From: Halomicrobium zhouii
GTDB taxonomy: Archaea; Halobacteriota; Halobacteria; Halobacteriales; Haloarculaceae
Assembly: GCF_900114435.1 (NCBI RefSeq)
Contig: NZ_FOZK01000006.1
Location: 1-64,000, forward strand
Direction: 5' to 3'
DNA length: 64,000 bases
Shown: positions 1 to 64,000 of the stretch, one piece after another
Layout: the number at the start of each line of letters is the position of its first letter
Position numbering within the stretch: position 1 is the stretch's first letter
Position numbers and translations under genes: made by a program
The notes under the pieces: generated by a model
Seen by the model: the letters and a program-made list of their open reading frames with translations, nothing else
Database searches by the model: none
What the model was told of the DNA's origin: nothing

Positions 1-6
1 TCGGCG

Positions 7-128
7 TTAAGGCGGCCATAGCGGCGGGGCGACTCCCGTACCCATCCCGAACACGGAAGATAAGCCCGCCTGCGTTTCGGTGAGTACTGGAGTGTGCGAA
101 CCTCTGGGAAACTCGATTCGCCGCCTGC
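7..128 (+). rRNA. rrf: 5S ribosomal RNA
   Basis: The sequence matches the haloarchaeal 5S rRNA pattern almost throughout: TTAAGGCGGCCATAGCGG at the 5' end, the conserved CCCGTACCCATCCCGAACAC loop, and GCCGCCTGC at the 3' end, which pairs with the 5' strand (GGCGGC with GCCGCC). It is the last rRNA of an rRNA operon whose 16S and 23S genes lie before the window. The exact ends are set by the terminal helix and may be off by one or two bases. Confidence 0.95.
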
Positions 129-140
129 CACTCATACTCG

Positions 141-203
141 GCGTCCAATTCGGACGCCATCATTTCAACCCTCGAACAGCCACTGCGCTGTTCGGGGGTT
201 TTT
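141..203 (+). terminator. Two hairpins and a T-run after 5S rRNA
   Basis: Two stem-loops follow the 5S gene. The first (141-157) pairs GCGTCC with GGACGC. The second (about 169-197) pairs CCCTCGAACAGC with GCTGTTCGGGGG, with one G-U pair, and is followed by five T residues. This is a plausible processing or termination site for the rRNA operon transcript. Confidence 0.6.
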
Positions 204-272
204 GTCATTTGTCGACGGGCGATAGCTATTGGCCGGCCAACAGTTTTACTCGCTGGCCGCGTACCGACAGCC

Positions 273-530
273 ATGACGACTCACGTCAAACTCAACGAAC
301 TCGACGAGGCGTTCGCGGGGCTCCGGTTCCCGATCGAGCGGGAGACCGTCGCGACCGAACTGCACGACGTCGTCCTGGTGTACGCCGACGGTGAGGAACC
401 GCTTCCAGACGTCCTCGACCGCGTCGGGACGCAGTCGTTCGCGGACCGCGACGAGCTGGAAACCGAGATCTACAACGTGCTTCCGGTCGAGGCCGTCGGC
501 GAACCCGGTCAGTCGGAGGGCGAGGGATAG
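273..530 (+). CDS. DUF5789-type small haloarchaeal protein
   Basis: An 85-residue acidic protein. Its layout matches the haloarchaeal DUF5789 family as I know it: an N-terminal segment of the form FP(I/V)xRExxxxEL, a central DVxLxYADGEE segment, and a C-terminal VLPVEAVGEPGQSEGEG tail in which the VGEPxQSEGEG ending is typical. The function is unknown. There is no signal peptide or membrane segment, so it should be cytoplasmic. A TATA-like stretch (CAGTTTTACT, 241-250) lies about 25-30 nt before the ATG, which fits a leaderless transcript separate from the rRNA operon. The gene sits unusually between 5S rRNA and tRNA-Cys. Confidence 0.75.
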   Translation: MTTHVKLNELDEAFAGLRFPIERETVATELHDVVLVYADGEEPLPDVLDRVGTQSFADRDELETEIYNVLPVEAVGEPGQSEGEG

Positions 531-547
531 CCCCGCGGGTATCGCAA

Positions 548-557
548 CGCATAAATC
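548..557 (+). promoter_or_regulatory. TATA box of tRNA-Cys
   Basis: GCATAAATCC lies about 25-34 nt before the first base of tRNA-Cys. This suggests the tRNA has its own promoter and does not depend only on read-through from the rRNA operon. Confidence 0.45.
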
Positions 558-581
558 CGCCCACCGAGGAATTTCACCCGC

Positions 582-657
582 GCCAAGGTGGCAGAGTCCG
601 GCCGAACGCAGCGGCCTGCAGAGCCGCCCATCGCCGGTTCAAATCCGGCCCTTGGCT
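582..657 (+). tRNA. tRNA-Cys (anticodon GCA)
   Basis: A full cloverleaf can be drawn. The acceptor stem GCCAAGG (582-588) pairs with CCTTGGC (650-656). The anticodon stem GCGGC pairs with GCCGC around the loop CTGCAGA, giving anticodon GCA. The T-arm is CCGGTTCAAATCCGG. The base after the acceptor stem is T (657), the U73 discriminator expected of tRNA-Cys. The CCA is not encoded. The position downstream of 5S rRNA is the usual one in haloarchaea. Confidence 0.95.
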
Positions 658-693
658 TCCTGCGACGAACGAACACGAGGAGCGGCAGCCACG
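634..693 (+). repeat. Direct repeat copy 1: tRNA-Cys 3' end plus flank
   Basis: These 60 bases start in the T-arm of tRNA-Cys and run 36 bases past its end. They recur at 731-790 with a single mismatch (C686 versus A783). A duplicated tRNA 3' end is what a tRNA-targeting integrase leaves behind, so this copy would be one attachment-site half. Confidence 0.85.
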
Positions 694-730
694 CCGGTTT
701 GAACCCTGGGACGAGCGAAGCGAAGTCCCT

Positions 731-790
731 CCGGTTCAAATCCGGCCCTTGGCTTCCTGCGACGAACGAACACGAGGAGCGGAAGCCACG
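731..790 (+). repeat. Direct repeat copy 2: displaced tRNA-Cys 3' end
   Basis: This is the second copy of the 60-base repeat, 97 bp downstream of the first. It contains the 3' half of the T-arm and acceptor stem of tRNA-Cys but no 5' part, so it is not a tRNA gene. Between the copies lies an inverted T-arm-like piece (CCGGTTTGAACC, about 694-705) and a small hairpin, GGGAC...GTCCC (about 708-730). Confidence 0.85.
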
Positions 791-2155
791 CATGCGTACG
801 CTGATCGTCGGGCCGTCTCACCTGGGGCTGTGATGGTTGATCAAGACCTTGATTGGCTCGAGGAGTGACTTGGGGATCTACCGTGACCGACATTCGAATG
901 GGTCGCAAAATTCATCAAATGTCTGTGCAATTTCGCGTCCTATTCTAATGCTGACTCATGTGGGGAGATCGGGGACGAACACATGTAATCCGTGGGAATC
1001 GGCCACTATAGTGGTGGAACACGGCCTGATTCCCCGGTGCGCAACGAACGAACATGAGTTTCCTCGGCGAACTCGTGATTTACGCGGAGCGGGCTGCGGA
1101 ATTCGTTCCGGGAGGAGCTGTCCACAGCGGAATCGGATGGGCGAGTGCATATTCGTTCGATACGGGACTGCCACCGTTCGTAGTACTATCGTTCACGAGG
1201 GTGGCCTATCATAATCTTTCAACACGCCGTGAGTCGCCGATCTGGTGTCTCCGGAATGTAGGTCGGTGTTTCGTACTCAGTTGTGGTGGGAATTGTCCTG
1301 GCAAGATTTTTAGATATAAGATTCACAGGTAGTAACGAAAGCTGATACTATGGTGTCTATCCGTGGGTGCAGCATTGTACCGACTGGGGTGGCGTTATCC
1401 GATACAACGATCCAGGTCGATCTGATCGATCTGATCGATGTGATTACTGTGGTGAGATCGGTGACGTCGGTATCGTGAAATTCGACTGTCTTCCTCCCAC
1501 GCTTCTCAGCGGATAGAACGCAATCGAGTAACGGTTTTTGCGATTACTCGGCACTCCTTGAGAGTTCGAGCATCACACTTCTCACTCGATGGCCGATACC
1601 ACGGCGGTCTCCGGTTGGTGGCGACGATATCGGGTTACGACGCTCTCCGTGTCCGGTGGTTTGCGAGCATCCTGCGGTTATTTCGGACGGTGGGTTGGGT
1701 GTGTCGCGGGGGTACTTCGTAGAGATTCCTGCGACGTGAAGATTCGGCCGTCAGAATCCACTACAGAGGAAAATACGGGACTGGCGCGGTACTGGGCGCG
1801 ACCCGTCTTTCGAAAGCCTATCACAGATTTAAGGCTGTTATTTCTCTCGGCGGCGAGAACGGGTCGACCCGTCGATCCCCCGCCTCGTGGCCGTACACGT
1901 TCGTTCGATATACTCGCAGGCTCGGTGAAAATGCGGAAAAACACCTATCGAACGGTCGAGAGGCGGAATGACCGTGCAAATCGAACGTCCGGACGGGGGA
2001 GTGACGAGAGACTACGTCTGGTCGTTCGGGAATTGTAGCCGCTATCGACGGCGACCAACGGCCCCGTCGTTCTCGGTCAGCCGGTTCGCGACGTCCACCC
2101 CGACCGTCCGAAATAATCGAAGGGCTTACGACCGCACGGTCCATCACGATCGAAT
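791..2155. other. About 1.36 kb without a convincing gene
   Basis: Every frame here is short, basic or arginine-rich, or lacks a haloarchaeal amino-acid profile. The part from about 840 to 1560 is visibly richer in A+T than the rest of the window. A CCACTATAGTGG palindrome sits at about 1004-1015. A short match (ACGAACGAACA) to the tRNA-Cys flank repeat sits near 1043. The stretch lies between a duplicated tRNA end and the catabolic island, which fits decayed integrated DNA, but no integrase or transposase remnant can be named. Confidence 0.5.
1346..1516 (+). pseudogene. Possible remnant of a small Cys-rich protein
   Basis: One frame between stops at 1343 and 1514 reads QHCTDWGGVIRYNDPGR, then a DRS repeat, then CDYCGEIGDVGIVKFDC before its stop. 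This resembles a zinc-binding knuckle protein that has lost its start and one Cys. It contains a 9-bp in-frame tandem repeat (TCGATCTGA, 1417-1443), which gives the repeated Ser-Asp-Arg. No start codon is present. The identification rests only on the Cys pattern and is weak. Confidence 0.25.
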
Positions 2156-2914
2156 ATGTCACACGGTGCGCCACCGCTGAAGACGATCCAACGAGCGTTC
2201 GAGATACTCGAACTGTTACGCGAGGGGAAGTCGGTCGGCGTCGCGGAGCTCGCACGGCGGATGGACCTCCCCAAGAGCACCGTTCACGATTACCTGCGGT
2301 CGCTCAATACGATGGGCTACGTCGTCAACGAGGGACAGGAGTACACGCTCAGCTTCCGCCTCCTGGAACTGGGTGGGCAGGTGAAATACAGCAATCGCCT
2401 GTTCCACGTCGCCAAGCCGGAACTGGACCGGCTCGTCGAGGTGACTGGGGAGCTGGCGAGCGTGAACGTCGAGGAGCGGGGGCACTTCGTCATCCTTCAC
2501 GCCAAGTACGGGGACGAGTCGCTGCAGCTCGGTATCTATCCGGGGATGACGATCCCGATACACACCCACGCTGCGGGGAAGGTCATGCTGGCTGGCTTTC
2601 CCGACGAGAAGGTCGACCGCATCCTCGACGAACACGGGCTCGAACAGCGGACAGAACATACGATCACCGACCGCGACGAACTCGCGGCCGAACTGGACGC
2701 TATCGGTGAACGTGGGTATGGCGTGGACTGGAACGAGCAGATCGTCGGTATGGGCGTCGTCGCAGCGCCCGTCGAAATCGACGGTCGCGTGATCGGCGCT
2801 ATCGGACTCGTCTGTCCGACCGACCGTCTCGACGACGTCGATTACCGGGCGGAACTCGTCCAGGAGGTGAAGAAGTCCGCCAATATCATCTCCGTCAACT
2901 ACCAGTACTCGTAG
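2156..2914 (+). CDS. IclR-family transcriptional regulator
   Basis: A 252-residue protein of normal IclR length. Residues about 8-65 form the winged helix-turn-helix (IQRAFEILELLREG, then LARRMDLPKSTVHDYLRSL and a wing GYVV). Residues about 75-250 are the effector-binding domain, with the family-typical IHTHAAGKVMLA segment and the GYGVDWNEQIVGMGVVAAPV stretch. IclR proteins usually control nearby catabolic genes and sense small aromatic or organic acids. It stands just upstream of, and in the same direction as, the Liv-type importer and the CoA/gentisate genes, so it is the obvious candidate regulator of the island. The ligand cannot be read from sequence. Confidence 0.9.
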   Translation: MSHGAPPLKTIQRAFEILELLREGKSVGVAELARRMDLPKSTVHDYLRSLNTMGYVVNEGQEYTLSFRLLELGGQVKYSNRLFHVAKPELDRLVEVTGELASVNVEERGHFVILHAKYGDESLQLGIYPGMTIPIHTHAAGKVMLAGFPDEKVDRILDEHGLEQRTEHTITDRDELAAELDAIGERGYGVDWNEQIVGMGVVAAPVEIDGRVIGAIGLVCPTDRLDDVDYRAELVQEVKKSANIISVNYQYS

Positions 2915-3066
2915 AGCGGTGACGCATCGACGACGGGTGTTTGCGACCGTGGGCGTCGTTTCAGGTGGTACGGTGGGTCAGGGTCTGCAATGCGCTCGTA
3001 GCGATACCTGACGGTGGATTCGGACCTGTCGGTGTCCGGTGGGAACGTCCGAGCTACCGCCTTCCG

Positions 3067-3077
3067 AAAAGTATATC
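3067..3077 (+). promoter_or_regulatory. Promoter of the Liv-type transporter operon
   Basis: AAAAGTATATC, preceded by a CCG-rich BRE-like stretch, ends about 25 nt before the ATG at 3102. The spacing fits leaderless transcription and supports choosing 3102 over the in-frame start at 3039, which lies upstream of this element. Confidence 0.6.
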
Positions 3078-3101
3078 ATTCCCGATCACAATTCTCGTGC
3101 C

Positions 3102-4403
3102 ATGCCACGAACTACCAGGCGAGAGATACTCAAACGTGTTGGCGCAACGTCCGGTCTCGGTAGCGTTATGATCGCGGGATGTAGTAGCGACTCCGACGAT
3201 GCGGGCGGCCAACAGACCACTGGTGGGGACACGACCGACGCCGGTACCGCGGGTAGCAGTGGTCCCGACGAACTCCACATCGGCGTCTTCGCGCCCTATA
3301 CGGGACCGTTCGCCCCGTGGGGGAGTGCGCTAACGACCGGGTCGGAACTCGCGAAACAGGACCTCGAGGCGGAGTTCGACGTCTCGATAACCCTGAGCGA
3401 GTACGACACCGAGACGAACCCCAGCGCGGCCCAGGAACGGATCCAGCGGGCCGTCACCTCGGACGGGATCGACATGGCTCACGGCGGTATCTCGTCGGCA
3501 GTCTGTGGGTCCATCGGATCGTGGGCCTCGGACAACGGCGTCCCGTTCATCACACAGGGCGCTTCGGACACGCTCACCGGGGAGAGTTGCCAGCCGTACA
3601 TGTTCAGGGCGTACCCGTCGAACACGATGATGGCCCGGGCCGTCGGCCAGCCGATGGCCGAGGAGGCAGACAGCTGGTACCTCCTGTACACGGACTACGT
3701 CTGGGGCCAGACCGCCCAGGAGATCATCGGAAGCGTTCTCGAGGAGAACGGTGCGACGGTCGCCGGCACGGACGCGGTTCCCGGCCCGGGTAATCAGGAC
3801 TTCACGCAGTACATCAACAACGTGGAGAACTCCGACGCGGACGGCGTGGCCATGATCATTCCCGGCCTCGACGCTCGTGCGGCCGCGAGCCAGCTCCAGA
3901 ACCGCGGCCTCCACGAGGCGTTGTCCGTGATGTTCCACCAGTTCGAGGACCAGGTCATGTGGGGCCTCAACCAGGAGGCCGCCTCGATGGTCGATCTGGG
4001 CCCGACGGGCTGGATCAACACCGTCGAGGGCGGCGAGGACTTCAAACAGCGCGTCGACGAGCAGGGGGAGACGGATCCGTTCTCGCGACAGTACATGGCG
4101 TACGTATCCACGGACCAGGCCGTCCGCGCGGCGATGCGCGCCGGCAGTGCGAACGGGGACGACGTTCGGGCGGCGCTCGAGGGCCACGAGATAACCGACA
4201 GTCCCGTCAACGATATCGTGCCGAACTCGACCCTCAAATGGCGCGCGTGCGACCACCAGCTCGTCCAGCCGACCCACGTCGTGCAGGCCCGCGACGCGAG
4301 CGAGATGACGAACGACCCGTACAAGCAGTGGTTCGAGGTTTCGAAGACCGTTGCTGGCGACCAGGTCGCCAGGAGCTGCGAAGAAACCGGCTGTAGCTTC
4401 TAA
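3102..4403 (+). CDS. livJ: Branched-chain-type ABC transporter substrate-binding lipoprotein
   Basis: A 433-residue LivJ-like (type I periplasmic-binding fold) protein. The N-terminus carries a twin-arginine signal (TTRREILKR), a short hydrophobic stretch and a lipobox ending IAGC, so it should be Tat-exported and lipid-anchored outside the membrane. A Thr/Gly/Asp-rich linker precedes a domain beginning LHIGVFAPYTGPFAPWG, typical of the family. It is the first gene of a five-gene importer operon, and the permease gene starts 4 bp after its stop. LivJ-like proteins in catabolic islands often bind aromatic acids rather than amino acids. The neighbourhood here suggests an aromatic or phenylpropanoid acid, which is inference. 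Confidence 0.88.
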   Translation: MPRTTRREILKRVGATSGLGSVMIAGCSSDSDDAGGQQTTGGDTTDAGTAGSSGPDELHIGVFAPYTGPFAPWGSALTTGSELAKQDLEAEFDVSITLSEYDTETNPSAAQERIQRAVTSDGIDMAHGGISSAVCGSIGSWASDNGVPFITQGASDTLTGESCQPYMFRAYPSNTMMARAVGQPMAEEADSWYLLYTDYVWGQTAQEIIGSVLEENGATVAGTDAVPGPGNQDFTQYINNVENSDADGVAMIIPGLDARAAASQLQNRGLHEALSVMFHQFEDQVMWGLNQEAASMVDLGPTGWINTVEGGEDFKQRVDEQGETDPFSRQYMAYVSTDQAVRAAMRAGSANGDDVRAALEGHEITDSPVNDIVPNSTLKWRACDHQLVQPTHVVQARDASEMTNDPYKQWFEVSKTVAGDQVARSCEETGCSF

Positions 4404-4407
4404 CTCC

Positions 4408-5436
4408 ATGGACGGAATCGGTATTCAGACGGTAGACCGGGATGCACTGCCCATCTCCCCGGGGGAACTAGTGACATCGTTGGTGCTGTTTGTCTTGCTC
4501 GCGCACGCGTTCGCCGTGCGACCGGGACTGTTCGTCGACCAGCTCGTCGGCGGGCTCGTGTACGGACTGATCCTGGTGCTGGTCGCCCTCGGCCTCTCGA
4601 TCATCCTCGGGCTCCTCGGGGTCGTCAACTTCGCTCACGGCGCCTTCTTCATGATGGGGGCGTACCTGACGTTTCAGGTGCTGAACGTGTGGGGACTGCC
4701 GTTCTGGGCGACGCTGTTCGTCGTGCCGGTGGTGGTCGGCCTCGTCGGCATCGTGATCGAACGGGGTGTTCTCCAGTTCGTCTACGACGAGGACCCGCTC
4801 ATCGGATTGCTGGCGACGTTCGGCATCGCCCTGATGATCGACGAGGCGACCCGTGCCATCTGGGGTGGGAGTCCACTGAGCGTCACGACGCCACAGATAC
4901 TCGACAGCAGTATCGGTATTGGTGTCACGACGATCGCCAGGATGCGGCTGTTCTCCGTCCTCGTGAGCGTCGTCGTCATCGTCGCCGTCTACCTGCTGAT
5001 CGAGCGGACCGACTTCGGACTCTCTGTCCGGGCGGGTGTGCTCGACCGCGAGATGGCCGAGTTCGTCGGCGTGAACATCCCCCTCCGCTTCGTCGTGATG
5101 TTCTTCATCGGGGCCGCCATCGCCGGCCTCGGTGGCGTCCTTCGGGGGGCCGAACTGGGGATGGACCTCGGGATGGGCAACCAGTTCATCATCCTCGCGT
5201 TCGTCGTCGTCGTCGTCGGTGGCGTCGGGAGCCTCTTCGGTAGCGTCGTCTCCGGTATCCTCATCGGTGAAGCGACGTTCCTGACGCCACTCGTCCTGCG
5301 AACGCTCTCGGAGACGACGAACGTCGAGGCCCTCAACGTCTCCGGCATCGGCGGGCTCATGCCCTTCCTCGTGATGATCGTCGTGTTACTCGTCCGACCG
5401 CGTGGACTGTTCGGACAGGAGGGGTTCATGGAATGA
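4408..5436 (+). CDS. livH: Branched-chain-type ABC transporter permease LivH
   Basis: A 342-residue integral membrane protein with about eight hydrophobic segments and the LivH signature LGLLGVVNFAHGAFFMMGAY near residues 60-85. The start at 4408 (MDGIGIQTVDR) is 4 bp past the stop of the binding-protein gene. A longer in-frame start inside that gene is unlikely. The C-terminus (VRPRGLFGQEGFME) is typical of LivH, and its stop overlaps the start of the next gene by four bases (ATGA), implying translational coupling with LivM. Confidence 0.9.
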   Translation: MDGIGIQTVDRDALPISPGELVTSLVLFVLLAHAFAVRPGLFVDQLVGGLVYGLILVLVALGLSIILGLLGVVNFAHGAFFMMGAYLTFQVLNVWGLPFWATLFVVPVVVGLVGIVIERGVLQFVYDEDPLIGLLATFGIALMIDEATRAIWGGSPLSVTTPQILDSSIGIGVTTIARMRLFSVLVSVVVIVAVYLLIERTDFGLSVRAGVLDREMAEFVGVNIPLRFVVMFFIGAAIAGLGGVLRGAELGMDLGMGNQFIILAFVVVVVGGVGSLFGSVVSGILIGEATFLTPLVLRTLSETTNVEALNVSGIGGLMPFLVMIVVLLVRPRGLFGQEGFME

Positions 5437-6548
5437 GCGGCGACACCTCGCAGACCGAACCTACCCAGCGATTGCCCGACTCACTGACCGACGGAAGATT
5501 CGAACAGTGGCGGGTCCCGCTCGGCTTGCTCGCCCTCGTCGTCTTGCTGCGTCCGGTCATCGGCCACGAGTTCCTGCTCAACTATCCACCGTTCGCGAAC
5601 ACCATCCTCGTCTGGATGTTGTTCGCCGCGTCGTTCAACGTCCTCCTGGGGTACACCGGCCTGCTGTCGTTCGGCCACGGCATGTTCCTCGGATTCGGGG
5701 CGTACGGTGCCGCGATCGGGTTGACGCGGTTCGACCTCCCGTTCACCGTCTCCGCCGTGATCGGACTCGCCGTCGCGGCCGTGGTCGCCTACCTCATCGG
5801 GCGGATCATCGCCCAGCGGGGCGAGATATACTTCGCGATGCTGACGCTCGCGTTCGCCAAGGCCGCTCACTTCATCGCGAACCAGAACTACGGCGGCCTC
5901 ACGGGCGGTTCGACGGGCATCGTCGGGGTGCTCCCGTCCTGGATAGAGACCCAGCGCGGGGTGAAGTACGTCGCCACCGGAGGGTTCCAGTTCGACTGGT
6001 ACTACCTCCTCGGGACGGTTTTCGTCCTCGCCACGCTGGCGCTCTGGCAGATCGCACGGTCGCCGTTCGGTCGCTCGCTCGTCGCCGTCCGCGAGAACGA
6101 GGAACTGGCCCGTGCAGTCGGGATCGACGACACGCGGTACAAGATCTGGTCGTTCACGTTTAGCGGCGTGTTTGCGGCACTGGCCGGCGTCCTGTACGCG
6201 ATCAACAATCAGGGTTCCTCGCTGTCGACACTCACGGTCGAAACGAGCGGCGACATCATCCTGATGACGATCCTCGGTGGGGCGAACTACTTCTTCGGCC
6301 CGCTGGCCGGCGTGTTCGTCTGGCTGTTCTCCGAGGAGTTCCTCATCGAGTTCGAGACGCTGGTGCTGCCGCTCGCGGAGTACCCGCTCGTCACCATCGA
6401 ACTCGGCGGCCTGCTGTCGTACTGGCAGTTCTTCCTCGGGCTCCTGTTCGTCATCTCCGTGCTCGTCGCGCCACGGGAGGGCCTGTGGGGCCTGTTCAGG
6501 AGCGGGATCGGTGGACTGTACGACCGCGTCAGGGGTGGTCGTGAATGA
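5433..6548 (+). CDS. livM: Branched-chain-type ABC transporter permease LivM
   Basis: A 371-residue membrane protein with eight to ten hydrophobic segments and the LivM hallmark NVLLGYTGLLSFGHGMFLG at about residues 70-90. It also has the family motif SPFGRSLVAVRENEELARAVG, a cytoplasmic loop thought to contact the ATPases. It pairs with LivH as the heterodimeric channel. Both its ends overlap the neighbouring genes by four bases, so the operon is tightly coupled. Confidence 0.9.
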   Translation: MSGDTSQTEPTQRLPDSLTDGRFEQWRVPLGLLALVVLLRPVIGHEFLLNYPPFANTILVWMLFAASFNVLLGYTGLLSFGHGMFLGFGAYGAAIGLTRFDLPFTVSAVIGLAVAAVVAYLIGRIIAQRGEIYFAMLTLAFAKAAHFIANQNYGGLTGGSTGIVGVLPSWIETQRGVKYVATGGFQFDWYYLLGTVFVLATLALWQIARSPFGRSLVAVRENEELARAVGIDDTRYKIWSFTFSGVFAALAGVLYAINNQGSSLSTLTVETSGDIILMTILGGANYFFGPLAGVFVWLFSEEFLIEFETLVLPLAEYPLVTIELGGLLSYWQFFLGLLFVISVLVAPREGLWGLFRSGIGGLYDRVRGGRE

Positions 6549-7336
6549 GTGACACTGCGAGGACCGCCCGGTCCGCCGACGTCGTGCTAGAGACCGAAGG
6601 ACTGACCAAGCAGTTCGGCGGCCTGACGGCGCTCGAACACGTCGACCTGGCCGTCGAACGGGGCGAACTTCACGCCATCATCGGTCCGAACGGCGCCGGA
6701 AAGACCACGCTGTTCAACACCATCACCGGTGCGCTCGAGCCGACGGCGGGAACCGTCTGGTTCGACGGCGAGGACGTGACGGAGATGGCACAGGAGAAGC
6801 GTCCCCACCGCGGCCTCGCGCGGTCGTTCCAGTCGAACCAGCTGTTCGCGGACCTCAGTGTGCTCGAGAACGTCCGAATCGTCGTTCAGACGGCTCGTTC
6901 CGGACGTTTCGGGCTCGACCTGCTCGGGAACGGGCGGGCGAAGTACCGCGAACAGGCGTTCGAGTACCTCGAGCGGGTCGGGCTCGACGGAGTGCACACC
7001 GCGCTGGCCAAGAACCTCTCGCACGGGGATCAGCGCCGACTCGGCATCGCCATCTCGCTGGCGACGGACCCGTCGGTGCTCCTCCTCGACGAGCCTACCA
7101 GCGGCATGGGCCCGACAGAGACCCAGGAGACGGCGGAGATGATCGACGAACTGCGACAGGACCTCGACCTCACGGTCCTCCTGATCGAACACGACATGGA
7201 CATCGTGCTCTCGATGAGTGACCGCATCACCGTTCTCAACCAGGGAGAGGTCCTCGCCACGGACAGTCCCGGGGCGGTCCAGGAGAACGAAGACGTCCAG
7301 AACGCGTATCTCGGCGGCATGCGGGAGGAACTATGA
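6545..7336 (+). CDS. livG: Branched-chain-type ABC transporter ATPase LivG
   Basis: A 263-residue ABC ATPase. Walker A is GPNGAGKTT (about residues 40-48), the Q-loop lies in RSFQSNQLF, the signature is LSHGDQRRLGIA (a LivG-type variant of LSGGQ), Walker B is VLLLDEPTSGM, and the switch His is in LLIEHDMD. The family-specific YLGG near the C-terminus is present. It overlaps LivM and LivF by four bases each. Confidence 0.92.
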   Translation: MSDTARTARSADVVLETEGLTKQFGGLTALEHVDLAVERGELHAIIGPNGAGKTTLFNTITGALEPTAGTVWFDGEDVTEMAQEKRPHRGLARSFQSNQLFADLSVLENVRIVVQTARSGRFGLDLLGNGRAKYREQAFEYLERVGLDGVHTALAKNLSHGDQRRLGIAISLATDPSVLLLDEPTSGMGPTETQETAEMIDELRQDLDLTVLLIEHDMDIVLSMSDRITVLNQGEVLATDSPGAVQENEDVQNAYLGGMREEL

Positions 7337-8040
7337 CACTACTGGAGATCGACGGAGTCGAGGCGGGATACGAGACGGGACAGGTACTGTTCGGCGTCGA
7401 CATCGACGTGGAGCGCGACGAAGTCGTCTCGCTGCTCGGCCGGAACGGCGCCGGGAAGACGACCACCATGCGCGCCGTCGTCGGTGCGGACGTCCCGAAC
7501 GTCCGCAGTGGTTCGATCACGTTCGATGGGCACGACCTCCTGGCGACGCCGAACTATCAGATCCCGCGGCTCGGACTCACCATCGTTCCCGAGGGTCGAC
7601 GGTGCTTCGAGGACCTCACCATCGAGGAGAACATCCGACTCGGGGCGAACCACGTCGACGACCCGCTCCCGATGGCGTCCGTCTTCGACCAGTTCCCGGA
7701 ACTCGACGAGATGCGGGACCGGCCCGCGCGGAACCTGAGTGGCGGTGAGAAACAGATGCTCGCCATCGCTCGCAGCCTCGTGGCGAATCCGCAGATGATA
7801 CTGCTCGACGAGCCCTGCGAGGGACTCGCCCCGTACATCGTCCGGCGTATCGAATCGATAATCGAGGAGATCAGCCAGGAGCGCAACGTCACCGTGTTGC
7901 TGGTCGAACAGAACGTCGCCGTGGCGCTCGCGGTCGCGGACCGTCACTACATCCTCGACGAAGGTCGGATCGTCGAGGTCGTCTCGACGGAACGACTTCG
8001 CGAGGACGAGACGTTGCGACAGGAGTACCTCGGTGTGTGA
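7333..8040 (+). CDS. livF: Branched-chain-type ABC transporter ATPase LivF
   Basis: A 235-residue ABC ATPase. It has Walker A GRNGAGKTTT, the LivF-typical GLTIVPEGRRCFEDLTIEEN, signature LSGGEKQMLAIARSL, Walker B MILLDEPCEGLAP and a C-terminal EYLGV. It completes the five-gene importer (binding protein, two permeases, two ATPases). About 150 bp containing a new promoter separate it from the next gene, so the importer is probably its own transcription unit. Confidence 0.92.
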   Translation: MTLLEIDGVEAGYETGQVLFGVDIDVERDEVVSLLGRNGAGKTTTMRAVVGADVPNVRSGSITFDGHDLLATPNYQIPRLGLTIVPEGRRCFEDLTIEENIRLGANHVDDPLPMASVFDQFPELDEMRDRPARNLSGGEKQMLAIARSLVANPQMILLDEPCEGLAPYIVRRIESIIEEISQERNVTVLLVEQNVAVALAVADRHYILDEGRIVEVVSTERLREDETLRQEYLGV

Positions 8041-8156
8041 CGTCTGACCTGGGATCCGTGACGATCCCTCGCTGACCAGTTTCGCCCGGCTCACCCGGCG
8101 CGTCGCCGCATAGCCGTCGGTACGCCGCCCCTTGTTCCTTGGTAACATACCGCCAG

Positions 8157-8164
8157 ATTAAATA
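8157..8164 (+). promoter_or_regulatory. TATA box of the dehydrogenase/hydratase gene
   Basis: ATTAAATA lies 25 nt upstream of the ATG at 8189, in otherwise G+C-rich DNA. The spacing fits a leaderless mRNA. Confidence 0.6.
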
Positions 8165-8188
8165 CGGCCGACGGATACGTATCGATCG

Positions 8189-10135
8189 ATGGATATCGAA
8201 ATCGACAGTCTCGCGGTCCTCGGAGCCGGCAGTATGGGTCACGGCATCGCGGAAGTTGCCGCCATGGCCGGCTACGACGTCGTCCTCCGCGACGTCGAGG
8301 ACGACCTCGTACAAGACGGGTACGACCAGATAGAGTGGAGCCTCGACAAACTCGCCGAGAAGGGACAGCTCGACGCCGACCCGGAGGACGTGCTCGGACG
8401 CGTCTCGACGGCCGTCGAACTGGAGGCGGCCGTCGCCGACGCCGACCTCGTCATCGAGGCCGCACCGGAAGACCTCGACCTGAAACAGTCCGTCTTCGCC
8501 GAAGTCGACGAGGCCGCGCCCGACGACGCCATCATCGCGACGAACACGTCGAGTCTCCGAATCGGCGACATCGCGGCGGCGACGGACCGGCCCGAGCGGT
8601 GCTGCGGGATGCACTTTTTTAACCCACCGGTGAAGATGGACCTCGTCGAGGTCGTCGGCGGCGAAGCGACGGCGGACGACGTCGTCGACGCGGCCTACGA
8701 GTTCGTCGAGTCGCTGGACAAGACGCCGATCCGCGTCCGCAAGGACGTCCCGCAGTTCGTCGTCAACAACGTACTGACGCCGTACATGGGCGAGGCCGGC
8801 TTCATGCTCGACGAGGGCGCAGACGACGTTCGGGCGGTCGACGCGGCGATGGTGTTCCGGCGCGGCTACCCGATGGGCCCCTTCGAACTCAACGACTTCG
8901 GCGGGCTCGACGTGTTCGCCCACACGCGAGAGCAGTGGGACGACCCGGTCCCCGAGTCGATCAGCTCCCGGGTCGAGGCCGGTGACGTCGGGCGGAAGGC
9001 CGGCGCGGGCTTCTACGAGTACGAGGACGGTCCCGGTGCGGACTACGAACCGACGCAGGGCGACGGCGTCGACACGCTCCGCATCGAGGCGCGGATGATA
9101 AACGAGGCGGCGCGGCTCGTCGGCCAGGACGTCGCGACGCCGGAAGACATCGACGTCGGCATGCGCCTCGGGGGCGGCCTCCCCGAGGGGACGTGCCGGA
9201 CCGCGGACAAGCTCGGCCTCGACGTCGCCCTCGACAAGCTCAGGGAACTCCACGACGCCACGGGCGCCGAACGGTACGAGCCGGCCGACTATCTCGTCGA
9301 GCGCGTCGAATCGGGCCACACCGGCGAGGCGGCGGGACGGGGGTTCTACGACTATCGCGACGGCGGCCCGTACCACTACGTCAGCCACGAACTCACCGAC
9401 GACGGCGTACTCTCGGTCGTCTTCGACCGCGAGGAGCGGCTCAACGCCTTCTCGACGGACATGTTCGACGAGGTCCAGCGCCTCCTCGAGACCGTCGACC
9501 AGGACGACGTCGCCTGCGTCGTCTTCGAGGGCGCCGGCGACCGAGCGTTCAGCGCGGGCGCGGACATCACCGGCTTCACGACGGCCGATCCGACGGACCT
9601 GATGCACGTCGACGAATCCATCGAGACAGTGTACGAGTTCCCACGACCGACGGTCGCCAAGATTGACGGCTTCTGCCTCGGGGCTGGCCTCGAACTGACG
9701 CTGGCCTGTGACATCCGCATCGCTGCCGAGGGGTCCACCCTCGGCAGCCCGGAGGTCGACCTCGGCCTCATCCCCGGCGGCGGCGGGACCCAGCGGCTGG
9801 TTCGCCTGGTCGGCGAACCGCGCGCGAAGGAACTGGTCTTCCGCGGGATGCACATCTCCGCCGAACAGGCGGCCGACTGGGGCATCCTCAACCGGGCCGT
9901 CCCGGACGAGGAGTTCGAGGCAGCAGTCGACGAGGTGGTCTCGGACCTGGTCGATGGACCTCGAACCGCCCTCGAAGTCGCCAAACAGGTCATCAACGAG
10001 GGACAGAACGCGAGCCTGGAGACCGCCCTCTCCCTGGAGAGCCAGGGCTTCGGCCTGCTGACCACGACCGACGACATGCTAGAGGGCGTCGCCGCGTTCA
10101 ACGACGACCGCGAACCGGAGTTCAGCGATGACTGA
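8189..10135 (+). CDS. 3-hydroxyacyl-CoA dehydrogenase / enoyl-CoA hydratase fusion
   Basis: A 648-residue bifunctional beta-oxidation enzyme. Residues 1-185 are the NAD-binding domain (VLGAGSMGHGIAEVAAMAGY, then MHFFNPPVKMDLVEVV with the catalytic His). Residues about 187-390 are two 3HCDH C-terminal domains. Residues about 400-648 are a crotonase domain. Both hydratase glutamates are present: E502 in GAGLE and E522 in GSPEVDLG, 20 residues apart as in crotonase, followed by PGGGGTQRL. It would hydrate an enoyl-CoA and oxidise the 3-hydroxyacyl-CoA. The order (dehydrogenase first) is the common haloarchaeal one. In this island the likely substrate is a cinnamoyl-type CoA, which is inference. 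Confidence 0.93.
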   Translation: MDIEIDSLAVLGAGSMGHGIAEVAAMAGYDVVLRDVEDDLVQDGYDQIEWSLDKLAEKGQLDADPEDVLGRVSTAVELEAAVADADLVIEAAPEDLDLKQSVFAEVDEAAPDDAIIATNTSSLRIGDIAAATDRPERCCGMHFFNPPVKMDLVEVVGGEATADDVVDAAYEFVESLDKTPIRVRKDVPQFVVNNVLTPYMGEAGFMLDEGADDVRAVDAAMVFRRGYPMGPFELNDFGGLDVFAHTREQWDDPVPESISSRVEAGDVGRKAGAGFYEYEDGPGADYEPTQGDGVDTLRIEARMINEAARLVGQDVATPEDIDVGMRLGGGLPEGTCRTADKLGLDVALDKLRELHDATGAERYEPADYLVERVESGHTGEAAGRGFYDYRDGGPYHYVSHELTDDGVLSVVFDREERLNAFSTDMFDEVQRLLETVDQDDVACVVFEGAGDRAFSAGADITGFTTADPTDLMHVDESIETVYEFPRPTVAKIDGFCLGAGLELTLACDIRIAAEGSTLGSPEVDLGLIPGGGGTQRLVRLVGEPRAKELVFRGMHISAEQAADWGILNRAVPDEEFEAAVDEVVSDLVDGPRTALEVAKQVINEGQNASLETALSLESQGFGLLTTTDDMLEGVAAFNDDREPEFSDD

Positions 10136-10190
10136 CCGCGACCACGAAAATTCAAGACGGTGTGGTCCGTGTGCGCAAGTGTCTGAACCC

Positions 10191-10247
10191 ATGTCTGAAC
10201 GAGGAACGGACGGTGGCCGTCCCGAACGCGAGGCGATCTCCTCGTGA
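10191..10247 (+). CDS. Possible 18-codon leader ORF before the thiolase gene
   Basis: An ATG at 10191 opens an 18-codon frame (MSERGTDGGRPEREAISS). Its TGA overlaps the GTG start of the thiolase gene as GTGA. A TATA-like AAAATTCAAG at about 10147-10156 lies 35-44 nt upstream, so a transcript would begin just before this ATG. It could be a leader peptide that couples translation to the thiolase, or simply 5' leader sequence. There is no independent evidence that it is translated. Confidence 0.3.
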   Translation: MSERGTDGGRPEREAISS

Positions 10248-11434
10248 CGCGGACCGTCGGCATCGTCGGTGGCGGACACACTCGCTGGGGAGACCGCGAG
10301 GCGACCTACAAGGACCTCATCCAGGAGGCCGGCAAGGCGACGTTCGACGACGTCTCCGGCGTGAGTCCCGGGGACATCGAGGGGCTGTTCGTCGGCTCGG
10401 TGCAGCCCGAACGGTTCGCCTTCCAGACCCACGTCGCGCCCATGGTCGCCGAACTGCTCGGCATCGCGCCCGACAGCATGATCGCCCGGACGGAACTGGC
10501 CTGTGCCAGCGGCCAGGCGGCACTCCGGTACGCGTGGCTCGCTATCGCGGCCGGCCAGCTGGACACTGCGCTCGTCCTCGGCGTCGAGAAGATGAACCTG
10601 CCGGACGAACACGCCGCCGAGGCCCAGTCCGGGATGACGAACGTCATGGACCGCGAGTTCGACGGCGTCAACGGCCTCAACGCGCCCCCGTACTTCGCGA
10701 TGGTCGCCCAGCGACACATGCACGAGTACGGGACGACGCGCGAACAGCTCGCGCAGGTCAGCGCGAAGAACAAGAGCCACGCGGCCCACAACGAGTTCGC
10801 GCAGTTCCAGGACGAAGTCTCCGTCGACGAGGTGATCGACTCGTTCCCGCTGTCTCCGCCGCTGTGTCTCTACGACTGTAGCGGTATCACCGACGGGGCT
10901 GCCGGGCTCATCCTCATGAGCGAGGAGAAGGCCCGCGAGGTGACCGACGAAGCGGCGTGGATAACCGGCAGTGGACAGGCGTGTTTCGCCAGCAACTCCG
11001 TCAACAACCTCCCGTCGATGTCCGCGTGGCCGCAGGCGACGACGGCGGCCGAGCAGGCCTACGACCAGGCGGGTATCGACGACCCGGTGGCGGAACTCGA
11101 CGTGGCCGAAGTCCACGACTGCTTCTCGATCAGCGAGATCGTCGAGTACGAGGATCTGGGCTGGGTCGAGAAGGGCGAGGGCGGCCAGTTCGTCGAGGAC
11201 GGTCGAAGCGCCCTCGACGGCGACATCGCCGTCAATCCGCGCGGTGGGTTGCTGGGCTGTGGCCACCCGCTCGGGGCCACGGGCGTCTCCCAGGCGCTGG
11301 AGATCTACAACCAGTTCAGGGGTGACGTTCCCGCCGAACGGCGCGTCCCCGACCCGGAGACCGGGCTGATACACAATCTCAGCGGGAGCGCCTCCGTCCA
11401 CAGCGTCATGACCATGGCGCGTGGTCGACCATGA
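10244..11434 (+). CDS. Thiolase-family protein (SCP-x type)
   Basis: A 396-residue thiolase-fold protein with a GTG start. The nucleophilic Cys87 lies in ELACASGQAAL, the usual position. C-terminal motifs include VHDCFSISEI and a GCGHPLGATG loop. This subgroup works with a DUF35 zinc-ribbon/OB-fold partner, and such a gene follows with a four-base overlap. Expected reaction: cleavage of a 3-oxoacyl-CoA to acetyl-CoA and a shortened acyl-CoA (benzoyl-type if the substrate is phenylpropanoid). Members of the wider group can act as retro-aldolases, but the adjacent hydroxyacyl-CoA dehydrogenase argues for true thiolysis. Confidence 0.85.
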   Translation: MTRTVGIVGGGHTRWGDREATYKDLIQEAGKATFDDVSGVSPGDIEGLFVGSVQPERFAFQTHVAPMVAELLGIAPDSMIARTELACASGQAALRYAWLAIAAGQLDTALVLGVEKMNLPDEHAAEAQSGMTNVMDREFDGVNGLNAPPYFAMVAQRHMHEYGTTREQLAQVSAKNKSHAAHNEFAQFQDEVSVDEVIDSFPLSPPLCLYDCSGITDGAAGLILMSEEKAREVTDEAAWITGSGQACFASNSVNNLPSMSAWPQATTAAEQAYDQAGIDDPVAELDVAEVHDCFSISEIVEYEDLGWVEKGEGGQFVEDGRSALDGDIAVNPRGGLLGCGHPLGATGVSQALEIYNQFRGDVPAERRVPDPETGLIHNLSGSASVHSVMTMARGRP

Positions 11435-11901
11435 GCGACGACCGCGACGCGGTCGAGCTTCCGGACACCATCGAGCTCCCGCGGTTGCTCGACTTCTACG
11501 AGCTCCAGACGGCCGAGCACACCGGTATTCACGAGTTCTACGAGCGCCTCCGTGAGGGACAGCTCTCGACGACGCGGTGTTCGGACTGCGGCGACGTCCA
11601 GTTCCCCCCACGCATCGTCTGCCCGGAGTGCCACTCCGACGACCTCGAGTACGTCGACCTGCCGCACGAGGGCGAACTGTTCGCGTTCTCGATGGTCCGG
11701 GCGGGCGCGCCGCTTGGCATGGAAGACGAGGTTCCGTTCGTGACCGGCATCGTCGAGGTCGGGGACGTCCGCCTGTCGGCGCGCATCGACGGGGCCGACT
11801 ACGACGACCTCGCCATCGGCGACCCCGTCGAACTGAACGTCGTCGAGATAGACGGTCCCGCCGACCACGAACGCGTCTTCTACCGATTCGAACCGAGGTG
11901 A
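11431..11901 (+). CDS. Zn-ribbon/OB-fold (DUF35) thiolase partner
   Basis: A 156-residue protein with an N-terminal helix region, a rubredoxin-like zinc ribbon (C50, C53, C64, C67 in CSDCGD...CPECHS) and a C-terminal OB-fold. DUF35 proteins bind SCP-x-type thiolases and can bridge CoA intermediates between enzymes. It overlaps the thiolase stop by four bases, and the acyl-CoA ligase gene starts 6 bp after it. Confidence 0.88.
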   Translation: MSDDRDAVELPDTIELPRLLDFYELQTAEHTGIHEFYERLREGQLSTTRCSDCGDVQFPPRIVCPECHSDDLEYVDLPHEGELFAFSMVRAGAPLGMEDEVPFVTGIVEVGDVRLSARIDGADYDDLAIGDPVELNVVEIDGPADHERVFYRFEPR

Positions 11902-11907
11902 CTACAC

Positions 11908-13533
11908 GTGCAAGATTACGAGCTTACCATCACGAAGTTCCTGCAACGCGCGGTCGAGCTCTTCGACCACAAGGAGATCGTCACGAAACTACCGGACGGA
12001 ACGCTGCACCGGTACACGTACGGGGAGGCGTACGAACGGATCTGTCGACTCGCCCACGCACTCGACGACTTCGGCCTCGACCAGGGTGAGCGAGTGTCGG
12101 TGATGGCCGTCAACCACTTCCGCCACTACGAACTGTACTTCGGCCCCTCCTGCAGCGGCCGCAGCATCCACACGACGAACCACCGGCTCCCGAAGCACCA
12201 CCTCACGCAGATGATCAACGAGGCCGAGGACCGGCTGTTGTTCGTCGACCCGGCGTTCGTCGAGACCGTCGAGGCCATCGCGGACGACCTCGAGACGGTC
12301 GAGCAGTACGTCGTCCTGGCCGACGAGGTGCCCCAGACCGACCTGGAACCGGTCGTCGACTACGAGTCGTTCATCGAGGGATACGAGACCGAGTACGACT
12401 GGCCCCGACTCGACGAGAACACGGAGTTCGCGCTCTGTTACACGTCCGGGACGACTGGCATGCCGAAGGGCGTGCAGTACTACCACCGGCGGATGTTCCT
12501 GCACACGCTGGTCCACGGCCACGTCGACGTGTTCGGCGTCGGGGAGAACGACGCGGTGATGCCCGTCGTCCCGATGTTCCACGTCAACGGGTGGGGCTTC
12601 CCCTACACGGCCACCTTCTACGGGTCGAAACTGGTCCTTCCCGGCCAGCACACCGACCCGCCCGGCGTCGCGGACCTCATTCACGAGGCGGGCGTGACCG
12701 TCGCTGCCGCCGTGCCGACGGTGTGGATCGAGATGGACTCGTATCTCGAATCGAACGACGACGTGACCCTCGAGAGCCTCGACCGCGTGCTTACCGGCGG
12801 GAGCGCCCCGCCGGCCTCGCTCATGCAGAAGTTCGAGGAAGTGTACGAGGCACCGATCTACCAGGGATACGGGATGACGGAAGCCTCGCCGCACCTCGTC
12901 AACACGTTCGAGACGACCGAGACGCGGGACCTTCCACAGGACGAGCACTACGAACTCATGCGCAAGGCCGGTATCCCGGCACCGGGCGCCCGGATCCGTC
13001 TCCGGAATCTGGACGGCGAAGCCGTCCCCCACGACGGTGAGTCGAAAGGAGAGATACAGGCCCGCTCGCCGTGGCTCACCGACGGGTACTTCAAGCGGCC
13101 CGACGCGAACGAGCACTCGTTCACGGAGGACGGCTGGTTCAGGACGGGCGACATCGCCACCATCGACGAGTACGGCTACCTCGACGTCGTCGATCGACTG
13201 GACGACGCCATCAAGAGCGGGGGCGAGTGGATCTCCTCCGTCGAACTGGAGAACTCGCTCATCGACGCCAGTGGCGTGGCCGAGGCGGCAGTCATCAGCG
13301 TTCCCCACGAGAAGTGGCAGGAACGACCGGTCGCGTTCGTCGTCACCGACGATGCCACCGTCGACGAGGCGTCGCTCCGTGACCACCTGCTGTCGAAATT
13401 CCCGAAGTGGTGGCTCCCGGACCAGTTCCGGTTCATCGACGAGATTCCGAAGACGACGACCCACAAGTTCGACAAGAAGACGCTCCGGGACCAGTTCCTC
13501 GACGAGCACGGGGAACTTCCCCACGACGCCTGA
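11908..13533 (+). CDS. Acyl/aryl-CoA ligase (AMP-forming)
   Basis: A 541-residue adenylate-forming ligase with a GTG start. Motifs: P-loop CYTSGTTGMPKGV at about 178-190, GYGMTEASP, GWFRTGDIA, and a C-terminal lysine segment (IPKTTTHKFDKK) for the thioester step. Length and motifs match medium/long-chain fatty-acid or aryl-acid CoA ligases. It is co-transcribed with thiolase and DUF35, so it probably activates the acid imported by the Liv system. Acid specificity cannot be read from sequence, but a phenylpropanoid acid fits the context. Confidence 0.9.
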   Translation: MQDYELTITKFLQRAVELFDHKEIVTKLPDGTLHRYTYGEAYERICRLAHALDDFGLDQGERVSVMAVNHFRHYELYFGPSCSGRSIHTTNHRLPKHHLTQMINEAEDRLLFVDPAFVETVEAIADDLETVEQYVVLADEVPQTDLEPVVDYESFIEGYETEYDWPRLDENTEFALCYTSGTTGMPKGVQYYHRRMFLHTLVHGHVDVFGVGENDAVMPVVPMFHVNGWGFPYTATFYGSKLVLPGQHTDPPGVADLIHEAGVTVAAAVPTVWIEMDSYLESNDDVTLESLDRVLTGGSAPPASLMQKFEEVYEAPIYQGYGMTEASPHLVNTFETTETRDLPQDEHYELMRKAGIPAPGARIRLRNLDGEAVPHDGESKGEIQARSPWLTDGYFKRPDANEHSFTEDGWFRTGDIATIDEYGYLDVVDRLDDAIKSGGEWISSVELENSLIDASGVAEAAVISVPHEKWQERPVAFVVTDDATVDEASLRDHLLSKFPKWWLPDQFRFIDEIPKTTTHKFDKKTLRDQFLDEHGELPHDA

Positions 13534-13610
13534 ACGCGCGTTCGGCGTCGGGTCGAACGGCGGTCGAAACTGCAACTGAACACTCCCGGCCCTGCCTATT
13601 CGAGACAACG

Positions 13611-14756
13611 ATGGAACTACTGGAACCGTCCGTGATACCGGCGGAGGCACAGGCACCGAAACAGCGCGCCCGTTCGTTCGCACGTGATCACGTCGCACCC
13701 GTCGCTGGCGAGTACTTCGCGTCGGGTGAGTACCCCATGGACGTGGTCCGTGCCGCGAGAGCAGAGGGGCTGGTCGCACAGGAGATTGACGCCGCGTACG
13801 GTGGCCACGGTCGGTCGCTGGCCCAGGTCGTCGCGACCATCGAGGAGTTCTTCCGGGCCGATGCGGGTATCGGCCTCGCGCTCGTCGGACAGAGTTTCGG
13901 GACGCGCGTCCTCCAGGCGTTCGGCACGGAGCGACAGAAAGAGACGTACCTCCGGCCCGTGGCCGAGGGCGAGCAGATCACGGGCATGGCGATAACGGAA
14001 CCCGAGACCGGCAGCGATCTGGCGGGGATGGAGACGAGCGCGCGGCTGGAGGGTGAGGAGTGGGTCATCGACGGCGAGAAGTACTGGATCGGCAACGGCG
14101 TCGAGGCGGACTGGATAACCGTCTACGTCCGTACGGACGACACCGAGGACCGACACGGGAACCACTCGCTGTTGATCGTCCCGACCGACAGCGACGGGTA
14201 TCACGCCGAACACGTGCCGGAGAAGATCGGAATGCGCGCCTCCGAACAGGCCCACATCACGTTCGACGAGTGCCGGGTCCCCGCCGAGAATCGCATCGGC
14301 GAGCGCGGTGCGGGGTTCAGGATGCTCGCCGAGTTCTTCGACCACGGGCGCGTCCGCGTCGCGGGTCACGGGATCGGACTCGCCGCCGCCGCCATCGAGG
14401 AGGCCTGGGACTTCGTCCACGATCGCGAGGAGTTCGGTCGCTCCGTCGCCGACTTCCAGTCGGTCCAGCACGACCTGGCGGACCTGCGGATAGAGTTCGA
14501 GAGCGCGCGGTCGTTACTCTGGCGGACCATCGAACGGATCGAGGCCGGTGAAGACGCCACGCTCTGGGCGTCGATGGCCAAGACGAAGGCGACCGAAGTC
14601 GCCGCCGACTGTGCGGAAACGGCGATGCAGCTCCACGGCGGTCGGGGGATACTCGACCAGGAGCGGGTCGCTCGCGTGTACCGGGACGTCCGCATGCCGA
14701 TGACCTACGAAGGCGTGAGCGCCGTGCAGCGCGACATCATCTACCGAAACTTCTGA
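13611..14756 (+). CDS. Acyl-CoA dehydrogenase
   Basis: A 381-residue flavoprotein of normal family length. It has ITGMAITEPETGSDLAG (FAD/substrate loop), the dimer-interface region RVRVAGHGIGLA and the catalytic-base context MPMTYEGVSAVQRD, in which Glu takes the usual position before Gly. The start at 13611 gives a standard N-terminus. A longer frame upstream translates into arginine-rich nonsense. It oxidises acyl-CoA to enoyl-CoA and would convert a phenylpropionyl-CoA to a cinnamoyl-CoA in the proposed pathway. Confidence 0.92.
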   Translation: MELLEPSVIPAEAQAPKQRARSFARDHVAPVAGEYFASGEYPMDVVRAARAEGLVAQEIDAAYGGHGRSLAQVVATIEEFFRADAGIGLALVGQSFGTRVLQAFGTERQKETYLRPVAEGEQITGMAITEPETGSDLAGMETSARLEGEEWVIDGEKYWIGNGVEADWITVYVRTDDTEDRHGNHSLLIVPTDSDGYHAEHVPEKIGMRASEQAHITFDECRVPAENRIGERGAGFRMLAEFFDHGRVRVAGHGIGLAAAAIEEAWDFVHDREEFGRSVADFQSVQHDLADLRIEFESARSLLWRTIERIEAGEDATLWASMAKTKATEVAADCAETAMQLHGGRGILDQERVARVYRDVRMPMTYEGVSAVQRDIIYRNF

Positions 14757-14923
14757 TGGGTAGTCGAACCGGTCTGTCGGGTCGACTGCCACGGCGTCCA
14801 GACTCCCGGTGCCGGTGCCGGTGTCGATCCCGTCCAGAGGGCCTCCGCGACGGGAGCGGTGGTGTGTGGCGGCGTGCCACGCCAATCGGTGTCGTTTTAC
14901 TGCCCGTACGCCAGTGATCTGGT

Positions 14924-15364
14924 ATGCGATTCTACGAGGACATCGAGGTCGGCGAGACCGACCGGGTGGGGGAGTACCAGGTCACGAAGGAGGAGATCGT
15001 CGAGTTCGCGGAGAAGTACGATCCACAGCCGTTCCACACCGACGAGGAGGCGGCCCAACGGTCCATCTTCGGTGAGCTCGTGGCGTCGGGCTGGCATACA
15101 GGGGCCATCTGTATGCGGTTGACCGTCGAACGGCAGCGAGATATCGCCACGCTCGCCGGCATCGGCGTCGACAATCTCCGCTGGCACGCGCCCCTGACTC
15201 CCGGGGACGAACTCCACCTCGAAACGGAAGTCGTGGACAAGCGGCCGTCCGACCGGCGAGACGACCGGGGATACGTCACCACCCGCGTCGAGGGGTGGAC
15301 CGGATCCGGGGAGATGATCATCTCTTTCGAGGGGATCGCCCTCGTCGAACGGCGCGACGATTAA
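14924..15364 (+). CDS. MaoC-family (R)-hydratase-like protein
   Basis: A 146-residue single hotdog-fold protein. The hydratase motif is seen as YDPQPFHTDEEAA, with the catalytic Asp and His five residues apart. It is followed by the MaoC-typical IFGELVASGWHTGAICMRL and LRWHAPLTPGDEL. It would hydrate an enoyl-CoA to an (R)-3-hydroxyacyl-CoA, possibly in parallel to the crotonase domain encoded at 8189. A TATA-like CGTTTTACTG lies about 30 nt before the ATG, so it has its own promoter. Confidence 0.88.
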   Translation: MRFYEDIEVGETDRVGEYQVTKEEIVEFAEKYDPQPFHTDEEAAQRSIFGELVASGWHTGAICMRLTVERQRDIATLAGIGVDNLRWHAPLTPGDELHLETEVVDKRPSDRRDDRGYVTTRVEGWTGSGEMIISFEGIALVERRDD

Positions 15365-15511
15365 CACCTGCGCCGGTGTCCGAACACCTCGCACTGCCGT
15401 TCACCGCTATTCGGAGGGGCGACACGACGGTGCGCTCCCGCACGCGTTCGCCGAGGTCCCTGCCTGAAGCGCAGGGAAAGCACTTTGCCCTCGTTCCGGC
15501 AATGTGGCACC

Positions 15512-16888
15512 GTGACTCTCACAGCCATGTTCGACCCGACGGCGGTGGCCGTCGTCGGGGCGTCGCAAACGAAGGGGAAAGTCGGCTACGAAGCGATGGT
15601 GAACGCCGCCGAGTTCGACGGGCCAGCCTATCCGGTCAATCCGTCCGGCTCCGGGACGATGTTCGGTGAGCCGTTCGTCGACTCCGTCGCCGACGTCGAC
15701 GACGCGGTGGACCTCGCGCTGCTGTGCGTTCCGGGTCCGGCCGTGCCCGACGTACTGGACGAGTGCGGAGCGGCCGGCGTCGGTGCCGCCGTCGTCTACG
15801 CGAGCGGGTTCGCCGAGGCCGGCGAGGACGGCGAACGGTTGCAGGCCACGGTCGTCGAGCGCGCGAACGAGCACGGGATAGCCTTGCTCGGCCCGAACAC
15901 GAGCGGCTTCGTCGTGCCGGAGTCGAGTCTGCGCTGTTCGTTCGCGAGCGGGGTCGACGAGATACCGACCGGGAACACGGCGGTCGTCGCACAGAGCGGC
16001 GGCGTCGCCCTGGTGCTGGCGTTCCAGACGCGCCGGCAGGGCCGGGGCGTCTCCGCGACAGTGGGCCTCGGCAACCGGGCCAACGTCGGTTTCGTCGAGG
16101 CGATCGAGTACTTCGACGGTCACGAGGGGACCGACGCCATCGTCCTCCACGTCGAGGGGACCGACGACGGCCGCGCACTGGTGGAGACGTGCCGGGACGT
16201 CGACACGCCGGTGGTCGCCTACAAGGTCGGCCAGTCCGACGTCGGCGAGTTCGCGGAGTCCCACACCGGCGCTCTCACCGGCGACCACGCGCTGTACGAG
16301 GCCGGTTTCGCCCAGTACGGCGTCCCGACGGTCGACGCCACGGACCACCTGCTCGACGCCGCAGCGGCGCTCGGCGACTCACCGACCCCCGACGGCCCGA
16401 ACGTCGGCGTGGTCACCGCGCAGGCCGGGCCGGGTATCATCATCACGGACCGCATCCAGCGCGCCGGCGGCGTCCTGCCGGAACTGACCGCCGAAACGCG
16501 GGACCGGGTCGGGGACATCCTGCCAGGCATCACCTACGCCGACAATCCCGTCGACACGGGTCGGCCGATGCCGGCGTTCGGCGAGATCGTGACCGCCGTC
16601 GCCGAGGACGACAACGTCGACGTCGTTCTCGTCTACGAACTGTTCGAGCAGGCGCTTGGCTTCCCCGTCGAGGCACTGGACGGCCTGGCCGAGCGCGTCG
16701 ACAAGCCGGTCCTGTTCGCCACGGAGGGGATCGAGGCGGACCTCGCCGAGGACAGGGCCGCGCTGGAGGCGGCCGGCGTCCCGGTGTTCGAGACGCCCGA
16801 ACGGGCCGCAGAGGCTGCCGCTGTCCTCGCGAGGTACGCCAGGTCCCACGGAGAGGGCGTCGACGCGGAGGTGAGCGCCGATGTCTGA
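15512..16888 (+). CDS. ADP-forming acyl-CoA synthetase, alpha subunit
   Basis: About 458 residues. It starts with a CoA-binding Rossmann domain (FDPTAVAVVGASQTKGKVGY), followed by two succinyl-CoA-synthetase-like ligase domains. The conserved His that carries the phosphate is in ESHTGALTGDHALYEAGF. Length matches archaeal ACD alpha subunits. I prefer the GTG at 15512 (MTLTAMFDP) because ACD alpha chains usually have a few residues before FxP. An ATG at 15527 is the alternative. The enzyme converts acyl-CoA, ADP and phosphate to acid, CoA and ATP. Here it may recover energy from acetyl-CoA or an aryl-CoA released by thiolysis. Confidence 0.85.
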   Translation: MTLTAMFDPTAVAVVGASQTKGKVGYEAMVNAAEFDGPAYPVNPSGSGTMFGEPFVDSVADVDDAVDLALLCVPGPAVPDVLDECGAAGVGAAVVYASGFAEAGEDGERLQATVVERANEHGIALLGPNTSGFVVPESSLRCSFASGVDEIPTGNTAVVAQSGGVALVLAFQTRRQGRGVSATVGLGNRANVGFVEAIEYFDGHEGTDAIVLHVEGTDDGRALVETCRDVDTPVVAYKVGQSDVGEFAESHTGALTGDHALYEAGFAQYGVPTVDATDHLLDAAAALGDSPTPDGPNVGVVTAQAGPGIIITDRIQRAGGVLPELTAETRDRVGDILPGITYADNPVDTGRPMPAFGEIVTAVAEDDNVDVVLVYELFEQALGFPVEALDGLAERVDKPVLFATEGIEADLAEDRAALEAAGVPVFETPERAAEAAAVLARYARSHGEGVDAEVSADV

Positions 16889-17579
16889 CCTGATAGCCGA
16901 CGCACGCGCCGACGGACGACTGACGCTGACCGAAGCGGAGGGGAAGCAGTTACTCGCCGACGCCGGCGTCGCGGTCCCGCCGTTCGAGGTGTGTGCGAGC
17001 GCGGACGCGGCCGTCGAGGCGGCGGAATCGATCGGACTCCCGGTCGTCGTCAAGGTGTCCTCCCCGGCGGTCACGCACAAGAGCGAGTGGGCCGACGGCG
17101 CGGGCGTCGCGGTCGGACTGGACTCGCCCACCGCCGTCACCGACGCCGCGACCCGGATCTTCGAGGCAGCGGCCGAGCGGGGCCTCGACGTCGACGTCCT
17201 CGTCGAGCGGGCACAGGACGTCGACGCGGGGACGGAGGTCATCGTCGGCGGGATCCGCGACCCGTCGTTCGGGCCGGTCGTCCTGACCGGCCTGGGCGGC
17301 GTGTTCACCGAGGTCTTCGAGGATACGAGCCACCGCATCGCACCGGTCGATCGACGAGAAGCGCGGGCCGCCATCGAGGAGTTACAGGCCGCGCGCCTGC
17401 TGGAGGGCTACCGTGGGAGCGATCCGGTCGACGTCGACGCCCTCGCCGCCGTCGTCGAGGCAGTCGGGGACCTCGTCACCGAGCACGCCATCGCGGAACT
17501 GGACGTGAACCCGGTGCTCGCGACCGCCGACGGCGCGGTCGCACTCGACGCACTGGTCGTGCTCGAGGACGGTGCGTGA
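16881..17579 (+). CDS. ADP-forming acyl-CoA synthetase, beta subunit (ATP-grasp)
   Basis: 232 residues, the usual length for a separate ACD beta chain. An ATP-grasp fold is seen from LPVVVKVSSPAVTHKSEWAD through FGPVVLTGLGGVFTEVFED and the metal-binding AELDVNPVLA near the C-terminus. It overlaps the alpha-subunit gene by eight bases and the thioesterase gene follows within 3 bp, so all three form an operon. Keeping alpha and beta as separate genes is the less common arrangement in haloarchaea, where fusions are frequent (general knowledge). Confidence 0.88.
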   Translation: MSDLIADARADGRLTLTEAEGKQLLADAGVAVPPFEVCASADAAVEAAESIGLPVVVKVSSPAVTHKSEWADGAGVAVGLDSPTAVTDAATRIFEAAAERGLDVDVLVERAQDVDAGTEVIVGGIRDPSFGPVVLTGLGGVFTEVFEDTSHRIAPVDRREARAAIEELQAARLLEGYRGSDPVDVDALAAVVEAVGDLVTEHAIAELDVNPVLATADGAVALDALVVLEDGA

Positions 17580-17581
17580 GG

Positions 17582-17983
17582 ATGTACGAACGCAGCTGGA
17601 CCGTCCGGTTTTCGGACACTGACCCGTTCGGCATCGCCCACTACCCGCGCATCGTCGACGCGCTGCACGAGACCTCGGACATGTTCATGCAGGAGATCGG
17701 GTTCCCGTTCTGGGAAATCTCCCGGGAGGAGGGATACGGGCTCCCACTCGTCGAGATGAACTTCGAGTTCGAGAACCCGGTGGCGGCCGGTGACGACGTC
17801 ACCGTCGAACTGACGCCCGTACCGGGGACCCGGAGCGTGCGGTTCGAGTACGTCGCGCGCAACGACGGGGAAGTCGCGTTCTGGGGGTACGAACAGCGAG
17901 TCTGCGCCCGGACGGACGGCGAGGGGGCGATCGAGCTCCCCGACGACCTCCGCCTGGCGCTCGAGGAGTACGTCGAGGATTGA
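17582..17983 (+). CDS. 4-hydroxybenzoyl-CoA-thioesterase-like hotdog thioesterase
   Basis: A 133-residue single-domain 4HBT-family protein. The N-terminal signature VRFSDTDPFGIAHYPRI contains the Asp of the active-site loop and the DxxGIxHYPR pattern characteristic of the 4-hydroxybenzoyl-CoA thioesterase group. The conserved LPLVEMNFEFENPVAAGDDV follows. It hydrolyses an aromatic or short acyl-CoA to free acid and CoA. Being next to the ACD genes and 460 bp from gentisate dioxygenase, it may release a hydroxybenzoate for ring hydroxylation (inference). Confidence 0.85.
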   Translation: MYERSWTVRFSDTDPFGIAHYPRIVDALHETSDMFMQEIGFPFWEISREEGYGLPLVEMNFEFENPVAAGDDVTVELTPVPGTRSVRFEYVARNDGEVAFWGYEQRVCARTDGEGAIELPDDLRLALEEYVED

Positions 17984-18124
17984 AGCGTCCAGGTCGGTGG
18001 ACCGAGCGTTCGTGGCCAGAGCACCGAGCGTTCGCCGGACGGGTGGTCCCGAGGGCTGACGTGACCAGCAGCAGCGGTTCAGCCGGACGATACGCTTAAT
18101 TGAGTCCCGCTACCACGGATCGAT

Positions 18125-18301
18125 ATGGCCGACTTCGAGAACATCTACGCCGAGGCAAACCCGTTCGTCCGAGCGCACTTCGATTGCCCGAGCTGTGGCG
18201 GGAAGCTCTGGGAGTACGCGATCCAGGGACAGATGGTCTGCGAGGACTGCCGGTCCGTCTACCCGTCGGACGAGATCTTCTCGGCCCAGGCCGAGGCGTA
18301 G
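18125..18301 (+). CDS. 58-residue zinc-ribbon protein
   Basis: A small ORF with a clear zinc ribbon: C21 and C24 in CPSCGGKLW, C39 and C42 in CEDCRSVYPS. The TATA-like sequence ACGCTTAATTGA lies about 27-38 nt before the ATG, and codon use is like that of the neighbours. The start, the Cys spacing and the neat stop support a real gene. Haloarchaeal genomes hold many such mini zinc-finger proteins. The function is unknown, possibly regulation of the adjacent gentisate genes (speculative). Confidence 0.7.
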   Translation: MADFENIYAEANPFVRAHFDCPSCGGKLWEYAIQGQMVCEDCRSVYPSDEIFSAQAEA

Positions 18302-18410
18302 TCCCCGTCGCCGTCTCGCCGCCACGACGATATCTCCGTCGCTACCGTCTCGCCGCTCTGATGCGCTCCGCATCAGTACCGAGGCGGCTGTCGGTTGCGG
18401 GGGGTCCAGT

Positions 18411-18420
18411 ACACTTATAA
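18411..18420 (+). promoter_or_regulatory. Promoter of gentisate dioxygenase gene
   Basis: ACTTATAAAA is a near-consensus archaeal TATA box about 24-33 nt upstream of the ATG at 18444, one of the clearest in the window. It supports that start over longer in-frame readings, which would cross the promoter. Confidence 0.7.
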
Positions 18421-18443
18421 AATTCCTGTGTCAACTGTTCACT

Positions 18444-19523
18444 ATGGGACAGCAAGAGCCCGAGGACCTCCTGGAGCTGAGTACCGACACGCGGAGCATC
18501 CTCGAGAGACACGACCTCCGGCCCCTGTGGGAGGTCGAGGACGACATGGGCAACGTCTACGACGACCTCCAGGCGAACATCTGGAAGTGGGACGACATCC
18601 AGGCCGCCATCGACGGTATCGAGGACGACGTGCCGATCGCCGACCTCCCGCCGGGCTTCCAGCGGCGCGTCGCGGTCCCAATCAACACGGCGCTCGGCAA
18701 CGCGATCTCGAACACGATCTACGTCGGCGTCCAGACCGTCTCACCCGGCGAGACGGCGCCCGCACACCGGCACGGGGCCAACGCCCTGCGCTTTACGATC
18801 GACGGGCACGAGGACATGAAGACGGTCGTCGCGGGTGAGGAGTTCCCGATGCGCGACAACGACCTCGTCACGACGCCCCAGTGGGAGTGGCACGACCACG
18901 TCAACGACTCCGACGAGACCGCGGCGTGGCTCGACGTCCTCGACCTGCCGCTCGTGCTCGACTCGCTGAACGCCCGGAACACCTTCGAAAACCACGAGCT
19001 CGAACGTCAGCCCGTCACCAAGACGCAGGGGTACTGGGACTCCCAGTACGGTCGCGCTCGCTCCGAGGACGACGCGAAAGCAGATGGCATCCCGGGCCCC
19101 TTCGACGGGATCCGCGAGGCGACGCCACCGTACCGGTTCAAGTGGTCGGAGACGCTGGAGACGCTTCGACAGCGGGCCGAAAACGACGAACCGGACCCAC
19201 ACGACGGCTACAGTCTCTCGTACGTCAACCCCGCAGCGGGCAAACCCCCGCTGTTCCCGACCATGTCCTTCCGGGCCCAGCTGCTACAGGACGCGACCGA
19301 CCCGCACTTCCACAACGCGACAGAGGTCTACTTCGTCATCGAGGGTGAGGGCGCGACCCACGTCGGCGACGAGGCCCTCGAGTGGGGCCAGTGGGATATC
19401 TTCGTCGTGCCACCGGACGCCATCCACCACCACGAACCGGACGACGAGGCGATCCTCCTGGGCATGACGGACCGGCCCGTCTTCGAGGCGTTCAACTTCT
19501 ACGCCGAGGCGGAACCGTCGTAG
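18444..19523 (+). CDS. Gentisate 1,2-dioxygenase
   Basis: A 359-residue bicupin. The first cupin holds the iron site PAHRHGANALRF with the two His of the HxHxxxA motif, then WEWHDHVNDSD. The second cupin has DPHFHNATEVYFVIEGEG and IHHHEPDDEA. Length and motifs match gentisate dioxygenases, including the type known from aromatic-degrading haloarchaea. It opens the ring of gentisate (2,5-dihydroxybenzoate) to maleylpyruvate using Fe(II) and oxygen. This is the key gene that ties the CoA-pathway genes upstream to aromatic catabolism. Confidence 0.92.
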   Translation: MGQQEPEDLLELSTDTRSILERHDLRPLWEVEDDMGNVYDDLQANIWKWDDIQAAIDGIEDDVPIADLPPGFQRRVAVPINTALGNAISNTIYVGVQTVSPGETAPAHRHGANALRFTIDGHEDMKTVVAGEEFPMRDNDLVTTPQWEWHDHVNDSDETAAWLDVLDLPLVLDSLNARNTFENHELERQPVTKTQGYWDSQYGRARSEDDAKADGIPGPFDGIREATPPYRFKWSETLETLRQRAENDEPDPHDGYSLSYVNPAAGKPPLFPTMSFRAQLLQDATDPHFHNATEVYFVIEGEGATHVGDEALEWGQWDIFVVPPDAIHHHEPDDEAILLGMTDRPVFEAFNFYAEAEPS

Positions 19524-19639
19524 GCGTCCGCCCGCCGGGGAGGGGCACTGACCGTCGCTCGAACCGCTTCGACAGGTACGCGTGCACCCGACTCCCGAGA
19601 ACCGTCCATCGGACGGCCGGCGGTCGGTTCGCCGCGCGT

Positions 19640-21022
19640 TCAGTCGCCGTCGTTCGATTTTCCGTCGATCCCGCCCGCCGTGTCGAGTTGTCCCTCGACG
19701 TCACGTACCCGTTGGCGGACCTCGCGAACACGGTCGGCGTGGCGCTCGTTCGCGTCCGTTAGCTCTCCGATCTCGTCGACGACTGCGCGGAGGTCCGTGA
19801 CGGCGTCTTCGACCATCGTGGTGATCTCCTCGGCGCCGGCGGCCTGCTGGTCGGTCGCCACGCCGATCTCGCTCATCCCGTCGACGGTCTCGTTCGCTGC
19901 CGCGGCAATGTCGCCCTGCCTGGCCCGGACGTCCTCGGTCCGCGCGACGGCCCGCTCGACCCGGTCGCCGGTGTGGTCGATGCTCTCGGCCGTCCGGGCG
20001 ACGATGTCGGTGACCGTCTCGACCGTCTCCTCGATGGCGTCGACCTCCGTCCTGGACTGGTCGGCGAGTTCCTTGATCTCGTCGGCGACCACGCCGAACC
20101 CGTCAGCGTCCCCGCCGCTCCGTGCGGCCTCGATGTTGGCGTTCAACGCCAGGATGTTGATCTGGGAGACGATGTCGCTGATCGCGGTGAAGACGTCGGT
20201 GATATCGTCGACCTGTCCTTCGAGCGCGCGGCGGTTCCCCTCGAGGTCGTCGGCGAGGTCGGCCACCTCGTCCATCAGTTCGAGCGCGTCGTCGGTGGCC
20301 TCGACCGACGCCTCCGCGTGTTCGACCACCCGTTCGCTCTGGTCGGCCACGTCGTCGGTCTGGGCCGCGATCTCTTCGACTGTCGCGCTCAGTGACTCGA
20401 TCTCCCCGTGGATCGTTTCCAGCGAGTCGACCTTGTCGAGGGCGGTCGACTCGATGTACTGGCTGCTGTCTGCGACTTCCTCCGACGCGTCGAGTAACTC
20501 CACCACCGCGGTCTCGACCTCGTCACTGATCCTGGTCTGGGCCGTCTCGACGGCGCGGCGGCTCTCGACGAGTTCCGTGACCTGGGTGATGAGTTCCAGG
20601 CTCCCGGCCACCCGTCCGTCAGGTGCGTGGAGCGGCACGGCGGACGCGCGGATGTGCCACCGATTCCCGTCCGGGTCCGTTCCGGTGCGTATCTCCTCCT
20701 CGCGGACGGGCTCGTCGGTTCGGACGACCGTCTCCGCGAGCGTTTCCTGGACGTCCTCCGTGCCGACGAGGTCGTGGGCCACCTCGCCGATCGCCTCCTC
20801 GCTGGTCAGACCGCCGATGTCCTCGTTCTTCTCGTTCCAGTGTGTGATCTGCCCGTCGTCGTCGACGACGAAGACAGCCTCGGGGAACTCTGCGACGAAG
20901 TCCTCGAAGACCCCCCGCCAGAAGTCTCGCTCCCGCCTGAGTCGCTCGGTCTCGTCGACGTCCGTCGGTGAGTCGAATAACCCGTCGCTCCCCGTCCGCG
21001 AGGGCGTGCCTGATGAACTCAT
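19640..21022 (-). CDS. Soluble PAS-domain chemotaxis transducer
   Basis: About 460 residues with no membrane segment. A PAS domain (about residues 30-140, VFEDFVAEFPEAVFVVDDDG and HWNEKNEDIGGLTSEEA) is followed by a methyl-accepting signalling domain. Its hairpin tip reads ISQIN-like VSQINILALNANIEAARSG followed by FGVVADEIKELADQS. Such Htr-type transducers signal to CheA/CheW from the cytoplasm. The ATG at 21022 gives a Ser-rich N-terminus. An upstream start adds only a short arginine-rich stretch. It lies between the gentisate dioxygenase and hydrolase genes, so it may sense a pathway metabolite or redox state. Confidence 0.85.
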   Translation of the reverse strand: MSSSGTPSRTGSDGLFDSPTDVDETERLRRERDFWRGVFEDFVAEFPEAVFVVDDDGQITHWNEKNEDIGGLTSEEAIGEVAHDLVGTEDVQETLAETVVRTDEPVREEEIRTGTDPDGNRWHIRASAVPLHAPDGRVAGSLELITQVTELVESRRAVETAQTRISDEVETAVVELLDASEEVADSSQYIESTALDKVDSLETIHGEIESLSATVEEIAAQTDDVADQSERVVEHAEASVEATDDALELMDEVADLADDLEGNRRALEGQVDDITDVFTAISDIVSQINILALNANIEAARSGGDADGFGVVADEIKELADQSRTEVDAIEETVETVTDIVARTAESIDHTGDRVERAVARTEDVRARQGDIAAAANETVDGMSEIGVATDQQAAGAEEITTMVEDAVTDLRAVVDEIGELTDANERHADRVREVRQRVRDVEGQLDTAGGIDGKSNDGD

Positions 21023-21157
21023 GCATGCTAGCCACCTCTCGATCCTCTTAACCCTATGTATTAGTTCGAAAACAGACACGGCCGGCCGCGTCGACGTCGC
21101 GTTCGACGACCTGCGGGGGAATCGACCGGCTACGACGCCGCGGTGCTCGTGGGGCCG

Positions 21158-22036
21158 TTAGTTCTGCCCGCCCTTGCTGACGTCTGCCGCCGCGTAGCTG
21201 ACGTCACGCCCCGTGACGTCGACGGTCATCGAGCCGACGTCCTCGATCTCGGCGTCGATCGTATCGCCGTCAGCGAGTTCGCTGACGCCTTCCGGCGTGC
21301 CCGTCGTGACGACGTCGCCCGTCTCGAGGGTCGCTCCCAGCGAGGCGTACTGCACGACGTCGGCGCACGTGTACACCATGTCGCCGGTGTTCTCGTACTG
21401 GCGGCGTTCGCCGTTGAGTGCGAGTTCCATCTGGAGGTCCTGCGGGTCGTCGATCTCGTCCGCCGTCGTCACGCACGGGCCGATGACGGTGAACGTGTCG
21501 TAGGACTTCCGGTTCGAACGGTCCTGGTCGCCCCGCAGCGAGATGTCCAGCAGGATCGTGTACCCGAAGATGTGGTCCCACGCCTCCGCCGCGGAGACGT
21601 CCTTGACGTCGTCTTTCATCACGAACGCCAGTTCGACCTCGTGGTCGGTCCGACGGTCGGAGAACGGCAGTTCGATGCCGTGGTCCGGGCCGACGACGCT
21701 GGACGGTGCCTTCAGGAAGTATCCCTTGTCCTTGATCGAGAACCACTCGTCGGTGGTGATGTCCCTGTCGGCGAGCGCTTCCTCGATGTGGTTCTCGTAG
21801 TTGAGCGGCGCGGCGATGACCTTCCCGGGGCGCCCGACGGGGGAGCCGAGTTCGACGTCGGCGCGGTCGTGGTCGGGGTCCGCGTCGACGTACTCGCTCG
21901 CGTCGTAGTCCCCCTCCATGTACTCGACGAGCGGTTCGTCACCGTCGAGTCCGAGTCGCTCCGTGAGGTCGATGACGCCGGTGCCGTCGGCTGTCAACAG
22001 TCCAAGCTGGTCGCCGTCGTAGCGGACGAATCGCAT
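21158..22036 (-). CDS. FAH-family hydrolase, probably fumarylpyruvate or maleylpyruvate hydrolase
   Basis: A 292-residue fumarylacetoacetate-hydrolase-fold protein. It has the N-terminal MRFVRYDGDQLGLL and IAAPLNYENHIEEA, the metal-site region HEVELAFVMKDD, and the signature GDVVTTGTPEGVSEL. The start at 22036 gives the standard MRFVRY beginning, with a TATA-like ACCATTTATG upstream. Beside gentisate dioxygenase it should cleave the ring-opened product to pyruvate and fumarate (or maleate). No maleylpyruvate isomerase gene is seen nearby, so it may act directly on maleylpyruvate. Confidence 0.85.
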   Translation of the reverse strand: MRFVRYDGDQLGLLTADGTGVIDLTERLGLDGDEPLVEYMEGDYDASEYVDADPDHDRADVELGSPVGRPGKVIAAPLNYENHIEEALADRDITTDEWFSIKDKGYFLKAPSSVVGPDHGIELPFSDRRTDHEVELAFVMKDDVKDVSAAEAWDHIFGYTILLDISLRGDQDRSNRKSYDTFTVIGPCVTTADEIDDPQDLQMELALNGERRQYENTGDMVYTCADVVQYASLGATLETGDVVTTGTPEGVSELADGDTIDAEIEDVGSMTVDVTGRDVSYAAADVSKGGQN

Positions 22037-22123
22037 GGGAACACGTGCGGCCGAAGTCCCCATAAATGGTGTTGGTTGCCGGAGATGGGCGGCACCCGGT
22101 CACCGACTGTCGGGCCAGTCTGT

Positions 22124-25100
22124 TCAGCGGACGGCGACCGCGAGTGCCTCGACAGGCGTCGGGGGTGCTTCCCGGTCGCCGTTCGGGAGAATCGTCCCGT
22201 CCGCGGTCACGTCCATGTCCGAGAGTTGCGTCCGACAGGACGCACCGGGGGCGACGACCGCATCGGCGTCGCTGGCCGAGATCTGATCGCCGAGACGGTC
22301 ACCGATGGCCCGACTCATCGCGTGGTGTTCGGCTTCGTACCCGAAGCTCCCGGCCATTCCGCAGCAGCCGGAGTCGAGCGGGTCAACGGCGTAGCCCGCT
22401 CGTCGGAGGACCCCGACGGCGTGGTGGTCCTTCTTGGTCGCCTTCTGGTGGCAGTGGCCGTGGTAGGCCAGCGATCGGGCGGGAGCGTCGAAGTCGATCC
22501 TCTCGTCGAGACGGAACGCGTCGAGGTACTCGCAGACGCCGTACGTGTTCGCGCTCACTGCCTCGACGGCCGACCCGGTCAGGAGGTCGCGGTAGTCGGA
22601 CTGGAGCATGACCGCGTCGCTCGGTTCGACCACGACGACGTCCCAGCCGTCCGCGGCCCTCGGCGCGAGCGTGTCCACGGTTTCCCGGGCGGTGTCGCGC
22701 GCGGCGTCGAGGAACCCCTTCGAAAAGGCCGGTCGGCCGCTGTCGGTTACCGGTGCGAGATTGACGTGCACTCCCGCGGCCTCCAGGAGCGCCACGGCCG
22801 CCTTCCCGACGGCCGGATGGCTGTAGTTCGTGTACGTGTCCGGGAACAGGACGGCCCGGCGCTCGGCGTCGTCCGGGTCGATCTGCGGGCCGCGGTCGGC
22901 GAACCAGTCCCGCAAACTCTCGCGCTCGAACGTCGGGAGCGACCTGTCGGTCGCGATGCCGACGGTCCGTTCCAGAACGGTGCGTGCGCCGGGTACCGTC
23001 GCGGCCCAGTTCGAGACCGGTGCGAGCGCGCTGCCGACGCGAGCGAGGGTGTCGACGTTCGCGAACAGTCGCTCCCGGAGGCCGGCACCGTGGTCCTGGT
23101 GGTGGGCGTGGGTCACCTCCGCTTTGAGCTTCGCCATGTCGACCTCGCTCGGACAGTCGTTCGCGCACCCCTTGCAGCCGATGCACAGGTCCATCACTTC
23201 GGTGACGAACTGGTCGTCGGTCGGGTCCTCGGGCAGGTCGCCGCTCATCGCCTGGCGGAGGAGGTTCGCCCGTCCGCGGGTGGACGTGATCTCCTCGTCG
23301 GCCGCGCGGAACGTCGGGCACATGACGCCGCCCTCGGACTGGTCGGTCCGACAGCCGGCACAGCCGTGGCACAGTTCGACCATGCCCCGCATGCCGTTCT
23401 CGTTGTCCCACTCCAGGGCGGCGTCGAAGCCGGCGTCGAACTCGTAGTCCGGGTCGAACCGGAGGTTCTCGGTCATCGAGACGTCGCCACAGACCTGCCC
23501 GGGGTTGAGTCGCCAGTCCGGATCGAAGGCCGTCTTGAGGTCGCGGAACGCCTGCCAGAGCGTCTCCCCGTAGAGTTTCCGGTTCCACTGGGTCCGGGCC
23601 CGACCGTCGCCGTGTTCGCCCGAGACGGAGCCGCCCAGTTCCACGACCAGGTCGGTCACCGTCTCGCCGATGGCCGCCATCGCGTCGAGATCGGTCCGTG
23701 ACTTCGTGTTGACCAGCGGCCGGACGTGGAGGACGCCCGGCCCGGCGTGGGCGTAGAACGCCGCGCTCGTGCCGTGTTCGGCCAGGGTGGACTGGAACGC
23801 CGTGACGAACTCGGCGAGGTGTTCGGGCGGAATCGCGCAGTCTTCGAGGAAGGAGATGTGTTTCGCGTCGCTCGTCCGTCCCAGGAGAATGGGCTGGCCG
23901 GCCTTCCGGAGCTTCCAGAGCCCGGCCCGTTCGTCGGCGTCGTGGGCCACCAGCGCGTCGAAGGCGCGGCGTTCCTCGTCGGTTTCCGTATCCTCGTCGG
24001 TCTCCGTATCGCTCCTCCCGTCAGCGTCGTCCCCTTCGTCCGCTCCGTCCGATCCATCCGCTCCGTCCGCGACCCGGTCGGCACGGAGCGCTGTCACCTG
24101 TCGGCGACCGTGGGACCGGTCGTCGGCGTAGAACTCGACGAGGAGCGCGGCGCGCGTCCCCTGCGGGAGTTTCGCGACCGTGTCGGCGAACTCGCTGGTG
24201 TCGGCCGCCAGGTCGATGAGGGTGTCGTCGACGAGTTCGACCGCTGCGGGGTCGTGGGCCAGGACGGCGGGGACGTCGCTGACCGCGTCGACGACGCTAT
24301 CGTACGTGAGCAGGGCGACGGCCTTCGTCTCGGGGAGCGGTTCGAGCGAGACGGTCGCTTCGGTGACGACGGCGAGCGTCCCCTCGCTCCCGGCGAGCAA
24401 GCGTGCGAGGTTGACCCGTCCGGACTCCCCGTACTCGCCCTCGGCTTCGGCGACGAGGCGGTCGAGGTTGTAGCCGGAGACGTTCCGCTTGAGGTCGGGA
24501 AAGCGCTCGTGGACCGCCGCCGCGTGGTCGTCGACGACGGTGACGACGCCCGCGGCGATACGATCTACCAGGTCGTCGCTCTCCGGGTCGGCCCGCGCGC
24601 GAAGGTCTTCGACGCGCTCCGTCCCCAGGGTCGTCACCGTCCCGTCCGCCAGTACCACCTCGCACTCCTCGACGTAGTGGTCGGTCTTCTCGTAGACGAG
24701 CGAGTGGGCGCCCGTGGAGTTGTTTCCGATCGCACCGCCGACGGCGCTCCGGTCGCCGGCGGCCGGGTCCGGTCCGAAGGTCAGGCCGACCTCGGCGGCG
24801 CGGTCGTTCAGGTCGGCCAGTACCGTCCCGGCCTGGACCCTGGCCGTCTCCGCGTCCCGGTCGAGACCCAGTATCCGGTCCATGTGGCGCGTGAAATCGA
24901 GGACGACGGCCTCGTTGACGGCCTGGCCAGCCAGGGAGGTGCCGCCACCGCGCGGAAGGACCGGGATCCCCTCGTCCGCACAGTACGTGACGACGGCGGC
25001 GACGTCCGCCGTCGACGTCGGGAAGACGACGCCGACCGGCGTCACCTCGTACGCCGAGGCGTCCGTCGCGTAGAGTTCGCGCGTGTAGGTGTCGAACCGG

Positions 25101-25252
25101 ACCTCCCCGTCGACGCGCCGTCGCAAGGCCGCGACGAGGTCTGGGCGCTCGACCTCGTCGGCGACGTAGTCGTAGTTCGACCGATCGTCCGTCGCGGCCG
25201 GCACGCGACGGCCGTCGCTGTCGCTGACCGCACCCTCGTCGCTGTTGGGCAT
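22124..25252 (-). CDS. FAD/Fe-S 2-hydroxyacid dehydrogenase (GlcD-GlcF fusion)
   Basis: A 1042-residue two-part oxidoreductase. Residues about 60-560 are a vanillyl-alcohol-oxidase-type FAD domain (PRGGGTSLAGQAVNEAVVLD, GNNSTGAHSLVYEKTDHYVE). The C-terminal part has a Cys-rich cluster CHGCAGCRTDQSEGGVMC, a ferredoxin motif CIGCKGCANDCPSE, and a CCG element SGCCGMAGSFGYE. Families with this fusion oxidise D-lactate, glycolate or D-2-hydroxyglutarate and pass electrons to the membrane. An Asp/Glu-rich insertion of about 40 residues (nt about 23980-24080) splits the FAD domain, a common halophile feature. The true substrate is unknown. Confidence 0.88.
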   Translation of the reverse strand: MPNSDEGAVSDSDGRRVPAATDDRSNYDYVADEVERPDLVAALRRRVDGEVRFDTYTRELYATDASAYEVTPVGVVFPTSTADVAAVVTYCADEGIPVLPRGGGTSLAGQAVNEAVVLDFTRHMDRILGLDRDAETARVQAGTVLADLNDRAAEVGLTFGPDPAAGDRSAVGGAIGNNSTGAHSLVYEKTDHYVEECEVVLADGTVTTLGTERVEDLRARADPESDDLVDRIAAGVVTVVDDHAAAVHERFPDLKRNVSGYNLDRLVAEAEGEYGESGRVNLARLLAGSEGTLAVVTEATVSLEPLPETKAVALLTYDSVVDAVSDVPAVLAHDPAAVELVDDTLIDLAADTSEFADTVAKLPQGTRAALLVEFYADDRSHGRRQVTALRADRVADGADGSDGADEGDDADGRSDTETDEDTETDEERRAFDALVAHDADERAGLWKLRKAGQPILLGRTSDAKHISFLEDCAIPPEHLAEFVTAFQSTLAEHGTSAAFYAHAGPGVLHVRPLVNTKSRTDLDAMAAIGETVTDLVVELGGSVSGEHGDGRARTQWNRKLYGETLWQAFRDLKTAFDPDWRLNPGQVCGDVSMTENLRFDPDYEFDAGFDAALEWDNENGMRGMVELCHGCAGCRTDQSEGGVMCPTFRAADEEITSTRGRANLLRQAMSGDLPEDPTDDQFVTEVMDLCIGCKGCANDCPSEVDMAKLKAEVTHAHHQDHGAGLRERLFANVDTLARVGSALAPVSNWAATVPGARTVLERTVGIATDRSLPTFERESLRDWFADRGPQIDPDDAERRAVLFPDTYTNYSHPAVGKAAVALLEAAGVHVNLAPVTDSGRPAFSKGFLDAARDTARETVDTLAPRAADGWDVVVVEPSDAVMLQSDYRDLLTGSAVEAVSANTYGVCEYLDAFRLDERIDFDAPARSLAYHGHCHQKATKKDHHAVGVLRRAGYAVDPLDSGCCGMAGSFGYEAEHHAMSRAIGDRLGDQISASDADAVVAPGASCRTQLSDMDVTADGTILPNGDREAPPTPVEALAVAVR

Positions 25253-25276
25253 GTACGTGTCTCTGTGGCAAGGAGG

Positions 25277-25286
25277 AACTTATACC
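25277..25286 (-). promoter_or_regulatory. Promoter of the FAD/Fe-S dehydrogenase gene
   Basis: On the minus strand the sequence reads GGGTATAAGTTCC. Its TATA core lies about 27-32 nt upstream of the ATG at 25252, as expected for a leaderless haloarchaeal gene. Confidence 0.6.
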
Positions 25287-25433
25287 CCCTGTTCGGCCAC
25301 CGCGACGATGCCCGCAGCACGTCTCGAATCCGGGCCGGGAATACTGTCCGAATCGGCGTTCCCCGTCGCCGCACTCCGCCGCCGGGGGCGGTCGATACGT
25401 GAATTTATTACGGTTCGGGGGACAGTACCACCC

Positions 25434-25754
25434 ATGGTGTTGCAGACCGACCTGGAGACGGCAGTAGAGGCCGCCGACGACGTGCCGCCCGCGTCTGACG
25501 TCTACGAGGCGGCGGCGGACATCTCCGTCACGGACGTGTTCGACGACGAATTCGTGGCGGCGCACACGCCCTTCGACACGTTCGACGAACTCGTGGCCGC
25601 CAGTCCCGCCGATGCGACGTCGGCCGACGAACTCGACACGGTTCCCGACGGCGCCTGGGACGAATTCGTCGCGGAACGAACCGACTTCGAGGACGAGGAA
25701 GCGATGGTGTTCGCGGCCCGCGACCACTGGGTCGCGAAGCGACTCGGTGTCTAG
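25434..25754 (+). CDS. Acidic haloarchaeal protein of unknown function (106 aa)
   Basis: A very acidic, soluble 106-residue protein with a repeated DVxxAADDVPPASDVYEAA-like beginning and a C-terminal WDEFVAERTDFEDEEAMVF. No Cys and no membrane segment. The ATG at 25434 follows a TATA-like GAATTTATTA (25401-25410) at leaderless spacing, so the upstream in-frame extension is unlikely. It diverges from the FAD/Fe-S dehydrogenase gene. I do not recognise the family. Confidence 0.65.
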   Translation: MVLQTDLETAVEAADDVPPASDVYEAAADISVTDVFDDEFVAAHTPFDTFDELVAASPADATSADELDTVPDGAWDEFVAERTDFEDEEAMVFAARDHWVAKRLGV

Positions 25755-25985
25755 CTGCAGCGGATCGGCCATCCTCGCGGCCGTCTATTCGGGCGATCCA
25801 CTGTCGTTGCGGCTGGTCTCCCGGGGCCGCTCGCTCCGGTCGGCGAACGAGTGATAGTGGTGGTTGTAACTTTGTACCGGCGTTCGACGTGGCCAGTGCC
25901 GACGAACGTCGGTACGGGCGTACAACCACCACGATGATTCGATACCGTGACGCAGAAGCGGAGACCCAGGGGAGACGTCTTCGAC

Positions 25986-27215
25986 TCAGTAGTTGCCGGT
26001 CGACACGATCGGCGGTGCACCGTGGGGGCCGTAGGGCGCGTCGTCGAGGTACTCCCCGGCGACCTCGAAGTGGTCGGCCAGCGACGCGGCTGCCTCCTTG
26101 CGGAGGACGGTCTTGGGGTCGTCTCCCTGGAGGTACTCCAGGGCCTGCCCCGCGGCGTCGATGTTGTACTGGGCGGCCCGCTCCCGACGTGCGGCGAACA
26201 GTTCTATCTCGTCCCGGGCGACCGCGTCGGAGCGCGCACGGTTCGCGACCGCGATGGCGGACGCGGCCTCGTCCGCGTCCGCGATGCCGGAGTTCATCCC
26301 GCGAGCGCCGAAGGGCGCCAGCAAGTGTGCGGCCTCGCCCGCCAGCAGCACGCGACGGTGGTCGTCGACGAAGCTATCGGCGTGCACCTGGAGGAACTTG
26401 TAGGTCGATATCCACGTGAGGTTGTCCTCGTACGCTTCGCCCAGGACGGTGCGGATGATCGCCCGCATGTTCTCGTCACTGCAGAGCTCCTCGGGGTCGT
26501 CGTCCGGGAGGCACTGGATGTCGAGGCGCCAGCCGCCGGTGAACGGCACGAGTAACACGTTTCGACCGCCGACTTCGGGGTGGTCGTAGTGGAACAGCCG
26601 TTCGTTCGGGTATCCCTCGCCGTCGATCTCCTCGACGTCGGCGACGATGAACGAGTTCGCCGACTCGTCCCCGTCGAAGGTGGCACCGATCTCGTTCCGG
26701 ACGGTGGATCCGCCGCCGTCGGCCCCGACGAGATACTCGGTCTCCCACGCTCTCCCGTCCGTCGTCTCGACGCGGACGCCGTCGCCGTCGGCGTCGACCG
26801 TCTCGACCTCGGACTCCCAGTGGATCTCTATCCCGCAGTCGTCGAGCGCCTCGTGCATGTACGCCTCGGTGCGGACCTGCGGCACGCTCGTAAAGTGCGG
26901 AATGTCGCCGTAGCCACCGGGGGAGTCGTACGTCCGGGAGAACACCTCCTTGCCCCGCCAGCAGGTCCGGCGGGTCGGCCAGACCATCCCTTCGTCGACG
27001 AGGTCCATCCCGAGCCCCGGGTGGACGCGTTCGAGCGTCCGAAGCGTCGAGCCGTGGACGTAGATCGCTCGACTTCCCGACCTGTCCCGGTCTTCCGGTT
27101 CGGCCTCGAGGATCGTCACCGGCACGTTCCGGGCGTGCAGTGCGAGGGCCGTGGTCATGCCGACTGGTCCAGCCCCGACGACGACTACTGGCTGGTCGCG
27201 AGAGTCACTGCTCAT
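25986..27215 (-). CDS. Aromatic-ring FAD monooxygenase (3-hydroxybenzoate hydroxylase-like)
   Basis: A 409-residue class A flavoprotein monooxygenase. It has the N-terminal FAD site VVVVGAGPVGMTTALALHAR, the DG motif YLVGADGGGSTVRNEIG, and the GD-type motif RVLLAGEAAHLLAPFGARG followed by MNSGIADADEAA. Length and motifs fit MhpA/PobA relatives such as 3-hydroxybenzoate 6-hydroxylase. In a cluster with gentisate dioxygenase the simplest role is para-hydroxylation of 3-hydroxybenzoate to gentisate, with NAD(P)H and oxygen. 5-Hydroxylation of salicylate is a possible alternative. A TATA-like CAAAATAGCTA precedes the start by about 28-38 nt. Confidence 0.82.
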   Translation of the reverse strand: MSSDSRDQPVVVVGAGPVGMTTALALHARNVPVTILEAEPEDRDRSGSRAIYVHGSTLRTLERVHPGLGMDLVDEGMVWPTRRTCWRGKEVFSRTYDSPGGYGDIPHFTSVPQVRTEAYMHEALDDCGIEIHWESEVETVDADGDGVRVETTDGRAWETEYLVGADGGGSTVRNEIGATFDGDESANSFIVADVEEIDGEGYPNERLFHYDHPEVGGRNVLLVPFTGGWRLDIQCLPDDDPEELCSDENMRAIIRTVLGEAYEDNLTWISTYKFLQVHADSFVDDHRRVLLAGEAAHLLAPFGARGMNSGIADADEAASAIAVANRARSDAVARDEIELFAARRERAAQYNIDAAGQALEYLQGDDPKTVLRKEAAASLADHFEVAGEYLDDAPYGPHGAPPIVSTGNY

Positions 27216-27253
27216 TGGGACCGTGTTACAGTTGCCACGTGTTAGCTATTTTG

Positions 27254-27935
27254 GTTCCGTCACCGGGTACTGTTCAGGTACGGCCCGCAGAACGAGCGAG
27301 GACTGGCGCTCGGTACCAGTGCCGGACCCGGCCGCTCGGCTAGCTCGGTGGTCTGGACTGACTTACATTTTCCGTGGCGACGGCCGACGGCGCAACTGCC
27401 GATCGAGTTCAGTATCGACCTAGACTCGACAGAACTATCGAATTCTAATACTAGAACGAACTTTGACAATTTCGGCGTCGATCCCTGCCGACCTGTCGTG
27501 CGTAACCGGTCTCGCAAAGCCGGTACGCCGTTCCGGGACGGAGATCGCAGAATCACGTCGCGGTCGACGGAGCCGTGATTCAACTCGATGCCGTCGGACT
27601 CTGGCCGGCCGCTGCCGTCGACCTCTCGAGGACCGAATTCCTCGAACACTCACTAAAATGGGTGCGAAGCGGCGCGTCTGGCGACCGATTCCTCCGCCGG
27701 ATCCGCGCGAAAAACGGCGTCTGCGATGCCGCACTTTTCCAGTGATCACACCGCGGCTTCAGGCGACGTTCGACTGATCGATCTCCGGTTTCAGCACGGG
27801 CGACGTGGAAATCGGGACACGGTAGAAAAATAAGGATTCTGCCAGGACTTGGTATAGAACAGACTTCGATCAATTTCGCTGGCCGCCCGACCGCTCGGTC
27901 GTCGGTGTCGGCTCGTCTCCGACGGGTTCCACGGG
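27254..27935. other. Intergenic gap between the catabolic and iron islands
   Basis: About 680 bp hold no convincing gene. The longest frames translate into mixed-charge sequence lacking haloarchaeal character. The stretch has lower G+C than its surroundings. I see no repeat, tRNA or operator in it. It marks the boundary between the aromatic and the iron-uptake regions. Confidence 0.5.
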
Positions 27936-28853
27936 CTACGTCTCGGACCGGATGGGCGCACTCGCCAGCCCGTCCGGGTCGGCGTCGCTGGCGAGTTCGA
28001 GGGTCACGTGCCAGCGGTCCTCGCGACCGACGACGCGGACGCGCGACAGCGGCCAGTCGGGCCGGCGGCGGAACAGTTCGAAGACGACGGGCAGTACTGG
28101 GAGTCTGCCGTTCCGTGGCGAGAGCGCGTAGTCGGTGACGTCGACGGCGACGGAACGGCTCCGGTCGGGGCGGTCGGTCGCGGTCGGTTCGCAGGCGTAG
28201 TCGGCGAGCAGTCCGCGGTCACGGAGCGCCGACATCGTCGACGCGACGGGATCGACCGCCGACTCGACCGGGACGTATCGCGTCGCGGCGTCTGCGAGGA
28301 CGTCGGCCTGTTCGGTGGGCGAGAGCCGTTCGTCCAGCTCTGCGGCCATACTCTCGAGCAGCCGGAGGCAGAGGTCGTCGGGGTCGGCGACGGTCTCCGC
28401 GAGGTCGAAGTAGGCGTCCATGACGGTGCTCTCGACGTCGTCGTACCCCTTCTCGGACAGCGTCTCGAAGACGGCCGCGGCGACGCGGTGACAGAACTCG
28501 ACGAGCAGTCGGTGATCGGGCGCGTCCGCGCTCTGAGCGCGTTCGGGGGCGGACGCCGCTCGCACGGCGCTCTCGCCATTCCCGTCGACGTCTCTCGGCC
28601 GGTGTAACGGGCCGTTGTCCTGGCAGACGATCAGGTCGTAGTAGGGGAGTCGCGGGTCGTACCGCCGGAGTGCGGCCCGGTACTGTTCGGTGGCTTGGGC
28701 GGCGGCGATGGCGGTTCCTCGATCCTCGAACCGGGCGGTCTCGGCGGGGACCGGCCGGTCGCCGGTCCGGCCGCAGACGAGGACGTACTCGCCGTCGTCG
28801 CTGGCGAGGTCCTCGATGTGTCGGCGGATCTCTGCGAGTGTGGTTCCGACCAT
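27936..28853 (-). CDS. Haloarchaeal protein of unknown function, last gene of the iron island
   Basis: A 305-residue soluble, acidic protein. The N-terminal part (residues 1-80; EIRRHIEDLASDDGEYVLVC, FEDRGTAIAAAQATEQYRAAL) looks like a compact domain with a recognisable repeat of helices and strands. After a Ser/Ala/Asp linker, residues about 115-235 form an all-helical domain (VEFCHRVAAAVFETLSEKGY). The end is beta-rich (RVRVVGREDRWHVTLELASD). I cannot name the family. It follows binding-protein gene 1 by about 70 bp on the same strand, so it may be co-transcribed and take part in siderophore or iron handling (inference from position only). Confidence 0.7.
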   Translation of the reverse strand: MVGTTLAEIRRHIEDLASDDGEYVLVCGRTGDRPVPAETARFEDRGTAIAAAQATEQYRAALRRYDPRLPYYDLIVCQDNGPLHRPRDVDGNGESAVRAASAPERAQSADAPDHRLLVEFCHRVAAAVFETLSEKGYDDVESTVMDAYFDLAETVADPDDLCLRLLESMAAELDERLSPTEQADVLADAATRYVPVESAVDPVASTMSALRDRGLLADYACEPTATDRPDRSRSVAVDVTDYALSPRNGRLPVLPVVFELFRRRPDWPLSRVRVVGREDRWHVTLELASDADPDGLASAPIRSET

Positions 28854-28922
28854 GGTCTCGTGGTGGCGTATTCGGGTGTCGCGTTCGACCGGGCTACGGA
28901 CGTGCGATCGAGGGCAGTTCGA

Positions 28923-30122
28923 TCAGACGGTACCGGTGACGACGTCGGCGACGCGCTGGCGGTCGAACAGCCGTTCGTCCTCGGGAACGTCGACGATAGA
29001 CCCCGGCCATTCGCCGAACTCGTCGGGGTAGAGCTGTTTCGCGAGCGCTTCCGCGGAGAAGAGGTCGACGATGGGACCCATGTACTGGCCTCCGGTGCGG
29101 ACGACGTTCCCCTTCCGGACGGCGCGGAGTTCCCCGAGCGTCTCGTGGTCCTGGGCGGTCCGGAGCAGCTCCCGGAACTCGTCGTCGTCGACGTAGGAGA
29201 GGTGGCCGATGACGCCGATATAGTCGGGATCGGCGTCGAGCAGTGCTTCGACGCCGATCGGTCTGAACGGGACGTAGGAATCCCCCTCGAAGGCGTTGTC
29301 GACGCCGAGCAGACGGAAGGATCGCGCGTCGTTTCGCGGCGCGTCGATGTTGGCCGCGTAGAACGTGCCGTTCTCGGAGTCGAATCCGAAGTTGAACGCG
29401 GCGACCGTCGGCGCGTCGTCGCCCGTGGGTACCCGTGACTGGACGTCCGCGTAGAACGATTCCTTCAGCGCTACCCACGCCTCGTACTGCTCGCGGCGCT
29501 GGAAGATCTCCGCGACCTTCTCGAAGGCCTCGTAGAGCGTGTAGTAGGGGTCCCGGCCGCCGAAGGGGAACCGGATCATCGACCCTAGCAGCGGCGCGAC
29601 GTTCGATTCGATCTCCCGGAGGTCCGCGTCGTCCCACCCAGAGTACTTCTTCAGCAGGCGCGGGTCCATGAGGTGGACATCCGCGTCGACCTCGTAGAAC
29701 ACCTCCTTGTCGTACTGCGATTCCGCCGACTCGCCGAGCGTCTGTACCGCGTCGGCGTCGAACTCGACGCCCGGGAGCGCGTCGTAGTACTTCAGCGGGA
29801 GGCGGTCGAAGGCGGCGACGGCTTTCGGCTGGATGCCGAGCGCCATCGCCATGTCCATCCAGGCGCCCGGGATGGTCGCGTACGTTTCCGGGACCGACTC
29901 GAAGGTGTGGGTTCCGGCGGGGTTGATGGTCACGTCGTAGGGCGTCTCGGCGTCAGTCCGAGTCGCCGGCGGCGTCGCTGACGCCGTGTCGGTCTCGGAC
30001 GCGTTCCAGGCGGGGCCGTCGCCGCTGCAACCGGCGAGTAATCCGCCGCCGATGACGACGCCGCCGCCCTTGATCGTCTCTCGTCTGGTGGGAACGTGGT
30101 AGGTGTCGATTCCGCTGGCCAT
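28923..30122 (-). CDS. Siderophore-type ABC binding lipoprotein, paralog 1
   Basis: A 399-residue Tat lipoprotein. It has a twin Arg in PTRRETIKGGG and the lipobox GGLLAGC with Cys32, then a Ser/Thr/Ala/Glu linker and a FepB/FhuD-like binding domain. Family landmarks shared with the five paralogs downstream are FESVPETYATIPGAWMDMAMALG, DKEVFYEVDADVHLMDP, LREIESNVAPLLG and YYTLYEAFEKVAEIFQRREQY. The start at 30122 is preferred because the palindromic operator lies just upstream of it. It is transcribed separately from paralogs 2-5 and has its own operator. Confidence 0.88.
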   Translation of the reverse strand: MASGIDTYHVPTRRETIKGGGVVIGGGLLAGCSGDGPAWNASETDTASATPPATRTDAETPYDVTINPAGTHTFESVPETYATIPGAWMDMAMALGIQPKAVAAFDRLPLKYYDALPGVEFDADAVQTLGESAESQYDKEVFYEVDADVHLMDPRLLKKYSGWDDADLREIESNVAPLLGSMIRFPFGGRDPYYTLYEAFEKVAEIFQRREQYEAWVALKESFYADVQSRVPTGDDAPTVAAFNFGFDSENGTFYAANIDAPRNDARSFRLLGVDNAFEGDSYVPFRPIGVEALLDADPDYIGVIGHLSYVDDDEFRELLRTAQDHETLGELRAVRKGNVVRTGGQYMGPIVDLFSAEALAKQLYPDEFGEWPGSIVDVPEDERLFDRQRVADVVTGTV

Positions 30123-30123
30123 A

Positions 30124-30143
30124 TTTTTAGGCCGGCCTAAAAA
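30124..30143 (-). promoter_or_regulatory. DtxR/IdeR-like palindromic operator of paralog 1
   Basis: TTTTTAGGCCGGCCTAAAAA is a perfect 20-bp palindrome one base upstream of the start codon. The core TTTAGGCnnGCCTAAA recurs at the two other iron-island promoters. It would cover the transcription start of a leaderless gene, with a TATA-like stretch (ACAGTTATG) further upstream. It resembles the TTAGG...CCTAA operators of DtxR/IdeR/SirR metal-dependent repressors. Confidence 0.75.
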
Positions 30144-30221
30144 CACATAACTGTTTCCCAATACGTCCGTCCGGCCGTCTGCACCTCTAATTTCGCCGGT
30201 CGTCGTGCGGGATCGACTGGT

Positions 30222-31436
30222 TCAGAGGTCGCCGTTCCGGATGTCCGCGACCCGCTGTCGGTCGTAGAGACGTTCGTCCCCGAACTCATCGGGAAACAGT
30301 TGACGCGCGGCTCGTTCGGTCTTCGAGAGATTGCTGATCGGGCCCTGGTACATCCCGCCGGCTGGATACACCGCGCCGTTCTGGACCGCACTGAGCTGGC
30401 TCGCCGAACTGTGTTCCCGGAGATAGGCACGGTAGGTGTCTTCGAACTCGGATTCCGTCCGGTACTGGTCGGTGTAGAACAGCAGTACCTCGGGGTCGAT
30501 CTCAAGCAGGGCCTCGTAGTCGATGGACCCGCGGTCGGAGGTGAAGCTCTGGACGTCCGACCCCGCGAACGCGTCGCTCACCCCGAGCGTGTGCCAGTGC
30601 TCGTACGCCGTCGTATCGCCGAGCCGATACGGGTAGTACTTCTCGGGCTCCGTCGACCCGGGCGAGACGAGTGCTACCTCGGGGCGTTCGTCCTCGAGCG
30701 GCAAGCGTTCCCGGATCCGCGTAGTGGTTTCGTCGCGGAGGTCGCGAAGCGCCCGGTAACGGTCCGTCCGGCCGAACACCTGGGCCACCTTCTCCGTGGC
30801 CTCGTTCAGGCTATAGTAGGGGTAGTCCCCGTGCCAGGGGTACGTCGAGAAGCTGGTGTTACCGCAGAACGGACCGACGTTCGCCGCGATTTCGTCCACG
30901 TCCGCCCGATCCCAGTCGGGGATGAGGTTGATCATGTAGTTCGGGTCGACGAAGTGGACGTCCGCGTCGATGTCGTAGAGCAACTCCTTCGAGATGCCGT
31001 CCTGCCAGAGCGAGGTCGTCCCGTCTTTCGCCGTCGAGAGTCCGGGGATGTCCTCGTAGTGCCACGTCCGGTACTCGCCCGTGAGGACGACGGCACTCGG
31101 CTTGTCCAGCCCGAGTGCGACGCCCATGTCGGCCCAGCTCGCGTTCTCGGCGACCCAGGTCTCCGGGACTTCGGGGAACGTGACCTGGCCCGCCGGCTGT
31201 ATCGTCACGGAGTACGGACCGCGGGCCGCCGTGGTGGTCTCCGTGGCCGATTCCGCCGTCGCCGTCTCGCTCAGCGCGTCGGTCGCCGTCGACTCAGCCG
31301 TCGACGGGGCTTCCGAATCGGTCGGTTCGCTCGACTCGCCCGCGCCGGCACAGCCGGCCAGCAGCCCGCCGCCGACTATCGCACCGCCGTACCTGATGGC
31401 GTCTCGCCGGGTGGCCGAGGCTCGGTCGTCGCTCAT
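30222..31436 (-). CDS. Siderophore-type ABC binding lipoprotein, paralog 2
   Basis: A 404-residue protein whose start at 31436 overlaps the stop of paralog 3 by four bases (ATGA). It carries the Tat motif ATRRDAIRYGG and lipobox GGLLAGC, then a long Ser/Thr/Glu linker. The binding domain has LLYDIDADVHFVDP, VDEIAANVGPFCG, YYSLNEATEKVAQVFGR and IDPEVLLFYTD. It is the last gene of the four-paralog operon (5-4-3-2). A longer in-frame start would run back into paralog 3 and is rejected. Confidence 0.87.
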   Translation of the reverse strand: MSDDRASATRRDAIRYGGAIVGGGLLAGCAGAGESSEPTDSEAPSTAESTATDALSETATAESATETTTAARGPYSVTIQPAGQVTFPEVPETWVAENASWADMGVALGLDKPSAVVLTGEYRTWHYEDIPGLSTAKDGTTSLWQDGISKELLYDIDADVHFVDPNYMINLIPDWDRADVDEIAANVGPFCGNTSFSTYPWHGDYPYYSLNEATEKVAQVFGRTDRYRALRDLRDETTTRIRERLPLEDERPEVALVSPGSTEPEKYYPYRLGDTTAYEHWHTLGVSDAFAGSDVQSFTSDRGSIDYEALLEIDPEVLLFYTDQYRTESEFEDTYRAYLREHSSASQLSAVQNGAVYPAGGMYQGPISNLSKTERAARQLFPDEFGDERLYDRQRVADIRNGDL

Positions 31437-32680
31437 TCGTCGCTTCCCTCGGTGGCGATATTCGCGAGTCTGTCGCGGTCGAACAGCTGCTCGTCCTCGG
31501 GTATTTCCGGTAACGGCTCGCCGTCGACGTAGCCGGGCCACTCGCCGAACTGCTCGGGGTAGAGCTGCTTGGCCGTCATCTCCAGCCCGAACGCCGTCAT
31601 GATGGGGCCCTGGTGCCACGCGGCCCCCGAGGCGTACACCCGGTCGTTTTGGACCGCCGAGAGCCGTTTCCCGACTGAGTGGTCGGCGAGCGTCTCCCGG
31701 ATCTCAGCGACGTTCTGGTACGACGTCGTCCCGGACATCACGAGGAGGACGTCGGGATCCGCTTCGAGGAGTCCCTCGTAGTCCATCCGCCCGATGGCGT
31801 TGTCCCAGCTCTTCCCGGCGAAGGCGTCCCGCGGTTCGAGCGGCCAGATATCCGCTCGCCAGATGCCGCGCTCGGCCGTCCGGAACGTGTCGAAGGCGCC
31901 GTCGGTGTGCCACACCCTCGCGACGGTGGGGCGCCCCTCCGCCGGCGGGAGGTTCGATCGGATCTGGTCGAGTAACTCGTCGTGGACGGCGGCGATCTGC
32001 CGGTAGCGCTTCTGTTCCTGGAACACCGCCGCGACCTTCTCGCCCATCTCCTGGACGGTGTAGAACTCGTACTCGTCCGCTCTCGCCGGCGGTTCGATCC
32101 GGCGCGTGCTATAGTAGTTCCCGAACACCGGCCCCAGATCCCGGGCCACGTCGTCCACGTCGTCGCTACTCCAGCCGTCCTGGGAGGCCAGCAGCACCGG
32201 GCCGATGAGGTGAACGTCGGCGTCTAGCTCGTAGAAGATCTCCTTGTCCGTCCCGTTGCCGGGGTTGGGATCCGTCAGTTCCTCCCAGTCGAGAGAGACG
32301 CCGTCGAGGTGGTGGTAGTAGTTGTTCATCCCGCCGCCGAACATCTCGGGCGCGTACAGCGACGTCAGCGCGTCGCCGTGGCCGACGGCGATGGCCATGT
32401 CCGCGTACCAGGGGTAGAACCCCATCACGGTCTCGGGGACGGCGTCGAACTCGACGGTCCCCATCGGGGACATCGTGACGGAGTAGGCCCCGTCGTCCCC
32501 GGTGGCCGTCTCGGTCGCCGCCGTCGGCGAATCGGTCGCCGTCGAGTCGGGCGTCGCGGTCGATTCCGACCCGCCATCGCCGGTGCAGCCCGCGAGCAGG
32601 CCCCCGCCGACGACCGTCCCGCCGTACTTCACGTACTCTCTCCGCGTCGGCTGCCCGTCTGCGCTCGCGTCATCGCTCAT
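31433..32680 (-). CDS. Siderophore-type ABC binding lipoprotein, paralog 3
   Basis: A 415-residue Tat lipoprotein (PTRREYVKYGG, lipobox GGLLAGC) followed by a Thr/Ala-rich linker. The binding domain has DAVPETVMGFYPWYADMAIAVGHG, DKEIFYELDADVHLIGP, FYTVQEMGEKVAAVFQEQ and EADPDVLLVMSG. Its start overlaps the stop of paralog 4 by four bases, and its stop overlaps the start of paralog 2. It is the most divergent of the operon set in the ligand-facing part, with extra Tyr and His residues near the first strand (MNNYYHHLDG). Confidence 0.87.
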   Translation of the reverse strand: MSDDASADGQPTRREYVKYGGTVVGGGLLAGCTGDGGSESTATPDSTATDSPTAATETATGDDGAYSVTMSPMGTVEFDAVPETVMGFYPWYADMAIAVGHGDALTSLYAPEMFGGGMNNYYHHLDGVSLDWEELTDPNPGNGTDKEIFYELDADVHLIGPVLLASQDGWSSDDVDDVARDLGPVFGNYYSTRRIEPPARADEYEFYTVQEMGEKVAAVFQEQKRYRQIAAVHDELLDQIRSNLPPAEGRPTVARVWHTDGAFDTFRTAERGIWRADIWPLEPRDAFAGKSWDNAIGRMDYEGLLEADPDVLLVMSGTTSYQNVAEIRETLADHSVGKRLSAVQNDRVYASGAAWHQGPIMTAFGLEMTAKQLYPEQFGEWPGYVDGEPLPEIPEDEQLFDRDRLANIATEGSDE

Positions 32681-33882
32681 TCATCGACCCCCTCCGTAAC
32701 GATCGACGCGAGCCGGTCGCGGTCGAAGAGTCGGTCCTCCGTGAACTCGTCGGGGAAGTAGCCTTTCGCGTAGCGCTCGATCATGAACAGGTTGTGCAGC
32801 GGGCCGCTGTAGATCGGTCCGCCCCGGAACACCCGGTCGTTCTGGACGGCGGTCAGCTGGCTGCCGATCTCGTGGTCCCTCATGTAGTCGACGACGCTTT
32901 CCTCGAACGCCTCGCGGGTCAGTCCCTCCTCGTGATAGCGGACGAGCAGGGAGTCGGGGTCTATCTCCAGCATCGCCTCGTAGTCGATGGCGCCGGAGTC
33001 GCTGGTCGAAAGCCCGTCGATGCCGGTGCCGGAGAAGGCGTCCGAGAGGCCGAGCGTGTGGAAGTGTTCCTTGTTGGCGCCGTTGCCGGACACGCGGTAC
33101 GGGTAGAACTTCTCCGGCTCCTTGCCGCCGAACACCAGCGCCGCGTTCGGTCGCTCGTCGGGCGACGGGAGACGAGACTGGACCGTGGCGACCAGTTCCT
33201 CGTGCATGGACCGGATCGCCTCGAAGCGCTCGCGTTCCTGGACGATCTCGGCGACCGTTTCGAAGGCCTCGTACAGCGAGTAGTACCGGTAGTCGTGCCA
33301 CGAGTCGGTCCGGCGGAAGATGACGTTGCCGAGGAACGGCGCGACGTTGTCTCGTATCTCGTCGAGGTCGCGCTTGTTCCACGCCTGGAACCAGTCGGTC
33401 AGCGCGTGGGGGTCGATCAGGTGCAGGTCGGCGTCCATCTCGTAGAACGGCTCCTTCGAGACGCCGTCGTTCCAGAGCTGCGTGAGCCCGGAGAGGTCGA
33501 CGGACACGCCGTCGAGTTTCTCGTAGTGCGTCGTCTTGTATCGATCCCGGTACCAGATGGACTCGACGGCGTCGCCGTGCCCGAGTGCGACCAGCATGTC
33601 GACGTAGTCCGCGGTAAAGGGCGCGATGGACTCCGGGACGCCGTCGAACGCGACGGTCCCGACCGGCTCCATCGTCACCGAGTAGGACTCGTCGTCAGTC
33701 GCGGTCCGCGTCTCCGTGTCGGCGTCGGTGGTCGTTTCGCCGGCCGGCGTCGAGGTCCCGGCGTCGCCGCCATCGCCCGAACAGCCCGCCAGCAGCCCAC
33801 CGCCGACCACTGCGCCGCCGTACCTGATCGCATCTCTGCGCGTCGGCCCTGTCGTCGTCTCCTCCGCGTCGTTCTCACTCAT
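32677..33882 (-). CDS. Siderophore-type ABC binding lipoprotein, paralog 4
   Basis: A 401-residue Tat lipoprotein (PTRRDAIRYGG, GGLLAGC). The binding domain shows FDGVPESIAPFTADYVDMLVALG, SKEPFYEMDADLHLIDP, LDEIRDNVAPFLGNVIFRR, YYSLYEAFETVAEIVQER and EIDPDSLLVRYHEEG. It is coupled by four-base overlaps to paralogs 5 and 3. The signal region is nearly identical to that of paralog 2, which suggests recent duplication or gene conversion of the exporter part. Confidence 0.87.
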   Translation of the reverse strand: MSENDAEETTTGPTRRDAIRYGGAVVGGGLLAGCSGDGGDAGTSTPAGETTTDADTETRTATDDESYSVTMEPVGTVAFDGVPESIAPFTADYVDMLVALGHGDAVESIWYRDRYKTTHYEKLDGVSVDLSGLTQLWNDGVSKEPFYEMDADLHLIDPHALTDWFQAWNKRDLDEIRDNVAPFLGNVIFRRTDSWHDYRYYSLYEAFETVAEIVQERERFEAIRSMHEELVATVQSRLPSPDERPNAALVFGGKEPEKFYPYRVSGNGANKEHFHTLGLSDAFSGTGIDGLSTSDSGAIDYEAMLEIDPDSLLVRYHEEGLTREAFEESVVDYMRDHEIGSQLTAVQNDRVFRGGPIYSGPLHNLFMIERYAKGYFPDEFTEDRLFDRDRLASIVTEGVDE

Positions 33883-35111
33883 GCTTCGAACTCACCCGTC
33901 ACGATGTCCGCGACTGCCTGGCGGTCGAACAGTTCGGCGTCGCCGGTCACCTCACCGAAGACGTCGGGATAGATCTGTTTGGCGGCCCGCTCGGTGAGGA
34001 AGAGATTGTGGATCGGTCCCTGGTGGAGGTAGCCGCCGCGGTAGACGCGGCCGTTCTGGACCGCCGTCAGCTCGCTTCCGACGGGGTGGTTTCGCATGTA
34101 GTCGAGGACCACGTCGCGGAACTCCCGGGGTGACTTGCGTTCGTGGCCGCGGACGAGGATGACGTCGGGGTCGATCTCCAGCAGGTTCTCGTAGTCGAGT
34201 TCGCCCCGGTTGGTGGTGCTGAGGTTCTCGATGTCGGTGCCGACGAGGGCGTCGGGCACCCCGAGGTCCCGCCACTGCTTCTTGCTCGTGCCCCGGTCGT
34301 CGAGACGGTACGGCGAGAACGTCTCCGGTTCGTCGGTCCCCTCGAAGGTGAGGAAGACGTCCGGGCGCTCGCTGGCGGGCGGCATCTCCGACTGGATGTC
34401 AGCGATAAACTCGTCGTGGAACGATTCGAACGCCCGGTACCGCTCACGTTCCTGGAACACCGTCGCTACCTTCTCGAAGGCCTCGTATAGGGTGTAGTAC
34501 CGGTAGTCGTGCCACTCGTCGGAGCGACGGAAGATCAGGTTGCCGACGAACGGCGCCACGTTCTCGGCGATCTCCTGGACGTCGGACTCGCTCCAGTCGA
34601 ACCAGTTGACCAGCATCTGGGGATCGTAGAGGTGGACGTCGCAGTCGAGTTCGTAGAACTCCTCCTTGGTCCGGACCTCCGGGTACTGCTCGAGGCGCTC
34701 TTCGTCGACGTCGACGCCGGGGAGTTCGTCGTAGACAGACGTGTAGTACCGGTCGATCCCACCGATGCCCGCCAGCCCGTCGGCCTGTCCGAGGGCCACG
34801 GCCATGTCGGCGAACGCCCCGCAGTAGGCGACCCACTGTTCGGGGACGGACTCGAAGGTGACCTCGCCGGCCGGCGCCATCGTCACCGAGTACGACTCGC
34901 CGGCGGTCGCTGACTCGGTGGTGGTGGTAGTGGCCCCGTCAGTCGACGCGTCGGTAGCCGCAGACCCGTCAGCCGCCGTGGTCGCCCCGTCGCTTCCTCC
35001 GTCTGATCGTCCCGTACAGCCGGCCAGCAGTCCGGTCCCGGCGACAGATCCCCCGTAGCGGAGACACTGCCGGCGTGTCGGCGTGAACTGGTCGTTCTGG
35101 TCTCTTGCCAT
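33879..35111 (-). CDS. Siderophore-type ABC binding lipoprotein, paralog 5
   Basis: A 410-residue Tat lipoprotein (PTRRQCLRYGG, lipobox TGLLAGC) and first gene of the 5-4-3-2 operon. The binding domain has FESVPEQWVAYCGAFADMAVALG, TKEEFYELDCDVHLYDP, VQEIAENVAPFVGNLIFRR, YYTLYEAFEKVATVFQER and EIDPDVILVRGHE. The start codon lies five bases from a palindromic operator, with a second operator about 40 bp further upstream. It is closest in sequence to paralog 4. Confidence 0.88.
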   Translation of the reverse strand: MARDQNDQFTPTRRQCLRYGGSVAGTGLLAGCTGRSDGGSDGATTAADGSAATDASTDGATTTTTESATAGESYSVTMAPAGEVTFESVPEQWVAYCGAFADMAVALGQADGLAGIGGIDRYYTSVYDELPGVDVDEERLEQYPEVRTKEEFYELDCDVHLYDPQMLVNWFDWSESDVQEIAENVAPFVGNLIFRRSDEWHDYRYYTLYEAFEKVATVFQERERYRAFESFHDEFIADIQSEMPPASERPDVFLTFEGTDEPETFSPYRLDDRGTSKKQWRDLGVPDALVGTDIENLSTTNRGELDYENLLEIDPDVILVRGHERKSPREFRDVVLDYMRNHPVGSELTAVQNGRVYRGGYLHQGPIHNLFLTERAAKQIYPDVFGEVTGDAELFDRQAVADIVTGEFEA

Positions 35112-35116
35112 ACCGA

Positions 35117-35132
35117 TTTAGGCAAGCCTAAA
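35117..35132 (-). promoter_or_regulatory. DtxR/IdeR-like operator, proximal, paralog 5 operon
   Basis: TTTAGGCAAGCCTAAA has perfect 7-bp arms and a 2-bp spacer. It sits five bases before the ATG at 35111, over the expected transcription start. A TATA-like GGTTAAGAG lies between it and the distal operator. Confidence 0.75.
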
Positions 35133-35151
35133 ACTCTTAACCGCTTCGATC

Positions 35152-35167
35152 TTTTGGCGAGCCTAAA
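35152..35167 (-). promoter_or_regulatory. DtxR/IdeR-like operator, distal, paralog 5 operon
   Basis: TTTTGGCGAGCCTAAA matches the same consensus with one arm mismatch (T for A). It is centred 35 bp from the proximal site, between the paralog 5 promoter and the 3' end of the flavin oxidoreductase gene. Two sites flanking the TATA box suggest tighter repression of this operon than of the others. Confidence 0.6.
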
Positions 35168-35177
35168 AACGGCTCGT

Positions 35178-36068
35178 TCACTCAGCGGCGTCGACTTCCT
35201 CACGAATTTCGCGTGCGCGTTCGAGGACGAGGTCGTCGTCGAGGTGGGCCAGCAGCCGTCGCTGTCCCCGTTCGGCGCGAGCCGATACCTCGGATTCGGT
35301 GACGTAGGTGTCGAGCCGTCGGTCGATCTCCCGCTCGCGCAGTTCGACCAGCCTGTCTTCGTCGAGGTCGTGATCCGACGGCAGCCGCTCCGCGAACCAC
35401 TCGCGCCAGCGGTCGCGGTCCGCCCACTCGTTGTCGCGCTGGGCCTCCCGCCGGACCCAGTCGTAGTGGTCGACGAACGCCTCGGGATACCTCTGCTCGC
35501 GCCGGCCGGCGCCGACGACGGCGAGGCCGACCCGCGCACCGCGACCGGCCGCGATTATCGCCTGGCGGTCGGTCTCCGCCGATGGCGAGGCGACGTAGAG
35601 CCCGTCGATCGGCGTCGTTCCGTCGTGGTCGGCGTAGTCGCGGTCGAAGTGCTCGTGTTCCTCGCCGCCGTGATCGTGGACGTCGAACATCGCGTCGCCG
35701 TCGAGCGGCCGGAGGTACTCGCCGTCGTACCGCGTCGCCGCGACGACGTAGTCGGCGGTCCGCTCACGCCCCTCCTGGGCCGTCACGACGAACCCGTCGC
35801 CGTCGTCGGCCCGCTCGACCGACTCGACGAGGTCCGTGACGAACTCGCAACCGGCCTCCTCGGCGTGGTCGTGCATGAGGCGGTACAGCGTCTCGATGTC
35901 CACGCCGGCGGGGAAGCCGAGGTAGTTTTCGAGGTAGGCGCACTGCTTGAGCGAGGACCGGCCGCAGTCGAAAACGACCGTGTCGAGGCCGTAGCGGGCC
36001 GTAAATATGCCGGCCGAACAGCCGGCGGGGCCGCCGCCCACGACTACGACGTCGGTGTCAGACGTCAC
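35178..36068 (-). CDS. Thioredoxin-reductase-like FAD oxidoreductase with a His-rich loop
   Basis: A 296-residue flavoprotein with an N-terminal FAD site VVVVGGGPAGCSAGIFTARYG and a C-terminal FAD motif IDGLYVASPSAETDRQAIIAAGRG. It lacks the redox CxxC of thioredoxin reductases. The region where that module would lie carries HDHGGEEHEHF and more acidic and His residues (nt about 35640-35700), which looks metal-binding. The C-terminal 80 residues are charged and helical. It overlaps the end of paralog 6 by 11 bases, so it is co-transcribed with it. It may reduce ferric chelates or a siderophore after uptake (inference). Confidence 0.8.
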   Translation of the reverse strand: MTSDTDVVVVGGGPAGCSAGIFTARYGLDTVVFDCGRSSLKQCAYLENYLGFPAGVDIETLYRLMHDHAEEAGCEFVTDLVESVERADDGDGFVVTAQEGRERTADYVVAATRYDGEYLRPLDGDAMFDVHDHGGEEHEHFDRDYADHDGTTPIDGLYVASPSAETDRQAIIAAGRGARVGLAVVGAGRREQRYPEAFVDHYDWVRREAQRDNEWADRDRWREWFAERLPSDHDLDEDRLVELREREIDRRLDTYVTESEVSARAERGQRRLLAHLDDDLVLERAREIREEVDAAE

Positions 36069-37305
36069 CCGCGATCACCTCGCGAACCCGCTGCCGGTCG
36101 AACAGCCGCTTCTCCGCGGGGACGTCCGGGAACCGTTCGGCTTCGAACTCACCGAACTCGTCGGGATAGAGCTGCTGGGCGACCATCTCGGTCTGGAGCA
36201 GGTTGACGAGCGGCCCCTGAGACCCGAAGGCGCCGGGGTAGACGTCACCGTTCTCCACGGCCGTGAGCTGGCTCCCGACGGGGTCCGCGGCCATCGGTTC
36301 GACGTACCGCTCGCGGAACGCGGCCGCCGAGAACGTGTCCCCGTCGTCGGTCGTCCGGATCTCCCAGTGGACGACGATGATCTCGGGGTCGATCTCCACC
36401 AGCGTCTCGTAGTCGATCGTCCCGCCCTCGACCGTCTCGGTCGAGAACGCGCTCCCCACGTCGAGGTCGCGGTAGGGCTTGGTCTCCACGCCCTCGACCT
36501 GCGTGTGCATCGGGTAGAACGTCCCCTCCCGCGGGTCGGAGGCGCTGTTGACCAGGGCTATCTCCGGCCGTTCGTCCGCCGGTGGGAGGCGCGATTGGAC
36601 TGTCTCCAGGAGCGAGTCGTGGATCTCGGCGATGGCCTCGTAGCGCTCCCGTTCCCGGAAGAGGTCGGCGAGTCGCTCGAAGGCCTCGTACAGCGAGTAG
36701 AGCCGGTAGTCGTGCCACTCTCGGCGGCGGAGGATGTTGTTCCCGAAGAACGGGGCGACGTTCTCACGGATCTCCTCGGTGTCCGACTCGTCCCAGCCGG
36801 CGTCCCACCCCGTGGCGTGCATGTAGTTCGGGTCAATCAACACGACGTCGGGGTCCCGTTCGTAGAACACCTCCTTGTCCCAGTTGGACGCCGAGAGCGC
36901 CGTGGTCTCGGCCTCTGGCGGAACGTCGAGTCCGAACGGGTCGAACAGGAATCCGGGGATCATGTTCGTCGCGGTCTGGAACCCTTCGCGCTGGCCCAGC
37001 GCGAAGGCCATGTCGGCCCACTCGCCGTTGTTGACGATGTACGTCTCCGGGACCGATTCGAAGGTGACACAGCCGACGGGCTCGATGCAGGCGTCGTACG
37101 GTTCGTCCGTTTCCGGGGTTCCCGTCGCCGCGTCCGTCGCCGCAGCGCCGGTCGCGGTCGCGCGCTCCTCGTCCGCCGTCGTCGCCTTCGCGTCCTCGCC
37201 CGACCCGCTACAGCCCGCCAGGAGTCCGCTCCCGACGACCGCGCCGCCGTATCTGACCCATTCACGTCTCGTCGGTCCCGTCCGCGTCGCGTCGTCTCTG
37301 GCCAT
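36058..37305 (-). CDS. Siderophore-type ABC binding lipoprotein, paralog 6
   Basis: A 415-residue Tat lipoprotein (PTRREWVRYGG, lipobox GLLAGC) with an Ala/Thr/Glu linker. The binding domain carries FESVPETYIVNNGEWADMAFALG, DKEVFYERDPDVVLIDP, TEEIRENVAPFFGNNILRR, YSLYEAFERLADLFRER and EIDPEIIVVHWE. The ATG at 37305 lies immediately downstream of a palindromic operator, so a slightly longer in-frame start inside the operator is rejected. It heads a two-gene unit with the flavin oxidoreductase. Confidence 0.88.
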   Translation of the reverse strand: MARDDATRTGPTRREWVRYGGAVVGSGLLAGCSGSGEDAKATTADEERATATGAAATDAATGTPETDEPYDACIEPVGCVTFESVPETYIVNNGEWADMAFALGQREGFQTATNMIPGFLFDPFGLDVPPEAETTALSASNWDKEVFYERDPDVVLIDPNYMHATGWDAGWDESDTEEIRENVAPFFGNNILRRREWHDYRLYSLYEAFERLADLFRERERYEAIAEIHDSLLETVQSRLPPADERPEIALVNSASDPREGTFYPMHTQVEGVETKPYRDLDVGSAFSTETVEGGTIDYETLVEIDPEIIVVHWEIRTTDDGDTFSAAAFRERYVEPMAADPVGSQLTAVENGDVYPGAFGSQGPLVNLLQTEMVAQQLYPDEFGEFEAERFPDVPAEKRLFDRQRVREVIAGDV

Positions 37306-37308
37306 GGT

Positions 37309-37324
37309 TTTAGGCCCGCCTAAA
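37309..37324 (-). promoter_or_regulatory. DtxR/IdeR-like operator of paralog 6
   Basis: TTTAGGCCCGCCTAAA has perfect 7-bp arms, three bases before the start codon at 37305. A TATA-like ACTAAATG lies just upstream on the minus strand. The layout is the same as at paralogs 1 and 5. Confidence 0.75.
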
Positions 37325-37372
37325 AACATTTAGTCGTTTCGGACCGCCCTTCGGCCGAATAAACCCGTCCAG

Positions 37373-38383
37373 TCAGCGCGGGGCGCCGCACCGCGGACAC
37401 ATCGGCGGGCCGGGCTCCGGCAGCGCGAGTCCACAGTGAGGACACTCGCCGTCGGCGTCCGGCGCGGCGATCGCCTCGGCGATCTCCTCGGTCTGCTCGC
37501 GTATCGCCTCCGGTGATCCGACGTCGGCCACTCGCCCGCTCGGTGCCTCCTCGCCCTTCACTGCCCGGGCCGCGAACCGCGCGCGGTCCGCCACGAAGCC
37601 CTCCTCGTCCCGCAACTCTTCGAGGCGTGGCGCTGCTCGGGAGCGGTCGGCGTCCGTCGAGTGGGCGAGCACGCCCAGGGCCTCGGCGGCCCGTCCCCTG
37701 ACGTAGTCGTTCTCGTCGGCCAGCCGCGCGACGAGCGCGTCCCGCGTGTCGGCGATGGCTTCGGGCGAGTCACACGCCACGACGACGAGCGCCGTCGCCA
37801 GGTGGTACCGGACGAGGTCGCGGTCGTCGTCGAGGTGCTCGGCCAGCGTGTCCGCGTGGTGTCGGATCCGGCCGGGGTTCCCCAGCGCGACGTGTTCGAG
37901 CGCCTTCGCCAGCTTCACGGTCACCTCCGGCTCGTCGAAGGAGAGCCCGACCCGCAGGTCCGCCAGCACCTCCGGCGAGAGGGCGTCGTCCGGTCGCTCG
38001 ACGGCGACGTACCCCAGCGCCTCGGCCGCCCGGGCCCGGACGTAGTAGAACTCCGACTCGTCGGCGAGCCGGTCGGCCAGCGCCTGGGCGACGGGGGCGA
38101 CGGCGCCCGGGTCGCCCTCGGCGACGGCGACGAACAGCTTCGCCGTCGAGAGGCGCACCGCGCGCTCGTCGTCGGCGAGGAACCGCTCGAGCGCCGGCGC
38201 GACCGGTCCGACCGCGGTCGGGTCGTCCTCGGCGACCGCCCTGAGCGACTGGAGTTCGGCCTTCCGCTGGTCGACCGGTGCCGTCGCGAGCGCGTCCGCG
38301 CGTTCCAGTGCCCGCTCGTGGTCTCCGTCGGCGACGAGTTCGGGGAGTCGGCGGCCGGGAGACGACTGGTCTGAGGAGTCCAC
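37373..38383 (-). CDS. HEAT-repeat protein with C-terminal zinc ribbon
   Basis: A 336-residue protein with a GTG start. It is built of five or more HEAT-like helical repeats (for example EFYYVRARAAEALGYVAVERPDD and ENDYVRGRAAEALGVLAHS) across residues about 20-270. After a linker, a zinc ribbon (CPHCGLALPEPGPPMCPRCG) ends the chain. HEAT proteins are protein-protein adaptors. The zinc ribbon hints at nucleic-acid or ribosome contact. The in-frame extension upstream is arginine-rich and unlike protein, so I chose GTG 38383. Confidence 0.8.
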   Translation of the reverse strand: MDSSDQSSPGRRLPELVADGDHERALERADALATAPVDQRKAELQSLRAVAEDDPTAVGPVAPALERFLADDERAVRLSTAKLFVAVAEGDPGAVAPVAQALADRLADESEFYYVRARAAEALGYVAVERPDDALSPEVLADLRVGLSFDEPEVTVKLAKALEHVALGNPGRIRHHADTLAEHLDDDRDLVRYHLATALVVVACDSPEAIADTRDALVARLADENDYVRGRAAEALGVLAHSTDADRSRAAPRLEELRDEEGFVADRARFAARAVKGEEAPSGRVADVGSPEAIREQTEEIAEAIAAPDADGECPHCGLALPEPGPPMCPRCGAPR

Positions 38384-38497
38384 GTTCGATTGTCTCACTA
38401 CCGGGGTTGGCCCACCACCCTTAGAAACGTACCGGCGTCCTCGCCGGCTGGTTTCGATTCCGCAACGGCCATACCCGCCGAGCCGGTACCCGGTCAC

Positions 38498-38848
38498 ATG
38501 TCGCCGGTACGGCGTCTCGTCCCCCTCCACGCGGCGAGGGACCTGGTCGTCGCGGACCCGCTCCTCCTCGCCGTCCTGGCCGTCGCGGGGGTCGGTGCGA
38601 GCGTCGTCCTCGGTCTCGCCCTCGCAGTCTTCGTCCGCCGCCGCTCCCAGTCCTACCTGCTGGTGACGCTGGCGGTGGCGACGCTGCTGGCCCGGACGGT
38701 GGTCGCCTCCCTGTCGCTGAACGGGACGTTGAGTCCGAGCACGCACCACCTGGCCGAACACGGCCTCGACGTCGCGATGGTGGCGCTGGTCGTCGCGGCC
38801 GTCTACTCGGCCCGGCGGGTCGAGCGCGGAGGTGGCGTCCGTGAGTGA
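38498..38848 (+). CDS. Small membrane protein paired with a wHTH regulator
   Basis: A 116-residue protein with three hydrophobic segments (LLLAVLAVAGVGASVVLGLAL, LLVTLAVATLLARTVVASLSL, VAMVALVVAAVYSA) and a His-containing loop TLSPSTHHLAEHGLDV. Its stop overlaps the start of the following transcription factor. Haloarchaea often encode such a membrane protein/wHTH pair, which suggests a membrane sensor and regulator couple. The signal is unknown. Confidence 0.7.
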   Translation: MSPVRRLVPLHAARDLVVADPLLLAVLAVAGVGASVVLGLALAVFVRRRSQSYLLVTLAVATLLARTVVASLSLNGTLSPSTHHLAEHGLDVAMVALVVAAVYSARRVERGGGVRE

Positions 38849-39356
38849 GACCCGCGAGCGGATCCTGGCCACCGTCGAGGCGGACCCGGGCATCCACTTC
38901 CGGGGGCTGGCCCGCTCGCTGGACCTGGCGCCCGGCCAGGTGCAGTACCACGTCCGGGAGCTGCGCGGGTCGGACGCGGTCGTCGCCGAGGACCACCGCG
39001 GACGGACTCACTACTACCTGCCGACGTACGACCCGTGGGAGCGGCGAGCGATAGCTGTTCTGCGCCGGGAGACGGCCCGGGACGTCGTCGCCGCCCTCCT
39101 CGAACAGGACGAGCGGCGCCCGGCCGAGGTCGCCGACTCGGTCGGCGTCGCGCGCAGCACCCTGGAGTGGCACCTCGACACCCTCGTCGAGGCGGACCTC
39201 GTCGAGAAGCGCCGCGACGACGGGGGCCGCGTGACGCTCGCGCTGACCCGACCCGCAGAGACGGGCGAACTCCTGGCCCGGGTCGCGCCCTCGCTGGCCG
39301 GCCGCCTCGTCGACCGGTTCGAACGGCTCTTCGACGCGCTCGTCGAGGACGCGTAG
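38841..39356 (+). CDS. Tandem winged-helix transcriptional regulator
   Basis: About 171 residues with two winged-helix domains. The first is IHFRGLARSLDLAPGQVQYHVRELR. The second, around residue 85, has AEVADSVGVARSTLEWHLDTLVEADLVEK. A C-terminal tail (residues about 140-171) may mediate dimerisation. The start is either GTG 38841, overlapping the previous gene in GTGAGTGA, or GTG 38832. I prefer 38841 because it begins MSETRERIL. Likely co-regulated with, and responsive to, the membrane protein upstream. Confidence 0.8.
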   Translation: MSETRERILATVEADPGIHFRGLARSLDLAPGQVQYHVRELRGSDAVVAEDHRGRTHYYLPTYDPWERRAIAVLRRETARDVVAALLEQDERRPAEVADSVGVARSTLEWHLDTLVEADLVEKRRDDGGRVTLALTRPAETGELLARVAPSLAGRLVDRFERLFDALVEDA

Positions 39357-39458
39357 CGGGGTCGGCGAGCGCCGAGCCGTCCGGTCGTGGTCCGCTGGCC
39401 CGCCGTTCGACGGCTGTACCAGAAGGGTCTTTTCTCGCAGTAGACTACAGGCGACCTA

Positions 39459-40733
39459 ATGGGACGGACCGACCGCGGCGTCTCGCGCCGCGACTTCGTC
39501 AAGGCGGCGGTGGCCATCGGCGGAACCAGCGCGCTCTCGGCCTGCCTGGACCGCGAGGGGGCGCCCGACCTGGACACTGGACCCGAGGACCTCTCCGCGC
39601 TCCCCGCTCGCCAGCACGCCTGGAACGAGGCGCTCTCCCGGGACGATCACGGCAACGTCGTCGCGGCGCGCCACCACGTCCTCCTCCTGCTGGAGTATGC
39701 CGGCGAGGGAACGCCGGGCGACGCCGACCGGGAGACCGTGGAGAAAGCGCTCCAGGGGCTCGAACGCGCGTACCCCCGGAGCAACGAGGGACTCCTGTTC
39801 ACGGTGGCGTACTCGCCGGCGTACTTCGACCGGTACGACGCCTCCCTGCCCGACAGCGTCGACCTCCCCCGGCCCGAGGCGCTGGCGCCGTTCGAGGACC
39901 CCGAACCGGACGAACCCGACGCGCTCGTCCACCTCGCCAGCGACTACGGCCAGGTCGTCCTCGGGGCCGAGGAGGCCCTGCTCGGCGAGCGCGGGACGCT
40001 GAACGGCGTCGAAATCTCCTCCTTCGGCGACGTCTTCGAGCGTGCGGACCGCCGGACGGGATTCGTCGGCGCCGGCCTCCCCGCGGCAAACCAGGACGTC
40101 GACGGCATCCCGGACTCGGAACCCGTCGCCGAGGACGCGCCGCTGTTCATGGGATTCAAGTCCGGCTTCGAGGCGAACCAGGCCAGCGAGGACCGGGTGA
40201 CCATCCGAGAGGGCCCCTTCGCCGAGGGCACCACGACGCACCTCTCGAAGATCCAGTTACACCTCGACCAATGGTACGAACAGGACAGCCGCTACCAGCG
40301 CGTCGGCAAGATGTTCAGCCCGGCCCACGCCGACGAGGAAAAGGTCGAGGGCGTGGGGAACAACCTCGGCACCGACAGCGGCCTGGACGGGAGCCAGGAC
40401 CGGACGCTCGAGGACGCCCGGACGAAGGGGATGGTGGGTCACACGCAGAAGTCCGCACGCGCGCGTGACGAGAACGACTCCCCGCTCATCCTCCGCCGGG
40501 ACTTCGACTCGACCGACGGCGGCGAGGCCGGCCTCCACTTCCTCTCGCTCCAGCGGACTATCTCGGATTTCGTGGAGACCCGGGAGGCGATGAACGGTAC
40601 CGACGTGGCCGACCAGTCGGCGGTCGGCACCCGCAACAACAACGGCATCCTCCAGTACCTGACCGTCGACCGGCGGGGGAACTACCTGGTGCCGCCCCGC
40701 GACCACCGGGCCCTGCCGCGGCCCGACCCCTGA
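39459..40733 (+). CDS. Divergent DyP-type peroxidase (EfeB-like), Tat-exported
   Basis: A 424-residue protein with a Tat signal (VSRRDFVKAA) and Cys in SACLD. The fold resembles DyP/EfeB: an N-terminal HHVLLLLEYAG strand, LLFTVAYSPAYFDRYD, and the C-terminal segment ILRRDFDSTDGGEAGLHF followed by LSLQRTISDFVE. The proximal heme His is probably H328 in GHTQKSARAR. The distal motif GxxDG reads G232-F-K-S235-G, so the Asp is replaced by Ser. It may be a heme-binding or deferrochelatase-like protein with changed peroxidase chemistry. The next gene is an iron-transport-type lipoprotein, as in EfeUOB-like loci. Confidence 0.7.
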   Translation: MGRTDRGVSRRDFVKAAVAIGGTSALSACLDREGAPDLDTGPEDLSALPARQHAWNEALSRDDHGNVVAARHHVLLLLEYAGEGTPGDADRETVEKALQGLERAYPRSNEGLLFTVAYSPAYFDRYDASLPDSVDLPRPEALAPFEDPEPDEPDALVHLASDYGQVVLGAEEALLGERGTLNGVEISSFGDVFERADRRTGFVGAGLPAANQDVDGIPDSEPVAEDAPLFMGFKSGFEANQASEDRVTIREGPFAEGTTTHLSKIQLHLDQWYEQDSRYQRVGKMFSPAHADEEKVEGVGNNLGTDSGLDGSQDRTLEDARTKGMVGHTQKSARARDENDSPLILRRDFDSTDGGEAGLHFLSLQRTISDFVETREAMNGTDVADQSAVGTRNNNGILQYLTVDRRGNYLVPPRDHRALPRPDP

Positions 40734-40854
40734 TGAGAACGGGGCCGGGAACGGCGGTCGCTGGCTCCCGTTCCCATTCCCGTTCCCGCTCCCGTCCTGG
40801 CCTTTTCTAGAGGTGCACCAGATCCCTCATGAGGGCGAACGAGTAACCACCGCC

Positions 40855-41910
40855 ATGGACTCGCGTCAGTGGACGAGACGAGATCTGTTGCGCGGTATGG
40901 GCGTCGTCGGCCTGGGCTCACTCGCTGGCTGTAGCGGACTCCTCGAAGAGCAGTCGACGAACCGGAACCCGTCGGTCGTGGAGAACCGCCCGGACGCGAT
41001 CTACCGTCCGAGTCACGTCGAGGGGATGGAGATGATCGGGATGCGGGAGGCGGGCGGTCGGATGGTCGGGCTGATGTACGCCTACGCCCACCGTTTCTGG
41101 ACCGTCACCGGGACCGTCACCGAACTGGTACCCCCTGGCGGCGACGTCCACCTCATGGCCAGCGTCTGGGACCCCGACACGGGCACCGTCCTGCCGGTCG
41201 GGACGGGCCTCTCGGTCGAGATTCGCACGGACGGCGAGCGCCTCCACCGGCGCTCCCCGTGGACGATGCTCTCCCAGAACATGGGCTTTCACTACGGCGA
41301 CAACTTCGCGCTCGACGGCGACGGGACCTACACCGTCACGGTCCAGACCGGCTCGGTCGGCGTCGACCGCGTCGGCGGCTTCGCCGACCGGTTCGGCGAG
41401 TCGGCGACGGCGGAGTTCGAGTGGGAGTACAGCGCGGCCGCGCGCAACGAAATCGCCTTCCAGACGCTGGAGGACGCGGGCGATCGCGGCGCGCTCGCCC
41501 CGATGGAGATGGACATGATGCCCCTCTCGTTCGCGCCGTCGGCGGACGACCTGCCGGGCCAGGTTCTGGGAACCGCGGAGGCCGGCGACGTCCACTTCGC
41601 CGCCACCGTCGTCGACGGCGACGAGGGCGACGTCCTGGCCGTCTCCCCGCGGACGCGCTACAACGGTTACGTCCTCCCCGCGATGTCGCTATCGGCGACG
41701 CTGTCGCGGGGCGGTTCGACGGCGTTCGACGACATCCTCACCCAGGCCGTCGGGCCGGATCTGGGGTATCACTACCGGGCCAGCGTGGACGCCGTCGAAT
41801 CCGGCGACGAACTGACGATCACGACCGACTCGGGCCCGCAGGTCTCCCGTCACGAGGGTTACGAGACGGCGTTCACGGGCGTCCCGGACGTCTCGATTAC
41901 AGCGGAATGA
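40855..41910 (+). CDS. P19/FetP-like iron-transport lipoprotein
   Basis: A 351-residue Tat lipoprotein (WTRRDLLRGMG, lipobox SLAGC). Residues about 58-63 have GMEMIGM. Residue 143 onward reads MGFHYGDNFALDGDGTYTV, closely resembling the HYG(A/D)N element of P19/Tp34 periplasmic Fe/Cu-binding proteins. A second related half near residue 303 has LGYHYRAS. The conserved Met and His are candidate metal ligands (M58, M60, M63, H146, H306). It may hand iron to an FTR1-type permease, none of which is in the window. The start at 40855 gives a clean Tat signal. Confidence 0.75.
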   Translation: MDSRQWTRRDLLRGMGVVGLGSLAGCSGLLEEQSTNRNPSVVENRPDAIYRPSHVEGMEMIGMREAGGRMVGLMYAYAHRFWTVTGTVTELVPPGGDVHLMASVWDPDTGTVLPVGTGLSVEIRTDGERLHRRSPWTMLSQNMGFHYGDNFALDGDGTYTVTVQTGSVGVDRVGGFADRFGESATAEFEWEYSAAARNEIAFQTLEDAGDRGALAPMEMDMMPLSFAPSADDLPGQVLGTAEAGDVHFAATVVDGDEGDVLAVSPRTRYNGYVLPAMSLSATLSRGGSTAFDDILTQAVGPDLGYHYRASVDAVESGDELTITTDSGPQVSRHEGYETAFTGVPDVSITAE

Positions 41911-41971
41911 GGCCGATTCACCGCCCACCGAAAAGTAATCGTTAAACGTCGGGCCTCCCCACCCTCCGATC

Positions 41972-42850
41972 ATGCAACGACGAGCCGCGGCGATTTACTT
42001 CGTGTTCTTCCTCGTCGTCGGTGCGGCGGCCTACGCCTACATCGGCGTCGCCCAGTCGAGCCAGCAGCCCGCGTTCACCGTCGACGGGCCCACGCTCGCG
42101 GGCAACGAGAGCACTACTATCGACGGGACCGAGTACACCGCCGCCGAGGTCGGCCACGAGTCCAGCGGCGGCGGTGGCGGTCACGGCGGTGGCGGCGGCG
42201 AAGGTGCACTGGTCGCGACGCTCGAGTGGACCAACGAGTCGGCCCGCCAGACCGCGACTCTGGAGAACGAGTCGACGGTGACCTACCAGGATACCTCCTA
42301 CACCGTTCTGGTCCCCAACGCGTCCGACCCGTCCTCGTTCACCCTCCGCGAAGAACTGAACGTCTCGGCCATCCTCGCGAACGACGACGCGGTCGAGAAC
42401 ACCGTCGCTACCCGCAACGACACCGAGTACGTCGTCTACCGCGAGAACGACTCGCTGCACCCGCTCGCGGAGTACCTCCCCGAACCTGACACCCGCCAGT
42501 TCGCCACCGGTGACACGTACCAGTACGAGGGCAACGAGACCACCGTCGCCGAGGTGGCCTCCAGCGGCGTGACCCTCGAGTGGACCGGTCCGGTGGCCAA
42601 CTCCGAGGAACTCCAGGAGGGGACCAACGTCACGCTCGCCAACGGCGAGCAGTACTTCGCGCACTTCCCCGACGGTCAGGACGAGGAGGTCATGCTCGTC
42701 CCAAGTGACCAGTATCCGAGATACCAGGCGACGATCGAGCAGCGCGACTACCTCGACGAACGGGTCAACGGTCTCTGGGGAATCGTCATCATCAGCGGCT
42801 CCGCGGCCTTCCTCATCCTCTCGATGGCGTACATGCCCCACCGCGGCTGA
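41972..42850 (+). CDS. Membrane-anchored extracellular protein, unknown function
   Basis: A 292-residue protein with an N-terminal membrane segment (AIYFVFFLVVGAAAYAYIGV) and a C-terminal one (LWGIVIISGSAAFLILSMAYM) enclosing an extracellular acidic domain rich in N-glycosylation sequons (NES, NVS, NDT). A Gly/His-rich linker (SGGGGGHGGGGGEG) lies near residue 70. A beta-rich repeat YTAAEV...YQDTSYTV...YQYEGNETTVAEV suggests two related domains. A TATA-like GTAATCGTTAAAC precedes it. It follows the iron-transport lipoprotein on the same strand but has its own promoter. The family is not recognised. Confidence 0.75.
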   Translation: MQRRAAAIYFVFFLVVGAAAYAYIGVAQSSQQPAFTVDGPTLAGNESTTIDGTEYTAAEVGHESSGGGGGHGGGGGEGALVATLEWTNESARQTATLENESTVTYQDTSYTVLVPNASDPSSFTLREELNVSAILANDDAVENTVATRNDTEYVVYRENDSLHPLAEYLPEPDTRQFATGDTYQYEGNETTVAEVASSGVTLEWTGPVANSEELQEGTNVTLANGEQYFAHFPDGQDEEVMLVPSDQYPRYQATIEQRDYLDERVNGLWGIVIISGSAAFLILSMAYMPHRG

Positions 42851-42989
42851 TACGGGCCGTCGCGTCTCTCTTCGCCCCGCAGTATTCGATTTCGCTCCCC
42901 TTCTCGCGCCGTCGATTCGTCTCACGCAGCGACCGCTCTGGGACGGTCCCGCCACTCTCTCGAAAACCAGCTTCGCGACGGCGCGTGCG

Positions 42990-43211
42990 TTACTCTCGGC
43001 CGTTCCAGCTCAGGGACGCCAGGCCGGCGCCCAGCGCGACCGTCGCGAGCGCACCCACGAGCTTGAGTGCCACCGCCAGCGTGTCTGGGTTCGTCGTCCA
43101 CGGCGTCCCCACGACGGTGGACAACCCCACCAGCACGAGGAACGCACCGACGGCGATGCCGATCGGTTCGAGTTCGTCGTCGAATCGCTCCGTGAGAGCG
43201 TTCGTGTTCAT
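42990..43211 (-). CDS. Small two-helix membrane protein
   Basis: 73 residues with two hydrophobic segments (IGIAVGAFLVLVGLSTVVGTPW and LAVALKLVGALATVALGAGLAS). The ATG at 43211 begins MNTNALTERFDDELEP. A slightly longer in-frame start is possible. Such small membrane proteins are common and unnamed in haloarchaea. No functional clue comes from the neighbours. Confidence 0.6.
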   Translation of the reverse strand: MNTNALTERFDDELEPIGIAVGAFLVLVGLSTVVGTPWTTNPDTLAVALKLVGALATVALGAGLASLSWNGRE

Positions 43212-43388
43212 ACACGTCGCCTCGGCGCTCACCGTGGTAAATCAATTGGTCCAGCCCGCCAGCCGACGGTCTCCGACGAACGAGGGCTGCGCTCTCTGAC
43301 TCGGGCCGTTAATTCATCTCGCTCCTCTCGTGTTCTCCATCCGAAACGTTACAACTGCGGAAATGCTATTCGGTAGCACAGAACACGG

Positions 43389-43733
43389 ATGAGTCCCGAC
43401 GACCCAGTTCACGACGTCGGTACGCTCTCCCTCGACGCGTGCCTCGAGTTGCTGTCGAACCGGCAGCGGCGCGTCATCCTGGAGTTCTTTCTCGATTCGG
43501 AGACGAACCACGCCTCGGTAGACGAACTGATATCCGAGATTATCAACGAAGAGGCGAGTCGCACCGGGGAACGCCCCGGCCACGACGCGGTGGCGTCTAC
43601 CATGTTCCACGTCCATCTCCCGAAGTTCGCCGACGCCAACGTCCTCGAGTACGACACCCGCCACCTCGAAGTCCGATACCGGGGTGATCCCCTGATCGAA
43701 GCGGCCTACGCGAAGATCCAGGAGATCGAATAG
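43389..43733 (+). CDS. DUF7344-type winged-helix protein
   Basis: A 114-residue acidic protein. LDACLELLSNRQRRVILEFF is the hallmark start of the haloarchaeal DUF7344 winged-helix domain. It is followed by a helix HDAVASTMFHVHLPKFADANV and a wing LEYDTRHLEVRYRGD. It is probably a DNA-binding regulator. The target is unknown. It stands alone between a small membrane gene and a broken hydrolase gene. Confidence 0.75.
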   Translation: MSPDDPVHDVGTLSLDACLELLSNRQRRVILEFFLDSETNHASVDELISEIINEEASRTGERPGHDAVASTMFHVHLPKFADANVLEYDTRHLEVRYRGDPLIEAAYAKIQEIE

Positions 43734-43828
43734 CGGCCTCGTTTTCGGACACGACACGGGCCGAAACTGCCGTTCTCGACGCCCGCCGTCGCCTGGTCTT
43801 TATGCCCGCTGCCATCGTACCAGCGAGA

Positions 43829-44588
43829 ATGAACGAATCGTCTCCCGCGACCGTCGAGGCCGACGAGAGTGTCATCGCACCGGGCGTCTCTCGCTTCGGC
43901 ACGAAGCGTGTCAACTGGTACCTCGTCGAGGGCGACGACGGCGTCCTCGTCGTCGACGCGGGCGTCCCCGGTCCACTGGCCGCAACTGCTCTCGGGACTC
44001 GCCGACCGAGGGTACGGTCTCGACGACGTGGCAGCGCTGGTCCTCACCCACGGCCACGCCGACCACGTCGGCTTCGCCGAACGCCTGCGCGAGACCACCA
44101 GCGTTCCAGTGTTCGTCCACGAGGCCGACGTCGGGCTTGCGCAGGGGACCGAGGACGTCTCTGTGGGCGACGCGCTCGTGAATCTCTGGCGACCGGCCGT
44201 GCTGGCGCTCCTGTTCGAACTCGGTCGCAACGGCGGGCTGTCCATCCCGCCGGTCGAGGAGGTCCAGACGTTCGCGGACGGCGACGTCCTCGACCTGCCC
44301 GGGTCGCCGGAAATGATCCACGTCCCGGGGCACTCCGCCGGTTCGTGCGCCCTCTTCCTGCCCGACCGCGACGTCCTCCTCTGTGGCGACGCGCTCGCCA
44401 CGCTCGACCTGACGACCGGCCGCGAGCGCGGCCCCCAGATCATGTCGCTGTTCAACGCCGACGGAGCGCGTGCTCGCGCCTCACTCGACCGACTTGCCGG
44501 TCTCGGCGAAGTGACGCTGCTGCCCGGCCACGGCCGCCCCTGGCGTGGTGAGATGGACGAGGCGGTTCGGCTGGCGCGGAGGCAGTGA
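43829..44588 (+). pseudogene. MBL-fold hydrolase gene with a frameshift
   Basis: The N-terminal part (MNESSPATVEADESV..., NWYLVEGDDGVLVVDAGVPG) reads in one frame from ATG 43829. The rest (HWPQLLSGLADRGYGLDD, LVLTHGHADHVGF with the zinc-binding HxHxDH, then HVPGHSAGSCALFLPD and LLPGHGRPW) reads in the next frame. Removing one base of the CC at 43973-43974 restores a continuous metallo-beta-lactamase protein of about 253 residues. The downstream part shows no further damage, so this is a very recent mutation, a sequencing error, or less likely a programmed shift. Confidence 0.8.
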
Positions 44589-44625
44589 CGAGTTTTGCGA
44601 CGAGCAAACCGCGAGTCGCAAAAAC

Positions 44626-45093
44626 ACGGGCCGAGAGGGAGTGAGCGAACGCGTAGCGTTCGCGAACGTCGATGGGCTCGCGGAGCGAGCCCATCGGAAG
44701 TTGAACCGAGTGGAGACGTTCCTGCTCACTTCGTTGCGCGGGCTGCGACTCCCCGGGTTCAACTCCCTCTTTGGCGTTTCCACTGCTCACTGTCGTTCGC
44801 AGGGAAACGGGCCGAGAGGGAGTTGAACCACGCAAAGACGGTCACCTCGCTTCGCTCGGTGCTGCGTCTTTTCTACTTCAACTCCTCCGGCCGGTTCACT
44901 CACCGCGTCGCTAGCGCTCTGCGGTTCGTTGCACGGGCCGAGAGGGAGTTGAACCGAAGGAAGACCGTCCGGGCGTGCGACCTCGCTGGCGCTCGGCCGT
45001 TCCGGGCTGGGACTTCCAGGGTTCAACTCCCTCTATGGCGTTTCCACTGCTCACTGTCGTTCGCAGGGAAACGGGCCGAGAGGGAGTTGAACC
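44626..45093 (+). repeat. Array of tRNA-Lys 3'-end copies
   Basis: The sequence ACGGGCCGAGAGGGAG, the antisense of the tRNA-Lys 3' end, occurs at 44626, 44807, 44933 and, within the tRNA itself, at 45071. The last three copies extend to ACGGGCCGAGAGGGAGTTGAACC (given here only to show the shared T-arm). A 74-bp segment (44756-44829) recurs at 45020-45093 with one mismatch. It begins with an inverted T-arm (GGTTCAACTCCCTCT) and ends with a direct one, forming a 15-bp inverted repeat around a loop of about 44 bases. Two perfect hairpins (about 44643-44661 and 44671-44695) lie between the first two copies. No protein gene is evident. Confidence 0.85.
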
Positions 45094-45183
45094 CCCGACC
45101 GTCTGGTCACTCCCGCAACCACGCGGATCGAACCCGTGGCCACGTTAAAAGCCAGACGCTCTGCCGAACTGAGCTATCGGCCC
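45072..45183 (-). tRNA. tRNA-Lys (anticodon UUU) with intron
   Basis: On the minus strand the acceptor stem GGGCCGA (45183-45177) pairs with TCGGCCC (45079-45073), followed by discriminator G. The D-arm is TAGCTCAGTTCGGCAGAG. The anticodon stem GTCTGG/CCAGAC encloses the loop C-T-TTT-A-A after a 38-nt intron (45108-45145) is removed at the canonical 37/38 position. The T-arm is GGGGGTTCAACTCCC. The intron holds a CCACG/CGTGG helix, consistent with a bulge-helix-bulge splice site. The intron boundaries could shift by one base because A37 and A38 are identical. Confidence 0.92.
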
Positions 45184-45235
45184 TCGATACAAGTTCGGGG
45201 CAGACGACGCTAAGAGCTTACGGTTACGGACGCGG

Positions 45236-45913
45236 TCACCGGCGGTCGACGCGGTCGGCGAGCAGTTCGCTGGCGAGTTCGCCGGGGTCCTGACCGTCGA
45301 TGGCGGCGCGGCGGCGCAGTTCGCGATAGACGTCGGTGTCGAGGGTGAGCGAGATCTCGCCGAGCGTGATCCCCTCGGCGCGGAGGGCCTGCTCGACGCT
45401 CTGGCCGTCGTTGACGTCGCTGGCGACCGAGCGGACCTGGCGGACGGTCATGTCGTGGTCGAGCAGCGCCCACGCGAGCATGAGGCGGGCCTCGCCGGCG
45501 ACGCGGGCGATGTGCTTGGCGGCGGTGGGGGCGATGTGTCCCATCGCGACGTGGCGCCGGATGGCGTTGGGCAGGTCGTGGACGCGGGACCACTTGCGGA
45601 TGAACGAGACGGTCGCCTCGCCGCCGGCGCGTTCGGCGGCGGCCTTGTACGAGCCCTCACCGCGAACGAGCGCGGCGCAGGCGGCGGCGCCCCGCAGCAT
45701 GTAGACGTTGTCGTCCGCGCCGGCGGTGTTCTCGGAGAACGCTCTGACGGTGTCGGCGGCGAGCTGGAGGCTCTCCGGGTCGTCGGGGTCGAACTCGACG
45801 GCCTCCTCGGCCCGCTGGCCGGTGAGCGTCGGGTCGCCGCGAATGACGGGTTTGCCGACCGGCGACTTCCGGTCCGTCGAGGGAGCCCGTCCGTCGTCGC
45901 CGTCAGCAGTCAT
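45236..45913 (-). CDS. DUF7119-type DNA-binding-like protein
   Basis: A 225-residue protein. Residues about 85-170 resemble a ParB/KorB-type helix-turn-helix module: SYKAAAERAGGEATVSFIRK, then MGHIAPTAAKHIARVAGEAR and TVRQVRSVASDV. The C-terminal end (ISLTLDTDVYRELRRRAAID) looks like a ribbon-helix-helix segment. The layout matches a conserved haloarchaeal family listed as DUF7119 as far as I recall. It is probably a DNA-binding protein. It begins just downstream of tRNA-Lys on the same strand. Confidence 0.75.
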   Translation of the reverse strand: MTADGDDGRAPSTDRKSPVGKPVIRGDPTLTGQRAEEAVEFDPDDPESLQLAADTVRAFSENTAGADDNVYMLRGAAACAALVRGEGSYKAAAERAGGEATVSFIRKWSRVHDLPNAIRRHVAMGHIAPTAAKHIARVAGEARLMLAWALLDHDMTVRQVRSVASDVNDGQSVEQALRAEGITLGEISLTLDTDVYRELRRRAAIDGQDPGELASELLADRVDRR

Positions 45914-46029
45914 TACGAATCAGTTTGGTGGTAGTGCAACAAAAGCGTCCCGTTGCGTGCGCCGGCCGTACACACCCGTTCGCTACTCGACTCCGTGGTC
46001 GTCGGTCGCACCTCGACTCGTCGCTCGGC

Positions 46030-46209
46030 CTAGTCGTCAGCGGCTTCTTCACGGTTCTCCGAGAGGTGCTCCCAGATCTCCGTACAGCCGCACCCGTCCT
46101 CGACGTCGTCGAGATGCCCCCGGTCGACCGACGAGTCCTGCTCGTCGGCTCCCTCGGGGTTGTCTATCGCCGTCTCCTCCGGGTCGTCTGCTCGTTGTTG
46201 TCCGGTCAT
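46030..46209 (-). CDS. Small acidic Cys-containing protein (59 aa)
   Basis: 59 residues, extremely acidic, with a conserved-looking HLDDVEDGCGCTEIWEHLSE segment near the C-terminus. The CGC pair may bind metal or be redox active. The start at 46209 leaves out an arginine-rich in-frame extension. Small haloarchaeal proteins with this DGCGC-TEIWEHLSE tail are known to me as unnamed conserved proteins. The function is unknown. Confidence 0.55.
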   Translation of the reverse strand: MTGQQRADDPEETAIDNPEGADEQDSSVDRGHLDDVEDGCGCTEIWEHLSENREEAADD

Positions 46210-46480
46210 CGTTGCGTTCCGTTCCGCGCGACCACGCGTCGCGTCGGTTGGCGTGTTTCTGTCAAAGACCCTTACCCCCATAAACCCGCTCTCACCTGTA
46301 AGGTCTACCCGCACTCCCGTGTGCCGGCAATCGATGCAGGTATCTTGTACGGGATCCGACACGAGGTGTTCGGTGATACCACCACGCATGCACCGCCGTA
46401 CGTGAGGGTGATCGTCTACCTCCCGGCGAAACTTGGGACCGCCGACGGAGTAACGTATCCGGAGAGTGTAATGATATCTA

Positions 46481-46822
46481 ATGACGACGGACGTTCACCA
46501 GCTCGACGACGGCGCCTGGGTCAGTGTCAACGACTCGCGGGAGGTGAACGTGAGCAACCTGTGGCTACTGGCACGGAGCGACTTCTGCGGCTGTGAACCG
46601 ACGGATTTCCTCGCCGAGGGGTTCGTCGAGGTGGGCGTCGACTACCCGAACGTCGAGGCGCGCATGGCCGGTCGCTGCATCGCCTGTGGAACCGAGGGCG
46701 TGACGGATTGGCTCCAGGTGGGGCGCGTCATCGACCCCGAAACCGGTGAGTTCTACGGTATCGACCCCGACAGCGTCCACGTACCGGACAAGCGCCGACG
46801 CCTCGCCCGTCCGCAGGAATAG
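46481..46822 (+). CDS. Haloarchaeal protein with paired Cys motifs (113 aa)
   Basis: A 113-residue soluble protein. Cysteines occur as FCGCEPTDF and GRCIACGTEGVTDWL, which together could bind one zinc or iron. The C-terminus VIDPETGEFYGIDPDSVHVP is well formed. The start codon follows a TATA-like TAATGATATC. It lies 87 bp upstream of the siroheme reductase gene on the same strand, so a link to nitrite or sulfite assimilation is possible but not shown. Confidence 0.65.
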   Translation: MTTDVHQLDDGAWVSVNDSREVNVSNLWLLARSDFCGCEPTDFLAEGFVEVGVDYPNVEARMAGRCIACGTEGVTDWLQVGRVIDPETGEFYGIDPDSVHVPDKRRRLARPQE

Positions 46823-46909
46823 GCAACAAGTTCCTATTGTGGGGAGAGGTGGGGACCTTTGACGCCAAGGAGTGTGGTATATGGGTGTGGCTCTAGGCAC
46901 TGTACACGA

Positions 46910-48685
46910 ATGCCCACGAAAGTCGAGAACTGGAAAGACGAGGTGTACGGGAACGAAATCCGTGACCACCTCATGGAGTTCGCGGAGCAGGGCTGGGAGT
47001 CGATCCCCGAGGACGAGCAGGACGCCTGGTTCGAGCGCTTCAAGTGGTGGGGGCTGTACCACCAGCGCTCCGGCCAGGAGAGCTACTTCATGATGCGCAT
47101 CGGGACGCCCAACGGCGTCATCGAGCCCGGTCAGCTGGAGGTCATCGCGGAGGTCGCCGACGAGTACGCCCGCGGCCCCGCCGAGAACCCCGAGTTCGGG
47201 GACGCCTACTGTGACTGGACGACGCGCCAGTCCATCCAGCTCCACTGGATCAAACTCGAGGACATTCCGGAGATCTTCGACAAGCTCGAATCCGTCGGCC
47301 TCGGGACCCAGCAGGCCTGCGGTGATTCCTGGCGGAACATCGTCGGCTGTCCCGTCGCCGGCAAGGACAAGCACGAGCACATCGACGCCTGGCCCGTCGC
47401 CGAGGAGCTCCACGAGACGTTCAAGGGCAACGACGAGTACTCGAACCTCCCGCGCAAGTGGAAAGTCGCCGTCACCGGCTGTGACCAGGGCTGTGGCCAG
47501 GGCGACATCAACGACCTCGCGTACGAACCGGCCACGAAGGAAGTCGACGGCGAGGAGCAGCTGGGCTTCAACGTCCGCGTCGGCGGCGGCCTCTCCCGCA
47601 AGGAGCCCCGCTTCTCCCGCTCGCTCGACGTCTGGGTGCCGCCGGAACAGGCCGCCGACATCGGCGCCGGCATGTCCGCGCTCTTCCGCGAGTACGGCGA
47701 CCGGGACGACCGCTTCAACGCCCGCATCAAGTTCCTCGTCGACGAGTGGGGCACCGAGAAGATGCGCGACGTGCTCCAGGAGGAGTTCGTCGACTTCGAG
47801 CTCCCCTCCGCCGGCGAGAACATGCGCGAGAGCTACACGTACAACGCCGGCGGCGACGAACACGGCGACCACGTGGGCGTCCACGAACAGCCCGACGGCA
47901 ACTACTACGTCGGCCTGAACGTGCTAGTGGGTCGGATGGGCGTCGACGACGTGTACGAACTCGCCGACCTCGCCGACGAGTACGGCTCCGGTGAGGTCCG
48001 CCTCACCCAGCGCCAGAACGTCATCGTCACGGACGTCGAGGAAGACCGGCTCGACGCCTTCCTCGACGAACCGCTGCTGGAGAACTACGAACCGGACCCG
48101 CACCCGTTCATGCGCGGCTCCATCGCCTGCACGGGCACCGAGTTCTGTTCGCTCTCCATCGTCGAGACGAAGAACCGGCAGGTCCGCTACGCCCGCTGGC
48201 TCAAGGACAACGTCGACGTCCCCGACGGCGTCGAGGACTTCCACATCCACCTCTCGGGCTGTACCGCCTCTTGCGCCCAGCCGCAAATCGCCGACATCAG
48301 TCTTCGAGGGATGAAGACCCGCAAGGACGGCGAACCGGTCGAGGCCCTCGACATCGGCCTCGGCGGCGGCCTCGGGGAGAACCCCCACTTCGCCGACTGG
48401 GTCGAGATGCGCGTCCCCGCCGACGAGGTGCCGGGCTACATCGAGAACCTGCTGGCCACCTTCGAGGACGAGCGCGAGGAGGGCCAGACGTTCCGCGAGT
48501 TCATCGCCGAGCGCGAGGAGGAGGAACTCCAGGAACTGGCCGAAGCGGAGGAGACCGACTACGAGGACCCGTACATGCACAACACGAAGATGACGTGGTA
48601 CCCCTACGTCGAGGACGACGACATGCAGTCTTCGCCCGCGCCGACCGACGGCGAGGGCCAGCCGCTCCAGCCCGCGGACGACTAG
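46910..48685 (+). CDS. Ferredoxin-dependent nitrite/sulfite reductase
   Basis: A 591-residue siroheme/[4Fe-4S] reductase with duplicated ferredoxin-like and siroheme halves. The cluster ligands are C407 and C413 (CTGTEFC, Cx5C) and C451 and C455 (CTASC, Cx3C). The siroheme-binding segment around VRLTQRQNVIVTDV and the parallel first-half ATRQSIQLHW-like TTRQSIQLHW are visible. It reduces nitrite to ammonia or sulfite to sulfide with six electrons, usually from ferredoxin. Haloarchaeal assimilatory nitrite reductases have this length. Sulfite as substrate cannot be excluded. The start at 46910 drops a short upstream extension. No nitrate reductase gene is present nearby. Confidence 0.88.
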   Translation: MPTKVENWKDEVYGNEIRDHLMEFAEQGWESIPEDEQDAWFERFKWWGLYHQRSGQESYFMMRIGTPNGVIEPGQLEVIAEVADEYARGPAENPEFGDAYCDWTTRQSIQLHWIKLEDIPEIFDKLESVGLGTQQACGDSWRNIVGCPVAGKDKHEHIDAWPVAEELHETFKGNDEYSNLPRKWKVAVTGCDQGCGQGDINDLAYEPATKEVDGEEQLGFNVRVGGGLSRKEPRFSRSLDVWVPPEQAADIGAGMSALFREYGDRDDRFNARIKFLVDEWGTEKMRDVLQEEFVDFELPSAGENMRESYTYNAGGDEHGDHVGVHEQPDGNYYVGLNVLVGRMGVDDVYELADLADEYGSGEVRLTQRQNVIVTDVEEDRLDAFLDEPLLENYEPDPHPFMRGSIACTGTEFCSLSIVETKNRQVRYARWLKDNVDVPDGVEDFHIHLSGCTASCAQPQIADISLRGMKTRKDGEPVEALDIGLGGGLGENPHFADWVEMRVPADEVPGYIENLLATFEDEREEGQTFREFIAEREEEELQELAEAEETDYEDPYMHNTKMTWYPYVEDDDMQSSPAPTDGEGQPLQPADD

Positions 48686-48734
48686 CTGTCTTTCGTTTTC
48701 CGTTCGGGATCGATTTTCACGACGAACTCCTTCG

Positions 48735-48989
48735 TCACTCCCGGTCGTCGGCCAGCCAGCGCGGTTCGAACAGTTTCACGACCCGCTTCGGTCGATGTGA
48801 GACGCCGTATCGGAGCGTGTAGAGCGCGAAGCCGTACGATACCAGGGCGATGAGCGAGTGGAGCCACGCGAGAGGCTCCTGCGGCCCACCGATGTTCCAC
48901 AGAGCGAGCCATACGGTCCCGATTGCGATCCAGAACCCTCCGACCAGCAGACTCCAGACGGGATGGTCGTCGGAGAGACACGTCTTCAT
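48735..48989 (-). CDS. Small membrane protein (84 aa)
   Basis: 84 residues with two hydrophobic segments (WSLLVGGFWIAIGTVWLALWN and LAWLHSLIALVSYGFALYTLRYG), then a basic tail HRPKRVVKLFEPRW. It looks like a genuine small integral membrane protein, although I cannot assign a family. It is convergent with the siroheme reductase gene, 49 bp away. Confidence 0.6.
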   Translation of the reverse strand: MKTCLSDDHPVWSLLVGGFWIAIGTVWLALWNIGGPQEPLAWLHSLIALVSYGFALYTLRYGVSHRPKRVVKLFEPRWLADDRE

Positions 48990-49090
48990 CGGATAAAATA
49001 CGGTTCCCGACGTTACTGTAAAAACGTTGCCACTGTCCCCCTCCCCGAGAACGGTTACTTAAGTTTCGAGGTGTCCAACACCGACCCAAC

Positions 49091-49378
49091 ATGGCAGACC
49101 GCATCCTGAAGGCCAACGCCTACACGACCTTCGACCTGCTCGACGGCGTCGTCGAGGGCCACGGCTTCACCGAGGAGGCCTTCGCCATCCTGAACGTCAC
49201 CACGGACAGCCGCGACGACCCGGAGTTCGTCGAACTCCAGGTCGAGATGGACAACACCGACCTCGACGAGGTCCGGCCCCACGCCGACAAGCTCTCGCTG
49301 TCGGCCGACCAGGCCCGCGAGATGGCCGACGAACTGGAGAAGTACGCCGGCCGGGTCGAGGCAGCGGCGGAGGAGTGA
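49091..49378 (+). CDS. DUF6360-type acidic protein
   Basis: A 95-residue acidic protein: MADRILKANAYTTFDLLDGV at the start, then VELQVEMDNTDLDEVRPHAD and a C-terminal helix REMADELEKYAGRVEAA. It matches, from memory, the haloarchaeal DUF6360 family. A TATA-like GGTTACTTAAG precedes the start at about 25-35 nt. The function is unknown. Confidence 0.7.
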   Translation: MADRILKANAYTTFDLLDGVVEGHGFTEEAFAILNVTTDSRDDPEFVELQVEMDNTDLDEVRPHADKLSLSADQAREMADELEKYAGRVEAAAEE

Positions 49379-49391
49379 CCGGCGGGTCGGC

Positions 49392-49829
49392 TCACTCGAG
49401 CATCGCGGACCCGAAGCGACTGGTCAGCGCGGCCACGGCGACGGCGGCCGTCGTCAGGTGCATCGCGGCGAGGGTGATCGCACCCGCCGCGGTTCCGCCC
49501 GGCATCGCGGGGACGAAGAGCGCGTCGGGGATCCACGAGAGGACCAGGACGACTGCCGCCAGGAGCGTGAACGTCCGGTCAGGATCGGCGACGAACCGGT
49601 CGAGCAGTGCGTAGACGACCGTCGCACCGACGACGCCGACGGTGGTGAACAACAGCACCGGGCCGTACGAGAGGGGATCGAGGGTCGGTGCGACGCCGGC
49701 GGTTATCGCGGCGACCGTGATCACGACGTTGACGACGTCTGCGACGAGGACGGCGACCAGGCCACGCTTGGCGAGCGTTCCGAGCGCGACGTGCTGGTGG
49801 TCCGGTGTGGCGGCGGTCTCCGTGCTCAT
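49392..49829 (-). CDS. DUF6069-like four-helix membrane protein
   Basis: A 145-residue protein with four hydrophobic segments (GLVAVLVADVVNVVITVAAI, YGPVLLFTTVGVVGATVVYALL, FTLLAAVVLVLSWIPDALFV, AAGAITLAAMHLTTAAVAVAAL). The pattern, including LDRFVADPDRTFTLLA, resembles the DUF6069 family. The start at 49829 (MSTETAATPDHQHV) omits a less plausible extension. It is convergent with the DUF6360 gene. Function unknown. Confidence 0.65.
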   Translation of the reverse strand: MSTETAATPDHQHVALGTLAKRGLVAVLVADVVNVVITVAAITAGVAPTLDPLSYGPVLLFTTVGVVGATVVYALLDRFVADPDRTFTLLAAVVLVLSWIPDALFVPAMPGGTAAGAITLAAMHLTTAAVAVAALTSRFGSAMLE

Positions 49830-49915
49830 GTGTGAACAGTCGACTGGTTGATATTTGAATGTACGCCCGAACGGCGAGCTAGCGTTTATCAGTGAAGACG
49901 GGACCAGCACTCGTC

Positions 49916-50395
49916 ATGTCCGACGGTGGTGACTGGGAGAGTGAACGGATGGAAGCCACCTACGCCGAGGCGCGTGCCGTCCTCGACGCCCAGAACGACA
50001 CGATGGGCGACATCGACAGCAAGGCGATGCGGACGGTGCGGTTCAACGTCCTCCTCGTCGGCGTCCTGATCGCTGCCGCTCGATTCGCTGGTTCCAGCGT
50101 TTTCAATCCTGCACTCTTGCACCTGTCTGTAGGTTGCCTCGTGCTCTCGGCGATTCTCGGCATCGTCACGTACAACGAATCAGATCTGTTCGTTGGACCA
50201 CAGGGCTCCTACGTCGAACGCCTCGCTCACGGCGGACCGACCGATTCTCGGTGGGATCGGCACCTTCTCGAAACGTTCGGTGGAATGATCTCCGAAAACT
50301 CCGACGACATCGACTGGAACTCCGGTCTCCTCACCACGACACAGGGAACGCTCATCGTCGGTATCGTTTCGGGTGTCCTCGCCGTACTTATTTAA
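49916..50395 (+). CDS. Three-segment membrane protein, effector-like architecture
   Basis: A 159-residue protein with a cytoplasmic N-terminal helix (EATYAEARAVLDAQNDTMGDI), an (I)DSKA element just before the first membrane segment (FNVLLVGVLIAAARFAG), a second segment (LLHLSVGCLVLSAILGIVTY), a soluble loop of about 50 residues, and a C-terminal segment (GTLIVGIVSGVLAVLI). The order of helix, D-K-A element and paired membrane helices recalls SLATT/PycTM-type pore effectors, but I see no decisive motif. The TATA-like GCGTTTATCA (about 49880) and the ATG at 49916 fit a short leader. A 35-codon gene follows. Confidence 0.6.
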   Translation: MSDGGDWESERMEATYAEARAVLDAQNDTMGDIDSKAMRTVRFNVLLVGVLIAAARFAGSSVFNPALLHLSVGCLVLSAILGIVTYNESDLFVGPQGSYVERLAHGGPTDSRWDRHLLETFGGMISENSDDIDWNSGLLTTTQGTLIVGIVSGVLAVLI

Positions 50396-50400
50396 GAGAG
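50389..50400 (+). promoter_or_regulatory. TATA box of the 35-codon gene
   Basis: CTTATTTAAGAG overlaps the stop codon of the preceding membrane-protein gene and ends about 18 nt before the ATG at 50419, a good TATA match at leaderless distance. It indicates that the tiny gene downstream is transcribed on its own. Confidence 0.5.
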
Positions 50401-50418
50401 GACGGCCAATTTCGCTGT

Positions 50419-50526
50419 ATGAGCGCAGACGCCCGCGAAAAAGCCAGGAAGAACGGACTCCGGAGCGGGAAGGGCCGTCGTCTCCTCTCACGCCTTCTCG
50501 GGCGCGTGGACGACGAGGACGAGTAA
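50419..50526 (+). CDS. 35-residue highly charged protein
   Basis: The ORF has a basic centre (REKARKNGLRSGKGRRLLSR) and an acidic tail (GRVDDEDE), opposite charge ends that suit RNA, membrane-surface or protein binding. Support comes from a leaderless-spaced TATA box and from haloarchaeal codon use. It lies 23 bp after the stop of the membrane protein gene, so it could be its antagonist or regulator, or unrelated. Too short to assign a family. Confidence 0.5.
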   Translation: MSADAREKARKNGLRSGKGRRLLSRLLGRVDDEDE

Positions 50527-50539
50527 CAGCGGTTTCTCT

Positions 50540-50850
50540 TCACTTTCCATTCGCCCACGAACGTTGTGGACCCCAGTTCACATTGTCGCCGAATTACTGT
50601 TAGACCCCTTGCTGTGACTGTCAGTAGGAGAATTCGCCCGCCCGATTGTCGAGTATCTTCAGGTTACTGTACCCCTCCTGGCATTCGTCGGAGCGGAGGA
50701 TGTCTTCGAGACCCCGCAGACCGAAATTGGAACTCTCTATCACGACCGAAATGTACTCCAGTCTTCGCTCCTCGTCTACGTCGCCGTCGGGTGGACTATC
50801 ACGTTGCTCGTCATCGGCATCGTGGTCGTCACTCCGTTCAGCCGAACGCC
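50540..50850 (+). pseudogene. Remnant of a membrane protein gene
   Basis: One frame, interrupted by a TGA at 50615, reads HIVAELLLDPLL before the stop. After it come GEFARPIVEYLQVTVPLLAF, then VFETPQTEIGTLYHDRN and SSLLVYVAVGWTITLLVIGI, a coherent membrane-protein C-terminal half with one or two membrane helices. No start codon is available after the stop, and the 3' end dissolves into the hairpin cascade. Best read as a decayed gene. The original family is unknown. Confidence 0.35.
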
Positions 50851-50854
50851 GACA

Positions 50855-51010
50855 GACTCACTTCGTTCGTCTGTCGAGCCCTCGTTCGCTTCGCTCACGA
50901 GAACGCCGTTGGACTCGCTGTGCTCGTCCAACGAGCTCCGCTTCGCTGACGCTCAGCGGAACGCCGTGAATCGGAGATTCACGAGCCCTCGTTCACTCCG
51001 TTCACGAGAA
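50855..51010. repeat. Cascade of short hairpins
   Basis: Consecutive inverted repeats: GACAGACTCACTTCGTTCGTCTGTC, shown here as arms GACAGAC/GTCTGTC (about 50858-50882). Then CTCGTTCGCTTCGCTCACGAG (arms CTCGT/ACGAG), TTGGAC...GTCCAA, TCCGCT...AGCGGA and GTGAATC...GATTCAC, and CTCGTTCACTCCGTTCACGAG again. The unit ending GAGAACGCC recurs twice. The last hairpin runs into the 3' end of the PolB2 gene. Such TTCGCTTCGCT-rich hairpins are frequent near gene ends in haloarchaea. Confidence 0.7.
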
Positions 51011-53329
51011 CGCCCCCAGCGTCAGGTCTTCCCCGTCGTCCAGATACCGCCGGATCCGTTCGCGGTCCCAGCCCAGCGGCGAGACGACGCTCTCGGCGGC
51101 CCGGACCAGCAGCGTCTCGTAGAAGTCCGCGTCGTAGTCCCCGCAGTCCTCCCACGGCAGGCGGACGCGGTCCCTGTCGCGGCGTCCATCGTCGACGACG
51201 ACGTAGCGGACGTCCTGTCCGGGATTCCGGGCGACGTCGTGGGCCTCGTAGCGTTCCAGCGCGGCCACCGTTCGGGTCCGCTGGTCGTAGTCGGCCAGTG
51301 ACTTCGAGGCGCTCGTCCGGAGGACCAGGTCGTCGGGGTCGACGCTGCCCGACTGGACGCGAGCGATGGCGCGGGCCAGCCTGTCACAGACCGGCTCCGG
51401 TTCCCGGTGTTCGTCCAGCGTCGCCACGAGGTCTCGCTGGATCTCGCCGACGAACGTCGGCGTCGAGCGCTGGCGGGCCTCGATGCCGCGAAACTTGAAG
51501 CTGTCATCGTTTCGCTTTCCGAAGTAGCTCGTCAACGACCCGCGCTCGCCGTCGCTCGTGGGGACGAAACACACCCACTCGAAGTCGCTCTCGTGTTCGA
51601 GCGGGATGCCCCTCGCCTCGGTGAGGGCGGCACAGACCTCTTCGATGGGCGTCGGGTCGTCGACGGCGGCGGTCACCCAGAGGCTGTCGACGATGCCGTG
51701 GACGACGCGCCACCCGGCGGCCTCGAGGTACTCCTTGGCGTCCAGCAGCAGTTCGCGAGCGAAGGCGTTGATGGACTCGTGGACCTCGATGCGACCGAAC
51801 TTGCTGTTTCGGTAGCCCTGGTAGCCGAAGCAGGTGACGAGGATCCACTTCAGGGCGCTTATCTTCGACTCCAGGCGGGCGGCCCGCTCGGGGTCGTCGG
51901 TCTCGCGCAGGTCGCCCTTGAAGCCGTAGCGGTTGCTGACGATCCGGTCGAGGACCGTGGGAACGAACGGTTCGTCGACGTCCGGGCAGACGCTGTAGCC
52001 GAGTTTCGGGACGTCGTCGGTGTCGTGGCAGTCACACTGCACCGTCTCCGGACTGAGGTCGTTCTCGATCATGATCCGCGGATAGAGAGACGCGAAGTCG
52101 ACTTCGACCACGTTCTCGTGGAAGCCGACGTCTGGCTCGAAGGTGAACCCGCCACGGTCGGCGTCGTGGAGCGTCCCCATTCGCTTGAACGATTCGCCCT
52201 CCCAGGACCGCCAGGGGACGACCACGCCCCGGTCCCGGGCCTCGCGGATCTGCATCGCCGTGAACACCGTCCCGATGGAGGCCCACGATGCCTCCTGCAG
52301 CGGTTTCCACGACCGGTCGACCAGGTCGAACAGGCCCGGGAGCTTCCCCTCGCGCCAGAAGAAGCTGTTCGAGCGGTCGACGACGGCTCGCCCGGGCACG
52401 TCGTAGCGGGCCGGCGAGTGGCCGACGCGGCCGTAGCTCTCGTAGCTGTTCTCGCCGGCGAGCATGCGGTGGCCCGGCAGGCGGCCCAGGTCGCAGTCGA
52501 CGCCCAGCGCGTCGGCCCGGTCGTGGATCAGCGGGACCAGGTCGGCGCTGGAGAGCACGAGGACATCCGGGTCGACGGCGTCGAGACGGGCCGCGAGCGC
52601 TCGGAGGACGGCGGCATCGCCGTCGCCATCCGGCGAGAGGCGCTCACGGGCTTCGCCCGTTTGCCGTTCCGCGGCGCGTGGCGCCGCGCGTCCCTCGCAG
52701 GTGAGCGCCGTCAGGTCCCCGGCGGCCAGCCGCTCGGTCGGAAGCGAGAGCGACAGCGACCGGGGCCAGTGCTCGCCGCCCTCCTCGGCCTCCGGCGTCG
52801 GGTCGACGCCGCGTTCCAGGCAGTAGCGGAACTTCGGGCTCGGGTCGACGTCGTACAGCCGGAACGTTCCCGGTCGCCAGCCGCCGGCGGTGCTCGCGCC
52901 GTTCGCGCTGCCCGGCTCGCGGTTCGCGCCGCTCACCGCTCGCTCGTTCGGCGGGCCCTCCCTTCGGTCGGCCCCGCCCGGCTCCCTGACGGTCCGCACC
53001 TCCCGTGCGAACGTGGCAATCTCGCTCGGGCGCTCCAGCGAGACGGCGAGCACTCGCGAGGGGTCGCCGTCGCGCAGATTGAGATACTTCCGGTCCCACG
53101 CCAGGTCGACGACCTTCGGGTCGGATTCGAGGGCCGCCCGCAGGTCCGCCAGGGCGTCGGCCGGGCCGCCGACGTAGCAGGTCGGCGCGTAGTCGCGGTC
53201 ACGCTGGACGACGACGTTCTCCGAGACCCGCTCCGTCGTGGTCCCGGGCACGTCCCGCGGTTCGGCCCCGGCGGGCACCCGGGACCACAGGCGGACCTCG
53301 TCGTCTTCGACGTCGACGGCGACGACCAC
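51002..53329 (-). CDS. polB2: Family B DNA polymerase, PolB2 type
   Basis: A 775-residue B-family polymerase with a GTG start. The polymerase motif A is intact (D411-F-A-S-L-Y-P-R). Motif B is seen as ALKWILVTCFGYQGYRNSKFG. Motif C, normally YGDTDS, reads H544-G-I-V-D548-S, so the first catalytic Asp is Ile. This motif-C change is a known trait of the archaeal PolB2 clade. An N-terminal exonuclease-like domain is present (AVDPDVLVLSSADLVPLI) with a long variable insertion. There are no inteins. Two small genes sit directly upstream, within 3 bp of each other, forming an operon. Replication is normally done by PolB1/PolD, so a lesion-related role is likelier. Confidence 0.9.
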   Translation of the reverse strand: MVVAVDVEDDEVRLWSRVPAGAEPRDVPGTTTERVSENVVVQRDRDYAPTCYVGGPADALADLRAALESDPKVVDLAWDRKYLNLRDGDPSRVLAVSLERPSEIATFAREVRTVREPGGADRREGPPNERAVSGANREPGSANGASTAGGWRPGTFRLYDVDPSPKFRYCLERGVDPTPEAEEGGEHWPRSLSLSLPTERLAAGDLTALTCEGRAAPRAAERQTGEARERLSPDGDGDAAVLRALAARLDAVDPDVLVLSSADLVPLIHDRADALGVDCDLGRLPGHRMLAGENSYESYGRVGHSPARYDVPGRAVVDRSNSFFWREGKLPGLFDLVDRSWKPLQEASWASIGTVFTAMQIREARDRGVVVPWRSWEGESFKRMGTLHDADRGGFTFEPDVGFHENVVEVDFASLYPRIMIENDLSPETVQCDCHDTDDVPKLGYSVCPDVDEPFVPTVLDRIVSNRYGFKGDLRETDDPERAARLESKISALKWILVTCFGYQGYRNSKFGRIEVHESINAFARELLLDAKEYLEAAGWRVVHGIVDSLWVTAAVDDPTPIEEVCAALTEARGIPLEHESDFEWVCFVPTSDGERGSLTSYFGKRNDDSFKFRGIEARQRSTPTFVGEIQRDLVATLDEHREPEPVCDRLARAIARVQSGSVDPDDLVLRTSASKSLADYDQRTRTVAALERYEAHDVARNPGQDVRYVVVDDGRRDRDRVRLPWEDCGDYDADFYETLLVRAAESVVSPLGWDRERIRRYLDDGEDLTLGAFS

Positions 53330-53331
53330 GG

Positions 53332-53637
53332 TCAGGACACCTCCCCGTCGGCGGATTCGACCCGCTCTTGCATGTCCGCGACCGTCTCACGGAGCTCCGC
53401 TATCTCCTCGCGTTGCTCCTGGATGGTGCCCTCGTGGGCGAGCAGCATCGACACGAGGACGAGCACGTCGCGGTCGAGGTGGTTGGCGTAGCCCGCGGCG
53501 TCGGCGAACTCGCGAGCGCCGTCGAACAGGCTGTCGAAGTCCGACTGGTAGCGCCGGCGGAGCCCGCGGCGGTAGTCGCCGAACTCCCGCTCGTAGGAAT
53601 CGAGGAAGTCGCGGTAGGTGGGGTTCGTTCGTCCCAT
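53332..53637 (-). CDS. Coiled-coil protein of the PolB2 operon
   Basis: A 101-residue protein. The first part is helical with aromatic residues (YRDFLDSYEREFGDYRRGLR). The second ends with a predicted coiled coil (EGTIQEQREEIAELRETVAD, about residues 70-98). Its stop is 2 bp from the PolB2 start and its start 2 bp from the stop of the RadA-like gene. It looks like an adaptor that links the two. No known family comes to mind. The start at 53637 excludes an arginine-rich extension. Confidence 0.7.
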   Translation of the reverse strand: MGRTNPTYRDFLDSYEREFGDYRRGLRRRYQSDFDSLFDGAREFADAAGYANHLDRDVLVLVSMLLAHEGTIQEQREEIAELRETVADMQERVESADGEVS

Positions 53638-53639
53638 GG

Positions 53640-54296
53640 CTAGTCGAGCGCCGCGATCTCCGTCGTCGACGGTTCGACCGCGTCGAGGGCCGCCCGGTCC
53701 TCGACCGCGCCGCACAGTTCGACCCAGTAGGGGATCGTCGTCTGCCACCAGCCGTGCTGCCAGTACCCCGTCGTCTCGAACTCGTCGGTGGCGAAGGCGT
53801 ACCCTAGGTCGGTGCGCCGGCACTCGATTTCGGTCGTCGCCAGGTCGCGGACGGCCGCCCGTCGCTCGTCACCGGCGCGGGGAGCGCTCACCAGCGCGGG
53901 CGCGTCGAGCGCACTCGCGAGGTCCGCGAGCAGTCCGACCGAGGCGTCGAAGAGCCGGTCGATCTCGGCGGCCGACGCGTCGGCCGCCTCGTACAGCGTC
54001 GCGACGTTCGGCGCGACGATCAGTCCGGTGCGCTCGTTCGCCGCCGCGACGGCGTTCCGGACGAGCTGGTGGTGCTGGTGAGCCGTGAACGCCCGCGCGA
54101 CGCGGATCCCACGGAGCGCCCGCCGGTTCGGGATCTGCGCGGTCAGTCCGTAGGTGGAGGCCGCGCCGCCCGCGTCGATCCACAGCACTTCACCGTCGTG
54201 CTCGCTTCCCAGGACGAGCCGCTGGATCGCGCCGCTATCTGGTTGCTCGACGAGGGCCAGACCCGCGTCGAGCGGCGGAGTCGCTGTCGCTGTCAT
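53640..54296 (-). CDS. RadA/RecA-fold protein with a degenerate P-loop
   Basis: A 218-residue protein. Residues about 14-30 (ALVEQPDSGAIQRLVLG) sit where RadA has GxxxSGKT, but Lys and Thr are replaced by Ala and Ile. The strand LWIDAGGAASTYGL and the segment GIRVARAFTAHQHHQLV closely resemble RadA's (I)xVARAFNSxHQ region. The core fold is thus RecA-like but probably unable to hydrolyse ATP, reminiscent of ImuA/SulA-type partners of bacterial mutasomes. It is the first gene of the three-gene operon with PolB2. Its name and function here are inference. Confidence 0.65.
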   Translation of the reverse strand: MTATATPPLDAGLALVEQPDSGAIQRLVLGSEHDGEVLWIDAGGAASTYGLTAQIPNRRALRGIRVARAFTAHQHHQLVRNAVAAANERTGLIVAPNVATLYEAADASAAEIDRLFDASVGLLADLASALDAPALVSAPRAGDERRAAVRDLATTEIECRRTDLGYAFATDEFETTGYWQHGWWQTTIPYWVELCGAVEDRAALDAVEPSTTEIAALD

Positions 54297-54322
54297 ACCT
54301 CCACTTTTTCTTCACAGGAGGG

Positions 54323-54338
54323 TATAGGCCAGCCTAGG
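54323..54338 (-). promoter_or_regulatory. Palindrome overlapping the promoter of the PolB2 operon
   Basis: TATAGGCCAGCCTAGG contains TAGGCnnGCCTA, the 12-bp core of the operators found in the iron island. On the minus strand CCTATACCC, the TATA-like element about 25-30 nt before the ATG at 54296, overlaps one arm, so a bound protein would block transcription. It could be a site for the same metal-dependent repressor or for another regulator. Confidence 0.5.
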
Positions 54339-54514
54339 TCGCGGTGGAAGTGAAACTGTACGCCGTCTGTGGATCTCTCTGTGAGGCCGTTCTGACGAAG
54401 GCCAATATTGCTGGTAGGTTCAGTCCGTGGTCGGGAACCGTGTCACACCCGAACTGGAACGCATCGGAGTCGCTCTGAAGACTCGACCGACGCCGCGAAC
54501 TCGTGTCGTATCGC

Positions 54515-55660
54515 TCACTCGCAGTTGTACGTCACTGGCTCGATCTGTGGACCGTCAGGGCCGAGCGTCACCGTCGGCGAGAACTGTTCGTAGCAGTCGC
54601 AGTACGCGAGCGTCTCCGCACCGGTTCCGGCGTCGGTCGCCGCACGGAGCGTGTAGAAATCGCCGATGGGGAACGAGAGCGTGTGTTCGGTCTCCGAGTC
54701 GGGGTCGACGGTGATCGACCCATCGTCGACCGGTTCCTCGCCCCGGAGCAGCGTCAGGTCCACTGACTGCGACTCGTTCGTCGGATTCTCGACGACGAGG
54801 CTGGTCTCGCTCCGGCCGCCGCAACCGACCAGCGGGTCGCCGTCCTCGTCGACCACGACGAGGAGTTTCGGCCAGTTGTACTCGGTGGGCACCTGCCAGG
54901 AGTACTCCGTCCGGCCGCCGTCTGAGACGTCGACGGTGACCGCGTACGTCCCGGCGCTGGCGGTCACTGCGTCGTTCGACACGAATTGTCGCCCACCGAG
55001 ATCGGTCGTGCACTCGAAGTACGTCGTCTCCTCGTGAACGATCGAGACTGTCAGCGTCATCGCCGACTTCGCGTCGTTTCGGATCTCGACCGTCCCGGGT
55101 CGATAGGTCTCTTCGGCGTCCGGAAGCGAGAACGGCAGGTCGCCGTTCGTACCGCCGTTCTCACAGACCGAACCGCGCAGTTTCTCGCGAAACACGACCT
55201 GATCGGGACCGGTGATGCGGACCTCTAGTCGTCCGTCGTATTCTGTTCCGATCTCCCAGTCGAACGTGGAACTGGTTCCCGATCTGAGGCGGGCCTCGAC
55301 GGTGTACTCCCCGGGACGGGCGACGTCGACGGCCAGCGAACGACCGTCGTCTGCGTCGATCGTCGCCGTCTGTTCGGCGACCCGTTCGCCGTCGCGGCGG
55401 ACGGTGACGGTCAGGGCGACTTCCGTGTCGGCTTCGTTCTCGGCTGCGAGGTGCGCTTCGACGCGCCGGGGAGTAGGTGATTCGCTCGTTTCGGAGGGTG
55501 TCTCAGTTGTAGTCTCGGTCCGTCGTTCGCTGCGGTTCGTTCCGCTATCGTCCGACGGGGCGAGACACCCGGCGAGACCGCCGACGCCGAGCGTCCCCAC
55601 ACAGGTCCTGAGTACCGAGCGCCTGGAGGGCGGTGCTGTCACGAGTGCGCCATCTGACAT
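54515..55660 (-). CDS. Tat lipoprotein with repeated beta-sandwich domains
   Basis: A 381-residue protein. The N-terminus SRRSVLRTCVGTLGVGGLAGC is a Tat signal with lipobox (the run is one residue over a short motif: twin Arg, hydrophobic stretch, Cys). A Thr/Glu/Ser linker is followed by three Ig-like beta modules (for example EVALTVTVRRDGERV, SAMTLTVSIVHEETTYFEC, ESQSVDLTLLRGEEPV) and a C-terminal CDCYE motif near the end. It is exported and anchored. It may serve as an adhesion, envelope or ligand-binding protein. The start at 55660 gives the clean signal. Confidence 0.75.
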   Translation of the reverse strand: MSDGALVTAPPSRRSVLRTCVGTLGVGGLAGCLAPSDDSGTNRSERRTETTTETPSETSESPTPRRVEAHLAAENEADTEVALTVTVRRDGERVAEQTATIDADDGRSLAVDVARPGEYTVEARLRSGTSSTFDWEIGTEYDGRLEVRITGPDQVVFREKLRGSVCENGGTNGDLPFSLPDAEETYRPGTVEIRNDAKSAMTLTVSIVHEETTYFECTTDLGGRQFVSNDAVTASAGTYAVTVDVSDGGRTEYSWQVPTEYNWPKLLVVVDEDGDPLVGCGGRSETSLVVENPTNESQSVDLTLLRGEEPVDDGSITVDPDSETEHTLSFPIGDFYTLRAATDAGTGAETLAYCDCYEQFSPTVTLGPDGPQIEPVTYNCE

Positions 55661-55809
55661 CTGGATAATGTGTCTTGTGGTCGACGCCGTCCGATGGAGT
55701 GGTCCGGTGTCGCAGCTGTCTCCAGACGGAAAATTCCCGACAGACGACCGGTGAGACCGCCCGCTAGCCAACACCGTTAACCACCGCGAAATCCGACGTA
55801 GAGACGAGT

Positions 55810-56652
55810 ATGACAGACGTTCCGACGGTCGAACTGCAGAGTGGCGACGAACTCCCGGCGGTCGGCGTGGGAACCTGGGACATCGGCGGCGACACGGTCC
55901 GCGAGTCGGTGCGGGCGGGCCTGGAGGCCGGCTACGGCCACGTCGACACCGCCGAGGGGTACATGAACGAGGCCGAAATCGGCGAGGTGCTGGCCGACTA
56001 CGACCGCGACGACGTGTGGCTCACCTCGAAGGTCCTGCCAAAGAATCTCAACTACGACTCCGTCATCCAGTCCTGCGAGGCGTCCCTCGAAAAGCTCGGG
56101 ACGGACTACCTGGACCTCTACCTGATTCACTGGCCCAACCCGGCCATCTCGCTTCGGGAGACGATGGACGCGATGGCGACGCTGTACGAGGCAGGCAAGG
56201 TGAGGAACGTCGGCGTGTCGAACTTCTCGGCCTACCAGCTGAGCTGTGCCCAGCACGTCAGCGACGTCCCCATCGCGGTCAACCAGATCGAGTTCCACCC
56301 CTACCTACAGCGCTCGGACCTCGTCGAGTACTGCCGCGAGACCGACACCGTGCTGGAGGCCGCGGCGCCACTGGCCCGTACGGAGGTCTTCGGCGACGAG
56401 ACGGTCCAGGACCTGGCGGAGCAGTACGACAAGTCGCCTGCCCAGATCGTCCTGAAGTGGGAAGTCGAGCAGGGTGTGATTCCGCTGCCCAAGTCCTCCT
56501 CGCCCGAGCACGTCGAACAGAACCTGGCCCTGTTCGACTGGGAGATGGACGACGCCGACCTGGCGAAACTCGACGACCTCGACCGGGACGAACCGGTCTA
56601 CGACTTCCCCTCGCGGGACTGGACCGGCGACGTCTACGGCATCTCGCAGTAA
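55810..56652 (+). CDS. Aldo/keto reductase
   Basis: A 280-residue NAD(P)H-dependent reductase of the AKR superfamily. The catalytic tetrad is complete: D46 and Y51 (DTAEGY), K74 (TSKV) and H107 (LIHWP). Other family signatures are VGVSNFSAYQL and QIEFHPYL, and the cofactor region IPLPKSSSPEHVEQNL. The fold is a soluble TIM barrel. It reduces aldehydes or ketones, with the specific substrate unknown. Its promoter lies in the short divergent region after the Tat lipoprotein gene. Confidence 0.9.
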   Translation: MTDVPTVELQSGDELPAVGVGTWDIGGDTVRESVRAGLEAGYGHVDTAEGYMNEAEIGEVLADYDRDDVWLTSKVLPKNLNYDSVIQSCEASLEKLGTDYLDLYLIHWPNPAISLRETMDAMATLYEAGKVRNVGVSNFSAYQLSCAQHVSDVPIAVNQIEFHPYLQRSDLVEYCRETDTVLEAAAPLARTEVFGDETVQDLAEQYDKSPAQIVLKWEVEQGVIPLPKSSSPEHVEQNLALFDWEMDDADLAKLDDLDRDEPVYDFPSRDWTGDVYGISQ

Positions 56653-56902
56653 GAGCGACCCTTTCCGTGGGTTTTCGCGTCGACGTAACTACCGCAAACA
56701 CGTCGAAAGCCCTCGGCCGGTTGGTCTCCCGGGACTCGCTGTGCTCCACGTCACTCGCTACGCTCGTACCTGCGGTGCGTACGTCGTCCGGGTTCGGCCA
56801 ACCGGCCTCGCCCTTTCAGTCCACCAGGGGTGTCGGTAGATCGGCCAGCCGTGACTGCGGCTGACACCCAAACGCTAACTCGGCGGAGGGGTATCGTGCG
56901 GT

Positions 56903-57358
56903 ATGCGCCGCCTCTGGGTCCCGCTCGTCCCGCGCTGGCTCCGCTGGAGCGTCGTCGTCCTCGTGGCGGCGACCGTCTTCTACCTCTCCGTCCTCGTCTC
57001 GCCGGGCCCCGCCGGCCGCGAACTGCTCGGCCCGCTCTGGGACAAGTACCTCCACGCGGTCGCGTATGCGGGGCTCGCGCTGGTGACGGCCTACGCCACG
57101 GCCGACTGGCGAGAGTGGCCCTACCGGAGAGCCGTCGCCGTCCTCGTGGCCACCGTCGCCTTCGGCGTCCTGATCGAGTTCGCCCAGGCGGCGGTCCCCT
57201 ACCGGCAGTTCAGTGTCGCCGACATGGTGGCAAACGCCGCCGGCGCGTTCCTGGTGGTCGGCTGGTTCGCCGTCGAAGCCCGCGTCCGGTACCGCCGCGT
57301 CGACCCCGTAGACCTCGTCGAGGAGTCGCTCGTCCCCGCGCTGGGACGGGAAGAGTAA
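56903..57358 (+). CDS. VanZ-like membrane protein
   Basis: A 151-residue protein with four hydrophobic segments (WSVVVLVAATVFYLSVLV, YLHAVAYAGLALVTAYAT, VAVLVATVAFGVLIEFAQ, ADMVANAAGAFLVVGWFAV). The family landmarks DKYLHAVAYAGLAL and GVLIEFAQAAVPYRQFSVAD match VanZ-like proteins. Their role outside vancomycin operons is unclear. A small membrane gene follows within 30 bp. Confidence 0.85.
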   Translation: MRRLWVPLVPRWLRWSVVVLVAATVFYLSVLVSPGPAGRELLGPLWDKYLHAVAYAGLALVTAYATADWREWPYRRAVAVLVATVAFGVLIEFAQAAVPYRQFSVADMVANAAGAFLVVGWFAVEARVRYRRVDPVDLVEESLVPALGREE

Positions 57359-57385
57359 ACTGGTCGTGCGCCATACGCGCTCACC

Positions 57386-57577
57386 ATGGCCGACCGGCCC
57401 GCTATCGATCGCTGGGACGTCGCCGCCGTCGTCAGTGCGGTCGCCGTCCTCCTCGTCGCCTACGTGGTCGCTCCCGGGCCCATCGTCCAGTACGGCGCCT
57501 GGCTGACGGTGTTCTGTATCTGGATGTTCTGGTTCGTCTTCTTCGGCACGAAGTGGCTCTACGGCGTGGACGTGTGA
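57386..57577 (+). CDS. Small two-helix membrane protein (63 aa)
   Basis: 63 residues with two hydrophobic segments (AAVVSAVAVLLVAYVVAP and YGAWLTVFCIWMFWFVFFG) and a short C-terminal tail TKWLYGVDV. It follows the VanZ-like gene by 27 bp and is probably co-transcribed. It resembles unnamed haloarchaeal small membrane proteins. Confidence 0.65.
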   Translation: MADRPAIDRWDVAAVVSAVAVLLVAYVVAPGPIVQYGAWLTVFCIWMFWFVFFGTKWLYGVDV

Positions 57578-57608
57578 CTGCAATTCGCAACGACGGGTAA
57601 CCCGGCGG

Positions 57609-58115
57609 TCAGTCGCTCGCGTGTCCGCGCCGCCCGTTCGCGACGGGGCCGGCGTCCCGTCGCGACTGTCCGGCCCATCGCCGGTACACCGCCGCGCGGT
57701 GCGTTCCCCAGATCCACTCCCTGGTCTCCGGGTCCGCAGGGACGTCGTCGGCGTGGTCCGGCACCAGTTCGACCAGTCGGAAGTACGCCTCGCCCGGTAT
57801 CTCCCGGTCGGCCCGCGTGACGACCGCGGGGAGTAGCGGCCGGTCGCTGGCGGCTTCGTGGACGCCGAGCACGACCAGCACTCGCTCCAGGCGAGAGGAG
57901 TGGACGCCGCACTCCCTGGCGACGGTCCCGTAGTCGGTCAGCTCCCGCTCGAGAGCGACGTCGACGAGGAACTCGGACACCGATTCGACCTTCCGCGCGA
58001 GCGTCTCGAGGTCGGCGTAGGGTGAATCGACGGTTGCCGACGCGTCGTCGATGCGGCGGAGGACCGTCTCGTCGACGAACGGGTGGAGGGCATCGCGCTC
58101 GCTTCGTTCGAGCAT
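57609..58115 (-). CDS. Haloarchaeal helical protein of unknown function (168 aa)
   Basis: A 168-residue soluble protein, mostly helical (ALHPFVDETVLRRIDDA, LARKVESVSEFLVDVALERE, YGTVARECGVHSSRLERVLV). The last of these looks like a helix-turn-helix. The C-terminus WIWGTHRAAVYRRWAGQSRR is basic. It may be a DNA-binding or adaptor protein. The ATG at 58115 gives a tidy N-terminus, whereas the longer upstream frame is arginine-rich and unlike protein. No family assigned. Confidence 0.65.
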   Translation of the reverse strand: MLERSERDALHPFVDETVLRRIDDASATVDSPYADLETLARKVESVSEFLVDVALERELTDYGTVARECGVHSSRLERVLVVLGVHEAASDRPLLPAVVTRADREIPGEAYFRLVELVPDHADDVPADPETREWIWGTHRAAVYRRWAGQSRRDAGPVANGRRGHASD

Positions 58116-58280
58116 ACGGGAACCACGCCCAGTTCCGCCAAAGGTATGGGCCGCCGACTCCGCCGAAAGGGTCGATTGAACGGGAGGGCCTGCCCCCGTT
58201 AGGCGGTTGCTAAGACACCCCTCGCGTCGTCGAATCCGGAGCCGCGACCGTTTTGGGCCCTCGCACCGTCGGGTGAGTCG

Positions 58281-58874
58281 ATGACGGACGGAATCCGCGT
58301 CGCGACGGCGGACGACGCCGGAACGATCCGGGACATCTACGCCCCGTACGTGACCGGGGCCGCGATCACGTTCGCGACGGATCCACCCGACGAGGCGGAA
58401 CTGGCCGCCGATATCGGCGAGGCAGACCGATACCCGTGGCTCGTCTACGAGGAGGGTGACGTCGTGGTCGGGTACGCGACGGCCTCGTCGCTGCGGTCGC
58501 GGCCGGCCTACGACTGGGCGGTCGAACTGACGATATACGTGGCCGAGGACGCCCACCGCTCGGGTGTCGGTCGGGGCCTGTACACCGCGCTCCTGGACGT
58601 GCTCGCCCGCCAGGGCTACTGCGACGCCTACGCCGTGACGACGCTGCCGAACCCGGCCAGCGTGGGGCTCCACGAGTCGATGGGGTTCGACCGCGTCGGA
58701 CGGTTCCCCGCCGCGGGGTACAAACTCGACGACTGGCACGACGTCGCGTGGTGGCACCGCCAGTTGCGCGAGCGACCCGCGGATCCGGATCCGCCGGCGC
58801 CGGTGGCGGCGGTTCGCGAGACGTCGGCCTTCGCGGACGCACTCCGGGCCGGCGAGGCCGCCCTGGAGGGGTAA
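58281..58874 (+). CDS. GNAT acetyltransferase (phosphinothricin N-acetyltransferase-like)
   Basis: A 197-residue GNAT enzyme. It has the family-typical opening IRVATADDAGTIRDIYAPYV, AITFATDPPDEAELAADI and the acetyl-CoA-binding HRSGVGRGLYTALLDVLARQ. The C-terminal SVGLHESMGFDRVGRF and DDWHDVAWW are characteristic of the Pat/YncA group. It transfers acetyl to a small amine or amino-acid analogue. An extra tail of about 30 acidic residues is present at the C-terminus. Confidence 0.88.
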   Translation: MTDGIRVATADDAGTIRDIYAPYVTGAAITFATDPPDEAELAADIGEADRYPWLVYEEGDVVVGYATASSLRSRPAYDWAVELTIYVAEDAHRSGVGRGLYTALLDVLARQGYCDAYAVTTLPNPASVGLHESMGFDRVGRFPAAGYKLDDWHDVAWWHRQLRERPADPDPPAPVAAVRETSAFADALRAGEAALEG

Positions 58875-58920
58875 AGCGCCGGACCTGACGCTTTTCGCGC
58901 TCGCGGCCTAACGAAGGGAC

Positions 58921-59376
58921 GTGTCCGCCGCTTCCACCCGCTCGCGCTCGCTGCTGGTCGGCGCCGGCGTCCTCGGCTTCGGCCTCGGCGCCCTCGTCGA
59001 CGTGCTCCTCTTCCATCTGGTCCTCCAGTGGCACCACCTGGTCTCCTCGCTGGTTACCCCCGAGACGCTGGCCGGCCTCCGGACCAACCTGGTGTACGAC
59101 GGCCTGTTCTCGCTCGCGATGGTCGGCGTGATGGGCGTCGGTGCGGCGCTGGCGTGGCGCGCGCTCAACCACTCTGCCGAGCCGCACTCGCCGGTGCGTG
59201 CCACTGGCGCCCTGCTGGTCGGTGCGGGCGCGTTCAACGTCTTCGACGGCGTCGTCGACCACTTCATCCTCGGCGTCCACGACGTGGTCCACGGCACGCA
59301 GGCGTTCAACCCCCACTGGGTCGGCGCGAGCCTGTTGCTGGTCGGCCTCGGCGTCCTGGTCCTGACGCGCGAGTGA
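58921..59376 (+). CDS. DUF2243-family membrane protein
   Basis: A 151-residue protein with a GTG start and four hydrophobic segments. The landmarks DVLLFHLVLQWHHLVSSL, NLVYDGLFSLAMVGVMGVG and NVFDGVVDHFILGVHDV match DUF2243 family features, with several conserved membrane-embedded His and Asp that could bind metal or heme. It follows the GNAT gene by 46 bp on the same strand. Function unknown. Confidence 0.82.
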   Translation: MSAASTRSRSLLVGAGVLGFGLGALVDVLLFHLVLQWHHLVSSLVTPETLAGLRTNLVYDGLFSLAMVGVMGVGAALAWRALNHSAEPHSPVRATGALLVGAGAFNVFDGVVDHFILGVHDVVHGTQAFNPHWVGASLLLVGLGVLVLTRE

Positions 59377-59406
59377 CCGGGTCTCGTCGGTTCTGTTCCG
59401 TGACTC

Positions 59407-60156
59407 TCAGTGCTCGTCGAGCACGACGGGGACGCCAGCTTCGGCGACGTCGGCGGCGAACGCGCGCGAGTCGATCTCCTGGGTCGAGAACGTGTTGTAG
59501 TGGATGGGGAGTACGAGGTCGGGGTCGATGGTGGCGGCCAGCTGGGCGGCCTCGTGGCGGTCCATCGTGAAGCGCTGGCCGATGGGTGGGCAGAATAGCG
59601 AGACGTCGATCGATCGGTGGCCCGGCAACACGTCGGTGTCGCCGGGGTAGAGGACGCGCGTTCCCTCCACGTCGAGGACGAAGCCGCAGCCGAAGCCCTC
59701 GGGGTGGTAGGGAGTGCCATCGGGGCGCGTATTGGGGCCGTCGGGCTCGTTGTACGCCGGGACGGACCAGACGCGGACGCCGGCGTCGGTCTCCAGGCTA
59801 TCCTTCGTCCCGACGCGGCGAATCTCGTAGGGCAACTCGTCGAGGGGCGGCAGGTCGCGGTCGGCGGCCTGGCCGTCGATGTCCTCGAACGCCACCACGG
59901 TGGCGTCGTCGCCGGCGACGCGCTCGATGCCGTCGGGGTCGTAGTGGTGGACGTGGGTGACACAGACGACGTCGCCGTCCTCTGCGCGGTAGTCCTGACT
60001 CGGCGGGTGGCCGATGCCGTCGGTGTCGGGCTCCCACTCGCCCGTGAGGACGCCGTACCGGCCCGGGTCGACGTAGACGACCGTCTCCTCACCTTCGAGG
60101 CGGAGCGTCGCGTACCCGAGCCAGTCGACGGTGAGTCCGTCGTGGCGGACTGTCAT
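59407..60156 (-). CDS. MBL-fold metallo-hydrolase
   Basis: A 249-residue UPF0173-like metallo-beta-lactamase-fold protein. The zinc-binding motif reads THVHHYDPDG, followed by the third His in VWSVPAYNEP and YPGDTDVLPGH with its bridging Asp. PIHYNTFSTQEID near the C-terminus completes the fold. The usual HxHxDH is slightly altered (HVHHYD). The substrate cannot be told. It is convergent with DUF2243. Confidence 0.83.
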   Translation of the reverse strand: MTVRHDGLTVDWLGYATLRLEGEETVVYVDPGRYGVLTGEWEPDTDGIGHPPSQDYRAEDGDVVCVTHVHHYDPDGIERVAGDDATVVAFEDIDGQAADRDLPPLDELPYEIRRVGTKDSLETDAGVRVWSVPAYNEPDGPNTRPDGTPYHPEGFGCGFVLDVEGTRVLYPGDTDVLPGHRSIDVSLFCPPIGQRFTMDRHEAAQLAATIDPDLVLPIHYNTFSTQEIDSRAFAADVAEAGVPVVLDEH

Positions 60157-60204
60157 CTGCCTCGCCTAGGGACTGCCCGCCAAATACACTGCCGATCCGG
60201 TGAT

Positions 60205-61413
60205 TCAGTGCCGGAGGAGCAGGTACCCGGCGACGCCGGCGGCCAGGACCACTGCACCCGAGGCGACCAGGAGGACCCGGTAGCCCGCCGTCGTCGTCGC
60301 GAACCCGGCCTCGGCGAGGAACGTGAACGACACCGGGCCGAGCGTCTGGCCGAGTCGGAGCATGCTGGTTCGCATGCCCATCATGCCCGCCCGGAGGCGC
60401 CCCGAGACCAGCGTCACGATGGCCGTGTCGATGGAGGGCATGACGATGCCGAAACCGACGCCGAACAGCAGGAGTGCGGCGCCGATGAACAGCGGCGAGG
60501 GTGCGAGCCAGATGCCGAAGAGGCTCGTCCCGTAGGCGACGAAGCCGAGCGCGACCAGTTCGGGCGCGCTCCGCCACTGGGAGATCCGGCCGTACTGCGA
60601 GGAGACCCCGGCGCTCGCCGCGGCGACCATCGCCAGGACGACGCCGATGCGGCCGGCGCCGAGGCCGAACTCGTCGCTCAGCAACAGCGGAAGCGCGGTC
60701 TGGACGGCGCCGTAGAAGACGAAGAAGATGACGAAGATGGCGGCGAAGATGGCCAGCGCCTCCGGGAGGAGAATGGCCTGGCGCATCCGGGAGAGGTACT
60801 CCGCCGTGCCGGTCGACTGCTGGCCCTCGGGTTCGTCCAGCGTGAGCGCGGCGAAGACGCCGACGAGGACGCCGACGCCGAAGAAGAGGAACGGCGCGTT
60901 CCAGCGGATTCCGGCCAGCGCCCCGCCGATCAGCGGGTAGAGGGCCGCGCCGGTACCCAGCATGCTCCCGTTGAACCCCATGACGGCGTCGCGCTGGGCA
61001 CCGTCGTAGAAATCGCCGATGAGCGTGACGGCCAGCGTCACCAGCGCGCTCGCCCCGATGCCCTGGACGAAGCGCAGGACGAGTACCTCCGTAAAACTCC
61101 CCGCGAACGAGATGCCGGCGCCGGCGACACCGAACAGGACCAGGAGCGGGATGATGACCCGCCGTCGGCCGACCCGGTCGGCGACCAGGCCGATGAAGGG
61201 GGTCAGGACGACGCCCGGCAGCGTGTACGCCGTGATGACCAGGCCGACCTGCGCGTCGGTGATGGTGAACACCGCCCGCAGGTCGGGCAGGACGGGTGTG
61301 ATCAGCGACACGCCCATGACGCCCATCAGTGAACTGGCGAGGACGACGTACAGCGCGCTGGACCGCCAGGGAATCGCCGCCAGTCCGCTCTCGTCGCCGT
61401 GCTGAGAACTCAT
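60205..61413 (-). CDS. MFS transporter (drug/solute efflux type)
   Basis: A 402-residue protein with 12 hydrophobic segments. The motif A equivalent is GLVADRVGRRRVIIP and the second-half motif is RMRTS-like GMRTSMLRLGQTLGP. Helix 5 has the antiporter-like MGFNGSMLGTGAALYPLIGG. These fit the DHA1-type exporters. The start at 61413 removes an arginine-rich extension. Substrate unknown. It stands alone, with 300 bp of gene-free sequence upstream. Confidence 0.88.
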   Translation of the reverse strand: MSSQHGDESGLAAIPWRSSALYVVLASSLMGVMGVSLITPVLPDLRAVFTITDAQVGLVITAYTLPGVVLTPFIGLVADRVGRRRVIIPLLVLFGVAGAGISFAGSFTEVLVLRFVQGIGASALVTLAVTLIGDFYDGAQRDAVMGFNGSMLGTGAALYPLIGGALAGIRWNAPFLFFGVGVLVGVFAALTLDEPEGQQSTGTAEYLSRMRQAILLPEALAIFAAIFVIFFVFYGAVQTALPLLLSDEFGLGAGRIGVVLAMVAAASAGVSSQYGRISQWRSAPELVALGFVAYGTSLFGIWLAPSPLFIGAALLLFGVGFGIVMPSIDTAIVTLVSGRLRAGMMGMRTSMLRLGQTLGPVSFTFLAEAGFATTTAGYRVLLVASGAVVLAAGVAGYLLLRH

Positions 61414-61712
61414 TGGCAGTGGTGGAACTTCGTGCCGACGGGGGCGCCGCGTGGCGCCGTGTCGCGTCGGTGGAGTGTCGAAACCGTACGTTTCGTTGCG
61501 CCTACCGCGTAAAAGACCGTTCGGATCCCGGCCCCGTCGAACTCGTTCTGCCGGACGCCCCCGAAATGGCTGCCCTTTTGGCACTCACCGTCGAAGACTC
61601 AGGCGGTGGCGATGACGAGCAGTTACCCCCACCGAGCCCCGTGTGACGATGGACTTTCACCGAGCCACCACTCACTTACTCCCCGAGCGTCCGCTCCGGA
61701 TGAGGCCGCGGG
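61414..61712. other. Gene-free stretch upstream of the MFS gene
   Basis: This stretch of about 300 bp holds the promoters of the two flanking units but no plausible gene. A short frame (61500-61640) has an acidic C-terminal portion but no good start. I see no repeat or operator. Confidence 0.45.
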
Positions 61713-62570
61713 TTAGGCCCTGCTCTCGCCGGGAGAGGACTGTTCTCGCACCCACCGCTGGATCCGACCGGCGGTGTTAGTGACGAGATACCTGCCGACA
61801 GCCGTGCCTGTCGGGAGGGTGTAGTAGTCCCCTTCGTCGGGCTGACTGGGGGTGAACGTCGGGTCGGTGAGCCTCTTGACCGCCGTCACGAGCATCCCCT
61901 CCGCGACGACGTATCCGCGCCGCTTGATCGCCTGCCAGGTGTACAGGTCGTCGATGTCCACGTGTTCGAGAACGACGACCCCGCCACCGTCGATCGTCTC
62001 GGTGATCTGCTGGAGCGTGACGCCCGTCGCGTCGTCCCCGTGGATGAACTCCCAGAACCCCCGCCCCATCCGACCCCGGTACTCGTTGATGTCGCCGAAG
62101 TGGTAGCTGAGGACGCCGTGTCGGGGGGCCTGGAGGATATCCCCTTTCAGGATCCCGAACCCGTGACAGCGAACGACGACGTCGACTGCCGCGGCCAGTT
62201 CGTCCACGACGGGCGCGGGGAGTTCGACCCCGAAGTCGTCGGCGGGTTCCGGCCGGCAGTAGACCCGCTCGGCCGTCGACACGCCCTCGACGTCGCTGAT
62301 CGGATCGAATCGCTCGTGCTCCGGCGTCGGGGTGAGCGAGCGGCCGACCCCGACGAGCGACCACAGGGGGTAGTTGCGGACGCGACGTAGCGCCCGTCGG
62401 TAGTAGGGGACCGTTCGACACCCGCGGACCTCCGGTTCCTTCATCACGAGGTGGGTTATCTCGGCACTCGTCTCTGCGATCGCCCGGTCGAGCGCCCGAC
62501 GTTGCCACCTTGGGATCGCGTCGCTACACAGTACGCCTATCTCGAGTGAGTCGTCGGTGTCAGCTCCCAT
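61713..62570 (-). CDS. Formyltransferase-fold protein lacking the catalytic Asn
   Basis: A 285-residue protein with the methionyl-tRNA/sugar formyltransferase fold. Residues about 139-200 read GILKGDILQAPRHGVLSYHF, then GDINEYRGRMGRGFWEFIHG and TGVTLQQITETIDGGGVVVL. The Asn-x-His of the catalytic triad appears as S155-Y-H157, while the Asp is present (D194). It may be a sugar or amino N-formyltransferase or a non-catalytic relative. No other glycan genes lie nearby. The N-terminal 10-110 residues are a degraded-looking Rossmann part. Confidence 0.7.
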   Translation of the reverse strand: MGADTDDSLEIGVLCSDAIPRWQRRALDRAIAETSAEITHLVMKEPEVRGCRTVPYYRRALRRVRNYPLWSLVGVGRSLTPTPEHERFDPISDVEGVSTAERVYCRPEPADDFGVELPAPVVDELAAAVDVVVRCHGFGILKGDILQAPRHGVLSYHFGDINEYRGRMGRGFWEFIHGDDATGVTLQQITETIDGGGVVVLEHVDIDDLYTWQAIKRRGYVVAEGMLVTAVKRLTDPTFTPSQPDEGDYYTLPTGTAVGRYLVTNTAGRIQRWVREQSSPGESRA

Positions 62571-62758
62571 CGTTTCCGTCCCGTTTGGACGTGTAGGTCA
62601 CCGACCCGACATTGTAACGACCGAGTTATGTGCCGCTAGTGCGGTCTGAACGACGATAATCCGCCCGTTCGCTCTCTGAACGACCGATTAACGTAGCGCC
62701 ACGCGCCGTAGCCTCGCGTTTCTGGCGTTTCGCACCCACGCCCGGTCGCACCGCGATT

Positions 62759-63163
62759 CTAGAACGGCGCCTGCGGCCCTTCGTCGTCCTCGCCCTGTTC
62801 GACCGAGTCGCCACCCTTCTCGATGGGGCCGTCCCAGTTCGACAGCCCCGGTGCGAAGCTCTCGGCCCGCCCGTCGAACCCCTCGTAGGAGGTGATCAGC
62901 CGCGCCGCCTGGACGCTGGATTTCCCCTGGGGACAGACAGTCACGACCCGGTCGTCGCCCTCGAACTGCTCGATGTCGTCGACGAGTCGCTGGAGCGGGA
63001 CGTTCTCGCTCCCGGGGATGTGGCCACGGGAGTACGCGCCCGGCGAGCGGATGTCGACGACGCGGACGCTCTCGTCGCCGCCATCGCCGTTGCCCTGCTC
63101 GCCGTTCTCCTCGACGTCGTCCAGTATCGCCCGCAACTCCTCGGTGCCGATTTCGCCGTCCAT
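62759..63163 (-). CDS. Rhodanese-domain protein
   Basis: A 134-residue single rhodanese domain. It has VRVVDIRSPGAYSRGHIPGS and the active-site Cys in VTVCPQGKSSVQAARLI (CxxGxxS loop). An N-terminal acidic EENGEQGNGDGGDES insertion separates the first helix from the fold. A sulfurtransferase that could carry persulfide for thiolation or detoxification. The ATG at 63163 gives the family-like MDGEIGTEELRAIL. Confidence 0.88.
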   Translation of the reverse strand: MDGEIGTEELRAILDDVEENGEQGNGDGGDESVRVVDIRSPGAYSRGHIPGSENVPLQRLVDDIEQFEGDDRVVTVCPQGKSSVQAARLITSYEGFDGRAESFAPGLSNWDGPIEKGGDSVEQGEDDEGPQAPF

Positions 63164-63189
63164 CGTTGGCGATAGTGGGCCGTCGAGCC

Positions 63190-63765
63190 CTAAACGCCTA
63201 GCGGAACTGGCCGGGCATCGTGGCTGGCCGGGACGACCGCTCCCCACTCCGGACACCCCATCGTCTTCGCGATACTCCTGGCGTCGACGCTCCCGTTTCC
63301 GGCGACCCGGACCGTCGCGAACCGCTCGTTACAGTCGAACTGGTCGGCCGTCACCGCGTACGTCCCGACCGTGCCCGTCGCTTCGTCCGTGACTTCGAGG
63401 AGAAATCCGGGCGAGTGGAACTCCAGCAGGACGGTTCCGTTCGGTCGGAGTGTCTCCCTGTGAGAGACGACGGCCGAGCCGCTCTCGTTGTGATGGAGTT
63501 CCAGCGACACGGTCCGGTTCGTCGGGCCGTCGTTCCAGATCCGGATCGGCAATCCGTCACCCCCACCGCTCACCTGGAACACGACGGCAGGTTCGGCCTT
63601 CGTGCCTCTGTACGGATCCGGTACGGACTGGTCGATGGCCGGTGTGTCGGCAGTCGATACTGTGGGTGGGTCAGGGGGCCCGGAGAGCGCGGGAAACAAC
63701 AGGACGGAGACGCCGACGCCTGCGGCGACGACGAGTATCACCGCGAGGAGTGGTCGAGCTTCCAC
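63190..63765 (-). CDS. Secreted or membrane-anchored protein (191 aa)
   Basis: A 191-residue protein with one N-terminal membrane segment (LLAVILVVAAGVGVSVLLFP) and an extracellular domain with Asn-X-Thr/Ser sequons. The beta-rich domain contains LELHHNESGSAVVSHRETLR and an Ig-like LLEFHSPGFLLEVTDEATG. Two Cys (FDCNERF, MGCPEWG) probably pair as a disulfide. Family not recognised. It sits 27 bp upstream of the rhodanese gene on the same strand. Confidence 0.7.
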   Translation of the reverse strand: MEARPLLAVILVVAAGVGVSVLLFPALSGPPDPPTVSTADTPAIDQSVPDPYRGTKAEPAVVFQVSGGGDGLPIRIWNDGPTNRTVSLELHHNESGSAVVSHRETLRPNGTVLLEFHSPGFLLEVTDEATGTVGTYAVTADQFDCNERFATVRVAGNGSVDARSIAKTMGCPEWGAVVPASHDARPVPLGV

Positions 63766-63878
63766 GAACTGAGGTCCCTGCGGTGGCGGTATCTGTTTTC
63801 CGGTGCCCGGGGGCGAGAATCGCCGCCGCTTCCGGGCTACGAGAGGCAGTCCGTCCGCGCTGCCCCCTCGTGCCGGCT

Positions 63879-64000
63879 CTACTCGGCCGTCTCCGCCACG
63901 GCGTCCAGCACGGCCCGGGGGTCGTCCGTCGCGACCCAGTCCTGGACGCTCCTCGCGTCGACCGCCGCCGAGACGACTCTCGACTCGGGGTCGAACGAGA
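63879..64000 (-). CDS. Partial C-terminal end of a gene cut by the window
   Basis: On the minus strand the last 40 codons of an ORF run in from the window edge and end with TAG at 63879-63881. The fragment reads SFDPESRVVSAAVDARSVQD, then WVATDDPRAVLDAVAETAE. It has haloarchaeal composition and no stop. Too short to name the protein. Confidence 0.5.
   Translation of the reverse strand, partial: SFDPESRVVSAAVDARSVQDWVATDDPRAVLDAVAETAE

Follow-up and report, generated by a model that had tools for sequence, protein, structure and literature searches.

Palindromic units ending in tRNA 3′-end copies behind the tRNA-Lys gene of Halomicrobium zhouii and other haloarchaeal tRNA genes

tRNA genes are classic landing sites of mobile DNA. 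Elements moved by tyrosine recombinases duplicate part of the tRNA 3′ end and leave the tRNA whole, as is also true of the array described here, but they are kilobase-sized and carry genes and an integrase, whereas the units of the array (about 100-230 nt) are too small for this. Another arrangement is found in the tyrT region of Escherichia coli K-12 (locus L304), where tRNA-Tyr is followed by 178-bp units whose last 19 nt repeat the 3′ end of the tRNA exactly. Three units were each seen to have, further upstream, a T-arm stretch in reverse complement with 2 mismatches in 12; one of them was folded, and there this inverted stretch pairs with the copy and closes a hairpin. Rfam marks four RtT units (RF00391) in the region, and RtT matches occur in 4680 of 5426 E. 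coli genomes, at 1 to 9 places per matching genome (median 2). To our knowledge rtT has been known from tRNA-Tyr only, as a single-locus curiosity. The haloarchaeal array likewise consists of tandem units that end in a tRNA 3′-end copy, with an inverted T-arm closing a hairpin. It differs in that the E. coli copy includes CCA whereas the haloarchaeal copy ends at the discriminator, and in that the haloarchaeal family serves many tRNAs and shuffles its modules. The RtT model gave no gathering-score match in the window (by which we mean the whole 64,000-nucleotide stretch of H. zhouii DNA analysed) and none at E≤5 in 44400-45200; across 20 haloarchaeal genomes there were no matches above the cut-off and five weak ones at E≤1. 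Since the anatomy is alike and the sequence unrelated, we regard the haloarchaeal family as a variant on rtT that falls outside RF00391.

Integron cassette arrays are also built of folded, imperfect-hairpin units that stand in one orientation and are shuffled. The tRNA units, however, are too short for gene cargo, and none was seen in them. The PATE and SMR elements of Haloquadratum are described as short, palindromic and without a transposase, SMR-A inserting into palindromes, mainly within PATEs and IS605-type elements (PMC3119063). In the passages of that paper devoted to them they are reported without target duplication and no link to tRNA ends is drawn, whereas the tRNA units go with a sharp-edged repeat of 21-22 nt. 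Casposons and CRISPR arrays share leader-proximal insertion with target duplication, and a casposase is reported to read the T-loop-like motif TCAAATC next to a gene for tRNA-Pro, producing duplications of 14-15 bp (PMC6614799). In 17 of 28 array-rich haloarchaeal genomes, however, no Cas1 turned up. For arrays at haloarchaeal tRNA ends, we found no description in the open-access literature.

The tRNA-Lys array

The array follows a tRNA-Lys gene (Table 1) and, read along the minus strand, runs tRNA-Lys-[A-I-B-D]x3 and then ends in a last spacer hairpin, A4. In each unit A is a spacer hairpin, I an inverted copy of the T-arm (the T-loop and part of the T-stem), B a further hairpin and D a repeat of the 3′ end of the tRNA; both A and B are palindromic. 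The block repeated in the downstream copies is the last 22 nt of tRNA-Lys (45072-45093). The tRNA-Lys(UUU) gene contains a 38-nt intron at about 45106-45143 on the minus strand, as judged against 74-nt intronless orthologues, and it is probably because of this intron that ARAGORN missed the gene. tRNA-Lys introns of the same or similar length are also present in genomes G006, G026, G023 and G020; G004 and several other genomes have none. A tRNA-Cys gene of the window is followed by a unit of its own.

Table 1. Coordinates of the tRNA genes, array parts and integrative element. Positions refer to the window unless a locus is named; R1 is the covariance model of I-B-D.
Feature	Coordinates	Strand	Remarks
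tRNA-Lys gene, anticodon TTT	45072..45183	-	Rfam RF00005, 56.2 bits; letters checked
A1, T-rich spacer hairpin, unit 1	45033..45071	-	
I1, inverted T-arm copy	45022..45032	-	
B1, conserved hairpin body, unit 1	44956..45021	-	R1 match 44943-45032, 80.7 bits (training-set unit)
D1, copy of tRNA-Lys 3′ end	44934..44955	-	exact, 22/22
A2, spacer hairpin, unit 2	44888..44933	-	
I2, inverted T-arm copy	44877..44887	-	
B2, hairpin body, unit 2	44830..44876	-	GTAGA class; R1 match 44817-44887, 65.5 bits (training-set unit)
D2, copy of tRNA-Lys 3′ end	44808..44829	-	exact, 22/22
A3, spacer hairpin, unit 3	44769..44807	-	1 mismatch vs A1
I3, inverted T-arm copy	44758..44768	-	
B3, hairpin body, unit 3	44708..44757	-	R1 match 44695-44768, 81.6 bits (training-set unit)
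D3, first part	44699..44707	-	GGTTCAACT, 9 nt
Double-palindromic insert, 59 nt	44640..44698	-	splits D3 within the T-loop
D3, second part	44627..44639	-	CCCTCTCGGCCCG
A4, terminal spacer hairpin	44589..44626	-	adjoins the stop of the neighbouring MBL-fold gene
tRNA-Cys gene	582..657	+	with its own unit
tRNA-Cys unit	658..754	+	A 658-692, I/B 693-732, D 733-754 (exact 22/22 copy)
Integrative element	L182 about 2117-15266 (C1:120616-133767 of this genome)		encodes a DUF1424 Rep-like protein

A sequence-only reading of this DNA had placed the antisense tRNA-Lys 3′ end at 44626, 44807, 44933 and, within the tRNA, 45071, and these positions are right; the copy at 44626 is the split one, its first 9 nt lying at 44699-44707. 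That reading had also described a 74-bp unit, present at 44756-44829 and 45020-45093 with one mismatch and containing both an inverted and a direct T-arm. Exactly one mismatch is indeed found, both copies have the two T-arms, and a 91-bp version is 96% identical; within the A-I-B-D repeat this unit corresponds to the D-A-I part.

A palindromic insert similar to the one in D3, and at the same T-loop position, is seen at three other tRNAs of this genome (C1:1442091, C2:256724 and C2:22902) and at the tRNA-Lys of G006; these inserts, a second kind of palindrome besides the units, read TCCG-hairpin, hairpin, CTCANT. Beside the array, the gene for an MBL-fold hydrolase (window 43802-44588, plus strand) is seemingly split over two reading frames and appears to be a pseudogene or to reflect a sequencing error.

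The array could consist of scars left by successive large integrative elements or prophages, one form of the repeated integration and excision that the same reading had proposed, given that integrases leave copies of tRNA 3′ ends and that one integrative element is present elsewhere in this genome. This genuine element has a different footprint, however. Inserted in the tRNA at C1:120555, it measures 13,136 bp from repeat to repeat, shares 16 nt between its ends and has a Phage_integrase ORF beside the right one; a unit-like match at C1:133808 (E 0.006) lies just beyond it, so that the element appears to separate this tRNA from its array. In the window, by comparison, no integrase domain was found in the six proteins scanned around the tRNA-Lys array, and the units, all of them small hairpins of a single kind, leave no room for genes, are specific to each tRNA and stand behind 32 of 56 tRNA genes. 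The size and kind of the units, the lack of an integrase among those neighbours and the contrast with the real element rule against prophage scars, an origin to which we give hardly any credence. A short duplication of a tRNA 3′ end near a tRNA gene should not automatically be taken for the att site of a prophage or island.

Occurrence within the genome and across Halobacteria

Of the 53 tRNA genes listed by Rfam, 21 are followed within 500 nt by a copy of their own last 22 nt (≤4 mismatches), as against two that are preceded by one over the same distance. No own 3′-end copies appeared in 20 dinucleotide shuffles, which rules out a chance origin. When the 3′ ends of other tRNAs were used as a control (314 pairings, 1200 nt on each side), 14 direct and 2 inverted copies were obtained downstream and 9 upstream. 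Within 1200 nt the genome has 30 copies, the first standing 75-147 nt behind the tRNA and further ones 102-231 nt apart; 29 of the 30 units measured are 97-173 nt long and one is 231.

The covariance model R1 was built from 22 units of this genome. Scans with it scored first-look candidates, 150 in this genome and, under stricter filters, at most 15 per genome in a class sample and 17 in a phylum sample. In this genome it matched 43 places among the candidates scored (E<0.001), 22 of them being the training units. All but one of these (42 of 43, or 20 of the 21 outside the training set) have a same-strand tRNA gene no more than 700 nt before them, when three tRNA genes absent from the Rfam list and described below are included in the count. 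The sole match for which no preceding tRNA was found, L127 (C2:782854-782943), is a degraded, orphan unit-like stretch. Counting units and copies together, 32 of 56 tRNA genes have one or the other and 24 have neither by the criteria used; these 24 are all among the 53 listed genes. The 56 comprise the 53 found by Rfam and, read by eye, two tRNA-Pro-like genes and one intron-bearing tRNA-Trp-like gene, the last of which was also found in another Rfam run. The two tRNA-Pro-like genes (L013 about 1352-1424, L125 about 2788-2859) were not reported at the Rfam gathering score, and a unit stands behind each. A dense cluster of atypical tRNA genes, L081 (C2:252500-259500), is almost array-free and is possibly of viral or plasmid origin.

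Beyond this genome, R1 had matches (E≤0.01) in 283 of the 292 genomes that made up the class sample, and none in the other nine. Across the phylum it matched 40 of 246 sampled genomes, all 40 inside the order, of which three members were unmatched; there were no matches in the 203 genomes taken as outside the order (17 listed singly, the place of the other 186 being inferred from the kinship order of the listing). Some half of the tRNA genes in this one genome have an rtT-like anatomy behind them, and its hairpin recurs in nearly every genome sampled from the class; R1 can serve for annotating it. When the genome collection was searched with a stringent DNA pattern that describes one class of B, 39 stretches came up, all of them haloarchaeal and from 30 organisms, one of which contributed four. 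ARAGORN places a same-strand tRNA before 34 of these stretches, no tRNA being found near the other five, and 30 have a copy of that tRNA's own 3′ end. At the 13 tRNA-Lys loci that were read (two of the CTT kind) there are 0 to 4 copies each, and the copies track each species' own tRNA sequence with 0-2 mismatches. An identical array fixed in distant genera, which the sequence-only reading had named as pointing to conserved function or artefact, is found in part: the architecture is common, but number, order and spacing vary. An assembly artefact is unlikely because the same arrangement is present in many other genomes.

The distribution also bears on a Cas1-type integrase of the casposon kind, which might insert units at the 3′ end of the tRNA and duplicate the target, much as spacers are added in CRISPR adaptation. 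The T-loop-like motif and duplication reported in the part of PMC6614799 cited above would agree with this, as would the tRNA-adjacent indels and the exact target repeat of the haloarchaeal arrays. Yet our search found no Cas1 in this genome, and Cas1 was found in 11 of 28 array-rich genomes as against six of nine in which R1 had no match; the haloarchaeal repeat, moreover, includes the T-loop and is 21-22 nt long. We consider such an origin very improbable. The Y1 transposase, which palindromic elements of the PATE or IS605-derived kind would call for, was found in 22 of the 28 array-rich and seven of the nine model-negative genomes; it is common but not universal, and speaks neither for nor against such an origin.

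Structure of the unit

The edges of D are sharp. When 79 units are compared with their own tRNA, identity rises from 0.34 immediately upstream of D to at least 0.96 over positions 1-21 (G53 to the discriminator) and drops to 0.67 past the discriminator, from where it falls to about 0.5; the identity within D is conditioned on at most two mismatches, the edge values are not. D spans G53/T54 to the discriminator base of the host tRNA, 21-22 nt, and from its sharp edges we take the repeated block to be the stretch from the T-loop to the mature 3′ end. What follows is on average T-rich at its start, with a T fraction of 0.40 after the tRNA and 0.45 after D versus a background of 0.18, and each copy is likely accompanied by a putative terminator.

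I-B-D forms an imperfect hairpin with covarying stems, in which I pairs with D and is followed by an asymmetric internal loop, a short and freely varying stem and AGTC...GTCT around an apical hairpin. Two-sided changes occur in 11 of 16 pairs in a MAFFT alignment and in 14 of 16 in the model-fitted alignment of 89 distinct rows from outside this genome (91 matches at 72 loci, two of the 91 rows being weak reverse-strand readings of stronger matches). The covariation score is 0.348, compared with 0.120 in shuffles and at most 0.066 with the partners slid. Against Rfam 15, the gathering score was reached in the array region by the tRNA alone and all others scored far below, so a known Rfam family for the unit was set aside.

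The main rival to an explanation at the level of DNA is a function as RNA. Read-through from the tRNA would yield a trailer RNA whose I-B-D hairpins act in 3′ processing, in termination or as small RNAs, with selection keeping the structure. Strong covariation in a structure that 283 of 292 genomes have would be expected from this, and 42 of 43 places have it in the tRNA sense orientation. The hairpins of the window array, furthermore, have folding energies far under those of shuffles (z -4.3 to -6.7), and the similar unit of E. coli has an RNA annotation (RtT, RF00391). RNA stems usually tolerate G-U, and on the model-fitted alignment the outer I-D helix has 44 G-U and 96 unpaired cells out of 709. 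In the inner stems, however, 645 of 663 cells are Watson-Crick, 16 are unpaired and just 2 are G-U. Stems so nearly free of G-U suggest that a DNA palindrome, as a cruciform or a folded single strand, is what is recognised or maintained; this argument concerns the inner stems as aligned to the model, the outer helix adds nothing to it, and it suggests a likeness to DNA palindromes over RNA without amounting to proof. The T-rich start after the tRNA and after each D further suggests that transcription may end before B is reached. In addition, 24 of the 53 listed tRNA genes have no unit or copy by the criteria used, and units vary freely between sister genomes. On balance we hold a function as RNA to be unlikely, if by no means negligible.

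Turnover of units and their possible origin

Whole units vary among close relatives without the tRNA being broken. In G006, whose tRNAs are mostly identical to those of this genome, 22 of 51 tRNAs have a copy no farther than 1200 nt away (for two of them a weak and distant one only), and the number, order and module mix of units differ at orthologous tRNA genes. At C3:78046 units 1 and 2 are swapped relative to G006; at C3:615956 one full copy and a disrupted one face five copies in G006, where the order is alpha-beta-alpha-beta-gamma. Identical units may also be consecutive, as with two 120-nt copies at C3:278951. The suggestion of an actively amplifying tRNA-derived unit, the other half of the sequence-only reading, is a good fit to these identical neighbours, to the whole-unit differences between sister genomes and to a family that extends through the class.

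A second close pair, G001 and G003, has copies at 11 and 16 of 41 tRNAs. Of the 41 pairs, five differ by a whole unit of 105-146 nt that one genome has and the other lacks, and a breakpoint falls between -22 and -16 relative to the tRNA end. Differences between two I sites amount to 125 nt at tRNA-Lys and 105 nt at L272, and other indels of 15-340 nt are also seen in the 41 pairs. Thirteen of the pairs align poorly overall (identity 0.49-0.68), including those at L218 and L226, which were nevertheless used since the sequence immediately downstream of the unit does align. With G002 as third genome, 12 of the 41 loci were compared. The unit at L226 is common to G002 and G003 and exactly missing from G001, which looks like a loss; at L218 it is present in G001 and G003 while G002 has a bare tRNA with a trailer that aligns with that of G003, and here too the difference may be a loss. 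Most of the indels could therefore be deletions.

Modules behave differently within the unit. Among 101 units, 99 had some match, and at a threshold of at least 85% identity over at least 70% of the module, on which these counts depend, the best good match stood behind a different tRNA for B in 26 of 99 and for A in 8 of 99. B thus recurs behind different tRNAs, whereas D and I match the local tRNA. In 34 arrays with at least two copies, the proximal copy is better kept than the last in 17, the reverse holds in five and the two are equal in 12. Growth of arrays at the tRNA-proximal end is supported by the five indels at -22 to -16 and weakly by this copy decay. We also considered a shufflon with D and I as inverted sites and rejected it: inversion of B was unseen in this genome, with 42 of 43 matches on the tRNA strand.

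Such turnover might be a passive product of replication, one that needs neither an element nor an enzyme of its own. At the T-arm palindrome, template switching would then create the inverted copy and perfect the hairpins, recombination between short repeats would amplify and delete units, and gene conversion would spread B. The near-perfect Watson-Crick inner stems, the tandem duplications, exact or nearly so, of single units and of blocks of two, and the indels that end within short T-loop repeats all agree with this, and repeat-mediated deletion in haloarchaea has been published, mostly at repeats under 20 bp (PMC3119063). It does not readily explain the restriction to tRNA 3′ ends and to one orientation, the unpaired features of B that are conserved throughout the class, or the B modules common to different tRNAs. 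We think this rather improbable as the whole explanation.

The reading that we favour, though we would stop a little short of calling it an even bet, is that the array is a local case of a lineage-wide family of small palindromic DNA cassettes, found almost only behind tRNA genes and inserted with target duplication. A new unit would enter at the T-loop and 3′ end of the tRNA, or of a D copy, and duplicate the 21-22-nt target, so that the old 3′ end is pushed downstream as D and the tRNA would keep a complete 3′ end and never be broken. Units would be lost, and A and B reshuffled, through recombination between short T-loop repeats (D-D or I-I), much as in the published haloarchaeal deletions at repeats (PMC3119063). 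The DNA palindrome would be the form that is recognised or maintained, and the mildest guess at a putative enzyme is a tyrosine recombinase acting on the T-loop. No benefit to the host would be needed, although a dispensable reservoir of tRNA 3′ ends is conceivable.

Several observations weigh against insertion. In the genome comparisons no gain of a unit could be polarised; the candidate enzymes searched for (in the six neighbouring proteins, Cas1 and Y1) gave no identification; A is shared between tRNAs much less often than B; and the proximal copy is better kept in just half of the multi-copy arrays. Plain target duplication also leaves the match of I to the local T-stem unexplained, and the class-wide conservation of B structure is equally expected from a function as RNA.

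A bolder extension of the cassette reading, which we regard as possible but would not bet on, is that the arrays reflect a new recombination system with the tRNA T-loop as its universal landing site, in which palindromic cassettes, each completed by the 3′ end of its host tRNA, are captured behind tRNA genes, stacked and shuffled between loci in nearly all Halobacteria, E. coli rtT being an independent or very distant case. If true, tRNA genes would carry anchored and continually renewed arrays in which structure, not sequence, is the unit of inheritance, and a structure-guided recombination process may be revealed. The origin of tRNA-end repeats becomes directly testable in genetically tractable haloarchaea. 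In the arrays at L293 and L246 (G002, G003), a MITE-like palindrome of about 80-90 nt was seen within or next to units.

Follow-up and report, generated by a model that had tools for sequence, protein, structure and literature searches.

Three adjacent genes on the minus strand of the analyzed 64,000-nt stretch of Halomicrobium zhouii DNA (the window) are assigned, judging from their sequences, to the haloarchaeal PolB2 mutasome. The complex itself is already known and the window adds one more member to it; the new part is its regulation. Very probably the operon serves error-prone extension at lesions and mispairs, and it would be induced by DNA damage together with radA. The genes and a putative ribosome-binding signal are as follows.

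53640..54296, minus strand: iRadA, inactive RadA/Rad51-fold protein of 218 aa, first gene of the operon (profile against PDB; AlphaFold2/Foldseek)
53332..53637, minus strand: PPB2 (arCOG07300-like), helical protein of 101 aa with a C-terminal coiled-coil-like stretch (N-terminus as in PMC11791011)
51002..53329, minus strand: PolB2, family-B DNA polymerase of 775 aa, GTG start
54297..54302, minus strand: GGAGGT, Shine-Dalgarno-like, immediately 5′ of the iRadA ATG (from sequence)

Inspection of the window sequence between positions 51002 and 54296 confirmed three open, co-directional reading frames with exactly 2 bp between neighbors, transcribed in the order iRadA, PPB2, PolB2. They encode the RadA-fold protein, helical coiled-coil protein and PolB2-type polymerase described in an earlier sequence-only reading. 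The conservation of gene order across Halobacteria raised there holds in the dozens of haloarchaeal loci that were fetched: the order is constant wherever all three genes occur, and most are separated by gaps of a few bases or overlap slightly. Since the order is kept across these loci with tight spacing, the arrangement in the window is not due to chance. Within the class, iRadA was detected in 178 of 292 genomes and PolB2 in 185 of 292; iRadA matches near E 1e-9 were excluded as evidence for the presence of the trio. The trio is absent from many haloarchaea. According to an unpublished result cited in PMC7776575, polB2 of H. volcanii can be deleted, and is therefore dispensable.

The relationship of the first gene product to RadA was apparent only at the level of profiles and structure. 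The iRadA sequence alone gave weak Rad51/RadB matches (Pfam, 0.1; TIGR02237, 0.0021), and a single-sequence search of the PDB returned nothing useful, an alignment profile being needed. A profile built from 41 iRadA relatives identified PDB chains of RAD51 and archaeal RadA (best 7.2e-12), and Foldseek analysis of the AlphaFold2 model (pLDDT 87.5, pTM 0.81) retrieved RAD51/RadA (E about 1e-9, TM about 0.6). One short motif was located:

54075..54101, minus strand: VARAFTAHQ, iRadA residues 66–74, start of a RadA-like helix

Residues R68, F70, T71 and Q74 of this motif are invariant among the 41 relatives. The description of a RadA-like protein with VARAFTAHQ but no GKT proved correct: there is no Walker A motif (GxxxxGK[ST]) in the 218 aa, and alignment with RAD51/RadA showed that the Walker B Asp is replaced. 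As in the published mutasome, the partner thus has a RadA fold without the N-terminal domain and the ATPase residues.

PPB2 gave no family match above any curated cut-off. The protein is apparently helical and its C-terminal end is an E/R/L-rich, heptad-like stretch. Its N-terminus is marked by a short arm:

53626..53637, minus strand: MGRT N-terminal arm of PPB2 (MGRTNPTYR from 53637)

The arm is present in all 54 non-redundant haloarchaeal PPB2 proteins. The start was placed at MGRT; automatic start calls are misled here and in a few relatives by an in-frame GRT further upstream.

The polymerase matched Pfam DNA_pol_B (1.8e-26, span 361–716) and, above the cut-off, NCBIfam NF004418 (3.6e-249). 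Four regions of the protein were considered:

52313..52378, minus strand: loop DRSNSFFWREGKLPGLFDLVDR, residues 318–339, corresponding to the site of the iRadA-binding beta-alpha motif, followed by D(K/R), in the published complexes
52079..52099, minus strand: motif A DFASLYP, D411 kept (alignment)
51686..51694, minus strand: motif C I-V-D, residues 546–548 (alignment)
51005..51028, minus strand: C-terminus DLTLGAFS, PIP-like [LI]xx[FY]

In motif C, the first Asp of DxD is replaced and the second (D548) retained, and 35 of 37 PolB2 relatives contain GIVDS. The altered motif C pointed out previously is thus present as IVD, but is no sign of a dead enzyme; with only the first Asp lost, the polymerase is unlikely to be inactive on this account. 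Active S. islandicus Dpo2, a robust polymerase, has IID at the same position (PMC8764526). Comparison with exonuclease families gave no match even at E≤10, and from this absence the proofreading exonuclease domain is predicted to be inactivated. A role of the 318–339 loop in iRadA binding may be assigned by homology to PMC11791011. The C-terminal [LI]xx[FY] was found in 36 of 37 haloarchaeal PolB2 proteins (background 9.5%), and this LxxF may bind PCNA; DLTLGAFS lacks the PIP Gln, and QTGLGQFG is the C-terminus of this genome's replicative PolB. A clamp-binding motif in iRadA or PolB2 is a trait of part of the mutasomes.

The PolB2-PPB2-iRadA trio was first noted in 2014 (PMC4104785) and was modeled in 2025 as a mutasome, a 1:1:3 heteropentamer, in 40 homologous complexes (PMC11791011); in these models PolB2 contacts iRadA through a motif that mimics how RadA protomers bind each other. 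In Sulfolobus, DNA damage can induce PolB2 (Dpo2), on which targeted mutagenesis depends (PMC7390963); the enzyme elongates mispaired termini beyond lesions (PMC8764526). These reports favor the lesion-tolerance mutasome suggested from the window sequence, but not its novelty, the trio having been noted in 2014. The window has all three genes of this system (arCOG07300/arCOG07763 neighborhood), their order, the MGRT arm, the altered motif C, the inactive RadA fold, the DR motif and no recognizable exonuclease, and differs in no defining feature. What is added to the known mutasome is (i) a UV-B box before the operon, (ii) a second cis element in relatives and (iii) the conserved haloarchaeal PolB2 C-terminal LxxF/Y.

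The likeness to bacterial ImuA-ImuB-DnaE2, also proposed earlier, stands as an analogy and not as membership. Bacterial Pol V (UmuD′2C-RecA) and ImuA-ImuB-DnaE2 likewise join an error-prone polymerase with a partner of the RecA family and a small accessory protein. However, the bacterial polymerases belong to families Y and C, whereas that of the window belongs to family B, and the trio includes neither a C-family DnaE2 nor a Y-family ImuB. RecA is active in Pol V, in contrast to the inactive iRadA. We know of no relatedness of PPB2 to UmuD or ImuB.

Two promoter elements were recognized upstream of iRadA:

54340..54355, minus strand: A box TTTCACTTCCACCGCG, 59 bp before the iRadA start
54321..54328, minus strand: putative TATA box CCTATACC, about 28 bp after the A-box start

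The box (TTTCACTTCCAC) lies 59 bp before the first start codon of the operon. Its 11-bp core, TTTCACTTTCA, has been known since 2008 from the upstream regions of Halobacterium radA1 and other UV-B-induced genes (PMC2556686). The window copy, TTTCACTTCCA, has one change in the 11-mer of this UV-B motif of Boubriak 2008 (TTCCAC for TTTCAC), and the exact motif lies upstream in several relatives. Sequence, position upstream of TATA and the radA target are shared with the 2008 motif, and the passages of that report that were consulted do not list the promoters of the mutasome, RPA and Orc among its carriers. The A box itself is therefore not new; new is its place before the mutasome operon. A literature survey covering few subscription journals found no report linking the A box to PolB2, which does not prove priority.

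Within one mismatch, the A box was found in 12 of 52 iRadA upstream regions (0.09 expected). The exact 16-mer occurs exactly twice in each of two genomes, G244 (3.5 Mb) and G286 (3.9 Mb), once before radA and once before iRadA. The genome of the window strain contains 18 sites, compared to 2 for a reversed control, and the targets include this operon, a second, stand-alone PolB2, radA, RPA and an Orc1/Cdc6 homolog, which thus has the box in its own promoter; top6B was also among the targets found. The solitary PolB2 of NRC-1 plasmid pNRC200 lacks an A box. The operon on plasmid pHS2 of H. salinarum R1 has neither this box nor the second element described below; a further laboratory strain with the operon is Haloferax volcanii DS2 (HVO_A0065). 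The circumstantial evidence suggests that the window operon would be damage-induced via a radA-type UV-B box.

In the proposed mechanism, DNA damage would lead a regulator to act at the TTTCACTTYCAC box, which immediately precedes TATA, and turn the operon on, radA and other repair genes being switched on together with it. The box would be the damage switch, and an Orc1/Cdc6-type protein its possible reader; we infer both. PolB2, iRadA and a PPB2 trimer would then assemble, with iRadA docking onto the PolB2 loop that mimics a RadA protomer contact and the MGRT arm of PPB2 extending towards the active site and DNA; a link to PCNA may be provided by the LxxF at the PolB2 C-terminus. Such a complex would, without proofreading, extend primers whose ends are mispaired or contain lesions, and survival would therefore be paid for in mutations. 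Gene identity, order, motifs and the enrichment and position of the promoter box were computed here; the subunit contacts come from published models of homologs, and extender activity and mutagenesis from Sulfolobus experiments, presumed valid for this organism.

Other explanations of the trio and its box were considered. The loss of the first Asp of DxD in the window PolB2 and most others, together with the frequent linkage of haloarchaeal copies to Orc1/Cdc6 genes, would suit a regulatory or structural module, with a catalytically inert PolB2 and a complex that serves to modulate replication restart or the use of origins, as put forward in PMC4104785. We consider this improbable, since motif A and the second Asp are retained, the IID enzyme Dpo2 polymerizes robustly (PMC8764526), and A-type operons, including that of the window, have no linked Orc. 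Equally doubtful is the mechanism favored in the sequence-only reading, with iRadA as loader of the polymerase on RadA filaments at stalled forks. The RecA-type ancestry common to iRadA and RadA, the A box shared by radA and the operon, and the analogy with Pol V, a RecA user, speak for such loading; however, the published PolB2-iRadA contact imitates RadA-RadA and already occupies the RadA-type interface, and PolB2 was modeled poorly with active RadA (ranking score 0.28) (PMC11791011).

The A box could also be a generic strong-promoter element or serve another stress, given that it also precedes genes (threonine dehydratase, small proteins) whose products have no obvious part in repair and that about 100 exact sites occur in 39 genomes. 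This is unlikely, though less so than either of the preceding alternatives: in G244 and G286 the exact sites are confined to radA and the mutasome, the targets include RPA, top6B and Orc, and the core is tied to UV-B-induced Halobacterium genes (PMC2556686). A damage-induced mutasome operon is thus the preferred reading.

Sulfolobus Dpo2 is controlled by Orc1-2 and its ANTTTC element (PMC9738581). The enzyme class is the same in the two systems, damage regulation would be shared, and the A box contains ACTTTC repeats that conform to ANTTTC, but the haloarchaeal element is a tandem repeat. Many haloarchaeal copies have a linked Orc1/Cdc6 gene, although a haloarchaeal Orc is only a candidate reader of either box.

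Analysis of other haloarchaeal mutasomes revealed a second element (B), CGGAA-N3/4-CGGAA, at the same promoter position and different in sequence from ANTTTC. It is present in 24 of 52 iRadA upstream regions (0.11 expected). An Orc1/Cdc6 gene is linked to 20 of 25 mutasomes with the B element, compared to none of 13 operons that carry a radA-type box, and these linked genes often have CGGAA-N3/4-CGGAA in their own promoter. On the 134-kb contig of the window, which may be a plasmid, no Orc1/Cdc6 gene was found at E≤1e-5. The B element has apparently not been described before: no earlier description was recognized in the literature covered (few subscription journals; TCGGAA papers judged by title).

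A tentative reading, falling just short of probable, is that the damage response controlling haloarchaeal mutasomes has two branches, of which one uses the radA-type TTTCACTTTCAC box and the other CGGAA-N3/4-CGGAA, read by a dedicated, autoregulated, adjacent Orc1/Cdc6 paralog. Operons would have switched repeatedly between the branches, and those with the radA box, including that of the window, would have no linked Orc. If so, Orc1/Cdc6 proteins would be damage-response regulators in Euryarchaeota as in Sulfolobus, and, should a relative read the boxes in haloarchaea, the scheme known for Sulfolobus Orc1-2 would reach a second archaeal phylum. The promoter boxes bear on the open question of how error-prone repair is switched on in archaea without LexA, for which genetics is available in Haloferax and Halobacterium. 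The analysis also suggests a function for genes of H. salinarum R1 plasmid pHS2 that are listed as hypothetical.

Three open genes separated by 2-bp gaps were read on the minus strand of 51002-54296, as the sequence-only reading had described them. The operon and its promoter element comprise:

54340-54355, minus strand: A box, 59 bp before the iRadA start
53640-54296, minus strand: iRadA, first gene (218 aa)
53332-53637, minus strand: PPB2 (101 aa)
51002-53329, minus strand: PolB2 (775 aa)

Family profile searches placed the 775-aa product in the PolB2 group of family-B polymerases. Only the polymerase family was matched; no exonuclease family was detected, even at E<=10. Motif A retains its Asp (DFASLYP), and the alignment showed IVD instead of DTD in motif C, with the first Asp missing and the second present. 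The 101-aa protein begins with MGRTNPTYR. The 218-aa product lacks a Walker A motif; a profile built from 41 of its relatives matched RAD51 and archaeal RadA (7.2e-12), and its predicted structure (pLDDT 87.5) resembles RAD51/RadA folds (E about 1e-9, TM about 0.6). Immediately 3′ of polB2 (50860-51010) lie several near-repeats of GAGCCCTCGTTCnCTnCGnTCACGAGAACGCC that could fold into hairpins; they may be terminators or a repeat element.

PolB2, arCOG07300 and inactivated RadA proteins were placed in a single predicted operon, haloarchaea included, by Makarova et al. in 2014 (PMC4104785). Timinskas et al. (2025) introduced the names PPB2 and iRadA, termed the complex a mutasome and modelled it as a 1:1:3 assembly for 40 species (PMC11791011). 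The features published there, namely the MGRT arm, the D(K/R) motif following the iRadA-binding loop, the IID-type motif C, the decayed exonuclease and the RadA fold without ATPase residues, are all present in the window. The earlier proposal that the trio forms a lesion-tolerance mutasome is therefore correct but not new, and these three genes make up a standard PolB2 mutasome, a further example of a known system. The accompanying idea, that the RadA-like protein loads the polymerase at RadA filaments, found no support. The Sulfolobus enzyme Dpo2 is damage-inducible, acts as an extender polymerase and alone accounts for targeted mutagenesis (PMC7390963, PMC8764526).

Using the window proteins as queries against 292 genomes of the class, matches were found in 178 genomes for iRadA (E<=0.001) and in 185 for PolB2 (E<=1e-60). 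Conservation of the gene order across Halobacteria, a point raised by the sequence-only reading, was confirmed: iRadA-PPB2-PolB2 was present at every fetched locus where all three were found, with overlaps or few-base gaps at the junctions in most loci. All 54 non-redundant PPB2 sequences start with MGRT, and GIVDS is present in 35 of 37 PolB2 proteins. The PolB2 C-terminus carries [LI]xx[FY] in 36/37 cases (vs 9.5% in internal windows); since the replicative polymerase of the same H. zhouii genome ends in QTGLGQFG, this may represent a reduced PCNA-binding motif. Plasmid pHS2 of the laboratory strain H. salinarum R1 contains a complete trio (L232:2662-6100) in which the iRadA and PPB2 genes carry a hypothetical-protein annotation; its upstream region showed neither an A nor a B box.

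Alignment of iRadA upstream regions revealed two elements, A (TTTCACTTYCAC) and B (CGGAA-N3/4-CGGAA). Among 52 non-redundant upstreams, A was found within one mismatch in 12 and B in 24, compared with 0.09 and 0.11, respectively, by dinucleotide shuffle. Both are oriented (66 upstreams: A, 11 forward and 0 reverse; B, 31 and 1), and B half-site spacings other than 3 or 4 nt are rare. Downstream comes a CTTATG-like TATA box, at a constant distance of 20 nt measured from where the second B half-site starts and at about 30 nt measured from where A starts; the usual archaeal activator site is just upstream of BRE/TATA.

Element A corresponds to the UV-B motif TTTCACTTTCA, which Boubriak et al. (2008) reported before the UV-B-induced Halobacterium genes radA1, top6B, vng17 and vng280 and also before radA in further haloarchaea (PMC2556686). 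A literature search found no published report of this box at PolB2 operons. The exact 16-mer TTTCACTTTCACYNYG occurs at two sites each in two other genomes (G244 and G286), before radA and before iRadA. The H. zhouii genome contains 18 A sites with at most one mismatch (control, 2), including those of the window operon, a solitary PolB2, radA, an RPA and an Orc1/Cdc6 homologue. Two further A boxes of this genome, at C3:550834 (L094) and C1:416594 (L097), precede, respectively, a gene resembling a large helicase (Lhr-like start, judged by eye) and one for a zinc-finger/HNH-like protein; both genes are candidates for the A-box regulon. Targets inspected across 39 genomes again included RPA and a topoisomerase VI subunit B-like gene; threonine dehydratase and small-protein genes were also among them, and A is thus not purely a repair element. 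In several genomes, exact A boxes are immediately followed by genes of a recurrent protein family, about 58 aa long and with VHLERRGGRTYLV-like ends (L219, L223, L225 and similar loci).

Solitary PolB2 genes were identified in H. zhouii (contig C2), on the H. salinarum NRC-1 plasmid pNRC200 and in two other genomes (G264, G160). The additional H. zhouii copies are:

L072:7055-9160 (C2, about 283055-285160), minus strand: second intact PolB2, 701 aa
L073:4541-7609 (C4): decayed third copy, with truncated iRadA, frame-shifted PPB2 and PolB2 cut to 430 aa
L074:6824-7144 (C2:221826-222143): isolated PolB2 fragment, matching the last 108 residues (56%)

The intact C2 protein is 57% identical over its full length, and its gene is preceded at about 60 bp by a separate A box (TTTCACTTCCACTCTA); no iRadA or PPB2 was found near it in L072, and its partners may come from the window operon. 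An Orc1/Cdc6 gene lies about 3 kb from the decayed copy, and the isolated fragment is apparently a PolB2 remnant.

Orc genes linked to PolB2 neighbourhoods have been noted previously (2014, PMC4104785; 2025, PMC11791011). Co-directional Orc1/Cdc6 genes, lying up to 3 kb upstream or immediately downstream, accompany 20/25 B-type vs 0/13 A-type operons (Fisher p 1.6e-6, a value inflated by relatedness) and 10/16 operons having neither element. B is often present in the linked genes' own promoters. No close relative of the linked Orc was found in four A-type genomes (H. zhouii, G281, G244, G070; best identity 27–31%); two others (G023, G078) have one elsewhere in the genome. An A box is present in the promoters of the stand-alone H. 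zhouii Orc and of its relative in G019; none was seen before its relatives in G070, G244 and G256. In the PolB2 tree the A label takes 5 changes, of which good branch support makes at least 4 necessary, and the PolB2 of the window and its solitary paralogue fall outside the main A group; the association thus does not go back to one inherited event. Sulfolobus Orc1-2 binds the sequence ANTTTC both in the promoter of its own gene and in those of other damage-response genes, and is needed for Dpo2 induction (PMC9738581); the ACTTTC repeats of haloarchaeal A fit this element. We infer that a haloarchaeal Orc paralogue may read A or B. What is added to the known system is a regulatory link to radA and a second element with a linked Orc, testable in Haloferax and Halobacterium.

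Elsewhere in the window, the minus strand of 28923-37329 carries five neighbouring paralogous Tat-lipoprotein genes with an RR..x-GGxVVGGGLLAGC signal, which form an expanded binding-protein array.
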